Assembly: GCA_034687125.1 (NCBI GenBank)
Contig: JAQGBZ010000274.1
Location: 22,428 to 86,427, forward strand
Source: Neelides folsomi
Taxonomy: Eukaryota > Arthropoda > Collembola > Neelipleona > Neelidae
Length of the DNA: 64,000 nucleotides
Reading direction: 5' to 3'
Shown: piece by piece, positions 1 through 64,000 of the stretch
How the letters are laid out: each line of letters begins with the position of its first letter
How positions within the stretch are numbered: the stretch's first letter is position 1
The notes under the pieces: model-generated
Database searches by the model: none
What the model saw: the letters and a program-made list of their open reading frames with translations, nothing else
Told to the model about the DNA's origin: nothing
Made by a program: the position numbers and the translations under genes

Positions 1-1555
1 GACGGAAATTAACGATAAACTTCTCAAAGTCAATGAACAATTGATCCAGCTTTTCAATGAATCAAAAGCCGGGGTAAGTAATAAATATTCTTTGCTTTGA
101 GAATCTCAACAATCGAGCAGTGAATAGATATTAAATTAATTGTTGTTTAAATATTTTATTCAATTAAATTATTAGCTTGAAGAACAAAGAAGTGCTGTGA
201 CTGGTTACGCTATTATGAACATTGAAAAACTTAACGAGTATAGAAAATTCTTGAAGGAGCGAGGACAAGAACAAGAAAGTGCTTTTGCAGTTGCTCAAGA
301 ATTCAGAGACCGACAAGATGGAATGTTCAAAGTTCAAATTGAAGTATTTAAATATTTTAATTATATTGAATTTAATTAATATTACCAGATACCTTTCCCT
401 GATTGAACAAGAGTAACCACTAAAAATAACATGGTTGCTTTTTTATTAGAAAATCCAAACTATGACCACGGAAGTGATCGAACAAGCGCAGAAACTGATG
501 GAAAATGCTGTTTACTATAAGACTGCAATGACTGCCAACACAGACGCCATGTTCAAGAAAATCGCCACAAATGCTGCTCATGATAAAGTTGGTTCTCAAT
601 TAATATTAATATGTGACAATAATTAATTAAATTGATATTACTGATATATTATTTTGAAATTTTTGGGATGTTTATTATTTGATCAAAATGAATTTTTATA
701 ATTGTTTAATTGCAGGATTATAACAAGAAAATGAGAGCTTTGTTTGATACGGACAGAATTGAAATTGAAGCTCTTCGAGATAAACTCTCTTCGACGACGA
801 AACTCTCCCAAGGGAAAGTTGAAGTTATTTTCAAAAACGTAATAATGCTGGATAAAAAATATCTTTAAATTGCAAAATGCAAAAAATAGTAATTAATAAT
901 TTTAATTCCTATTTGGATTTTAGACTATTGATATTAATGGAGAAGGGCAAAATCAATTTGATCAAATAACGGCTGAATTTGAAAATGAATTGAACAAAGG
1001 GTTGAATAATTATGACGAAACGAGGAAATTCGTTGAAGAAGAAATTCAAAATCATCGAAATGGCAGCGAATTTTTCAATACCACGTTCCAAAAACACATT
1101 GAGGTGAAGATGAATGTCATTTTTCTATAATAAACATTATTTAATTTATTAATTATAAACTAATTTAATATAATTTTCAATGGCAATTTTAGGGCTCTGA
1201 AACTGAAGTTAAGGTAAAGATGGAAGGCATCACGAAAGACTTGGAAATTGCCATTGACGCTGACGTTGAGCAAATCCAGGCTGAAAAGGGCGAACTTGAA
1301 AATCATTGCAATGAATTCTCTAACTGGACAGAACAGCGGAGGAACTTTGTTGGCCAGCAAATGGGCAAAGTCAACGAATTTTGGGATTCAACTTATTTGA
1401 TCGACGCTCCGACTGGGGCGACTCCTCAGAAAAAAGCGTACATTTATCCAATGTCCCTGAGCTCCACTTCTCCACATGAAAGAATCCTCAGCCGATTCAG
1501 AGTGAAAGGAAGGGACCTTGGAGCCGATTTGGCAGAGGACAACGAAAATGTCTGA
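1..1555 (+). CDS. KIF11: Kinesin-5 (Eg5/KIF11/BimC family), C-terminal part, 5' truncated by window
   Basis: Six in-phase exons (2-73, 176-343, 450-587, 716-838, 924-1103, 1193-1555) encode the last 347 residues; the motor domain lies off the left edge. Kinesin-5 is the homotetrameric plus-end motor that slides antiparallel microtubules apart to build the bipolar spindle. The visible part is charged, helix-rich stalk sequence followed by a clear BimC box, DAPTGATPQKKAYIYP, in the last exon. In the family the threonine before PQ is the CDK1 site that recruits the motor to spindle microtubules; here it is the T of ATPQ. About 40 residues follow the box, ending at TGA 1553-1555, so the tail is shorter than the vertebrate one. 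Introns are 100-130 bp with standard GT-AG ends, and all phases are 0. The BimC box makes the family call firm. Confidence 0.9.
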
Positions 1556-1923
1556 AAGTACTTTTTTAATATAAAGAGAAATTAAGTTCGCACAATTTAA
1601 ATTTTGTTTTATTCAGTTTAAGAATATTCAGACTATCTATAGTTAACAGCTTGTTAGTTGTTCTCAGTTCATGGAATTTAAGAATAAACTAAACTTTATT
1701 ATTTTTTACACTTAATATTCAATCGTAAACAAAATGCTTAATAGTGTTATAATTTATATCATTGACTAGAATTCAATACTTTTTTAATCGTGTTTCTGTT
1801 TACATACATATTACATGGTGTACACCGTATTATTTGTATAGTTATTATGCATTATTTCATAATATTTAATCAGTTTATCGACCTGTCAACGACTTCGATA
1901 TAATTTTTTAAGTATTACCTATA
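1556..1923. other. AT-rich gap between kinesin-5 stop and mariner element
   Basis: About 370 bp of AT-rich sequence that should contain the kinesin-5 3' UTR. I see no coding exon. It ends at the TA dinucleotide 1922-1923 that borders the mariner insertion. Confidence 0.5.
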
Positions 1924-2753
1924 CTAGGGGGGATGCCAACTGTCCGACAATAATATTCGCTTTTTTAAAAAACTATTAACATTTTTTTCAAGAATAATGT
2001 ATCAAATTGAAGCTTAATATGTGACGATTAAAACACCATATCACTTATTCAAAAATTCCTCCTTGGTGCTTGACACACTCCTTAAGACATGGGATCCACT
2101 TGTCACTCGCAGAGCGAATTTGTACGATTGGATATTTCTTCGATGCTTTCTTCAAATCTTTTTTGAGGTTTTCCAGATTTGCATGACTCTTTGAACAGGC
2201 ATCCAGCTCCAACTTACTTCACATCTCGTAGTTCAATGGGTTCCAATCTGGAGATGCCGAGGGCTCCTTAGAAATGAAATTGGGAACGTTGTTTTTCAAC
2301 CATTCCTTGGTCTGCTTTGCTTGATGGGATGGTGCAGAATCCTGCATGTATGTCAAGTTTTTATCTTCAAAAAGGCCTTTGTTAAGTGGAAGAACAATCA
2401 ATTCACTGATATCGGACTGGTAATTCATTGCACGAAGGTTCCCACACTGCTCGACACAGTGAAGTTTGGTCTTCCCTCTCCAGCTTTGCTGACAAGTAAC
2501 TTTTCTCATTGATTTTGGAATATCTTTTGTAGATTTTGCGTAAATCCTATCGTTTTGCTTATTAAAGTGCGCTTCAATTGTAAAAAAAGCTTGAAAATAT
2601 CCAAATCTGTTTTCCAGCTTCATGTAAAGTTTGAATTGCACTGCGCTTTTGTTTTGTGGTCGCCATTTTGATTCCTGGCGTTTAATAAAAGTGGCGTGGG
2701 TTGGCGGGATGGGCGGGATTGGGCAAGTCGGACAGTTTGGCCGCCCTTCCTAG
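1924..2753 (-). mobile_element. Internally deleted mariner (Tc1/mariner superfamily) transposon, non-autonomous
   Basis: The element is about 830 bp, against roughly 1.3 kb for an intact mariner. Imperfect terminal inverted repeats of about 27 bp (1924-1948 and 2727-2753) share the block aactgtccgac, and TA duplications flank them (1922-1923 and 2754-2755). On the minus strand a transposase N-terminus begins at ATG 2666 (MATTKQKRSAIQTLHEAGK, typical of the helix-turn-helix start). At about 2580-2610 the sequence jumps out of frame to the catalytic domain. That part retains the QDSAPSHQAKQ block and the later DWNPLNY block of the mariner DDD triad; the first catalytic aspartate region is lost. 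An in-frame TGA at 2219-2221 sits where mariners have the Trp of the Y-x-x-W motif, after which the C-terminus reads on to TAA 2045-2047. It is a dead copy that could be mobilised only in trans. Confidence 0.9.
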
Positions 2754-3867
2754 TATTTTTTAGTTTACACTAGATATATCAAACATCAATTGTTTAATTA
2801 ACATAAATATAAAAGGTAAATTACATGTTGATTTCAAATCAAATATTAATTGCTCAAAATTGTGTTAATGTAATGTGTCAAACTGTGGATTTTAACTTTT
2901 AAACATTTTTATACTAAAGCTCAATATTTCTACACATTTATAAATTGACTTTACTGGACTTACAAAATACGCTTAATCAATATTAATAATTACGCAGATT
3001 TTATGAATTAACTTAATTGCTACCAACTATATACATAGGTGTATTAAATGACTACTCTGATAGTTTAATTGTTTGAAGTTCTTAACTTATCTACCTATAT
3101 TGCATATTTTTATTTCTAAAGGCTAAATAGTTCAAATCACCAACTTGAAAATTAATATATTCAAATTGTATTTTTAAATCTATACTTTTCCAAGATTTTT
3201 ATCAAATAATTTTAATAAATGTCTATTTTATAGTATTTACATTTGTACTATAATTTATATGATGAAATAAAAAGCAATATTAAAAATATTTTAAAGCCTC
3301 TTTTAATAATTTTAAATATTGTGTTTATTAATATACAAGCACGACAATTAAGGTAGTTTGGTCATGTAAAGTCGTTTTTATCAGTATTATACGGTATATT
3401 TATATTTAAAATGTTTATATTTTACTACATAGGTAAATGCTCATAATTAGTTTTCCAATAATTTGATATTTTTAAATTGTACCATATGTGTCTTGCAATA
3501 ACAATGTTGATACATTTTAACAAATGTTCTATTTGCATGAGAAATGGGACAAACCTTTAACCTTTTTCTCATACGAAAATGAAGTCAACATTTTAGCACT
3601 TATGGATTTGTTAGGTAAGAGTGTGAGCATAATAATGAGAATTAGTATGAGATAATTGAAAGTTAAGGAATGTGCCTCGTCTGTTCATTCTTACACTCTT
3701 CACAATCATTTCAATTCGTCTCTTTCGCACATCAGTATTAATTGTCTAGTTGTTAATATTAATATTTACTATTTATTTGCCCATTCAAAATTCATCACTA
3801 TCATTAATTATAGTTAATTATTTTTAACAATTAAATTATACCAAGAGGTAGAATAGTGTGGTTCATT
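2754..3867. other. AT-rich intergenic region upstream of the cysteine-rich gene
   Basis: About 1.1 kb of very AT-rich sequence without a supportable exon, RNA gene or clear repeat. It should hold the promoter and 5' UTR of the plus-strand gene starting at 3868; no convincing TATA box or initiator can be singled out. Confidence 0.4.
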
Positions 3868-4346
3868 ATGAGACTAAACGGGTTATTCAAGAAGGAATTT
3901 CTCGTCTCATTCATCTTCCTCCTTTTCCTCCTTTTCCCAAATTTTGGATCTGCAGCGGTAATTACCCTTTTCATTTTCCTTTAATCATTGTTAATAGAAA
4001 AAGAATAGATTTTTTGAACGTGAAGTGAATTTGTGTTTTTATACAGTCTGATTCAGAAACCACGACCGAACGAGCTGATGATGATTTCGGAGGAGGTGAC
4101 TTTGGTGGTTTGACCCTTTCCAATGACCTCGTGGCTCCAGCAGTTGCTCCACCATCATTAAACATTTTTGACACATCGGATAAAAAAGATCGGTTAGTTG
4201 TGAGGAAAGAAGATGGATCAGCATTTTGTGAACCTTGTGGAGGATTTACGGAAGAAGTTGAAGGCGCTTGTTGCTTCTTCTGTGGAAGATTGTCTTACAA
4301 AGCTTGTTGGTGTCGAACCTGTGAATGTCTCTGTTATAATAATTAA
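3868..4346 (+). CDS. Small secreted cysteine-rich protein, family not recognised
   Basis: Two exons (3868-3957, 4047-4346) joined by an 89-bp GT-AG intron encode 129 residues. The first exon is a classic signal peptide: MRLNGLFKKEF, then a hydrophobic run LVSFIFLLFLLF, ending NFGSAA where cleavage would fall at the exon junction. The mature protein begins with an acidic, Gly-rich segment (SDSETTTERADDDFGGGDF), passes a Pro/Ala stretch, and ends in a compact block with ten cysteines spaced C-x2-C-x10-CC-x2-C-x7-C-x-C-x2-C-x-C-x-C. The even number suggests five disulfides or metal binding. I do not recognise the family, and no function is claimed. Exon phase, signal peptide and dense cysteines argue for a real gene despite its size. 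The ATG at 3868 is the only one giving the signal sequence. Confidence 0.62.
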
Positions 4347-7300
4347 TTAATTTCAATAATCTTTATTAAAGTCGATTTTAGGATTGAAAACGCTAAATAC
4401 ATTATAATAATAATTAATTATTACAGTATACTTGTGTATTTGATCTTAATTTTTAAACAAGTTGTTTCTAATAAAAAAATTTATACAATTTTTAAATTGC
4501 AGGATTTCAAAAAGTTTTGATATTGATTTTTGATCATAAATAAAAATTATTATTTATGTGTTTTGTGTCTGAAGTCAATCCCCAGGTGGAACGTTGCGGG
4601 GGGAAGGAGGATAGGAAAAGTGATTTTGAGAAATGAGTCTCTCGGTGATGGATGTCGGAGAGACTCGAACTTTCCCCCTTTTCCAAGATGCCCGAAGAAT
4701 GAGAAAAACAATTGAAATCCGGGACAATTCCATAATCCTTTAAAATATATCATGGTTCTTGTCCCTTTTGTTCCATTCAACTGCCCGGGTTGAGAGAGAA
4801 CAGACCGATGGATATTTCCGAAGGAAACGTCACTCCTCATTTCTATTACCATTCTCTTCAATATATCCACACACACACACAATCCTGCATTTTCTCTCAA
4901 GCCCAACAGCCATTTTTTTGTCCTTTCAAATTTTATTCTTTTCTTAGCTCTTCTTTTTCAAAAAAGTTTTGAGAGAGTTTCGGTTTATGGAAAAAGTTGA
5001 AAGTGGGAGGATGACATTATGAGGAAGGCCATTTACACTAACAGCTTCGCTCCGCCTCATCTCATTCACCAAAAGATTCTCCGTCAAAAAACTCAAAGAT
5101 TCGGATATTCCGAAACTGGAGGAAAAAAGAATGTATTAAATCTCAATGGAATTATTGATTTTTTTACTCTTAAATCCTTCCTTTACTTCCAAATCCTTTC
5201 ACTCAAAGGATTAAACTTCCAAATCTATTCGTTAATGTGGATGGCTAACTATGGTGGTTGTTAGTAAACATAGTTAATTATTTACCGTAACTTCCACGCA
5301 TTTATTGTTATGCCCTTTATTTAATTAATAGCAGTGGTTTGAGCCATAAAGTTGGTAGTTGGGAGGGAGCGGGGTATGAAAAAATGTTCAAGTATTGCCA
5401 TTAAGGCGTTATGAGAATCCCGAGATTTCCTGCTTTTAATATATAGGAAAAACTTTATGTTTAAGGGAAGAGACAAGTGGGATTAAATTAGCATAAGGGA
5501 AAGTTGAAGAAGTTGCATAATGTTATTTCCTCTACTATTTCGGATTCATGAATTTTGAGCCATTTAATCAGAAGGCTGAGAGTCGAGACTTTCCTTTTTA
5601 AACAATCTCAATGGATTAGCTTAAAATATACAAAATTGTTTTTTAAATTTCAAGATCGATATAATTTTGGACAACCATTTGTTTCTTTATAAAAACCTGC
5701 TCACTATTTAAAATTAACCTAGTTAAATACAAAATCACTTTTTATCTGTAGATTGGAATAATGTTTCAACTTCAGTTAAATCATCCTTATACTTTATGAC
5801 ATGTTAACTATTAACCGTTATTAAAGTAAACAAAATAAAAGTAACAATAAGAATGGTCAACCATTTATTCGTCAGCTTCCTCTCTTAGGTTGATATTGAG
5901 GGGAATAAGAGGAAATGGAACAGAAGTCAAGAGAAGAAAAGGATTTCATATACTATATATTAAATATAAGACTTAATAAATTCTCTTGTAATATACTTAA
6001 TAATATATAAGATTTGAAGTTTATTGTAAATATCCTTAAATCCTTAAAAAATTTAAATGCATAGTCAATCATATATGTATGTATAGTATTTTTACATAAC
6101 ACAAGTAAATGTATTCTTATCTTGTGGGAGTTATTCCTTTGTTGTTCAATTGTGCATCATTCATGCATTTTTACATTTTCCACTATCTTTGTGTCTATCA
6201 TACGCACGAACTCTTATTACATTATTCTATGAATTATATATGAACTTATCTCTTGTATTCATACCTATTGTAAATATATTTTTTCATATACCATAGACAT
6301 ATATATTTCTTATTCTCATTATTAAAAATGTTGTTCTAATAGAAGAAGAGAGCTAAATGTGTCTGAAAGCCAGAGCATTTGAGAAGGTCCTTTAAAAGGC
6401 CGAGGGGGGGGTAGAAATGAATCCGTCAGAAACGTCCGTGTGATTTGAACAAAGAAGAGGTTGAAATGAGGAAACAGACATAAGAAGACGACTTCATAAA
6501 TTCTCCCAATCTCATTTATTCTCAACATCCTCTCTCGCAATTTCTTAAATAAACAACGAGACAGAAAATTTGGTGAATCGAAAGAAAATGAATGAAAGTA
6601 TGATTTATTTTATGAATCCAATTTCATCTCCTCTACTTCTGTCACATCTTATTAACAGCTTCCCATCTTCAACACTCTCTTTATTTATCTTCCATATCAC
6701 ATCGAGACACGAAGTTACTTCTCTCGCCATTTCCAATTCCCCATTCCTCCTCATTCTAAATGCACACGTTGGACAAGTCTCCTAAAATGCATGGGTTTAT
6801 TAGTAAATCCAAAGGGTTTTTTCTATTAAAAGTTGAATTACTTTCGTCTATAAATTACTTTTTTTATAAATTGCTTTTTATCATCTAACAGTGTTATACT
6901 TACTAACACATACATACATATTTATAAGTCTGTACTAAAATATATCACTTCATATTATCTAATATCTACGGTATAACGTGGTAATAAGGTAGGTATATAA
7001 GAAACAAGATAAAAGTGAAATGGAAGTTCCGATGATGAAATTAACGGAAAAAAAACCGACCTCATTCACAAAGTGTTAATATCCACTGAAGTATTTAGAA
7101 ATATATTTAGACGTATTAACGTAACTTCATTTATTAACAATGATATTAATAAATGTATAGCAGTATAACCCTACAACATAATTAAAACACTTTTATAATT
7201 TACATGCATGCTTTGTAAGGGCAAAATAAGTAAAAGTATGTTTGATAAATAAACTGCATTAAATTGGAATATATTGGGTATTCGTATTCTAGATATGCTT

Positions 7301-9060
7301 ATTATTGGCTAAATGTGAAAATTCGTAAGAAAATTGTATATTAAACAACTACCAAGATTGCTCATATCTAAATGGACCAATTTAATATAATTTATCACCC
7401 TCTTGTTTGAGTTCTTAAATGAGAATTAAATTCTCTCAGGTGAATTTAGTAGATGTCATTTAGGACAAGGAACAAGCTCATTTCTCTAATATAAAACCGA
7501 GTCATATAAAAAGATACGATCTTCGGATTAGGGAATCCGAGGATCATAAGTTCCGCAAGTTTCATAAGGTAAAGAGAAATTGAGTTTTAAAGCACATCTA
7601 ATACACATATAAATTGCATACCTATCATAACCGAGTCGAACATTATTTGAGACGGATAATTCCAAGTCATAAATAAGGAGATTATTCAGTGCATAAATAA
7701 GAGTTTTCTCGGATTAAGGAACTTGAATCATTTTTTTCTCCCTCAGTTCCTTCCCTATTCTTGAAGATGGTCGTAATATGTTTGAACAGCCTGAAGATCC
7801 AAATACATTTGGAATGAATATTCTTTATGGGTCCTCGTGGAGGATTTAAGAAGATGTAAATAGCGGCTGAAGAATAAATCCACTTTCGCTCCCTCACCTC
7901 TGACTCTTTCCAAAATTTTGCAAAAGTCCCAAACTGAAGCGAAGTAAAGAAAACCATACGTTTTTTCGCGTCCCTTCAAACTTCAATCTTTTCCTTTTCT
8001 CTCTCAAACTTCTCCATATTTTCCCCCTTTTTACAATGAAACTTTTTCCATTGTGTTTCATTCACTAGCTTTCCTTCCCCCATTGATCCGTTCTTAATGA
8101 ACGTCGCATTTCTTGTACTTTTATATCATATTTTACATTTTGGACAAGTGAAGACTCCTTTGTATTTTGTCACGACATGGCAAGAAATACTTTTACTTTT
8201 ATATATAACATAACACATCGCTTTAGAGAAACTTCATATCGTTGGAAGCAACATGGGATTGAATCAGTAACTTTTAAATGCCAATCACGAAACAGTAAAA
8301 CAAATAATGAAGCCAAATGATAACAAATGGTAAAATTTTCTTTTAACAAAGATGTAGGTGCAGGTTCGAGAATGTAACATGGAAAACTTTTCTATTAAAT
8401 TATATTCTCATGAATTATAGTAGATTGAAAATAAATTGGCAATGAATTCAGTTCCATATTGGAGAAATTTTTTTAACAAATGTGAATATTAAAAGCATTG
8501 GGTTCATTTCAACTTCATCGGAATAATAAGATGTTGGATGAGATATTTTCTTTTGAGTCGGATGATGGATTCCCATTCACTATTTTCCATTCCATTCAAT
8601 TCCTGAACAATGGCTCATTTAATAAAGAAAACTTTGGATGATGAAAAACAGCGTCCTTTGCATTAGCATCTTTCTCCTACTCCTAAATACTTATAAAAAT
8701 GGGCCAATTATCTATTCATAAGGAAAATTTCTTCAGGCTCCAATAACTTCAAACAATGAATATTTTATAAAGTCAATGAAAGGAGAAAGAAGGTTGGGTA
8801 ATTTAATTATAATATTTAATATGAAAATAATGATCCAATAAGGCAGATTTGCATTTATAGATAAAATTGAACATATTTATTAAATATTAAAAAATTAAAA
8901 AATTGTGTAATAATCGTAATATTTAAAATTTAAATATTGATTAAAAGTTTTCTAATAATTTAATAATATTAGAATTGAGGTAAAAATGCTATAATATAAT
9001 TTGTAGTAACATTTTGTCAATATGTAAAGAGATAAATACTTTTTTGGAATGCTCAAATTC
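4347..9060. other. 4.7 kb intergenic region between cysteine-rich gene and Dscam 3' end
   Basis: Open frames here are short, of biased composition and resemble no family I know. The region holds a short CA microsatellite at about 4868-4881. The far end (about 8870-9060) should be the 3' UTR of the minus-strand Dscam gene; a minus-strand AATAAA lies at 8876-8881, about 180 nt after the stop, and could be its polyadenylation signal. Confidence 0.5.
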
Positions 9061-12000
9061 TTAAACATTGATATGATAGGATTTCCCCCGTTTTTTACTT
9101 CTTGACTTTGAAGGATGAAAATTCCCGTAGTTTCCATCCGAGAACCGTGATGGTGGCTGAATCCTAATGAATTCAATTAACGTCATTAAAACAACTTCAA
9201 TCGTAAATTTTGCTCCGAGTCACTGAATTTTTACAAACCTAACGCTGTAAGTGCAAGTTTCATCTGGCTCTTCATAGCTTGACTTTGAACCATCTAAACA
9301 TAAAAAATATCCATTAATAATGTTCATTAGTAAAACTACTTTTGAATTAAAGGGCCATCTTAATCCCAAGGGCCTTCTTCAAAATTAATTAATTAATATA
9401 TGCTTAACTTGAAATATATCGGTAGGTAAAAGTATATAAATATCAAAGGACCTGGAGATGGATTCCTATAATAATAAGCGGATTCATTCATGAGCCGCCC
9501 TTTTCCTCCGACGTAGTCATCATCCTAAAAGAGAATTTTGGAAAAAAAGAGGTCAAATTTTATTCAATATAGAAACGAATTTGAGTAAAAACAAAAAAAA
9601 GTTTTTTTGTTCTCGAGAAAGGAAAAGAAGTTGAAATGAAAAGGGAGGAAAATGCCTAAAAAGGGTAAAGAGAAGAAGGGGAGATCAAAGAAGAAAAAAT
9701 CAAAGTCGCGGTCGAGAGAAAAGAAAGAAGAACCAGAGGAGGAATCGCCACTGCCTCTTCCGGTAACTTTTCACTCATCTTTAATATTTACCTTACCACA
9801 AACTTTTATTATTTATATGCAGATATTCTAAACAATGTTAAATTCTGCATTCTAAATAATCATTGTTTAATCATTCCTATTTAGAATGTGTTTCTCATTG
9901 TTCGCCGACTCAATACAACGATCTTTCTTGAAGGCCATGACGAGGAAATGAGGGTTCATGATGTTATAAGCACAATTGCAGGTAATTAAATTTTATATGT
10001 TAATACTATATTTCACCATGTTCATACATATATTTTTTAAGAATAACAATATTAGCGAAAATGGGTTAAGTTTAAAAGTGTGATTTAATTATAGCAATAG
10101 GAAAAGTGGACCCTGAAGAAGTTCGTCTCTTTTATGAGAAAGTGGAGCTGAATGAGAACATGAAGAAATTAAAGGAGTATGGAATTAATCCTGGGAATGC
10201 TAATCCAACTTCTCCTGCAAATCTGTCTTCCATATTTAAGTAAGGCAACAAACCCGAATTTATCTACTTATTTTTAAACTTGATTTAATATTAAGATAAA
10301 TGTTATCATATTTTAATTTTGACTTTTAACATAATTTGTAGGATTGAAGGCGGAGGATGGGAAGAGGTCAACATCACGCCTTACTCTCCAATACCAGAAG
10401 TTCCAGAAGAACTTCGACCCAAAGAGGAAAAAGGAGAAAAACTTTATTTCCTTTCACCTCAAGCAATTAAAAAATAAAATACAAAAATTCAAATAGTTAA
10501 AAGTTATTGATAATTATCAATATAGCTTTAAACTTTATAGTTTTTTATGGGTTTATGAAAGTCTTTAAAAACATCAAAAGGTTAAAGTCTTTACGATTTT
10601 AGGAATTTATGTAGTGAATAAAAGTGAATGTTACTTACCCTCATTTGAAGCGTTGGAGCTTCAAAGCCTTGGACGGCGTGGTAGGGACCGGAGTAAATAT
10701 TCCCAGCATTGTAAAGAGTCTCAGAAGAACTCATTTGCTGGTGTAAATTAAAATTAGGGCGGTTGGGGGGCTTTTCAGGTAACTGGAATGTTGCATAAGG
10801 GCAAACATCATCTTCATATTTCTTCATTTCAGCTAGTTGAAAGCTTCCAATGGAAGTTCGAACATCGTCCGTTGACTTCCTTTTTAAAAGGACCCAAAAC
10901 ATCCCGCACACAGCGACAAAAGCCATGATAATCGGGATGACAATGATCAACGTTTTACCAAAGGTCGACTCTTCAGGGGGATCTATTTTCATTAAATAGT
11001 ACAATTAATTAAGGAAATAATGGGCGAGAGATGAAATAATGAAATCATTCAATTGAACAAATTTCACCTTCTGACGAAGCCCCCGTAATGAATTCAAAAG
11101 AAGCAACTGATGAACCAGCATCACTTACTGCTGTAACGCTCAATTCATATTCCGTATTTGATTTGAGATTTTCAATAAAGTGACTCTTTGTTTCGCCCTT
11201 AAATCATTAATTCCAATTAAAATCAATTTATTTTTATAAATTAATGTGATGTATAGTTAATACGAGTTTACAATTAACAGCTTTATAATTATTACATGCA
11301 AATCAAGAATTGCTTTCGATCCTTTAGCAGGCTTTAATTCAATATGAAATTTTTTAATCGGACAGTCGCTCGTCCATGTGGCCATGTTAAGTTGAACGGT
11401 GGTCGCATTAATGAGAGAAATTCCATCGTTTTGCTGTGTTGGGGCTGCAAATCCGAAAACATTCCATTTATGATATGGCTTTTGCATTCATTGGTGAATT
11501 AAAACACAATTTGATAAATTAGAAGTATGAGTATTATGGAAAACCTCCACCGAGCGTCGAGACTTTGAAGATGTCTGAGGAATGACCTGGACCGATTTTA
11601 TTATAAGCTGTCACATAGACAAAGTACTTTGACCCACATTGTAAGTTCTTAATTGTCAATTTGCTTTCTCTTGGCCCGAGGTCAAATTCGTTCCAATCTC
11701 CGCCCTCTTTTTTGTAATTTATGCGATACCCTTTTAAAAAAACAAGTTTGAAAAAAAAATTCGAAAAGACAAAGCATAAAGATATACTACCTATTAGAAT
11801 TCATTTTGTATTTACAAGCTGACTGATAAATTGTAACTCACCTGTAATTCGAGAGCCTCCATCTTCGGTAGGAAACCAAGAAAGAACCAAATAATCAAAA
11901 CTAGCCTTTGTAATTTCTAATTTCGGGGGAGACGGTGGGACTTGGATCCTGAGATTAAAAGTAATTGAATCAGTGCCATGGATGTTTGTTGTAATGCAGG

Positions 12001-15000
12001 TATAGTTTCCCTCATCTTCCAGAGATGTGTCCTCAATACGAAGATTGTCAAAATCTCCGTTGGTCTAATGGATCAATTAAACTAGAGTGAGCAACTGAAC
12101 TTTTTCAATCTGACTTTAATTAAATTATGCCTAATTAAGTAAATACTGATGAAATTAAATTACCGTTTTTCTCCCTATAGATGCGAGCATCAAAGGATTC
12201 CCATTGAACCTCCAGGAAACGATGGGTTTGGGGAGTCCTACCGACTCGCATGGGAGAATTAAAATTGACTTCCAGGGACTCCGAATTTCATCTCCAAATG
12301 AGACAATTTTAGCTGGAACTTTTCCTGCTGTTGATATTCGGATTTTATGGCTCGGTGGGCCTTCGCCCACTCGCGTCCATCCAGAAATCCAAAAATCATA
12401 CGCTCCTTCTTTCAAATTCGTTAATTCAAGCTTTTCATCATCTATCACATCTTTCCTCTCCTATCATGAATATAAATGCAATATAAATATTTAGCATACC
12501 TACTTTTAGCACATTTAACCACAATTAAATAAAACATTAAATAAAATATTAAATTAAATCAACACGTACAATTTTCCCACCGTCTCTTTCTTTCGAGTAA
12601 AGAGAATATTTGAGAATGTGTCCATTTGTAAAAGCAGGCGGACGCCATGAAATAACGATGGATCGTTTCGAACTCACTGAACCTTTCAATCTCTCGATCT
12701 CTCCAGGCACTAAAACAATATTTACTAGTAATGTTCTAATACAGTAGTCCGTGTGTAATTTGCAATAATCTTGTTTTAATGTACATTAAGGTAAATAAGT
12801 AAGGAAGTGGAAAATTTAAAATTCTAACCATCTTCATTGGTCTTGCAAACAATTGGATTCGAACTCACACCATCCCCAAATGAGGTGAAAGCCAATACGG
12901 AAATTGTATAATTCGATGCTGGAATTAACTCTTCTAAATTCACAACTCTTGTAGTTGTCAATTTCACTTCGGAACCATTGGGGGAGTCGAGAGTTAATTT
13001 ATATCCTTGAATGACTCCATTTCTTCCTTCAACTGGCGGATCTTCCCAAGAGACAACAAGTGTCTTGGATGAACCTTCACATCCAACATTTTCCGGAGGC
13101 ATTGACGGAGCTAAATAAATATTTTCCCTTTCTTAATTTACTTTATCCTTTTGTTATTCTCATTCTAACTCAACTAACTTAGCTTACTTTGATCCTTAAA
13201 TCCTTATTTAAACCATTAGGCTATCATTTGTAATTAAATTAAATTAGAACAATTTACCATCTTGAAGCGTTCGTCCAACAACTGGAAATGAAGGTGGCCC
13301 ATTTCCTTTCCCATTGAATGCTTTCACTATGATGAGATACGAAGTGTATTTTTTGAGCCCATCGAGAACCAAAGTAGCTCCGAAATCATCTCCAACCGAA
13401 ACCATTTTGAATGTCCAACCGCTCATTGTTTCTTGGGTTCGTCCCCCGTCGTCCACTTTGAACCCCACGTTGTAGCCGAGCAAATTCCCGTGCCAGAGGT
13501 TTCGATCCGGAGAACTCCAACTGATTTGAATGGCCGTGGAGCTGAGCGATTCAATACGAACATTTGATGGAACTCCTTCTGGAGATTCTTCCTGTGTCGT
13601 GACACTCAATGTCTCTGAGGGTGAACTATAACCTATAGGGTTGAGGGCCAAAACTCGAACAATGTATGTTGTTGATGGTGCCAATCCTTCTACTTGTAAC
13701 GATGTCTCTTTGGTTCGTTCTTCCCTCACTTCTATTTCTGTCCACGTTTCTTATAAAACATTTTCAAAATGTAATTTGATTCCATTTTACTATTCTGATT
13801 GATTTTTAATTAAATTCCCATTTGAAAAAATATATCATGTAATTGCATTTTTGCATAATTAATTCCAAGTTTTACAATCATATTGCAATTTTGAATTTTT
13901 GGACCAATTGGAGCCTTAATTATACTCTAATTTCAATTATTGTAAGGAGTCAACTTACCTGATGGGAATTTATACTGAAGGATGAATGAGTCCGAAGAGA
14001 TTGAGTCAGGGGCTGACCAAGTAATAAAAATGGAACGACTCTTCACTTCAACCAGACGTAAATTAGAGGGGCGTTCGGGAACTTGTAGGACGTTGAGAGA
14101 GACGGTGGAAGTGTCGGATCCGAATTTATTACTTCCTCTACACGTGTAAAGACCCATGTCACCCTTACGAACATCGCTGATCACAAGTTCAGAAATGGTC
14201 ACATCACTCACGTTGGTTTGTCGTAAGTTATACCTACACCAAATTAAAGTTTTCAGAGGCACTCATTAAAACTAATTGTTTCACAATCCGATTTACTATT
14301 TTACAAAAACTGATTCAATTCCTCAAGTCTGGTGAAACTTGTTTTTATTTGCTATATTTAACTGTTGTACTAAAAGTGCTCTAAAAGCATAGCGTGATTC
14401 CCCAGAGATCGTAATTTCTTCAGGCTACATGTCATTTCCATTCTTATAATCGAACGAAATAAAAGTTTTCCTTTATAACTGAGTGTTGGAAAAGTTTCAA
14501 ACCTGTGACCGTGACGAATGTTGATGTGTCCATTAGACCAAGAGATTTCTAAAGGACCGTCGCCCTTTGCCTTACATTGGAGAATTCCTCTTTCTCCTGA
14601 CCGAACACTCACGTCACTCCGCTCCTCGATGAATCGAACTCGAACTATGAATTTCAATATGCAAATTTTAAAACTTTTTTGTTAACCTTATACTTATAAT
14701 ACATGATAAATACATAAAATACATGGACAAGGCATGTATAATAAAAGTATACGTACTGACATCCATATTGGTTATTAAAGCTATTTAATATAGAAAGTGC
14801 TTATAGGAAAATTGAACCTGATTAAATATTGAAAAGGAAAAGTGATATATTCATATTACACAGAAAGCTATATGCTATCACTTTATGAAAGACATTTATG
14901 CAATAATGGTGAGAGGAGAAATGTTCCTCCGGGAAAAATATAAAAGATAAATTGAAAAAAGGGAGATGAGGGAAATGGAAGCATGTTGAACTGACAGATA

Positions 15001-18000
15001 TCTCTCACTCAGAACAACTCAATTGTTGGGGAAAGTGATATGAAATATGAAGTTGTGTGGAATATAATGAGGGAGTGATCGAAGAGGAAGTGTGGGATGT
15101 CAAAGGGAAAATTTAATCTCGTGGTTGGAGCATTCGATTCCCCAAGATTGGATTAGTGAGAGATGAGATGTGATTTGGGACGGAATGGGAAAACTTTCTC
15201 TCTCAATTCATGATGATATATACCATTGACAGAGAGTCCAACGAGTTTTGAGATTCCGGACCCGACGCCGTTTCGAGCTTCGCAAACGTAACTCCCCTCA
15301 TCTTCCTTCCGAGCTTCGCCAATCCACAAGCTCCCGTTCTTCCAAACAACTCCAATGCTTTTGAACCCTCCGGAACTCAAACCTGCTCAAAAAACAGTAA
15401 AAACAATGCGTTCAATAAATACCAAAATAAGCATTCTTTACATAACTATTCGAGAATTAAGATCTTGCAGCTATAAGTATTACTAAAACTGAATATATTA
15501 AATCAACCTAAAAATTAATAATTATGAAATATAAAAAGGAATAGAATGGCAATATGAAACAATTTTAAAATTAATTGGCCAAATGAAGGGAAAGGAATTT
15601 GGTAAAATGAAAAGAGATGAGAAAACGATCAAGTTCAATCCTTTTGACATGGGCGGAAGAAAACTTCATTTCCTCGCATGGATCCGGGGAGAGGATATTA
15701 CGGAAAAAAACTACTACAACAAAAGTATCACAAGGTAAAAATAGTCCAATAATACCATTATTGTAGGAAAGTATTTATTCGTATATACTATATTGGATCT
15801 GGGGACGTGGAGAGGTCTTGGATACCTTCAGAGATATGGGAAAAGTTATGTGGAAATGAAAAGTTGGGAAGATGAAGTGGAGGGTTCTCCGGAGAAATCG
15901 ACTGATTGGAGAAATTGGGGAAGGAACTTGGAACATTAAATTATTGTATCATCCCATCAAAGGAAGTTAAACATTGGATGTAAGTAGGATGAAAATGTCC
16001 CTCAGCGGCCCAACACACCCCCAGACACACCGAGAGTTCAAAGACTTCCAGAGGAAATGAACTTTCAAAAACTATTTGAATTTAAAATTCGATACTTTTT
16101 CTATCCTCTATTCAAATCTTCAATTTGTCAAAAACTGTTCAAAATAAATATAACTTAACTTTTTACGTTTTTTAAATAGAGGTATATTTTATGAGCATTG
16201 ATAGCTACCACATTGATAGGCTACTTTATCTCCAATTTAATCAAATCTTATTTACATAAAGAATTATTATAGTAAAGTTTTTTGAGAGTATCTTATTTGC
16301 ATGTAAAACAATACCAAATGATAAAAAGATTTTATTATAACAATGCTATGCACAACTATGCTCATGATATTAGGAAGTAAAAAGATATGAAATAGTTGTA
16401 TTTCACTAAAAAGTTTAAAAAAAGTTGGAAAACTCGCGAAAGTCTTTTCTTCACTCGTCCATCACATCGTTGGCAATAAATATGATAATTCAAAAAATTC
16501 GCATAGAAAGCGGGAAATGATGTAAAGAGAATAAATATAAAAAGAGCGTATAATGGACATTACTGCTACTTTGACTAGTTCGACTTTCGATGGGAGTGGA
16601 GCATTATAGAAGATACAAATAAAGGAATAGATAGGCAAATGGGCCGAGTGGCTCCTATTGATTCCCATTGATTGTAAATAAAAAAGAAGGAGCAATATGG
16701 GAGTGGGGAAAGAGGATTTGAGTGTGAATAAAAATTGTGTGAAAGTCGAACCTTTTTTCCAAGTGATGTTCGGGGTTGGATGGCCAGATGCGGTGCAAGG
16801 AATGCCAACTGAGCTGCCTTCAATAACCGAAACGTCCGTCGGCTCCGACCGCCACTTTGGGGGAACTGGAAGGAATAGGCATTTTAACATAGGGAAGTAA
16901 CATGCCAAACGACACTTCCACGGTTCAATTCCTTTAAACCCAATAATAATAATAATAGTAATATCCTTTTTTACAGTCTCTCCTCATCCCTTCCAAGACT
17001 TGGGGAAGGAAATTGAAGATTCTCCAATTTCCCTATTACCGCCCCTCATTGACCTTTAACGACATCCATAACAATTAAATTCCTCCCCTCGTTTTCAAAA
17101 CCAAATTGTCACTTTCTCCTCAAAATTCGAACGTGTCTGTGCTTTGCCTCTGACACGAGCAAGATATTTATTTATATATTTGTTCAGTTTTTCTTTTATT
17201 GTGTCACCTTCATACCTTAATCCATCTTACTCGATCCATTTTTAGAGGGAAAAAAGTACGCACCGTTCACGTTGAGAGTGAGAGAATGGGATTCAATTCC
17301 AGCTGTATTTTGAGCAGTGCAGGTGTAAACTCCGCTGTTTTCCGCTACAAGCGACTCAATGACTAAAGAAGAGGAATAGTCGTCCAAGAGTCGTACGATG
17401 ATTCCCCCAACCTTTAAAACCCCCCACTACTGTGAAATACCAATGAAGGGAAATAGAAGTCATTTAAAAGAAAGTGACATTACGCTATTTGAAACAATGG
17501 GATTTCCATCGAGTGTCCATGTAAAAGTAATTGGAGTATCTCCCTCGACGACTTGGCAAATCATCCCAGCTCTCATGCCTTCGAGTAGAAGCTCGTCAGG
17601 AATTCCAAATGGAATGATCCTCGGCGGAACTATTAAATTCAAAACCAAAATCATATTTTTAACTATTGTTCAATTCTCTTCATTTTCCTTTTCGAATGTT
17701 AAAAAAGGATTTGAATATTTAAAAAAAAACGTAATGTTAAAAATTTAAAATGACCTTGGACAGCAACGTGGATAGCTCCACTTGCGGAAATTCCTTGTCT
17801 ATTTCTCACAGTACATGTGTAAGTTCCCTCGTCATTTTTCCGATTCAACCTCTCAATGGCGAGGGTTCCATTAGGAAACGAAGTTTGTCGACCATCAGTT
17901 CGAATTTCTTTTCCTCCTCGTTCCCATTTGATGGCCTCAATGGGATAACCTGATGCGGGACAGATGAGGAAAACCCTTTTGCCAGAAACCGCAAGCAACG

Positions 18001-21000
18001 AAGGCGTGCTCCGAACTTTGGGTGGACCGTAAATATTCAGGCGATCTTGATGGGTCAAAAGCCCATAAGAATTCTTGGCAGTGCAAGAATAAACGCCGCC
18101 GTCAAGCTCGTCAACATTTGTGATGTTCAGGTGGGAAATCACTTTGTCGTGAATTGTCACATATTGACCCACAAGGAACCTTCAAACATTTAATTTATTA
18201 AACAATTTCTCACACACCCTTTTTTCACTTTTAGCTATATTTGCATAAGTAATTTATTGCCCAATGCAATGATTACTTTTTATAGAAGTAGGTTAACAGA
18301 CTAAACATTGATGGAATAGTAAATTGAATTTAACCTTTCAGATTCAGGTAACGGAAATCCATCTCTTGCCCATGAAATTGAAGGCGGCGGAGTCCCAACA
18401 GCAATACACTTAAGTGAAACGAATGGCCCAGGTTGAAGAGTTTGTTCAGCGAATCGATACACGAATTGAGGAATGATAGCTTGGAAATTAAAATAATTTC
18501 AAAATTTTTATTCTTGCATTATAATATTTCTATCTATACCTCTTACTTAACATTGACTTTAATTAATAAGTGCAATTTAATTTTTCACATTGACTTTATA
18601 AATGGTAATTAATATGTTTTTTAAATTATGTATGTATTTACATCCAATCCTGAGCTGGCCAGCAGCTTGAGACGTAAATAATTTATTTGACACGAAGCAT
18701 TGATACATTCCAGTATCTGAGAGGCGCACCGGCGAAATTTGAATATCATAATTCGATTTTTGCCCAGACTCAAATTCAAGCTCTTTCCCATCTTTGAACC
18801 ATACGATTTCATTGGATTCTTCAACTTCTCCGGTTCCGGTTTGGCAAGTGAAACTCGCCGTTTTCCCAACATCAACTTTGTTAACAGGCGGATGAACGGA
18901 GACGGAAATCGGAGCTAAATTGAACATCAAATATCTGTTAATAATGGTATAACATTTTGAGAGAGAACTTGTAAAAAACCATTCCTTTCATTTTCCTTAG
19001 ACATTGACAATTATTAATCTAAGAGTCCATCAAATATAAAAGCGATTTGGTGAAAATCGAAATAGGAGGGATTGGAAATGGAATAAATATTTAATAGTAT
19101 TACTAACAATATAACGCAATGTAGAGAAGTATATTTAATATTTAAAAAATCCATTAAAAGCAGAGGCGACCATTAAAGAATTAAAAAGAGTGTTTTTGAG
19201 AGGAAGTTGGTGGGAGGAGGACCAAGATGGATGTTTGACGGTTTAAGGACGTGGAGCGCTCATGGGAATATTTTAACGCTCTTGTTTACGAAGACCACTT
19301 CTGTTAATAGGGTGGTTTCGCATAGAGAATGTAATTGAAATTCCACCCGTTAATTCCGGAGCTCATCCCTTCTAATTAATCAGCTTAAACCTCCTCAACT
19401 CCCTTAAGGACTCAAACATTTAGTTAAAATGGGGAAAACCTTCGTTGAATACAAAATCATTTCGCAACACTTCTTTTGATATTAACTACTTACAATTTCA
19501 CTATAAATTATGGTCGATTAATCACTAAAATTATTCCAATATATCATTTAAAGTAAGATCATTGCCAAAATTACCCAAATATAAGTAAATTATCATTATT
19601 TTAAAAATTCATTACCATATTAAACATTCCAAGTATTATTTTAAACCCTTTTTGTTATTTATAAGGACTTAAACTTGGGTACTAATTTATCTTTATGCTA
19701 AAATAAAATAAACAAACTTAAACTTAAAAAATCGTTAAAGTTTAATATTCTTGAATTAATAAAGCTTATTTTTAAACCTTGCAATTTCCCCACAATTTCC
19801 GAAAAATTTATTTCATCCGCATTCAAACAAGCCATTGCATATTGTAAATTGTAATAGAATTAAACGAGGATCTCAAAAAGAATCATAAAAGTGAGTCCTA
19901 TGCTCTCAGTGATTGCTAAAATCTAAATCATGTTGAAAATATTATAATGAAAGGGAATGATAAAGTTTATCCATGCACCGATGTTTGGAGGGAAGGAGCT
20001 TAATATGAGAAAGTATTTTCTATATTAAATCGTTGGTCTTTATGGGAAAATCTCCTCCAATCCTACCTTCTTCAATCTTCTCCATAAAGTTTATCCCTCG
20101 TAAACCCCAACTCTCGTCTCTTCTCGTCCCTTCTCTCAGACTATGTAATGTCTGTTTATAGGGGATTTCTCAAAGGGGAGCTTCTGCCTACTCATGGATT
20201 TGAGAAGGAAGTAAAAATGAATTTAAAAGGCTCTGAATGAAAATATGCCATTTGTTTTCTCTGGAGGATCCCTTCAATGTCTTTCGCCGGTATTATTGCA
20301 CATATGCCATTGGGCCCATATAAGGCTCCAAATGTGGAAGGACTGTGTCTACGGTGGAAGGTAAAAGAGTAAAAAGTGTTTTTCCAAAATTGCTTTTAAA
20401 AAAACTCACCGTAGACAGTTAGAGAGATTCGGATGGAATCGTAGCTCTCACTATTATTCGCCTCACAGATGTAAAACCCAGAATCTGACTTTTTAACACT
20501 GCTAAGGATCAATGGCCCGCCGGTTCGCCCAAATTCCCTTTTTGAACCTTCTTTACGCCACCTGTAATAAAGTAATAAATTAAAATTAATGACATCAATG
20601 AATATTTACCTAAAGATAAGAACCGCAGGGATTGGTTATAATTCATGTTAGTTAATAATTCAATTAAAATTATATAACGATATTATTATTATAAAGCTAG
20701 TTTAGATATTTTTAAGAAAATAATAATTGGGAGATAAGGTAAAAAAAGGATAAAAGTCTGAAATGTTATAAAGTAGCGTATTTGAGTCACGCACTTGGCA
20801 TCAAAGCGGGTAAAAAAGCCTTTGTTCTTTATTGAAAGACAAGCGTCAATTTCAATTTTTCTCTTGGCAAAAAAGATTCCCCCGTTGAATTGAGGTGACA
20901 GGGTGAGCCAAAAACCAATTTTGAGCAAAAAAGATCTGATTAGCTTCAATAGGATTCTCCGATTTTCGGCTCAAATCCACAATTTCCACGTCGCATTCGT

Positions 21001-24000
21001 TTGTTTGGAAAGTGCGGACGTGGTGGGGAGCCTTAGGGGAGGATTACTCGAAGATTATAAGAATTTGGCAGAGAGCCGACAGAAGATGAACCTCAACTAT
21101 CATCCAATCTCCGCCCTCATTCCGACCCATTATTAAATTCCCTCAATCTCCTAATATAAACTAAAAGAAATCTCTCTAAATTGTCACTTTTCCGGATTTC
21201 ATTCATCCCTCATAATTAAAATCAGCTTCCCTATCAATATTATCTATTCCTCTAAGTGCATCACATCCAACATCACATCAAAGTCGAAATTAACAATACG
21301 CGTTAAAATATAGGAAATTTCTATTACAACTAAACTTAAGAATATATCTAATAAGATAAGGAACAATGAAAATGAAGGTTTTGGGTTCTGTTTACTTAAA
21401 TTAAGGTTTAAGAAGGTCTTGAAGAATTCTCTCGGTTCTTATGAAGGATATATAGTACATAACTTAATGTTAGTTACATATATGACCTATAGAGAAAACG
21501 TACGTGAAATTAGGAGGCGGGAGTGCTGAGGCCGTGCACGGTATGATGATGTCTTGGCCCTCGCGACTCAACAGCTCCAATCGTCTTCCTGAGTTGATGG
21601 AGACGGGGGCGGGTGAGGGGTGAGCTGTAAGAGAAAAAGATGTCATTATTCCTCCCCAACACTTCCTTCCGCCCATTCGTCCAAGACGAGAATCAATTCC
21701 TTTCTTTGGCAAAAGAGCAAAGTGGAAGCCTCAAAAACCAACTTAAATCTCCGCCCTTCCGATTAACCCAATTTCATCCTACACATTCATTCATTCAATA
21801 CCCCTTTTTGCTGATATAATACCTATCCAGTACCTGCTTATATTGATGTATGTTACACATATACTCAGACTTTGAATCATTTTATATTCACATTTAATAG
21901 ACTTAGGACTCTGGTTATATCCAATATAAGTTTTTTTATATATACTTAATACGTTCATTTTTCAATTGTCTTTTTCACAAACTCATCACATTTTGCCAAA
22001 CCCATTTTCAATCCTAAAAACGGTTTTCTTCCAATTTTTCAATATTGGGAAAATGTAATAAAACCGGACTAAAGTATTATAGTTTTTGAGGGAATATTGA
22101 ACCAAATTGAACGCATTTTTGTAAAATCGTCATTTGCCTCACAGAATAAAATGTAAATTCACACGAGCGGAAAAATCCGATGATTTTATCAGACTTCGGC
22201 CATCGCTTAAGCTTTATTTCTTAATTAATAAAAATACATTTAATTAGGAGAGGAAATGGAAATGCTACGTGTATCATCAGAGTAATCGTAAAGAAAAATG
22301 CATGTTTAGATACATGTTAAGTTTAGAGTGGTTTGGGCGTGAGAGATATTGCATGAATTACTATCAAATTGAACATTATGGTTCAAGACCGGTTCTCAGA
22401 AGTGAGAGAGAGACGTAACATTTTTAAATATTAGGAAGAGATTTCTCTTTCGACTTTCCATCCTTTTTTGAACGACGGCAGTTAGAGGCCGTCGTCCCTC
22501 AAGACAACAAGCCTCATGGCTCCGTCGATCAACGAAGCAAAACTCATTCATGAGGTGTTCTTAACATAAAATTTTATTAAATTGTAATTATTTATTTTAG
22601 TTAAACAAATTAAATCATAAAATTTAAATTTAAAAAATAATTATTATTTTTCAAGTTTAGAGAAAAATTTGAAGGAGTTTGTGATGGAGAACGGGATGAA
22701 TATTTTGCACGTTGGCTCAAAGCCTCAGATTGGAACGAAGAGAATGCGGAGAAGATGTTGAAAAAGGTATTAGAAGAATTAACACAATCCAATATTCAAA
22801 CAACATTATTCATGAACAATTGAATAATTAGACCCTGTACCTAAATGAAAAAGGAATGTGAGGGAGAATTTCTCTTTTAGAGTCTCAATTGGCGTTTGGA
22901 GAATGGGATTGATAGGATATTGGAATGGGAGGCTCCACCGCACATCAAAGCCACATGCCCGTACTATATTCATGGATTTGCTCCTGACAACTCTCCGAGT
23001 AACTCAAGTTCCCTTTTATCCACTGCACACAATTCACCATTCACTCCACGTTCGCTCTCGCTTCTCATTAATTAAAACGAGAGGAATTTACTAACATTTA
23101 AATTTTATTCCTTTTATATAAAACTAAAGAACATCTGCATAGAAGGGTTCATGAACCAAATGCTCAATTTACGTCTATAACCGGAAAGTAACTTTCAATA
23201 TAAATTTTCCCCATGTTAAAAACGATTGATAAAAGTAGTAATTGCATCCTTTAAATTAATTCAATTTAAATAAACTAAATACCTATCTTGTTGAGAATTA
23301 TACCATTAAGATGAGTAATCCGTCAATTTTTCATGTCTCAATTTATAAACACGTTATTTACTCATGGCATACAAATAATACCCCATGCGAGAAAAATATT
23401 TTCTTACATGTTTGATGATTCTGAAATAGAAATCCGGGCAGATTATAGAACAAAGGGTTTTTTCAAAATAGGGAAGCATCCCCTTAAACATCTTGGAATA
23501 TACCCCACAAAATTTAACAATATTTTATAGAACATTTTATGAATATGATCATCTTAAATAATGGGATTAAATAGAAGCTATAAATTTATTATAGCTTAAG
23601 AACATTATTTTAAGAATTTAGTTATTTTATAATACTCAAACTTTGCATTTTATAAACACTTGGACTTTGAATATTACTTTATATGGGATTTTCTATAAAA
23701 TTATGAGGAGTATTTGTATTACGGACACGTATTTGGTGCGATGTATCAAAATTTATCATAGGATAACATACATCATCATCTAGAGAGATTCAAGAGGATG
23801 GTAGTTTATAAGGATTAACTCCGTAACTAAACTAAATTGCTCGCTGTATCACAAGAGAGTTTGGAAGTATTTAAGTCGCATTTAAAATATTGATTTATTT
23901 GTTAGAAGATTGAGAAGAAGATGTGGAGGAAGAGGCTTTTAAAAGATTACCAAAATGGACATGTGCATTCGAATAGAAATTTGATAGCGGAAATCTCATA

Positions 24001-27000
24001 TAGGAAACCCAAGAAAACTTTAAATGATGGAAAACGGAATTGTAGAAGGAATTCTTAAGATGGAATTCTTGAACCAGACACTTTTTCCAATTCGATTCTT
24101 ATGAACTTTTTGTATACCTTATTTGTAGATGCAAAAACTTGGCAAAATAAGAAATTGGAAATTCAAATGTTGAAAAGCAGTATTGTAGACTCAATAGAAT
24201 GGTTTCTTATAAATACAATATTTTACTAATATCATACTTGCTATTGCTAATAATATCGAAGTTAAACTTTTTTATAAAGACTTTTCGTAGTATGTACTAA
24301 ATGATAAATCGTTGGTTCAATTGTATAGTTTTGAAAGAAGGTGATTCAATTTAAATGTTAATTTAAATTGCAAAGGAAAGTTCACATCATTATTTCCCTT
24401 GTTTGATCTTAACAATAAATAAAAATTAGAAATAGTCAGAATTTTGAACTTTGATTACATTATTACAATTGTGTTAAATAAATTGTGTTGGGGTTTGTAG
24501 TTATTTACGTTCCACTTGGGAGATGGAACATCCGAAAAGTGATTGCCGAAGAAGGGAGAGAAATTTTGATCAAGTACATTTTACAGTACTTTGAACGCGT
24601 AGTTCGAGCCGGCTTGGACAACAACTCCAAACTCATTACATATTTTGACATGGAAGGTTATTCAATTAAACAACTCGCTTCAATTACTGGTAATTAAATC
24701 TTAATTATATTATTATCATAATTTAAATTGCCATTAATTTAAGCTTGAATTTATTCTATGACGTTTATGTAATAATAGCAACTGAAGCTGTTTTGACGTC
24801 CGTAAAAAGTTTTGAGGCCAATTATCCCGAAATGACGAAAGAAACTCATTTTATCAATAGTAAGGAACTTACATGTTTGTATACAATTTGGTTGGTTGTT
24901 GGTCTTTTGGCATTTACAGTATACCAGTACTCATACATACATAAAAGGCATAATGTAGATGTATCCTACTTATATTTATATGGATGTTTTTTATTTGTAG
25001 CTCCAAAGATCTTCATGTTGATCTTCAATATTGTGAAGCCTCTCTTATCAAAATCCTCATTAGCAAATATGGAAATTCACAGCGGACCAATCACCTCCTT
25101 CAACTTCAATACAAAAGACTTATCTTACTGGTCCTATTCACCTCTTAGATCTCAAATTAAATCTCGAAACTGACCTTTTAATATTTAATTCTTTTTAATA
25201 ACCTAAAATTGTGATTTTAAATAATACAACACTACATAATATATTACAATTAACAAACTGGGATATTGGGATTCACTGGTCACAGATTTAATGATACTAC
25301 GTTTCAAATAAATTGAAATAAAATAACTTAATCTTGTATTCATAATATTTAAGAACATTGTGATTCATTTTCATTAATGCCAAAGAATACTTATAAAAAG
25401 ATTCGATTACATCCGCATTCGACGTATGCATAAGGATTATGATATTATGTACCTATGTATTAGTTTATTACTCAATCTAAATATTAATTTATGAATATTT
25501 ATAAAAAATGAATTCTCTCAGAGCAGAGTATTGGAGCAATATATAATTCGTTTATGCATTAATGCTTTGTTTGACTTTCACTTTTATCAATAATCAATCC
25601 TTTTTTGACATTGCATTGTATTTAATTGTTCATTACAAACTCCACTTCCGCACTTTCTATGTAATCATAAAGAAAATGATGCATAACTATTATGATCAAC
25701 TTAGGCTTATTTTTTATTTAACCCATAACCGCTTTCAAATATTACTTAACGGATAGAAAAACACGTTAGTTCTTAAATTATCAACTACGCAATTTTGTAT
25801 GCATTATGCACATAAACTCTACATACTTGTTAAACGAGATAATGACGATTCAAAGTGCATTTTCTTGTTCATGTATAAAATGTTCGATTCTTAAACCAAC
25901 AAGAAAAATTGAGTTAACATGATAACTTACATTTGATGATGATTTTGGAAGTGTCACTCGTTCGTATTGAATCTCTTAGAGAAGTTCGACAAGCAAATCT
26001 TTTGTAACCATCAGACTCATCAATATTGAATACATAAAGATCTCCATTTGGCACCATCCAGTATTTTCCTAAATAATAATAACAAATTAAATATTTAACA
26101 AGAATAGTAGTTCGGTATTATGACCAAATTATTAAATTATAAAAATGACACTTGCCTTTTGATGGTTGAGATGAAGGATAAATGTTAATCACACCATCTT
26201 GCACCCATGAATTCACTGTAATAAACTCTTTCAAAGATATTTCAACCTCGCATCTATGAATAAAAATGCCAAATAATGTCAAAATATTAACTGCATCAAC
26301 ACATAATAAAAATAGTCTCTAAAATTCTTAATAACGAACCTTAATAGTGCAGTGTTTCCTTTAAACACAGTCACATCTTTGTTTTCAACTCGATATGTGT
26401 CTAAAGCTAGAAATGAAAATAGATGTATTGGCATATGTATAATGCTGTTAATTTTTTAATGAATACGTATATTATTAATTTTAAATGGGGGTAAGTTTCA
26501 ATCAGTTGGATAGAAAAATATGCATGAACAAAAAATAAAGATACCTACCTTTAATAATTGTAACAGGTGGAGATAAAACGATTCCAACATTATTGGATGC
26601 TTCGCATCTCACAGTTCCACTCAGCCCATCTTTCACTTCCAGGGCCCCATCTGGACCGACCTAAATATTTTTTTATTTTCAAAAAGAGCCTGTTGATTAA
26701 AAAATAGATTTGGGGGGAAAAATTACAAATTTGGAGTTGAGTGGAAGCGATTGAGAAATCCATGTAATTTTGGGCAGCGGGGTCCCTTTGGCCCTACACG
26801 GCACAATTGAATGTGATGTGGTGAAAGAGGGAATAAGAACTGATTTCCCAGCCGGCCACTCCACCAAACTCGGGCCGACCTCCTCCAGGGTCAGAGACCA
26901 ACATGTGACGTGGATCCCTGTGTATAAAAACAATTCCCAAATGAGTGAAAAGAGAGAGATGAAAGAAGATTCGAGCGGGCGGAAGAGTTCTTATGAATAA

Positions 27001-30000
27001 TCAAACGCCTTGCCCTACGGTTTGAAGAATTGGAAATTGAGGAAATTCCATCTGATCTTCCCTTATTAAATGTTTCAAAGGGCAGAGCAAACGGCTTTTA
27101 TAACCCTTTTATTTATTCAATACCATTTCCCTTCAATTTACTCATTTATATTTTCAAAACCTCTTTTGTGGGCAAAATTAACAATTAATAAAGAAACTGC
27201 AATTCATGGTCGATAAAGACCTAGCACATCCAACATTTTCACGTTTAGTAACTTTACACACATTATTTGCATATAGCTATTTAAAATACTTTATTGTTAT
27301 TTTAACATGCTTAAAGCAATTAGCTTAAATTAGAATCACATCAATAAAATCATTAATGGTTAGTTTAATTAAACGTGTATTATTCGAATTGAGCCAAAAT
27401 TAGACCCAGATATTGATATAAAATTACACGGAATAATTAACCCTAAGCCCCTTTAGCTATTAACCACCCAAAAGGAAATTAGAGAAGATGTTCATTTCGC
27501 AATGTGTAAATAGATCCACCTGGGTAAGAGGATTTGGAGGAAAATAAAGACGAAAATTGAAATAATACACGCTTTGTGTGTCGAAACTATCGATTCCTCT
27601 GGGATTTGAGTGATAAGAGCATCAACCTGGGCCACCTAAACATTATAAACATATCCAATTCAATTTGTTCTTTGTTTGATATACGATGCAACAATAACTC
27701 GTCGATTCATATTGCCTACATCAAATATTTTCCTTTGAACATAGTTCACATAGTTTATTTTACACTATGTATGTAAGTGTATTAATATTATAACAATAAA
27801 ATTATTAGGAGAATTGATATTCTGAAAGTATAATGGAGCATTGGTTTTGCCCTATATTTGATATAAGAATTTAAAATGGAATATTGTAGAGTGGCGGTGA
27901 TGTGGCGGTCGTTGAAGTTTGTAATACTCGCCCAAACATACAATAATTATTGTCAAATATTCAATTGAAAGCTCAAAGCTCGAGTTGTATTTACTTAGCT
28001 CCACTATCCTCCATTGAGAAGTGTATTTGGTATAATTATAAAACAAACGTTCCCTATGTTGAAAGATAAGGACAACTAATGAGAGTTTCCAAATCTCCAC
28101 TTTATTCCCCGCGTCCTTAATTAAATTCCAAACATGGAGGAGGAAATTAAAAAGGAAGCTTGTGAGAGCGGAACTAAACAAATTATTGGAACAGCCACCG
28201 TAATAATAATCCATTTACTATTCTTTTCCCAAGGTGGAAGAAAGTGAAAGAAATGAGGAAGGAATTAGCATTTATGTAACCATGAATAAAGAAACCTTTC
28301 ATTTCCTCTCAATTAGCTCTTTGTGAGGTCTGATGAGATTCAAAGGGGGAAAAGGTAACGAGGAGATCCTTCCTCCTGAAGGTAATTAAATGAGGTGGCT
28401 GGATGGATGACGGAATTCAAAATGGTCTTGTTACTTGTTAGAACCTCAAGACTCCCCAGTGAAGAAAGAGAACCAAAGACGGGGATTTAATACAGCGGGA
28501 AAGGTTGGGTTGAAGAGATTCCGCTTTTATTCAATTTTCCACAGAGTTGGAGCCGAGATGAGAACTTGAGTTGTCCGTAAGTGTATGAGATTTAATATAA
28601 CGAGATGGAATTAAATTCACCCCTTTATGCCTCCGTCAGTGGAAAACTCAATTATTTCATTTCGATCCCTTTCATATACACAGCCTTCTTTTCCTACCCT
28701 ATTTAGTGTGAAAAGGGTTTATTTAAATGAGATAATTGATTCTCATTTATATTCGCTTCACTCAGCCAGTCTGATCGATGGAGCCTTCAGTTTTATAGCA
28801 AAACTACTTATATATGTCCATCTTCCATATGTTACTCAAAAGAATAATTTTTGGTTATGACTTATGAGCGATATTAGTGATACTATGTATATCAAAGTAC
28901 GCATTTGGAAATGTAATATTGGAAGTGTATTATTTCTACAATACGTTATATCTCATTGAGTTAAGAGAGATGATATGAAGGGAGTGGAAGAAGCTTGAAA
29001 TCTTAATATTGAAATGAGTGATTTTCCAATATTGAAAAATGAATGAGGAAGAGATCCATTAATCACTTCCCGCTATTTGAATGGAGATGAGGGCCGCTTT
29101 CACTTAAACTTTCCCTAGAGTCGGAAAAGAGAGGATTCATTGCATTAGGGAAGTTGTATGTGAGGGAAGTAATTCGCCCGAAATTTATTATTCGGTTCGG
29201 TGGAAAAACCCGAGTTCCTTTCATCTTCCTTCTATCCTTAATTTCTTTAACTTTCTAATTAGCTCTTCATAATCAACTTTTGACATTTTATAATTGCCCT
29301 ACCCAAAGTCGAGCTTCAATTTAAACGTAATTATTTGCATTTCACTGCTTTATAACCTTTCCTTTCACGACATAAAAGCAAACATTCGTAAGCATACATA
29401 AATACTCCTATGATACACTTCTACATACCCAATTTTACATTATACCTTCTTGTTATACAAATACAGATATAGTACATATCCTACATAAATAGTATATTGT
29501 ACTTTACTCTATAAATATAAGTAATACCAGTACTGGTTTATGTATGAAAATATATTTAAGCCCCTTAAAGGACACAATTTAGCTTAAAAACTAAAATGTA
29601 TGCAAATACTATAAATATCTACCATGCAATGTAATTAGATATTTAAATATTAAAATATTCACACTGGTAATAAATAACAATGTTGGAAGAATGGTCGGGG
29701 GTCAACACCAATAGATAAATTGAATGTTGGACAAATACGCCTTTCGACACTCTGCCTTCATCCTTCATAAATAAGCCATATTGTTGTTGGAAAGAGACGT
29801 GAGGATTGGCGAGGGATCGAGGAAAGTGTTTCGCGTGGGAAAGTGAAACTTTTCCACATCGCTCACTTCTCTCTCACTTTTCTCTCCTCCAGTTGAATAT
29901 GAGAGAGAAATGTCCTCGAGATAGAAAGAAACCAAGGAAATTGCAGGAACATTCCTCAAAATTCTAGACCTATAAATATAAGACTTGCATGGTGGAAACT

Positions 30001-33000
30001 CATACGGTCTACACAAAACCATATGAGAAATATAAGCAATTTAAATTAAGTGTCTATCACGAGCTTCATGATATCATTCAAGTATTATGTACACAAGTCT
30101 TGTATTTAATGAGGATTTCTTATAACATAATTTATTTCCCGTGAGTTCATTGGGTCTGGAATTCTTGAGACTGGCAGGTGAGTTAATACATAAAGTAGAA
30201 AGAGAAGAAAGATGCGAGATATTTAAGGTAGACAGGACGAAATTTGGTAAGCATTGTATGCTTCAAAGAAACATGATACCTTGCATGTATTTGCCATTGT
30301 TGGTATACTTATCACAATAAGCGAACGACTGTCGTTGAAAGGAAAGGGGATACAAAAAAAGACTTATCACTGACGAAGACGAATTGAGAGAAAATATCAA
30401 AATCAATATTTTTGAATACAAATGAAAATGCACGATGAGTTGATTCAAATCAATAATTCAGAAACATTACACTATGAAATATTATGCTCTCACTTTAAGA
30501 ACAATATTAATATTGCTTACTAAAACACTTTTTCCAATTGACAGCTTTGACGCATATGAAGTAATATGAAATGAACACAAAGTTATTCGACGTTTTGATC
30601 AAATACATCCTTTAAATAATTTTAATCTTGATTCTTCCAACTTTGCAAATAAGAGTGAAATAATTTGCAAAAGTTTGGCATATCAAAAGGGAAAGTTTTG
30701 CATGATTCAGCTTTAACCTTCAAATCACCGAATTAATGGAGAAATAAATATAGCCGAATGGGTGATGGTTGTAATTGAAAGAGAAAGAGGAGAATCAGCG
30801 AAATTCCCAATCTCCTCATCTTTCCCATTCATCTAGGAGTTAATTAATAAAAGAAAAGGAGATGAGATTGTATAGGGATATTCTCCCTCTCACCCACATT
30901 CAACTCCCACGCCCAAACGAATCTCTCAAAGATGCCTTGAGAGAAAGAAAGAGAAAAGGAAGAAATCCTTTCCTAATCCGACAAGGAAGGCTAAAGCAGA
31001 CGATTCCTCTTTTAAAAGGGTAAAAAACCCTTTTTCCTTTCTTTAAATCTCAGAGTCAGTCTGGGTAGTATAGATCACTCAACCCGTCGAATAAATGAAA
31101 TTCGACGAATCCTATTTTAACAAAACATGCTCAATCAAAAAATAACAATCACTTCAAATTGGACTAAACATTTTAAAATCCCATAAACAAATAAAAGTAA
31201 AAAATGGCAAACATTTTAAAAAGAACTGTTGATAAAAGTTATGATGTTATGAACGATCAAATATTTACCATCTAATTTCTCTCATAACTTTTCTTTTAAA
31301 GGCCCTTTAAAAGTATAAAGTTTGACAAGGAGGGGATGGAATGATTTATGGAAGTTAGAAGTGATTGAATGGTGAAATCAAAGGAGGAGAGAAGAATTGG
31401 AATTTATGTGAGTTGAATTGAGCCGAATGAGACTTTGGTTCTTAAGAAGCAATTTGGAGGAGTCGAGAGGAAATGTAAAGGACGAAGAAAGATGTGTGTA
31501 TTTAGGACGGGCGGAGTTGATCTCTTCTGTAAATTTGAGTTTCTTCGTCCGAGGGCAAGATATATTGTAATTCCCTGGAAGTGTATAGTGAAATACTAAC
31601 TTTTATTTACGCCTAAAATATAAGGAAGCGGCATATAATAATAGAAAGCCCGGGTTCCTTCTGTGGGTAAATAGCAGGGAGGTTCAAGAAAAAAAAATCA
31701 ATTGGGAGAGAATAATCTTTCAAATTGATTTTTCTCTTGAGTCTCTCCGTCGTCTTCACCAACCAAAGGCGGATTCCGGGTCGGAGTGAATGAAGAAGAG
31801 GCGGGTGAGGAGGAAATTGGATCGCTGAGACTACATATAAAATAAGATGGAAATTGAGAATCAAATGAAGGACTCCTCCGATGAGATCCAACACACTCAA
31901 CCCACTTACCCATCACTGCTCTAATCCAAAATATTCGTAAATATATTACTCCTCCCTTCGTATCAAATCATATCAGACTTACTTAATGCACCCAGTATGA
32001 GCATAGTATAAGGTGTGTTCTAGTTAAAGTGTATCGACGTGCTTTTTAAATTTCCCTTTTTCATATCTCTACCATAATATGATATAGACAGGTCCTATTT
32101 TATCTTGGAGAATTTCTTAAAAAATTCTCCCCACGAACTCACACATGATTCAATAGGCAATTCTCCTCTCTATGCAGATTCCATCAAATTCCTTATGCTC
32201 TCGAGCCAAAGTTTATGTAATGTCATATGAGTTGCATAACTTTCAATGCCTTCACCCCTTTTCTTCCCTCTTTGGATTATCAGCCTGGTTTTTGAAGGAA
32301 ATTCGTTAAAGTTTGGAAATACGGTCGGGAGTATAAAGCAGAATAATACATAGTCCTAATATTAGAGTAGATGAGATACTAATAACGATACGGATAAAAA
32401 GGGGGATGTATTCTTTGTATGGAATTTTATTCAATTCACGCGCGCCTATTCCCCCCATCTCATCTTTTCTCAAATCGTGTATGTCTATTGTCCATTAAAA
32501 AATAATGAGGTCTAAAAGTGAATTCATGAATATAAACTTTAAAAGAAATAAAACTTCACTCAATGGAAAGTTGAAAAGGAAATAAAAGAAAGTCCTTATA
32601 TAAATAAACGCAGAAATATTTAGATAGGTGTAGATATTATTTAATATGCTTTCTTTTTGCATAATAAGCATTAGTAGTGAATATTTTAGTTGCACGGCAT
32701 TTTATATAAAGTTAGCAAAGCATGACAACGTGACTATTCATCTCGCGGCAGTTGGGCGACCGCAGAGGAAGCTTTTCTTCTCAAATGCAAAGTTTGGGGA
32801 AATCTCCAAATATTCGGAGAGGCGGGAGAAAAGTATTATTTGCTCACCGAGCCGTGAATAACATAATGAACCATCGCCCCAATGCCCACACCTCACAACA
32901 CACACACACACTTCACTCTCTACATACATCCTTTACACCAAACCTAAAACCCTTTTTACTTCATTCAAACTAATACTTTTTCCCTAGAAGATTCTTAACA

Positions 33001-35137
33001 ATGCAAAATTATATGTAAAGGGTATAGTTTACCTATGAACCATACAACCCTTCTAAAGACAGATGTAATATCTTCATAGGTATCTGTATAGTAAAGTGTG
33101 ATAAAATGTAAAGTCATGTATGCAAGTAAGTTTATACAGAAAAGGTATAGTGAATAGTGGATATTTAAGCTCTATAAAATAAAATCAGCCAGATAGGCAT
33201 AATAAATGGTACAATGGATTGTATAAGGTAATACACGTAGGAAAAGAAAGGCGCTTTCACTGTCACCTTATATAAGATTAAATTCGCAAAGGACATGAGG
33301 ACATGACACGAAGGATACGGAGAAATTCCATCTCAACACGTGCAAGCATTGAAAGGATAATTGAAGAGGTGGAACCCGTCGAAGCTCCATAAAGTCTATT
33401 TAACTTCTATTGTACCATTCACATCCTTAATTATACCTTTACATCCTTTCTATTTATCAATCCTCTGGTTTATCACTAACTTCTTAACTAGCACTGAAGT
33501 GAAAGCAGTAAAATTACCTGGATGGTTTATATCTACATAATTTATAAATGTATCCTCCACGGATGGTTTGTATAAAGTTAAATATAATATGATAATATGA
33601 AGAGGCATAATAATGGCCTTGTTTAATAATAAGATGCGTGGTATAAAATATACATAATGTAAGATGATTCTCGGATCCTCGTTTTATACTGCAAGGTATA
33701 AACCGACGTTTTATGTTATTTGTATAAGGAGGGAAGTAAGAAGGAGTTGCGGGCGACGCTGAGCCATTAAACCGGGTTTCGTGTGGAGGTAATGAGAGTC
33801 GAAGAGGGAACTCAATTAAGATTTATATAAACTCCCATCTTATTTACGAGAGTGTAAGGAGGGGCGGAATTGAATTACATCTTCGCTCTTCTCCTCCCTC
33901 GAGGATCTCAAAAACTGATGGCCACACTGCCAAGACCAGAGAAAATGTATCTAAACAGAGCTAATTCCAAAATGGTTCAGTCGCTCGGGACTTGGTTCCA
34001 ACTATAAGTTCATATAAATAGGAAGTCCAACAAGTGACCATCACTCATCTTCATCCTCTCCCATTATGATTTCCATTTCACATCGTCCTCAACTCCCATG
34101 TTGATATAAAGAACCGCATTTTTATAATTCCCAACTGGTCCACTTTCTCCACAATTAATCAATCCTATCTTCTTCCTCAACATTATTAAAACAATACAAG
34201 ACCCAATTAGTTGTGTAAAATGCAATATTTACTAAATATGTATTGATCAATTTGTATGCAAAAATGGAGAAATTTTTTCACATTTGATATTTATGAAAGA
34301 TGTACCCGATGTACATTATATTAGTATTACGTAAAATGTAAAGTATGTATGTAATGTAAATATTTATATTAAGTATTTTCATAAGAAACTTGTATTGATC
34401 CGTTTGTTAGAGAAAATAAGTAAGGATGGATGTGTTTAATGTTTTAATTAATTTAACCCTCCTCCGCCCTTCCCCACGTAGGAGAAGTGCAGGGGATAAA
34501 AAATGAGGAGGTTTAATATTAAAACCTCGGGAGAGTTGCAAAGTCCCTTCCTCGTTCTTTATTCTGCTAAAGGGCTGAATCCCTCCAGGACTCATCCGAG
34601 TCAGAGCATGAAGAAGAAAGAATGGGAGAAGTTGAAGAGAAATAGAAAGAATACACAGGACAGAACGAGATTAACCAAACTTTAACTTTTCCTGCACACG
34701 AGCGAATGCCCCGACCGCCCCACGCGTACTTCCTCCAACAATGTCCAAACAAATGAATTCTTTAAACCCGATTTACGCTCAACAACGCACCGCCACAAAC
34801 TCTCAATTCTCATCACTTCTCATCAATTATATAAATGAATTACCAACAATTGGAAATCATTATCTGGCCCATCTTTGTAAATAAAACCGATAAAAACAAT
34901 AAAGAGAAAGTTAACCTGTTTCACTTTCGTACACAAATACAGATAAAAGAGAAAGTTGGAACAAGGGAAATTAAAACTTTTAGTAGATTAAAATTGAAAT
35001 TAAAAAAGACTATTAAACGGATCTTAAATTTCCTCTTTAATTTACTTAATTATTTTTAAGGATTAATGAAAGAAGATCAACTTACGGAAAGAACCAAGGA
35101 AGATAATGAGGAAGAAGAACGGCCCCGAACTCATCAT
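9061..35137 (-). CDS. Dscam: Dscam-type immunoglobulin superfamily receptor, 29 exons, 1741 aa
   Basis: Homophilic cell-adhesion receptor of neurons and, in arthropods, haemocytes. Exons (high to low): 35137-35086, 26917-26727, 26660-26549, 26400-26340, 26253-26156, 26068-25931, 21624-21504, 20561-20410, 18914-18642, 18479-18335, 18179-17755, 17629-17484, 17411-17264, 16865-16752, 15382-15224, 14644-14503, 14233-13959, 13749-13258, 13110-12829, 12709-12570, 12460-12164, 12064-11842, 11730-11545, 11444-11296, 11197-11068, 10982-10639, 9524-9452, 9293-9239, 9163-9061. All phases agree (5226 nt). Exon 1 is a signal peptide, MMSSGPFFFLIIFLGSF. Then come Ig1-9, FN3 1-4, Ig10, FN3 5-6, each Ig with its cysteine pair (for example MYQCFVSN in Ig4, VYTCTAQN in Ig7). 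A membrane span, TLIIVIPIIMAFVAVCGMFW, precedes a tail of about 155 residues with DDVCPYATFQLP, ending SYHINV. Ig5 RFLVGQYVTIHDKVISHLNI is nearly arthropod consensus. The two ATGs at the start are equivalent. Confidence 0.95.
9652..10477 (+). CDS. Elongin-B-like ubiquitin-fold protein with lysine-rich N-terminal extension
   Basis: Four exons (9652-9762, 9885-9981, 10095-10239, 10342-10477) give 162 residues. From residue 38 it parallels Elongin B throughout: NVFLIVRRLNTTIF matches the ELOB start VFLMIRR..TTIF, the middle keeps the EEVRLFYEKVEL block, and the end WEEVNITPYSPIPEVPEELR matches the ELOB Pro-rich tail. Elongin B pairs with Elongin C as the adaptor of cullin-2/5 ubiquitin ligases and of the elongin transcription factor. 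Residues 1-37 (MPKKGKEKKGRSKKKKSKSR, then an acidic stretch) are absent from normal ELOB and look like a nuclear or nucleolar targeting tail. It lies inside the Dscam intron between the membrane-span exon and the cytoplasmic exons, on the opposite strand. It could be a diverged paralogue rather than the main ELOB. The upstream ATG at 9636 closes after seven codons, so 9652 is the start. Confidence 0.82.
22516..25173 (+). CDS. SEC14-like CRAL-TRIO lipid-transfer protein, short, nested in a Dscam intron
   Basis: Six in-phase exons (22516-22554, 22656-22766, 22881-22998, 24501-24689, 24779-24859, 25001-25173) encode 236 residues. SEC14-like proteins bind and move phosphoinositides or hydrophobic ligands between membranes. 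The CRAL-TRIO-N part reads FREKFEGVCDGERDEYFARW and KASDWNEENAEKMLKK, then the SLNWRLENGID block. The lipid-binding part shows DNSPIIYVPLGRWNIRK, DMEGYSIKQLASITG, SFEANYPEMTKETHFIN and PKIFMLIFNIVKPLLSKSS, all hallmark blocks of the family. The protein stops soon after this last block without the usual K-x-L...LP-x-EYGG end and without a GOLD domain, so it may be a reduced or decaying paralogue. The gene lies wholly within the Dscam intron between the Ig2 and Ig3 exons, on the opposite strand. Exon 2 uses the acceptor tttttcaag at 22655; the nearby tttag gives a frameshift. Confidence 0.82.
26918..35085 (-). other. Dscam first intron, 8.2 kb, no nested gene seen
   Basis: Lies between the signal-peptide exon (ending 35086, donor gtaagt) and the Ig1 exon. 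Phase 1 on both sides matches, joining F to R-I-H-V. Inside I find no exon, RNA gene or transposon I can support; open frames are short and of biased composition. Several long purine-rich and pyrimidine-rich runs and a CA tract at about 32899-32911 are present. Long first introns often carry enhancers, but no individual site can be named from sequence alone. Confidence 0.6.
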
Positions 35138-37363
35138 TTTCCTTTCAGCAATAATTTCTCCTTTTGTAAAGTTATTTTGATTTATACAGAGCGGGTATTA
35201 GTTATATCACCAGTTACTGTTGTGTACATTGGAGGTGTTTGGTCGTCTTCGTTCCGGACCGAACGGAACTTAAGGATCCGTTCAAACAAAAGTTCTCCTT
35301 AGGATTCCGACCTCATCGCCCAAATGTCACGTTTCGGTTCGCTCTCTCCGCAGTCATTTTCCTTCCCAAAGTCCCCCGCCAATTCCCACTTCTAGCCTCC
35401 TTCGAAGGCTGCACTCTTTATTATTCATTCTCTTGTTATGATTATCATTATTTGTTTACGCCAAACATCTTCTGCCCTTTATTTATTATTTCACTATTTG
35501 ATACCGGTGAGCCTTTGGCGTATAACCAGGCAATAGGAAGAGCAATAACTATTTATTTTACAATTCTCTATTATGTATAGCGTCTCGAGCTCAATGATCT
35601 GGGCACTTCAGATTTCCTCAGACCAAAAGCACCAGCACGCACATCTCGAATATTTATATGGCAAGGAAAATTTATAGATAATTAATTAGAATTTTTGCAT
35701 TTATCTTAAATCACTTTAATAGTTCAACATGCCATTCCTTATTTTGCTTGTATAAGGTCAAATGTCAATCATTTTTATTAATTAATTGAATAATATTAAT
35801 ATATTTCTTCTATGATTAAATAGATACCAATTGGTCGTTTTTATGAGTAGATTAAGGATTAAGTTGATCATTTAATTGGTAACGAACTAACATTAAGTTA
35901 AAAATTAATTAAAGGCCAATATTAAAAAATAACATTGTTATGAATTTATGAATGCATGTATGTATATCAAAAGGAAACTGTAGGAGAACAATGTCAGCAT
36001 AAATTATAATTATTTAACACAAAACTCACGTGGCGGATCCGTAAAAGGGGAGCATAATTTATGATAAGGGTGAGGGGGAAATTGTGCGGAGGTAAGTTTT
36101 TCCGGTATACGAGAGTGCGGGATTTAATCAGGATGTTTGTATTCGAACAACGTTGAACGGCGGTTTGAGAGGAATCGACGGGCTTCCTTGGGATCCGGGA
36201 GACAACTGAGGATTTCACAGGAGATTCACCCGGGTACACACGACGGTATATCACGCCTGCTCTCTTACCAAAAGCATTACAACATTCCTCAATCTCCAAC
36301 CCTCACCACACATCATATTCACTGACAATCAAAAATCCAAATCCTTTTTCAATTATTGAGGGGAAATGATGTGAGATAAGAACGCTTAAAATCTTTTTAT
36401 TCTCCGCACTCTTAAAGAAAAATTAAATATGTTTAAATGCACATAATAAGATTTGGAAAGTTTAAATATGATTTCTCTGATATAGATGAATATGTTGACA
36501 TTATGAGAAATGACATTGGAAATATTACTGAAATATTAAATATTTTTATTATCAATAATTAATGAGATTATAGATGTTTTAACGGCGGAAATAGAGTAAA
36601 CAAATAAATAACATTACAGAACACGCGCTCGAACGAAACTTGTGAGCATTCGAAGGAATGACAAGGATATGTTCAATAATTAAATCTAAGCATTAGCTCA
36701 TACGTATACTAATATTCAACAGAAATATATTATTTAATAATATTACTAATTAGTTAGTTTAATACAGTAATACAAGTCAAGAAGTCGTTATAATTTAATT
36801 CTGCCTAATAGACCTGAGAAAAGCTTAATATTTAATATTTTGATATTACAAATTCGTCGTATGGAACTAAATTATTAATATAGGTAATAATTTTCTAAAT
36901 AACTTTATAAAAATTAACTTAATTGCAAATTGCAGTGAATATCAAACATACATTTAAGGGTTGTATACCAGGTAGTGCAATAGGCATATTATGAAATTTG
37001 AGATTTTGATTATTTAGGAAAAAATTTATTTTCTTTCTTCTCTAAAAGGAACAAAAATATAAACTAAAATTAAAATCAAATCATTTAAAGTCAAATCAAT
37101 TTAAAATTAAAGTGCATAAGATGTAATTAAGTAAATTCCACTCCCCCGAGCCTCGATCAAACTCGTTCTTAACTTGAATTCTTATTATGTCAAAAAATAC
37201 TTAAAAATGAAATGACAAACGAATATTAAATAAGGAACAAATCATAATTATGGTCTATAAATTACGAAAATAACAAATTTAAGCAGAAATGTTTAACAAA
37301 AAAGGATATTGAAATGAACGGATGACGAAGGAAGAGGGAGAGGAGAAAAAATAAATTTCTTCT
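35138..37363. other. Region upstream of Dscam, to the LEPROT stop codon
   Basis: About 2.2 kb that should contain the Dscam promoter and 5' UTR (minus strand, right of 35137) and the LEPROT 3' UTR (left of 37364). I see no coding exon. The frame on the minus strand at about 36000-36300 ends beside a gtgagt donor but has no recognisable protein content, so it was not called. Confidence 0.4.
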
Positions 37364-38162
37364 TCACCACATCGTGTAGTCAACGTCTTCGCCACCAAAT
37401 GTGAAAAAGAACCCAACAATTGTCAGAAAGACAACAACGTTCGCTCCCATCACGTACCAACAGGCAGCCGTTTCGATCTAAAAAGTTCAACAATTCCATA
37501 ATAGACACTTTAATTTAAAATCATAATTGACTAAGTCTAATTTACGCTTATTTGAGTTTTTGATATTGGCACTTAATGTTTACTATCAATACTTCAATAG
37601 CAATAACCAATAACTCTTATTATCAATGATATATTTGTTATGTTAAATGAGCTCACAATCGCTTTTGGACTTGGCGATCTGGCCATAACAATCGGGAGTC
37701 CAAATGCTGAAATTACGATTCCCATTGTGATGAAAATGGCGATGTCTTGACACGATGATGTCGAACTCATTCCGCTACTCATATACCTCCTTGCAACAAT
37801 CATTGGAATTGGGGACAGGAGGTAGAATGTTATGACAAACATTGGCCACCAACTAAAATCAAATTATACATTTAGATTTCGACGACGAAATTTTAACAAT
37901 GTAAGTGTTTATAATATTGTTCGTTAATATTATAACAAATGAAAAACTTGCTTGCTGTAAACTGCACATCCGATCACCAGCAAAGTCATTCCAACCGACC
38001 CAAAAAACGCCAATGTCACGAGGCTATAATTTTCATTCCATTCACATTCAATGGCCATTTTGTAATAGTTAATTTATAATGTAAATAGATTAAATTAACT
38101 TTTAAACAATTTTAATCCAAAATTAATAATAATTAATTTCCTTACGATTTTAAACCAGCCAT
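37364..38162 (-). CDS. LEPROT: LEPROT/VPS55 family endosomal membrane protein
   Basis: Four exons (38162-38146, 38023-37952, 37852-37657, 37477-37364) encode 132 residues, the normal family length (human 131). VPS55/LEPROT is a four-span membrane protein of late endosomes that acts with VPS68 in sorting to the lysosome/vacuole; in vertebrates it lowers surface leptin and growth-hormone receptors. The start MAGLKSLVTLAFFGSVGM, the YSNWWPMFVITFYLLSPIP span, the ARR after it, and AIFITMGIVISAFGLPIVMA all align with the family. The protein ends in GFFFTFGGEDVDYTMW, like the acidic LEPROT C-terminus. Intron 2 has a GC donor (AA|gcaagt), needed to keep the NWWPMF frame. No other gene overlaps it. 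Confidence 0.95.
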
Positions 38163-39280
38163 TTTCTTAAATTTTACCAGAGGAACAAGGAATTAAGTTA
38201 ATGCACTTTAATTTAGAAGTTTAATGTAATAACGGCTAATAACGTGTTAATTGAATCTCAACTTGAGCCCCAATTTAGTTTTCGTTCTTGTAATCAATAA
38301 TTACAAAATAGAAAACCCAATATCCAACACGTCCAACAGCCAATTTAATTTTGAAAACACGGCACGAATAACTTTATTTTAAAAATAAGACTATTGACTT
38401 ATGCTCTCACTATTCTCAATTAGTCGTAGTCCTCGTAGTCCCTTATGTCATTCAAATAACGATAATTTCAACTTCTTTTAATGCCGATCGACAATCTCGA
38501 AGTTGATGGTCTTATAAACCTTGAATCTTATTATTTCAGGTATTCAACCTTTACGACCTGAGAAAAGCGTCAACGTGAGATCATAGAACGGTAAGAATGG
38601 AACAAAAATTGACACTTAAGTTAATTAAATAATAAATATTGAAGTAGAAAGTATTAAATTCTTTCCGGATGCTTCACAATTGAATCACTTTGAAATTCGG
38701 CTAATAACGTAATATCAAAGCAGATGACACAGGGAAGTCTCTGTAGGTGTTAAAACCCTGCGCGGTCTCTAGCATAACAAAGGGTTATTGCCACTACAAA
38801 TCTCAATCAAGGGAAGTTCAACATGCAATGTTTATTAACCAAAGTTATGCAACTTTAATCTTTAATTATACCAATCATGGCCACGAGATTCACTTTAACC
38901 ATTATGTAAAATATTGCATAGATAGAATTATAATATGAGATGCATAAACTCACAATGATGGTGATGGTATGGTGTATATTCCAAATAATTATAATTACAA
39001 GTGTTTACTACTATAGTATTTAAATATGATAACACGATGCTTAAATAAATAGTAAATGCCGTTACTCACATCTGATATATTTAAATAGTACAAATTGATT
39101 CAATCGGAGTAATAATCAATCATTATTTTTGAAATTAATCAATAGTTTGAATATTTATAAATAATTTTGCAGAACTTTATTCAATTTAAAATGAAAAGAT
39201 TTCAAATTTTTAATTTGACCTTAAAATTGTGGATAGGAGAGGGGTAGTGTGATGTTTAACACCTTTTACGAACTCCCTCA
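38163..39280. other. Gap between LEPROT start and FAF1 stop
   Basis: About 1.1 kb, AT-rich. It should contain the LEPROT promoter and the FAF1 3' UTR, both on the minus strand. I see no exon, RNA gene or repeat worth naming. Confidence 0.4.
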
Positions 39281-42001
39281 TCATCGCTCTTCCACAATGA
39301 GAGTATCTTGAGCAGAGAAAATATTTTTTAGCAGTTCCTTCTCATTTAAAGTAGTCAGCTGAAAATCAAAATCATGAAATTAATCAACAATCGTCATTAA
39401 GCCATAAATATAAATAATAATTAATGTAAATAAAAATAAATATAATACAAAAAGAAATAGATACAACTCCCCCGCATACGCAATTGATTGAGAAACTTAC
39501 ATCACGTTTTGGATATGAAGTGAGAAACTTGAACTTTTCTTTTGGGAACCCTGCTGAGAATAGGAAATCGAATAGGAGCTTGAGCGGTGACACTGCCGTG
39601 AACCTCCTTGACAATGGTTTTCCCGAAGGCAGTCGGACACGAAGGTTGCAAACAGCATCTGGATAATCAGGCCCTGGTTCTTCCGGCAACGACTGTGCCA
39701 TCGCATTTCGCTCGGCCTTAATTAATATTTAGGTAATTATTCTTCAAATGGAATTTAAATTTATTCATTAGATAATTAAAATGAATAATGAAATATTTAC
39801 TAGAAGACGTGATTCTTCTTCTACTCTTTGCTCTTCCTCTCTTTTCTTTCTCACTTCTTCCATTTTCTTAGCTTCATCCTTCGCCCTATCGGCTTGGAGT
39901 GACAGTTCGTAAGCTTCATCTTGTTCTCTTTTCACCAACTCTCTCGCTTCTCTTTCTTCTTCCTCCCGGATATCCACAACATTTTGAGTTTTGTAGAGTT
40001 CAACTGTGTTTAAAAGCGTTCCCATCAATTCATCAACGCTCACGGTACCTGAGAAAAACGAATTTAGAGATTGGATATAATTTTATAATAAAATGTATAA
40101 AATATTACATCTAAAGAAAATGACTAATGATTAATGAATGTAATTGTGGGGTTTTACTATTAATGACGGACACTACTTCTGTGGCGGATCTGATGCGCGA
40201 GACGATAATTATCACAGGGTACCGGTCTTTGTCGATACTTCGGATCGTGGTCATCCCTTGCGATCCGAAACTCCTTCCTACTGAGTTGAGAAGCCTAAAG
40301 GTAAAATAATTTTAGAATTTCATCATATTGAATAAAATTGGGTATAATAATAATACTGGAGAATTAATTACATTTGTCTATTTGACTCGTGAGTGACGTC
40401 CCATCCCCAAAGGACAAAGTTGCTCGTTAAGTACGAGACGATGGATTCGGAACAAAGAATATTTTGACAGAACACGTTAGACATGACTGAACCATCATGA
40501 TGGAGATAAACTGCCAACATTTTCCTCTGAAATATTTATAAATTTTAAATTGTGTCAAAATGGAAAAATGGAAAAATCAAATAGTAATTTTATCATTTAA
40601 CGTCAGTTGGATAAAAATGAGGACTTACGATCTTTGCAGGCTTTTGCGTTGCTTCCCTAATTGCCTCTTCAAGAGTTCCATGGAGAAACATCGGGTGGCA
40701 AGAGCCGTATCGAATAGCAAAATTATCAGAAAATTGTATTGTTCCTATTATTTCATCTGGTGCGTTTTCTGGTACTAAAACAATTAAAATATTTAGTTAC
40801 TTTTCTCTTCAATCACACCACAAAGAAATAATTATCCAATTTGTAATAATGTAAAATATTTACTCAAAAATCGTTGATTTTGACGGGCAGAACTGATGCT
40901 GTCCGGAAGGAAGTAATCTTCTTCTGGGAAAGATTCTGTCATGTCTTCCACATCTGAAGAATCTGATCGATCGTCCGTCAAATCAATCATCTTAAAAATG
41001 AATCAAGATTATAATAATTTGTTTATTTCCTAATCTAATACTAATATTACAAAAAATTATCAAGATATTTATAAAATTATTACAGCTTTGTTTAAGTCTA
41101 CAGGTGTGGTAGTTGCTGATTTTTTAGGTTGAGGCGGAGGAGGCCCGATACGACTTGGAGGTTCTGGATCTGGTGGGTCTCTAATGGGAATACTCCGCTC
41201 GGATGGCATTATTTGAGAATCATGAGGCAGCACACCTTTGATCGCATTCTGAGAAAAAATTATCATTAGAAAATTCTGACATTGGTAAACTTTAATTATG
41301 TAACGATTATTATTGTCTAATGTCTTTAATTTGTAACTGTAAGGTAAATAATTATTATAAATTCAAAATTTCAATTACCACAAGGTCCCAATTGGCTTGT
41401 TCCAAGTATAAGATGGCTTCTCCAACGTCCTCAATTCCAGTACAAGCCTATTCAAATTATTATAAAATTAGATAAATTTTTTAAACTAGGTCAATTTTGT
41501 TATCCATTTTTTGTATATTTGCGAAATAAGATATTATACAAGTAACCATTTATCTATAATATATTATTTCCAAGAAGAAATAATACTTATTACTTTAACT
41601 CGATATTAACTTTTTGGTTATATTATACGTGTATTTAAGAAAGACTGCTAGATTAGTCAGTGCTTATGTTACGTTTTTTATCAATTTTTGCAAACTCATG
41701 CTTGCAAGGATTAAATTACACTCCGAAAACTCACAATGACATTAAACATAACCGAACCATTAAGTTTAAAAAATACTTTTGACCTCAGGAGTTAACATAA
41801 TAGAACTACCAATTTTATGAACCAGTTCATTAAAAAATTATAAAAAAATCTCAATGGAAAGGTCATTGGCAGGAGATTAAATGAAATTACCAAAACATGT
41901 GTATTTAGTGATTGATTGGAAAATACCTGGAAATCGAGGAGGACCTCGTCCCGGTTGACCTCATCATTGGATCCAGAAGCGGAGGGCTCAGCCGTTGACA
42001 T
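39281..42001 (-). CDS. FAF1: FAS-associated factor 1 (UBA-UAS-UBX), p97/VCP cofactor
   Basis: Ten exons (42001-41927, 41447-41379, 41248-41084, 40990-40864, 40774-40629, 40526-40372, 40294-40158, 40048-39801, 39716-39501, 39358-39281) encode 471 residues. The order is a UBA domain (LLDFQACTGIEDVGEAILYL, residues about 22-48) that binds ubiquitin, a Pro-rich and acidic linker, a UAS thioredoxin-like domain (FAIRYGSCHPMFLHGTLEEA; MLAVYLHHDGSVMSNVFC), a long coiled coil with KREQDEAYELSLQADRA, and a C-terminal UBX domain (LRVRLPSGKPLSRRF) that docks on p97. FAF1 delivers ubiquitinated clients to p97 for degradation. Human FAF1 is 650 residues with two ubiquitin-like domains between UBA and UAS; here the two introns in that place are 130 and 93 bp, so there is no room for them. 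The start ATG at 42001 gives the standard short lead before the UBA. Confidence 0.95.
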
Positions 42002-44111
42002 GAGAGTCGATGGTTGATTCTTAAGATGAGGGACGACGTCGACTTGACTTGGTCCGGAGTTGGTGAGAAATTGAAGCGGCCGACGAGGAGATGAAAAGAT
42101 GATTCGAACAACGAAACGCCTGCGCCTACTTTTTACACCCAACCTCCTACAAGAAGGGACGAAGTGAATCCAAACCAAAATCCCTATCACGACTTTTGAC
42201 CATTTCACGAACCCTCCAAATTCTAAAATTTTAGTTGGAACAAAGGATACTCGATTCGAATCAACCCACAACAAGAACAATTTTAATGGCCTTATTCGTG
42301 ATTAATTATTAGATGCTGAAATTCCAATGATTAAAATAGAATTTTAGAATTTGAAATCAAAGTTAAATAATATTTTTATATCGTTTGGCGATATTTTTCA
42401 AGTAAAATGCATTGGAATGAAATCTCCCAAATATCTCACAACTTTAAAAAAAATGATAATAATGATTGATGATAAACAGGAATGGAAATGCCTTTAAACT
42501 TAATTGGCTAAACGATAAAATTATGTGAACTTTAAGTAAATTATAGTATATTACCTAACCGAGTCTTTAGATTACGATAAGAATGATTTAACTTTATGCA
42601 AATATGGATCAAACATTGGCGTTGATTCATAATTAATGATATTGGTATTATTTAGAAAAGTTAAAGTTTGGTATTAAAATATTTAAAACTAATCCTACAA
42701 CATGATGAAAATTAAAATGAAAGTAATTTAAAAGTAGGTACTTCGGAATAAATGAATAGTAATATATTTATTGTTTAAATTATATTTTTAATATTATAAT
42801 ATACATTATTTTATGAAACTTTACTTATTTTACAAAAGTTGGACGGATGCTTAATTAATGTAAATTATGATACTTATCGTTATATTAAAATACATTGTTT
42901 ACTTAAAACAAATACTAGCCAAATTATAAATTAATTTTAACCCAAACTAAATAGTTCAAATCGAAACAAATATCAGTAAATAAATAGTGAGTCAAGTAAA
43001 AACACAAATTAAATGAATTAGCTAATGTGGAACTTTCCGATTACATATTTCCCAATACGAGCCACCATCTTAATTAGTAGTAATCATTAAATAATTCAGT
43101 CATTTAAATAATTTAATAGATAAGCCACTAATTTAATATTAAATTTTTTATATAATAAAACGAGATACAATTCCCTTTTAGTTATTGTTAGTATAAGACG
43201 TACAAGATTCATTAATCGTCATTACATGAGTCAAAACACTTCTGTTTATTTGACTAGTGAACTAAACAGTTTGCATTCATTTTTATAATTATCGATTTTT
43301 CGAATATGTACTACATTAAAAGTAAACACTTCAAAATATAATAATTCTAATATTAAAAATTTAAATCACTATTTTTGAAAGAACTTTACATTTATTTAAA
43401 AAATAATAACTCCCACATTTAACAATAAACACTGAAGCTATCAATCTCTCATCAATAGTATGTATATTAATGTAATACTAGAATTATTATGATTAAATCT
43501 TGCTAAACTACTAATACACTAGAGAGTTAAATTATTAATATTTGTTAAACTAATAAAAATTTTTGATCATACATAATTAAAATACAGTTATGCGTAGAAT
43601 TGTTAAAAGTACCCCAATAAACAATTACTTGTTTAATAATAAATATGTATATCGATCATACAAATTGTTTTCTCAACTTTCTCTGTAATTTCCAATTTTT
43701 ATTTTACTTTACTTTATTAGTCAATAATTAACGATTGGGTAACTGCCGGCGTCATTAGTTCCACAACTAATCCGAGAATATATAAATTAGTTCACAGTCT
43801 GTTAATGTAACATTGTAGTAATATTTAATAAAAATAGAGTTAAAGTAATTTGGATGATTTAAATATATATTAAATTATTTTGTTACAAACCGACAGAGGT
43901 TTCATGTGTAGCCATATTTTTCGACTGAGAAATGATTCAGCTATAAGGTCGGTAAATGGATTTTAGTAATTAGCAATTTCATAAACCATCTGCCATATTA
44001 GTAGTTTGAGTAGCACCGAGGAGGATGATGAGATTGTTGAACTCTTTCTTGAGCCTCAGTCCTTGACTCTATAAGGGCGTGAGTAAGAGGGTTAGAAGGA
44101 AGGGAATTTTA
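42002..44111. other. AT-rich gap between FAF1 and the DNAJB gene
   Basis: About 2.1 kb, among the most AT-rich stretches of the window. It should hold the FAF1 5' region and the DNAJB 3' UTR. A minus-strand ATG exon-like piece at about 43914-43890 followed by gtttgt was considered but does not join any neighbour in phase. Nothing else is visible. Confidence 0.4.
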
Positions 44112-46457
44112 CTACTTAGGCGGGAGAACGTCAAAGATGATGTCCTTTGCAGCTTGAGACAACTTCTCGGGGAACTGGATATCAAATGTGATAAGGAGGT
44201 CGCCTTTCCTCGTCGGTTCTTTCGGATATGGTAGACCTTTCCCTTGGATCCGTTCGACGGTGCTGGGTTTGATGACTCGGTTACTTAGGTTCAATTGGAT
44301 TCGGTTACCAAGAAGGGTCGGCACTTCCACGATTGCTCCACATAGGGCCTAAAACAAACATTGACAAGAATAAGCATACCATCCTTTGAACATAAATCAA
44401 TAAAAGTGAAAATTACTTCAATAAAAATCCTCCTATTTCTTCCCACACCTTCGCAAAAATGTAGGCAAATATCATAAATGCACAATTTCTGACTTTTATA
44501 ACAACATTTCGGGTTGGAGTGGGATGTTGAAGGAGTAAGTTTAGTCACCTTGTTCATATCATAAGCTCTTTAACCTCACCCGCCTACACTTCACACAGTC
44601 CCGTTCCTCCTCCTCTCAAAACCCAGCCACTTCTCTCCGAATCGAGTCATTGAGCCTTAATCTTATAAATTAATCATAGTCCTCCGCCTTCAGGCAGAAG
44701 CTAAACGTTCAAAAGCTAATCAGAATCCCTCAGTAATATCATTTTATAAAACCGGAGGCGGAAGTTGAGCAAAAGATACCCTCAACTAAATCCATCTCAT
44801 ACAATATACGTGTATGAAGTTAAGAAGATTTAAATATAAAATACTTATGTATAAGGTACACGTATAATATTTCCAAGAAGCTTATATAGTCGTCAGTTAG
44901 AGCACTTGGTATTAAGCTATTTGGTCTCTGTGTATTTCGCCCACCCACGGGAAGTCTTTTTTCAGCTCTCGTCTCCTCCCCGCTTGTCCTCAACCCAAAT
45001 AGACAATCGTCTTGGCTCTCCCAGCCACTTACTCATCAGTTGAGAAGATTATGGTATATTCATTATTTCATTTATTTCTCCACTCTGATATAATTCTAAT
45101 TAATTTAACGAGCTCCTCTTTGTCTCTGTCTAAAATATAACAATGGAGTGCAGGAGTTAAAGTCAAAGAGAGGAGCTCTGGTCCTTAAATCTTTGATGAA
45201 GATATTAAGGAGAGTCTCATCAATAACATGCAAATTTGTTCCTAGTTATCTCTCTGTTTCAACTCTACTAAATTGTAATGTAGGAAGGGAAAGGAGGAAG
45301 AAACAATGATGGAGTTTATATGGTCATAGAATGAAGGTGGTAGACATGAATGGAAGTAATTGTTTAAAAAGAGACACACTTCCCTCACTCACACCCAATT
45401 ACGGTGCGATGGAAGGAGAAGGTGAACCTCGAGAGCCAATTTGAATGAATTCCTTCTCATCTCACTTCACATGTGACCTAAAACTTCACCTTCAACAACC
45501 ACGATTCTTGGCTATGGATACTTTTTTCCTCTATCCCAATATTCAAATATCTACTCGACTTAAATGGAATTCCACCAATAATATTATTCTTCTAGTAATT
45601 TAAACAAATTTTTTTTAACAGAAAAAAAAATAAAAGTGACTTACATCTCTTAAATTAATTTTGGCCATGTATTTCACATCCGAATTTTCTCTTTTAAATG
45701 TCGGATGAGGTTTATCTCTAATGATGAAAACGATATCGGCTGGAACCTTCCCCGTTGTTTGATCCCCTTCCCTCGGGAACGTGATCTTGGTCCCGGCCTT
45801 CCACCCAGGTTTAACATTAATCGTCAATACTTTGTCCTCTTTTTTCCTCGTTCCATCTGCTCCGATGACGTTCCTCGAGATCTTCATCTTCTTCGTACAC
45901 CCTCGCTCGATATCCTCGAGACTGACGTATAGATCATGCTCAACGGCCGGGTCTTGCCCTCCGTATTCGCGGTTCTTGCTAGGACTTCCATGAACGTTGA
46001 AGCTCTGTGTTCTCCTCCCCATCCCTCCAAGCCCTGGTTGTCCGAAGTTGATGAAATTGGGTTCAACATCATCGTCGTCGAATAAACTCCCACCCAGGCC
46101 CCCAATATTGAAAAAGGATGCGAAGGGATCGGAAGTTCCGAAGAATTGAGCGAAAGTGGCTCGAGGATCTCCATGGAACGAGTAGTGGAACGTGTTTCCA
46201 TGTGATGAGGGAGCACTGCCTCCACCGCTGTTAGCACCTTTGAGCCCTTCTTCTCCATACTGATCGTAGATTTCCCGTTTCTTTTTATCACTTAATATTT
46301 CATACGCCTCGGCAACGAGTTTAAATTGCTCTTCAGCATTTGGGGCTTTGTTCTTATCGGGGTGGAACTTGAGGGCGAGTTTTCTGTATGCTTTTTTGAT
46401 TTCATCCTCGTTGGCGTTGCGAGAGATCCCAAGGATTTTGTAAAAGTCTTTCCCCAT
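44112..46457 (-). CDS. DNAJB: DnaJ/Hsp40 co-chaperone, subfamily B (DNAJB1/4/5 type)
   Basis: Two exons (46457-45645, 44348-44112) separated by a 1.3-kb intron encode 349 residues, the length of human DNAJB5 (348). The J domain starts [20 protein letters not shown] and carries the essential HPD (KFHPDKN) that stimulates Hsp70 ATPase. A Gly/Phe-rich linker follows with [20 protein letters not shown], then the two beta-barrel C-terminal domains with [18 protein letters not shown] and [16 protein letters not shown]. After the junction [19 protein letters not shown] the dimerisation end follows, finishing IIFDVLPPK. There is no Cys-rich zinc finger, so it is type II. It works in cytosol and nucleus with Hsp70 and Hsp110. 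The conserved start is at 46457; an in-frame ATG at 46538 would add 27 residues (see findings). Confidence 0.96.
44349..45644 (-). other. DNAJB intron, 1.3 kb
   Basis: Single intron of the DNAJB gene, phase 0, with a gtaagt donor and a ttttag acceptor. It interrupts the C-terminal domain II. I see no nested exon or RNA gene. It is unusually long for the housekeeping genes in this window, whose introns are mostly near 100 bp. Confidence 0.7.
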
Positions 46458-46538
46458 CTCTCTCTCTTCTCTCTCCTGACACGGTTCTCCCGGAATAAAA
46501 TCTAAGACATCAAGGATATCATGAAGGAAGCGTTTCAT

Positions 46539-47715
46539 TTTACTTTATTGGGCATTTATGTAAACTTAAAATTTTGTCCTTGCGTTTTTGATTAATCAAT
46601 GTTAAACTATCATAGCTCTAAGAACTAAGATATAATGTTTTTATTGTTTTTTTAAATTATTTAAAAATAATTATACAATTTTGATAGTGTGCTATTTTGT
46701 TTATGTAAAAGTTACCGTTGCAATTAATAGATCCGAACGATAGAGAAAAGAAAAAAGGTTGTCTTACATTTAACTCTTCGACACATGCTATTTATTTAGT
46801 TTACACAGTATTTTTAAAACCAATTGTACCCTATTTATTCTATTGATTTCGTAAGACATGTATTGTCTTCTAAGAATGCGACTGACTCTAATTCTATGCA
46901 ATGGCACAGACGTAAGTTGTACATAATGTAGGTAAATAAAAATAAATAGTGACGTGAACATTTTTAATAAAGATTTTAAACAAGTAGAAAATTAAGTGTA
47001 AATTCAAGCCTGTCAGCATCGTTTATATGAACCACTTAAAAAATTGTTTATTACAAATTAATGCATAAATGAATAAATGCATAAAAGGCTTATCTTGGAG
47101 TGTTGAGTATTAATTTTAACATGGATAATAAACATGGATGATAAAAATATTAGCATTCAGCTAATAATAATATCAAATAAGGAAATTCGTCCTGTAAAAA
47201 AGAGATATAATAAAAAGATCTTGAGTGAACGCGTTGAAGTGTTCACAACCGTCGCCACATTCTATGACAATTAGGAAATGAAAAATGTTAAAAATTCCTC
47301 ATCAATTGTTTATATAATATAAGTACCTACCTATACATACATTATTGTTCAGAGAAAACATTTTTGGTCAAATGAATGAACAAGATGCTAAATAGGGATA
47401 AATGAATAATTGCGTGTGCCAGCATAAAAGAATCTATCTTCCTCAAATTCGGCCGATCATAGTCGATTATGGACCAAGAAGGTCAAAAAGTGTATGTAGT
47501 GGAAAGTATTTTAGGTATTGAGAATCGAGGTTATTTTCCCTGACTCGAGGAATGTATTAATATACATTGGCTAATTAGATGGTAATAGACCCGAGGATTG
47601 AAAAATTGAAATATCAAAGATGCAAGGACAAATAGCAAAAATGAAGTCACCCACGCAAATAAATCCAGCAATTTATAATGATATAAGAAGTTAAAAGTGA
47701 AAGTTTTAATTTACC
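46539..47715. other. Gap upstream of the DNAJB gene
   Basis: About 1.2 kb of AT-rich sequence. It should contain the DNAJB promoter or 5' intron. No heat-shock element array (repeated nGAAn) could be picked out with confidence, and no coding exon is visible. Confidence 0.35.
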
Positions 47716-47851
47716 TAATCCTTACGATGAGGATTCTTATTTCTTCTCGATTCCAAAAAATTGATTCTTCTTCCCAAGTCTCCTTTGGTCAATGAGGAAG
47801 GAGTCCTTCGAACAATCGATTTTCCAGGAACTGTTAATGGACTTTGAACAT
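47716..47851 (-). other. Orphan minus-strand exon, terminal coding or 5' UTR exon
   Basis: A 136-bp segment has a good acceptor (tttcag before 47851) and reads, in one frame, a basic peptide containing SPLTVPGKSIVRRTPSSL and ending in a run of Arg/Lys before TAG. A gtaaat donor follows the TAG directly, so it may instead be an internal non-coding exon. I see no neighbouring exon that joins it in phase. It could be the last exon of an unseen minus-strand gene, or a 5' UTR exon of the DNAJB gene 1.3 kb further on. The peptide, rich in Ser/Thr-Pro and basic residues, resembles no family I can name. Confidence 0.3.
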
Positions 47852-49511
47852 CTGAAATTAAAGAACAAGGTGACGAGTTGAGTCCAATTCTTGGTAAATA
47901 TCGAAATAATTGGATTTTAATGGTTCAAGACCCGAGAGAATAGGAGGAAGCACTAATGAAAATTATTAATTTGGGCTATTTTGGTCGGTGAGGATGACAC
48001 CTTGACCCAAAATAGAAATAAACTACCAGATGTCTACAAACGCTGTCATTTCTTCCCTCACACCCGAAACATTTAAGAAGTTAAAAAATAATCTTACTAA
48101 TTACATTTAAACATTAGCCTAATTTTATATAAAATGTAATATAATATGGAATTTTATAAAAGTAAAATACGAAATTGCATTTATACCCGAATAGAATGTT
48201 GGTCAGAGGAATCGATGGATGTCTACAAAAACTTACTTCACTTTAATTTACTTTTTAATCCACTTTAATCTTAATAATGTTAGTGATGTTTATATTATTT
48301 CCACAGCTCGTCTTGTTCTGAAATTGAAGAGCGACTGAAGGGACGACGACGACTCTCTTGAGAAGATAAACCATGTGTGAGAGATACAAATTTTGGTTAC
48401 TACACTATATACCCAATTCCCAGATATACCTCTAGCGATCCTCCTAGATCTTTCGCGAATATTCTAGTCAACTTGAGTGCCCCCTCCCTATTGGCCATCC
48501 CCTTTACTACGTTTTACTACCAAAGCTCTCATTGGCTTATGTTCAAATACACGTATCTAAGCGGGCCAATTCTAATTGCCCTTTTTACTTGTCTCTTAAA
48601 GAGAAATTGTAACTCTTTTATTTACACTTTTATTAAGCTCGCCCAACTCTACGTTTACTTGTCTTTAACAATAATTCTACGGTCGGATGCTATAAGGTGA
48701 ATTGAAAGAGTGAGAGATAACAACTTTAACAGTAGTTGGGTTATCTTATATTCTGAAGTTTTACCTTTCATATAAATCCATTGTGAAAAATCTTACAACT
48801 TCCAGTGTGAATTCTGCAGGTGAAGTTGCTGAAGGGAATTGACATTTGTGCCGTCGGCGAATTTCTCTTCCTAGTTCAAAGGATTTTGATTAAAGGTAAT
48901 TATTAATTGGATAATTTAACAGCTAAATTGGTTATTAGTTCAGCTTGGAAAAATTAATTTTTACTTTGTATGAGTTCATTCTTTGAGTAGAATTTCATTA
49001 TTTTCAATTTATTTAGTCTACAAAAAGGCAAAAAGTTACAGTGTGAGCAAGAATAAAGTGAAATTCCAATTTTAGTTTTAGTTTAGTTTAGAAATTACAA
49101 TTTTATAATAATTATTATAAAATTGTATGAGACTTTCAGTTTTTGTTAGAACATTACCATTTAATGACATTTTAAGTCAAGTAATCATTTTACTTCAATA
49201 TGTGTCTTAAGGTCACAGAAAGCAAAATTGAACTTGAGATAAAAACCAGTTTAAAGTTCACACACATGCTTATTTAGTTAATTTGGATCTCATACATTAT
49301 ATAGCATATGCTTAATTCTTCTAGATGCTCTTACGTTAAATGAATATAGTAGGATAATGTAAGAAAAAATTCTGATTATTATAAGACATAAGTTTAATAT
49401 AAACTTTTTTTCATTTGCAGCTCATCGCGTTCAACCTTCGAGTTTCCTCTTTCGTAACAGAAGCTTAAAAGACTCTTCACAACTCAAACCGGAATTTCCA
49501 CCGCATTAAAT
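47852..49511 (+). other. Region upstream of TECR with probable 5' UTR exons
   Basis: About 1.7 kb. On the plus strand an exon-like segment ends at about 48895 (donor ggtaat), and the segment starting after tttgcag at about 49421 runs straight to the TECR start ATG at 49512. These fit a spliced TECR leader. The long plus-strand open frame at 48377-48700 has no recognisable protein content and was left out. A short Ser/Arg-rich minus-strand frame near 48300-48360 is likewise unsupported. Confidence 0.4.
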
Positions 49512-50993
49512 ATGGAGGTAGAGTGATAAATTTTCTCGATTATTTCACAACTTTCAAAATAATTAAATTTAATCAATAGCCTGAAAATGTTAATAAGTAA
49601 ATAAGATGCTCAAAATTTAAAATATTTATAATGTTTAATTTTTTAGGTTGAAGTTTGCAGCTCAAGTGGGAAATCCCTTATCAAGTTTGATTCAGTAAGC
49701 TTTTACTTTAAACTTACTTAATTTTATAATCAAAACCACGAATTTACAAACCTTTTCTCTTTGCTGATTAAAAAGTGCATCAAATGGTAATAAATAAATG
49801 ATATTTGATATTTTTAAGCTCCCGGCCAGTACAAGAGTTAGTGATTTGAAGGAGAAGGTCCATGCGGCAAAGAAGGGACCCTATGCGGGTCGCCAAATGC
49901 TCCGTCTTGAGCCAAAAGGCAAACCATTGAGTGACGATGACTCCCTTGCATCTTCAGGATTTAAATCCGGAGGGAAAGTGTACTTGAAGGACCTCGGTCC
50001 TCAAATCGGATGGAAAACTGTGTTTCTTGTTGAGTATGCCGGTCCACTTCTTGTCTACATGTGGATTTACACCCGACCATGGTTGTTCTATGGAGAAAAT
50101 GCGAGTTCAAAACCTTATGCTCAAGTTGTCCAGTAATTATCTAAAATCTAAACCAAAATAATTTTATTTATTTACAATATTATAATAGCAGTTATAGAAT
50201 TAATTATTAAATTAAATGTATTAATCTTCTTTATCTAGCATCGCAGCAGCATGTTGGAGCTTCCATTATGTGAAGAGGCTTTTGGAGACGATTTTCGTCC
50301 ATCGTTTCTCTCACGCAACTATGCCATTGAGCAATTTGTTCAAGAATTCAAGTTATTACTGGGGATTCGCTGCGTATGTGGCTTATCATGTGAACCATCC
50401 TTTGTACACGGCTCCTTGTGATACTCAAGTTTACATCTCTGCTGCCTTCTTCGTTGTGCGTAACATAATTATTTAGAATGGAAATTTTTGAATTAACAAT
50501 AGTTAACAAATTAATTCACTCATTATACATGAAATAAAGTAGGAAATAAATATCAGTTATTAGAAGAAATCATTAAATAATAAATTATTTTGTTTTAAGC
50601 TTTCGGAACTTGGAAATTTGAGCATTCACACTCTTCTTCGAGACTTGAGACCACCAGGATCAAAAGTGCGAAAGATTCCTTTCCCTAATGGAAATCCACT
50701 GACTCTCCTTTTCAAATATGTCTCTTGCCCTAATTACACCTACGAATTTTACGCTTGGCTTGCCTTCACCATCATGACACAAACATTGCCAGGTACAGTT
50801 TAATTTCTTAATTATTTTATCACAATATCGAAGATAAGAGAAAAATAAATAAATTTGTTTTATAGCTGGAATTTTCGCTGTGGCTGGATTTTACCAAATG
50901 TCCGTATGGGCTCTTGGCAAACACAAGAACTACAAGAAAGAATTCCCCAAATATCCACGCGGACGAACGGCCATTATTCCTTTCCTTCTTTAA
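49512..50993 (+). CDS. TECR: Trans-2,3-enoyl-CoA reductase (very-long-chain fatty acid elongation)
   Basis: Six exons (49512-49517, 49647-49694, 49819-50132, 50239-50455, 50600-50792, 50866-50993) encode 301 residues (human 308). TECR is the ER membrane enzyme that reduces trans-2-enoyl-CoA to acyl-CoA with NADPH, the fourth step of each elongation cycle, and also acts in sphingosine-1-phosphate breakdown. It has the N-terminal ubiquitin-like domain ([16 protein letters not shown] then [17 protein letters not shown]). The steroid-reductase membrane domain follows with [68 protein letters not shown] and the conserved SCPNYTYE. The end is [10 protein letters not shown], identical in style to the vertebrate ...PIIPFLL. 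The first coding exon holds only two codons. It is convergent with CFAP57, 633 bp between stops. Confidence 0.97.
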
Positions 50994-51625
50994 AAATCAC
51001 ATTTGATTCATTCCACCTCATTCAAATGAATATTCCATCAATACATCTACAGATAAAAAACATCTCTACTTAAAACATGTAACGTAAGAATATTTTAATT
51101 TAACTTGTTAATTATTATAAAGAGGTCTGTATTATTTATGTTAACTTACGACAAAGGTTTTTCTATTAAGTAAAAATTATTGTTCATTCATATATTTAAA
51201 ATTTTAAACCATCATTATTTTAATCTTTTTCCAATGAAAACAAAGCCATTATAAGCTAAAATAATTGACATTCTAAACTAAATAATAAATAAACATTTTA
51301 TAAATAAATACTCTACAACCAAAGGATAATTTATAATTATTGAGGATATTAGAATTTCAAAGTTTTGCCAACAATAAATGAATTAAATGTGACGTACTTA
51401 TTACAAGTATTTTTAATAATTTAAAATTTAATGTGAATAAACTTATAAACATATACGTGAATATGTATCTTATTATATGACCTTATTATGATTTATGTAA
51501 CAAGTACTCTTGCTCAATAAAAGGTATGAAATTGAAACAAATATTTAATGAAATATACTTAGGTATTACTTTTTATTCAGTACCAAAGAATTAATATTAC
51601 TGCGTGTAAACCTTGCGAAAAGATT
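50994..51625. other. Convergent 3' UTR region of TECR and CFAP57
   Basis: 633 bp of AT-rich sequence between two convergent stop codons. It should hold both 3' UTRs; several AATAAA-like hexamers occur on the plus strand. No exon seen. Confidence 0.5.
51572..51577 (-). terminator. Probable polyadenylation signal of CFAP57
   Basis: AATAAA on the minus strand, about 50 nt beyond the CFAP57 stop codon, in an AT-rich context. It is the nearest canonical hexamer. Not experimentally supported. Confidence 0.45.
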
Positions 51626-54600
51626 TTAAGATTTAGTTCCCGAACTTTCCCTTTTATAACCTGTAGTTGCGGGTGCAGTGTCAGGGCGAGCATCATGAAT
51701 GATTTCTTGGATCCTTGTCAGCTTGGTTGCCAAATCTTCAATCTCGAATCCTTGAGCTTCAATCATGTCTTCTTTGTTCTGAAAAATAAGAATAAAAAAA
51801 TTAAAATTGTGAAAAAAGGAAAAACCTTGATGGTTATTTAACAATAATTTTAATTTTACCTCGATGATTTGTTCATGATTGAAGTCAATTTCGTCCCTAT
51901 CTTGAACAGCCATTGCCAGTTTAAGGCGCATTTCGGCCGATTCGTCAGAATTATTGAAGGAAACACCAAGGGATTTCTCATATAATGTGATGCGATCTCG
52001 GCTATTCTTCAGCTCTTTCCTCAAGTTGTTAATTTCATACACAAGGAGCATATTTTCCTATAAATCAATAATTTTTCCATTGAATATTCCCAATCATTTT
52101 ATTATTAAAAATTATATAATTAATGATTTATTAATATTAAATCAGATTATTCTTCTTTTCTTTTGATAGAAATTACCTGCATAATCTTCATTTGTTCATT
52201 TCGAGTAAATTCAACGTCTTTGTTCATTTGTTTCTTCACGGAGTAGAGACTCAATTCAAGATGATTATTCTGTCGAACTAATTCGCAAATAGTTTCTTGT
52301 TCCATGTTTCCAGCTCTTCCCACATCAACGACATAACCGTACTTCATATTTGTGTGCTATGAATATCATTGAAAATTAATATTTAATTATTAGTAAATTA
52401 ACAATATCAAAGGTCTAAAATAGGTCTAAAATCAAAGATATAAAAAAATTTAATTTAAAAATACTTTAATGATATTCTTCAACTTGTTATGATCCATAAT
52501 GTTTGCCATTGCAAGTGAAAGTTGGGAGAGAATTCGATGAATTCGGACATTTACACGGAACAAATGGAACTTTTGTTTCTGCATTTCTGCATCCATCATT
52601 CTCAACTTATTCTTAAGTTCATTAACTTGAAGATCGAATCCATTCTTTGTATTGATTGTAACTTCCAATTCTCCTTCAATCTAAGATAGCGAAATTTTGG
52701 TTCAAAATTAAATTCCTTCGTGATATTTGAATGGTAAGTTAAGATAATGAATAAAATTAGGTTATAGTTTTTTAATTATTTAAAAACCTCTTGATTTTGC
52801 TGCTTGAGATAAATGATTTCTCTTTCTTTTGGCTCGATCATTTTACGAAGTTCTTTGATCTTGTAATCAAGGACAAATTTAAACTTTTCTAATTCGTTGT
52901 TCGTCTTTTTCAAGTCGTAGATAACACGCTCCTGAAAAATTGTTCAATTAAAAATAAAGAATATTTATTATTAACAAATTATTAAATTAAAACAGTTAGA
53001 TAAGAATTCGGACTCTGTCTCTTATGACGGCATCTCGATCGACAAGATCTTTTTTCAAAGTAGAAATTTCCTTTTCAGTCATTTGAACAACAGTTTTCAT
53101 TTTCAGCCCTTCGTTGGCAAGCCGAGCGACTTCGTTTTTCTGCTCATCTATGTCTTTTTGCATTGTGAGGAATTTCTTTCTCATAATTCCGGATTCTCCT
53201 TTTAATTTCCCATTCAGATCTTTCTCTCTGTTTAACTTTCTTTCATAAGACGCTGTGAGCTCGAGGATTTCTGTATCGGCGTCTTCTTCTATTTGATTAG
53301 CAAGTTCTTCACATTCTTTCATTTGATCTCTTGCGTTGTCAAATGCCTGCAAATGTCAATTATTTTATTTGATATATTAGGAATTAAGTTGAACTGAAAA
53401 TACTGGATGAATGATGGATTAAATAATTTGAATATTAACCTGTTCTAAAGCTTGATTTTTATCTTTAATTTTCCCTTCAAAATATCCAACCAAATCTTCA
53501 ACAGCGTTTCCTCGATCATTTTCAATATCACCAAGTCGGCTGAGGTTGAAATTTTTAAACATTGATTTACCATCTTATTTATTATTTAATTCAATTTATT
53601 TTAAAACAATAAAATAGTTAATAAATTTCTTACTTATCATATTCTTTGATTGTATTTTCTAAAAGCAGTTGAAGCGAATTGTATTTCTCAAACTCTCCAA
53701 TTAACTTTGAATTGTAATGAGCTTCTAATCCTTCAAGCATTTCCTCTTGACCCTTTGACATTTGCTTAAGATATTCTTTGAATGTGTCTTCGTCTCCTTC
53801 TCTTGCTGTGTTAAGTTCGTCGATTTTCTCAGTCAAGTTCTCGACGTCTTTCTTATGCCCTTCTGTTAGCATTTTCAAATTCTCATTGAATCCCATGTCT
53901 TTTCTCTTTAACTGATAATCCATTTCCAATCGAAGTTCGTTCAAGCGTTGTTTCAGCTCGTCCATTTGAAGCTGTCGTTCTTCAAGATCTGCTTTGGTTA
54001 CGAGAACTTCAGTTGAGTAAACAGTTTCTTTTTCTCCTTTTGGAGCTCGCCCTTCAGAGTCAGTGATTTTCCAAAATATAAGAGAACTGTCTTCTCCTGT
54101 TGTTACACAATACATCTCATCAATTGTAACAGAAATCTATAACATAATTACGCGTTAATTGGGCAAGATGTTTAAATTAATAAACGTTAAGAACTTGTAA
54201 AAATAAAGTTGTTATGAATCATACGTCAGTGATTGCTCCCAAATGTAATTGGTAATCAATCCAATCACCAGTATTCAACAATGGCTGTTTCATGGACCGA
54301 ACACAACCATTATTAAGACCAATCAAAAGGATTTTTCCACTGCTGCTCATCGTAATCCGAGAAGGAATTTCAATCAAGTCAACTTCTCTTGTGACCTAAA
54401 ATTAAATACGGATCGATTAGTTTTAAAGTTTTTACGATAATTGTGATTTCTCATTGTCAGTATGGATTTTTACAATTGATTCGGAAATTTGAATCTCTCG
54501 AATTGTTTTCCCTTCTGTCAGTGCGTAGTAACTCTTTGAATCTGGAGTGAGGGCGATCGAGATAACTTTACAATTTCTATCAACGAAATCGGCAGACCGT

Positions 54601-56988
54601 TTTCCTGAACCAACATCCCATTCGTAAATTGCTCCATCAAGCCCACAAGAAATAAGATGACCATCGTCGGGAGAAAAAATTAATTTCTTAACCTGAACAG
54701 AATTAAAATTAAAATTGCTTATCAAATAAGTTGTATTAATTCTAACTTTAATATAAGTTTAAACATAAAATCTTGGATTTGTATTAAAAATCAATAGATG
54801 ATTACTTTTCCACTATGTCCTTTATAATTATGTATTAAGTCCAACGTGTTGGCATTGTAAAGTTGAACTAAATTTCCGTTTACGAGAGCAAATAATTGAC
54901 CCCCATGAGAATAAGTGATTTCTTTGCATCCTTGAATTGGAAACTCTCTGCTCTCCCGAATATCATCAAGAATAATTGTATAAAGACGAACTTTGTCATT
55001 GCATCCAGCAATTAGAAAGAGACCTAATAATACCAGTGTATTATTTAAAATGTTGATTAAATTAATGTTATAATCGAAAACAATCGAAAAGAGTAATTAT
55101 AAAAATAATAATTAATTAATTGCCAGTAGGATGAAGTGAAATAGAGTTGATGTCTTCTGTAAATTCTTTAGCTACTTCAAGACTCATTGTTGTATAATTC
55201 CAAATTCTAATGAATTTGTCAATTCCAGCCGTAGCGACAAGACTTTTTCTTATGCAAATATCCATTGAGACAATTGATCCAAAATGGAAAGATCCGGAAG
55301 AAAAGTCAAAAACAAGTTCTTTCTCCGTCTAAGAAAAATAATCACTAAATTAGTAAACATAGAGTTAAGTTGCTTCAATACAAGTTCCTTCCTAATTACA
55401 ATAAAATATAACATAGTATACAACCTTTAGTCCTATTGAAGAAAGTGCAAAAACAACAACTTGGCCATTGTAAGTTGTGGCAATCAGCGTTTCTTCGTTT
55501 GGAGAAAGCTTCAAACATTTTACAATTCGATCTTCTGCTTCGGTCGTAGCTGCAGGAATTGACAAAACTTGTAATTGCCTATAATGATCTTCAGCAACTT
55601 CATATGCCAAATTCTCTTCGAAGATGATGACATTTCCTGTGCCATAAGCTGCAATGAATCCTTTCGAGTATCCGGTCACTGCTGTGACTTCATTTCCAAA
55701 ATAAGGAGAAACTTCTCTCAATCGAGTCATCAAAGGAACGATCTTTCCACTTGACGTTGCCAATGGCTCTCCCATAGATTCAGGTCCATCAAGTTCTTGG
55801 GATTTGAGACGCCTTGAATTAATTAAAATTTGGTTTAATCTTGTATTTAAATTGTTTTAAATAACGTTATTGTATTTTTTGATATTTAATGTCTCACTCT
55901 AATAAAAGCCCGTTGATTTCATTTTTCACATTTTTAATCAATATTTCATGACGGAATTCTCCCCTTTCAAAAAACAGTAATTTGCCGTCAGAAGTTCCAG
56001 CAATGACTCGGTCACCTTTCCCAATAAACGCTTGACAATAAATGTGGTAAACTTCTCCCTTTTGAAAACCAAATTGCTTCAAATTTCCTTCATTGAAGCG
56101 GAGGAATCGAAAGGAATTTTTTCCTGTAGCTAAAATTGCATTGTTTTCAAGCGGGCTTGTCGAGATCTATTAAAGTTGGAAAATTGTGAATTCAAAATTT
56201 AGACAATTTACATTAAATGTTAAAAGAAATGGATATTCAGTTAAAATATTTCTAATAATTTCATGAATTAATTCAACAAACCTCATAAACAGGTCCCGCT
56301 GAACCTGTAGTTTTTGCAAAACACATCATCCTCCCTTTTTCCCATTTCCAAACAAGGACGTTGTATTCAGGTCCATTGGTCAATGAAACAAGATGAAGAC
56401 CATCGGACGTGAAAGCAAGAGAAATAAACTCTCTAGCACCACATTCAGCATTACTTAACACCTTTTTCCTTCGATTCGCTTTAATGTCAAAGATAGAAAT
56501 TGTGGGTTTTTCTCCTGGTTGAGCCACAGCGGCATGAACACTATAATTCAGGAAATAAGTATTAAATATTTCCGATAACTTCCATTAATAATAATTATAT
56601 TATAATAACTTACCGATTGTGAGATACACAGAAAGACGTAACTCCTATTAAACAAGTTTAAAATATTATTTATGTAACATAACTCTAAAGATTATAAAAT
56701 CAATTAATTTTATAAAAACTTTACCATTTCCCTTTTCAACTCCATGAAGAAACTGTTGGATTTTCTGCTCAACACTGTAAAGGACGATTGTATTTCCTAC
56801 AATGAAGTTTCAAAATCAATTCAAAATGATTTAAATTAGCGAGGTTTAAATATAATGTATAGGTAAATTGATTTAGAGTACGAACCTGCTGGATAGAGGA
56901 TTGTATGATTATCTACAAAGTAAAAGTTACTTCCACTGGTTTGAGTATTAAACCCAAATATGAATTTTGGATGCAAATTAGCATGCAT
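51626..56988 (-). CDS. CFAP57: Cilia- and flagella-associated protein 57 (WDR65), complete
   Basis: Eighteen exons (56988-56886, 56796-56725, 56644-56614, 56540-56282, 56166-55898, 55812-55425, 55328-55124, 55023-54806, 54692-54474, 54395-54225, 54136-53634, 53539-53440, 53346-53014, 52931-52788, 52680-52465, 52356-52177, 52057-51860, 51778-51626) give 1253 residues against 1250 in human. CFAP57 is an axonemal protein of the inner dynein arm / regulatory complex, needed for ciliary beating. The N-terminal half is WD40 repeats (for example [40 protein letters not shown]). The C-terminal half is a long coiled coil with [11 protein letters not shown] and [19 protein letters not shown], which match the human protein closely. 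Intron 7 has a GC donor (ACTG|gcaatt) and intron 13 a gtccga donor; both are required by the protein alignment. The start is the ATG at 56988, giving the [15 protein letters not shown] block. Confidence 0.96.
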
Positions 56989-57100
56989 CTTTGTCAAAAA
57001 TCTCGAGGATCGAGATTAAAACCCTTGTGTGAGTTATGAAACAAACTTTAAAAAATGTGAAATAGTAAAGTGATCCAACATTTTTATGGTTATCCAGTAT

Positions 57101-57106
57101 TTTATT
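57101..57106 (-). terminator. Probable polyadenylation signal of NDUFV3
   Basis: Minus-strand AATAAA about 125 nt past the NDUFV3 stop and about 110 nt before the CFAP57 start. It lies in the 242-bp gap between the two tandem genes. Confidence 0.4.
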
Positions 57107-57230
57107 CAGCTGTTTCTAAGATGAAATATTCTCATAAATGTTAGATCGATATTTGTCATTGACTATATAATTTAAAAAGAATAAGAGGAAGTTGTTCAAA
57201 ATGACTGACAAGAAAATGCACTTCGCTATT

Positions 57231-57786
57231 TTAGTTTCCAATCGCTGAAGGTTGAGGCAAACGCTTCTTGGCCATTACAACTTCCATTTCAGCATAACTC
57301 ATGTTATGGTATAAGAAATATTCAGGGTTCTTGTAATCCCCATCCTTCGACGCACCAGGTCCAACATCTAATCAGATATTTTTTCTTTAGATTCATATAA
57401 TTTGATATTATATTAGTATGTAAATCGGAATTATTAATTTTATAAACCTTTCTGGTTTGAAGATTTAAATACAGCAGAAGGTGGATCGGCATTTTGGACT
57501 GCAGGTATTGTTGGGGTTGAAGCTGATGGTGAATTGCTCTTCTTTGATGAAAACTCCAATGAGCTTGTCGCAATGCTGTTTTTCCATTGTTGTTGTTGAA
57601 CTTTGCTCTTATTTAATGCATTTCTCTGTAATTTAATATTTTTTGTATTTAAAAAATAAAACAATAATATGATTTACAAAATATCATACGATCATTTTGG
57701 GTCTAAATTATAAATGGATTTTAATAAATACATAATTAATTATAAATTAAACTTACAAGTGATCGGACAGCTAAAAGGGCGGCCAT
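57231..57786 (-). CDS. NDUFV3: NDUFV3-like small subunit of mitochondrial complex I (N-module)
   Basis: Three exons (57786-57757, 57625-57448, 57367-57231) encode 114 residues. The first 20 or so residues, MAALLAVRSLRNALNKSKVQ, are basic and hydrophobic without acids, as expected for a mitochondrial import signal. A low-complexity Ser/Pro/Ala linker follows. The C-terminal block YKNPEYFLYHNMSYAEMEVV, then MAKKRLPQPS, matches the conserved end of NDUFV3, the accessory flavoprotein-fraction subunit that sits by NDUFV1/NDUFV2 at the NADH-oxidising tip of complex I. The short form, without the long insert seen in one vertebrate isoform, fits invertebrates. It is tandem with CFAP57 with 242 bp between them. 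Identification rests on the C-terminal block only. Confidence 0.8.
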
Positions 57787-57838
57787 ATTAATAAAATCAA
57801 AAGTTTTATGTTTTAATGAGGATTAAGTATTAATAAAG

Positions 57839-57989
57839 TTAATGATTGTTAAACTTGAACTGAGGAACGAAAGTGAAGAGAAGAATTCTGGATTTGGAGG
57901 AAATTGATTTTGAATTTCGCAGTTTCGGTTCCTCTTTATTGGCGTATGGTGCATGATCATGGATCCCAAGCTCCACTGCTCCACTCTTT
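57839..57989 (-). other. Open exon-like segment upstream of NDUFV3, unassigned
   Basis: After a tttcag acceptor the minus strand reads about 50 codons, with GAVELGIHDHAPYANKEEPK near the start, ending at TAA 57839-57841. No second exon or family could be assigned. It may be part of the NDUFV3 leader, or the last exon of a separate gene. Low confidence. Confidence 0.2.
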
Positions 57990-58186
57990 GTTCCTGAAAC
58001 GTTTATGTAATTTTTCATGTTAAAAGAAGATTTATAAATTATTATGCGAATTGGTGAAAATGTCATTGATTTTGATTAAACGATGTATTTAAATGTGATT
58101 GTGATTATCCTAAATATTTGTAATGCATAGATTTCAAGTTCATTGTACAATATACAATTAAGTAAATTTACCCCAAAATACTTTTA

Positions 58187-58432
58187 GTTTGTACTTCATC
58201 TTCTATACACTACCATAATACAAGAAGGAAATCATATATACACGCATCTTATACATCAAATAACAAATACGGACAAAAAACTTTAAAATATCTTGGTCCT
58301 AACCTATGGAATGAAATGAACGAAAAATTTAGTTTTAACAATGTTTATCTTGATAAATGTAAATTTGAGGACAATATTTTTGAATATCTACTTTCAAATC
58401 AGCAATATTATAAAAACTATTTTAGTTTTTAG
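58187..58432 (+). mobile_element. LINE (non-LTR retrotransposon) remnant, C-terminal end of the reverse-transcriptase ORF
   Basis: An open frame ending at TAG 58430-58432 reads HYHNTRRKSYIHASYTSNNK and then KYGQKTLKYLGPNLWNEM. This is the characteristic tail of CR1/jockey-type LINE polyproteins (H-x-x-NTR ... G-x-K-x-x-Y-x-G-x-x-LWN), followed by the weaker FK-type helix. Nothing of the reverse-transcriptase palm or endonuclease is seen to the left, so the copy is strongly 5' truncated, as usual for LINEs. No target duplication could be fixed. Confidence 0.68.
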
Positions 58433-58934
58433 GCTACTACCATATATCTTATGGATGTTTTGTACCCCATTATACTTTGTATCATAGCATAATTAATGTA
58501 ATCTTATTAAACTATAATCTATTGTAAAATAAATATTCATATTAATTATGTAATTATACGTCAAATAATGAAATAAAGAAGAAGTGAAATTGTTTATTGT
58601 CATACACTATCTTTAGATTTGAATATTGTTTTTGCCCAATATTTAGATTTTGTACAATAATATTTCAATTTAATCAAATCAAATCAGTGTTAAAATTATT
58701 ATACTAAATTTATGCAATATATCATATAAATATCTTTTAACTGCAAGATAATAAGATGATATTATAACGGCAATCACTATTCTATCAAGTATAATATAGG
58801 TATGTTAAAACCATTAACTATAATTAAACTAATCAAAAATGTACAATGTAACGTATGTTTAATTATAATAATTACTTATATTGAACACAAGATATTTATA
58901 AATAAAAAATTAAGATTAAATCATATAATTAAAC

Positions 58935-58973
58935 CATATGGTCGCCTTATACCAAGAACTCCTTATCCAAATT
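58935..58973 (-). repeat. Inverted copy of a 39-bp repeat, partner at 59804-59842
   Basis: Read on the minus strand it differs from 59804-59842 at only three of 39 positions. The two copies are about 830 bp apart in opposite orientation and bracket the 148-bp MITE. In the same frame both read G-V-L-G-I-R-x-P-Y, which hints at a decayed coding family rather than a terminal repeat. Confidence 0.6.
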
Positions 58974-59026
58974 TGACTAAATCTTAATAAACGGTAACCT
59001 TGGGTAAATTTCAAAAATATAGATTA

Positions 59027-59174
59027 CTATAGTTCAATCACGGTGAATTTGCGCTTGAGTTATACATTGGCCCATCATGTGCATTAATGAAAATTCTCGT
59101 TTAGTTGGTAACAAAATTTAAATAATGCAGATGCAGGGGCTATCCTGCGCAAATTCACCGTGAATGAACTATAG
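59027..59174. mobile_element. 148-bp MITE with 28-bp terminal inverted repeats
   Basis: The ends 59027-59054 (ctatagttcaatcacggtga...) and 59147-59174 are reverse complements with a single mismatch in 28 bp. The 92-bp middle has no coding potential. Size, near-perfect ends and TA-rich borders fit a miniature inverted-repeat transposable element, probably Tc1/mariner-derived, though the exact target duplication is ambiguous because the ends themselves begin with CTATAG. Confidence 0.75.
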
Positions 59175-59753
59175 CAATAAAAGGCGTTAATGATGCAAAA
59201 TATAAAGTTATTTGATATACAAGTTTATATACAAATTTAAACTTGCTGTTAAATTATTAAGTACTCTGGTTCTATAACCGAAATTTCAATTTTTTTTAAT
59301 AAATTTTGAATAGTAGTATGTATTAATATAGCAACTTTTAGCATAGTAACTTTTATTGTAGTAAGTTTGATTATAGTAAATTTGATGGTGAATTATTCAA
59401 ATACAACCCATCCTTGCATGGATGAAAATTATTAAGAAATACAAAGTTTATTCTTACTAACTTAAGAAACCTAAAATATTTAAACCCTTAACGATAGTTG
59501 AATGAGGAATGGGATAATTTCTTTTATTACAATTTTTTGCTATTTGTATTACATACAATTTCTAATAACCACCGCAGAATCATTTGGATATCGTATAATG
59601 GGATTATTTTTTAATATCATTTTTTATGTCATAATTTTTTTAAATACTAAATATAACAACTATTAAAATGCAATTAAAGAAAGTGAATAGTGGAAAAGAA
59701 TGAAAAGATTAATTGAGTTTACAAGCGTTTAAATGGCGACTACTCAAAAATTA

Positions 59754-59767
59754 TTATATATATATAT
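59754..59767. repeat. TA microsatellite
   Basis: Short (TA)n run within the transposon-rich stretch. Confidence 0.8.
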
Positions 59768-59837
59768 GAAAAAATTTATTTGTTGTTATTTTTTAAATTG
59801 AACAATTTGGATAAGGAGTACTTGGGATAAGGCCACC

Positions 59838-60207
59838 ATATGATTGGTTTATGGCAACAACCTGCTATCGAATTCGAAGAAATTTAAAATAACAAATAAT
59901 TAATTTTGGAATTTAATATATTTAAAAAGTTCCACTCAGAAACAATGCTTGGAAAGAATAAAGGTTTATAATCTTAATCGTTCTTTTCTCTCTCATTTAC
60001 ACAAATACAACTTTGTTCACTTCTCATCGTTTTCTTCTTGTGTTAAGATATTTTTTATCAATTTTAACTACAATTAAATAATAGTGGACACAAATTTAAT
60101 TAACATGGAATGGCTAGTAATCTAAATTCTATAAAATTAGGCAAGGTAACGTATTAGTGAGATTAATTGAATTCCGATAGCAGGTTGTTGCCATAAACCA
60201 ATCATAT
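59838..60207. repeat. 370-bp segment bounded by 38-bp inverted repeats
   Basis: 59838-59875 (atatgattggtttatggcaa...) and 60169-60207 are reverse complements over 38 bp with one single-base gap. The left copy overlaps the end of the 39-bp repeat at 59804-59842. The layout looks like a fold-back element or two opposed insertions of one family. Confidence 0.62.
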
Positions 60208-60447
60208 AATGAAATTAATAACCTATTGATATTTACATTTGCATATAAGTCAAAGTGCTTATTTTGGCTTTTTACAAACAATTTAAATAATTCAATATTT
60301 GACATAAGTAAATTAAATCCTGTATCAAATCCCCTTATATGGAAAATAAATAAAATATGTAAAACAATATAATGAACACGTACAAAAATTAATGTTAAAG
60401 TAAGATAAAATATTATCAACAAGAAAATCAATAAAATATGAACAATT
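60208..60447. other. AT-rich sequence at the 3' side of the discoidin gene
   Basis: Should hold the 3' UTR of the minus-strand gene ending at 60448. Short open frames here are AT-composition artefacts. Confidence 0.4.
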
Positions 60448-63400
60448 TTACGAAACAGAATAAACGAAGACTTCGCAAAAAACACTGTTGAAAATGCGAT
60501 CCCATCGATTTGAAACCGGAGTAGCCACAATGTATACATACCGCCCCTTTACTCCTCCACAGTCAAAATTAAGCCGAGGTCGAAACAATGCATTGTTTTC
60601 TCTTGTGATCTAGAATATTTTAGATTTAGCAATCATTTTTTATAATTTAAAGTTTTAATTTAAATCAATTCCAAACTCACTGATCCACAAGAAGGTTCTC
60701 CTTCCAAAAGGGACGCTTCCAGTCTTGCAGAAACACTCACATAAACAGTAAATTTCTCTAGATTGAATACGTAATCTCTGTAGCTTGTCGTCTTATCTAA
60801 AGATTTCAATATCAAATTAAAGATTAAACCAATTCATTGTTTAATCGAATGTTAAATGGATAAGTTGACATAAAATTAACCTTGGCCTTCTCCTTGCCAA
60901 GTGAGTAGAATTAAGCCTGAGATTTGAGTTTTTCGTCCTAGATCAACCATCCAAACTGGAGAATCCGCATAATAATTGTCAAGGATCGCACATCTCGGAA
61001 GCAGCAAGTCGGTCGACCCATCGACTGCCAATGAAGCGTGACCATATTTCCAATCTTTCCAAAAATGCCTCTTGTCGTTACTCCACACTTCTTTACGCCA
61101 CGCCAGATTTTCAGCTTAATTCAAATTATAAATTAATATCTCAATATTTTATAGTATGAAATTCTAAGTGTTGAGCATTTAAAAATGTTAAAAATTATAT
61201 AGAGTACGTGCTACGTGCCCGCGTGCTAATAAATGACTAATGAGTAAGAATAAGATGATCAAATACTGCATGGGCCGAGAGGATTTAATCGAAAATAGTT
61301 AGGCGGGCATTCTTTGGTTGGACATCCGAGAAGAGCGGCTCGAAGCGCAATGTGATTATGCCAACTTTTGGGATGAATTCGTACAAATGTGGCTGTAAAT
61401 GGCGAATTTAAATAATGCCTCCGCTCTGTGTTTTTGTCCATGTTGCCTCCAAATGTCTAAAGGAAGAGAACGGAGAAAGCGGTCATTGAGTGAAAGAGGG
61501 AACAGATGGAGAAATTTGACCTTAGGAGACAAATGGTTGACCTCCTTGTAGTAGAACCATAAGTACGAATCGTTCGAGTAAGAAATGCTGTACGAAGTCA
61601 CCCATTGCCGCTTCCCTCCATCTCCTCGACCTTTGCTCACCACTCCCGACACAAGAGTTGGACCTGACAAGTCAAGCTGAAGCCATTGATTACCTAAAAA
61701 ATAAAACCGCTCAGTCAGTCAATCAGGGTTATTTATTGACCTTTTTCCCATTATGTGATACACATAATTAATAGCGTTACTGTATTTGGAATTTTGAATA
61801 GAATTAAATATTGACCGTTATTTAATCTTGAACACCAGGCTTTGCTCGAATGAATGTGACCATCAGACGGGTGACAAGGATTCTTTTTTGACCAGAAACC
61901 AAGACTTGAAGCTATAAGTCCAGAACCAACTCCTGGTCCAGACACCACAGACGCACATTCTGAAATCAAACTGACATTAAGATATAATGTCCGTATAATG
62001 AATTTAAGGAAGTCACTACTACCTTTATAAAAAGTTAAGAATTATTAAATTAAAATAAAATTGCAATATTAAATTCGAATTTTAACTTTTTAGTCATTCG
62101 AAGATAGTTTTAATATTTATTCAGGTGAAAGAAGATTTAAGAGAGTTAAGTGAGATTTTGAGCCGAAGGAATTAAAAGAAGACGTTTAAACGATTTTAAG
62201 AAAAACGTGCTTGTCTTGAAATTTCCCGTGAGAACTCACACGAAGCTGAATCGAAAAGAATACAAAATTAAAGAGCAGAAGCATAAAAAGATATTTAAGT
62301 GGAAGAAAGTCACAAATGGGAAATCCTGGAGAAATGCACGGCTGAAACAACAATCCAATTCAAATCCTACCTTGACAGCCAAGTACTTCAAGTCTCAAGC
62401 TCGGGAATTTGTTCCATGATAAAACATGGATCCGAATGAACCTCGTTTCAACTGGACTTTCAAGCCAAATGGTTCGAATGCTGTTCCCATCCACGTTCCC
62501 TTCAAACATCTGCAGAAAAGTCATAAACATAATCTTTTCAACTCATAATTCATGGGCAAATCCAGCCCTTTCCCAATACCCGGCTTAAGTCAACACATGC
62601 TGGTAGCAGTTCAATGAAGTATGGCTTGAGGTAAGTAAGTTAAGTAAGCTTTAAAAAAATCTATTTTTCCAATATTTACTCTTTTCTTGCCGTAGACATC
62701 ATAAAGGAAAGTCCACTTGAAAGCGTCTTCGCTATGGGAAAGGGCGAAGGCCGTGACCCACTCTGTTTCTCTCCCTTGGATCAAAATCCCGGTCACGGCG
62801 GCTGAAACTCCGAGGTCGACCAAAAGCCATTGGTTTCCTTCTCCTTCGGCACACCAACCCCGCCCAATGCTACCGCCAACCCGCCCCCATTTAACTTCAC
62901 ATCCTTCTGCCGAGCGGAGTGATGAGGCTGACAACTGCCAATCTTCGATTTCACCAGTCATGAGTCCCAGAGGACGGGAGCATCCTTAGTTAAAAATTCT
63001 TAATTATACCATTGAAAAAAAGAAAAAGAAAATCCCAAAATAACGATAATAAAACGATAAACAAGACAGTGGATCTATTTAAATTTGTGTTTTTAAAGAA
63101 CAAGTGACTTTTTTATATTAAAACTTTTCAACTTTTTATTAAAATCAATGAAACAAAACTTTTCAAAGCTTTATGATATATATTTTATGCTCTCTTCTAA
63201 TCTGTACTATATGCATTATAGGGATTATATAATTAAGTAACTTTTACTCATGTTATGTTATGTTGGAATGTAAAATGAAGTTTGGATTATAGAGTTAAAA
63301 ATGAGTAGATTTGGGTTTGCATTACATTTTGCAAAGAAAGGAAAGAGTAATTGAATGTAGGAGTGTTTAAGCAGTTTAAGTTAACTGAAGCCCGTTCTGT

Positions 63401-63560
63401 TTTTAATACCCGAGTTCATGATGGGGAGAAAGTTAGAATTAATGGGGGAGAAATGTAAGGGCTCACCTGGTTCGTACATAGAACCCAGTTTGAGAATAGG
63501 GAGGAGGAGGAAGGCAACGAGATGGAACTTGGTTGAGAGACTCCTGTAATTACGCTCCAT
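60448..63560 (-). CDS. Secreted protein with two F5/8-type C (discoidin) domains and a fucolectin-like domain
   Basis: Nine exons (63560-63467, 62984-62680, 62509-62371, 61959-61816, 61693-61542, 61456-61267, 61114-60881, 60796-60681, 60609-60448) encode 511 residues. Residues 1-26 are a signal peptide (FHLVAFLLLPILKLGS). Domain 1 (about 30-179) starts GCSRPLGLMTGEIEDWQLSA, has QWLLVDLGVSAAVTGILIQG and ends RFIRIHVLSW...LEVLGC. Domain 2 (about 180-325) repeats this with NQWLQLDLSG, FGGNMDKN and FVRIHPKSWHNHIALRAALL. Domain 3 (about 342-511) looks like an F-type lectin/fucolectin fold: NLAWRKEVW, HASLAVDGS, VWMVDLGRKTQISGLILL, then FDCGGVKGRYVYIV. No membrane span follows, so it should be secreted. 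Discoidin domains bind sugars, collagen or phospholipid; the ligand here is unknown. The donor of exon 5 could also be at 61521 (seven codons more). Confidence 0.87.
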
Positions 63561-64000
63561 CCGACCTCCTGTTATACATTAAGATTTATATTATTCCGCC
63601 ATCGATCTACACCAGCATCAGTTATCGTGGAAGTGAAGGAGTCTCCAGAGAGAAACTCCGGGTTCCGAATCATTTATCCGCCAATTCCTCATTTACAATT
63701 GATGACTGATTCATCCATTCATTCATCATCTCTTTTCACTTTTTTGTGAAGATTACATTGAATATTTTAACCAGCATGAGCGATGACCTAACCCCATCTT
63801 AAAAAATTAATATGATATTTAATTATATCTACTACAATTATACCTGTACAATAATAAACAATGTAATATGCAATTTAAATTATACTATCTGGAAAACGCA
63901 ATTAATGTGAGACACAGGCTCTTATGGCACTGCACAAAAAACATATAGTTTGTTTTGAAATTAAAAATAGATTTATATGAAAATCTCTATAAAACTATTT
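63561..64000. other. Upstream region of the discoidin gene
   Basis: 440 bp to the window edge, expected to hold the promoter and 5' UTR of the minus-strand gene. No exon or definite control site is visible. Confidence 0.35.

Follow-up and report, generated by a model that had tools for sequence, protein, structure and literature searches.

An intact non-hypervariable Dscam-like gene and a separate hypervariable Dscam1 in the genome of Neelides folsomi

The stretch of Neelides folsomi DNA analysed here (64,000 nt, hereafter the window) carries a Dscam-type gene on the minus strand (35137-9061), which we consider, with a probability of about 95%, to be an intact non-hypervariable Dscam-like paralogue, the hypervariable Dscam1 being a separate gene in the same genome. 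The Dscam-like class is assigned from domain order, exon content and the presence of a separate Dscam1, not from a match to any one of Dscam2-6. The original prediction, made from the window alone, had left two readings side by side, namely that the gene is a non-variable paralogue or that the lineage never gained, or lost, the exon arrays. The first has held and the second has fallen: contig C86 of the same assembly carries a Dscam1 with all three arrays, so the lineage possesses them, in a gene distinct from that of the window.

Gene model and domain architecture

Twenty-eight exons on the minus strand (26917-9061) splice into a single open frame of 1,725 aa, which has no internal stop and terminates at 9061 (Table 1). 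All splice sites are GT-AG except one GC-AG, and this one non-GT donor (GCAAGT, at 26156/26155) ends the Ig2 exon 26253-26156. A candidate 29th exon, encoding the putative signal peptide, lies at 35137-35086; a rival candidate for the first exon (33608-33518) has a higher donor score and a lower hydrophobicity. The splicing of this model, and expression of the gene, are predicted from the genomic sequence.

The predicted protein has nine Ig domains, four FN3 domains, a tenth Ig domain, two further FN3 domains, a transmembrane segment, and a cytoplasmic tail. Pfam recognised six fn3 stretches, eight stretches each of Ig_3 and I-set, and the domain FN3_DSCAM-DSCAML_C (PF25059; 121.5 bits against a cut-off of 39); the Ig domains that take the count from these eight stretches to ten were read from the exons. 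The best solved-structure match of Ig1-Ig8 is fly Dscam1 Ig1-8 (E 2.2e-148), in an alignment that begins within Ig1.

For comparisons with the fly gene, we used a working Dscam1 sequence, whose agreement with the solved fly Dscam1 alignment was seen by eye over Ig1-Ig8 only. The window exons are collinear with this sequence in tblastn; Ig1 and the first half of Ig3 gave no match to it at E < 0.01.

Table 1. Features of the window (positions in the 64,000-nt stretch).
Feature	Position	Strand	Details
Kinesin-associated microtubule-binding domain, flanking gene	1193-1555	+	above Pfam cut-off
Three final tail exons and stop codon	9061-9524	-	spliced model
Transmembrane exon and beginning of cytoplasmic tail	10639-10982	-	spliced model
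Ig8, Ig9, FN1-FN4, Ig10, FN5, FN6 exons	11068-16865	-	includes the DSCAM-specific C-terminal Fn3 (PF25059)
Single-copy Ig7	17264-17629	-	exons 17629-17484 and 17411-17264 with a 72-bp intron between them; corresponds to fly exon 9
Ig4, Ig5, Ig6 exons	17755-18914	-	fly Dscam1 matches and spliced model
Ig3 second half	20410-20561	-	spliced model
Single-copy Ig3 first half	21504-21624	-	counterpart of fly exon 6
Intron between Ig2 and Ig3 (4306 bp)	21625-25930	-	sense strand: no more Ig2/Ig3-type exons found; plus-strand CRAL-TRIO-like ORFs inside
Ig2 second half	25931-26068	-	spliced model
Single-copy Ig2 first half	26156-26406	-	exons 26406-26340 and 26253-26156, the latter ending in a GC donor; corresponds to fly exon 4
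Ig1	26549-26917	-	exons 26917-26727 and 26660-26549; spliced model; placed by alignment to fly Dscam1 structure sequence
Candidate signal-peptide exon MMSSGPFFFLIIFLGSF	35086-35137	-	start codon at 35137; donor GTAAGT; joins Ig1a in phase 1
UBX domain, flanking gene	39384-39728	-	above Pfam cut-off
DnaJ domain, flanking gene	45615-46544	-	above Pfam cut-off
TECR N-terminal domain, flanking gene	49798-50136	+	above Pfam cut-off
F5/8 type C (discoidin) domain, flanking gene	62611-62985	-	above Pfam cut-off

Ig2, Ig3 and Ig7 are each encoded once

The three positions that are arrayed in Dscam-hv/Dscam1 bear no arrays in the window gene. Each is occupied by one exon or exon pair that joins in phase, as had been predicted to within six bases (the Ig2 start lies at 26406 rather than 26400). 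The further claim that the flanking introns contain no second copy was borne out by profile, protein and DNA scans. We built profiles for Ig2a (six C86 exons, fly, and window), Ig3a (nine C86 exons, fly, and window) and Ig7 (five C86 exons, fly, window, and the related gene on contig C1) and ran them unfiltered on 6195 six-frame ORFs of at least 15 aa from window 7001-36000, C86 1-86000 and C1 694001-724000. In the window, they matched the Ig2a, Ig3a and Ig7 exons described above, themselves part of the training data, and gave weaker matches to the constant Ig exons of the gene. Within 7001-36000, they detected no convincing extra copy of Ig2a (best match outside coding frames E 5.3), Ig3a (E 0.79, wrong strand) or Ig7 (E 15, wrong strand). 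On C86, which served as the positive control, the same profiles gave 2, 22 and 15 places beyond the C86 training exons for Ig2, Ig3 and Ig7, respectively.

Searched by tblastn against the four introns that the original prediction had singled out, the window exon peptides returned nothing better than E 7.9. Their best matches beyond the domain exons of the gene were weak: E 0.023 at 46192, outside the gene, for Ig3; E 0.24 for Ig7, from a stretch of the first intron (8.2 kb) that is interrupted by a stop; and E 0.42 on the wrong strand for Ig2. The exon DNA itself found at best 46 bases at 76% identity in the first intron (E 0.034, likewise weak).

Near-identical tandem exons can collapse in assemblies, and arrays at this locus might have been present and merged in this way. 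We regard this as exceedingly improbable, given that the three arrays on C86 are resolved in the same assembly, that the window is free of N, and that the introns in and around Ig7 span 72-398 bp. Ig7 is preceded by an intron of 125 bp, split by one of 72 bp and followed by one of 398 bp, which leaves little or no room there for another exon of ~290 nt.

A hypervariable Dscam1 on another contig

A domain search of the genome assembly (75.1 Mb, 840 contigs) uncovered closely packed Ig exons on C86. The minus strand of this contig (about 45934 to 10250) aligns with fly Dscam1, the match beginning at Ig1 and reaching the membrane region. Within the three array intervals, profile matches at E < 1 comprise 8 Ig2-type, 31 Ig3-type and 20 Ig7-type sequences. 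The Ig3-type array has about 28-31 exons; three of its 31 matches (at 28086-28743) are weaker, and with a strict motif 26 of the 31 show an open frame flanked by splice sites. Three of the 20 Ig7-type matches are pieces adjoining another match, which leaves about 17 units, 14 of them intact under the strict motif. Judged from its sequence, the C86 gene is a canonical hypervariable Dscam1 and a true orthologue of fly Dscam1 with all three arrays.

Some Ig7-type copies on C86, perhaps broken ones, yield split profile matches (around 24.2-24.5, 20.5-20.9 and 15.6-15.9 kb).

Summed over largely non-overlapping tblastn pieces (E < 1e-4), C86 is 63.3% identical to the working fly sequence overall (990/1563) and 63.1% in Ig8-FN6 (591/937), and the window gene 39.6% (444/1121) and 38.7% (263/679). 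Within this genome, it is therefore C86, and not the window gene, that comes closer to the working fly Dscam1 sequence across Ig8-FN6. Ig5-7 had been described as very close to fly Dscam, which proved overstated: the Ig4-Ig7 pieces of the window gene share 41.5% (156/376) with the working fly sequence, against 59.4% (206/347) for the C86 orthologue. Between the window gene and C86, identity is only 36.2% (409/1131); the window gene is thus no recent copy of Dscam1 that lacks arrays.

The full Dscam architecture and the absence of arrays in the window gene would also fit a lineage that never gained, or lost, the arrays and in which this gene is the Dscam1. The C86 orthologue, with all three arrays and far nearer to fly Dscam1 than the window gene, makes that reading next to impossible, and we reject array loss in the lineage. 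Array loss should not be deduced from a single locus.

Chelicerates have shortened Dscam genes with 5' arrays (sDscam), which belong to the Dscam superfamily. The window gene differs from them in being full length, and the mitochondrial gene order of the genome is pancrustacean. We rejected the possibility that the C86 cluster is a shortened sDscam-like array, as its match to fly Dscam1 spans Ig1 through FN6 and includes three arrays. On the mitochondrial contig (C742, 15157 bp), protein genes were recognised by eye, with cox1 read in table 5, and 21 tRNAs were called; trnN was not among these calls, and one extra call lacks a clear anticodon. The gene order on this contig agrees with what we take to be the pancrustacean ancestral order, in which trnL(UUR) lies between cox1 and cox2. 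This order agrees with the presence of Dscam-hv, the origin of which PMC3364881 places in the common ancestor of Pancrustacea. The COX1 residues may be springtail-like.

Further Dscam loci and relation to known Dscam-like genes

A search for other Dscam loci, which had been proposed as a check, recovered both the C86 Dscam1 and a further Dscam gene on the plus strand of C1, at about 698 to 716 kb (698000-716000). The C1 gene has the Dscam domain order from Ig5 to FN6, weaker Ig1-Ig4 matches upstream, and a single Ig7 exon. It is 37.0% identical to the working fly Dscam1 sequence overall (492/1329) and 37.1% in Ig8-FN6 (294/793), and 38% identical to the window gene. We queried the genome with the window protein, Ig8-FN6 of the working fly Dscam1 sequence and the C1 protein; among the matches listed for these three queries, Dscam-like exon runs lie on C274, C86 and C1. 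C1 was absent from the matches listed for the window-gene query and was recovered with the fly query, which shows that a paralogue can escape a search of the first kind. Further matches lie on C222, C28, C159, C299 and other contigs; counted over the loci inspected on C274, C86 and C1, the genome has at least three Dscam genes, of which at least two are Dscam-like.

PMC3364881 distinguishes five Dscam-like clades in insects and predicts Dscam-hv alone in Daphnia pulex; among the non-hypervariable fly genes, it gives Dscam2 two Ig7 exons and Dscam3 and Dscam4 one isoform each. The insect Dscam-like genes (Dscam2, Dscam3 and Dscam4, and the Dscam5/6 of that study) have the full architecture, no arrays, and a separate Dscam-hv beside them. 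The window gene has the same 9 Ig-4 FN3-Ig10-2 FN3-TM order and the PF25059 domain, lacks arrays, and coexists with a separate Dscam-hv gene, but differs from the insect Dscam-like genes in having one intron within Ig2a and another within Ig7.

The window gene could be a Dscam2 orthologue in which the choice between two Ig7 exons was lost or never present and Ig7 became intron-split. It has one Ig7, in two exons, in place of the two mutually exclusive Ig7 exons given for fly Dscam2 in PMC3364881, and no second Ig7 exon. The C1 gene, likewise with one Ig7 exon, could be Dscam2 just as well, and we consider orthology of the window gene to Dscam2 possible but rather unlikely. In another springtail, Folsomia candida, PMC5490193 reports a palindrome containing two times eight copies of Dscam2. 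These are likewise Dscam-like genes in a non-insect hexapod; here, in contrast, one further Dscam-like gene (C1) appeared among the matches listed, and no palindromic expansion was seen.

A shared exon layout

The window gene and the C86 Dscam1 share their domain order, and around the Ig2, Ig3 and Ig7 exons their splice sites have compatible boundaries and phases. Entry and exit phases in the window gene are 1/1 for the Ig2a pair, 1/2 for Ig3a and 1/1 for the Ig7 pair. The C86 array exons are compatible with these values, but the search itself fixed the entry phases of all types and the exit phases of the Ig3- and Ig7-type exons. Only for the Ig2-type exons was the exit phase left unconstrained; of the eight present, six were recovered, all with exit phase 1, and one of these six (43046-42894) looks mis-bounded. 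At the Ig2, Ig3 and Ig7 positions, where the C86 Dscam1 has 8, about 28-31 and about 17 array exons, the window gene has a pair of exons for Ig2a, a lone exon for Ig3a and again a pair for Ig7. Because array positions match single exons or pairs with compatible phases, one exon layout appears to have been inherited by both genes, which suggests a shared ancestral layout in which duplication of those exons was confined to the Dscam1 line.

A further step would be that the window locus keeps the pre-array layout in an early-branching hexapod or other pancrustacean, that Dscam-like genes predate insects, and that the form from which the arrays were founded is still visible. We hold this doubtful and offer it tentatively; even if true, it would be only partly new, as springtail Dscam2 genes are already in print. 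A Dscam gene without arrays is to be expected wherever Dscam-like paralogues occur, and on its own is ordinary and of little significance. The comparative use lies in having, in one genome, a Dscam1 with listable array exons and at least two fixed paralogues, which can serve for dating arrays and paralogues.

Predicted role of the protein

The product of the window gene would have one constant ectodomain and, presumably, one homophilic binding specificity. By analogy with fly Dscam-like proteins, it may mediate adhesion or repulsion between neurons as a receptor of fixed identity and would not be a source of per-cell identity.

Neighbouring and other genomic features

The 4.3-kb Dscam intron contains three plus-strand CRAL-TRIO (SEC14-like) ORFs (22641-25173), one of which (24727-25173) passes the Pfam cut-off (24.7 versus 22.6 bits); they probably represent a nested gene. 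A series of small lysine-rich ORFs (MPKKGKEKKG...) lies on the plus strand at 9640-10477, within the 1.1-kb tail intron (10638-9525), and had no match in a Pfam search. The minus-strand ORF at 2219-2749 resembles a mariner-type transposase by eye; the Pfam search gave no supporting match. Horizontally acquired antibiotic genes, considered as a marker of springtail identity, gave no support: elsewhere in the genome, a condensation domain has a single match, below cut-off, and the DIOX_N profile has eight matches, all above cut-off, the strongest of which is on C223.
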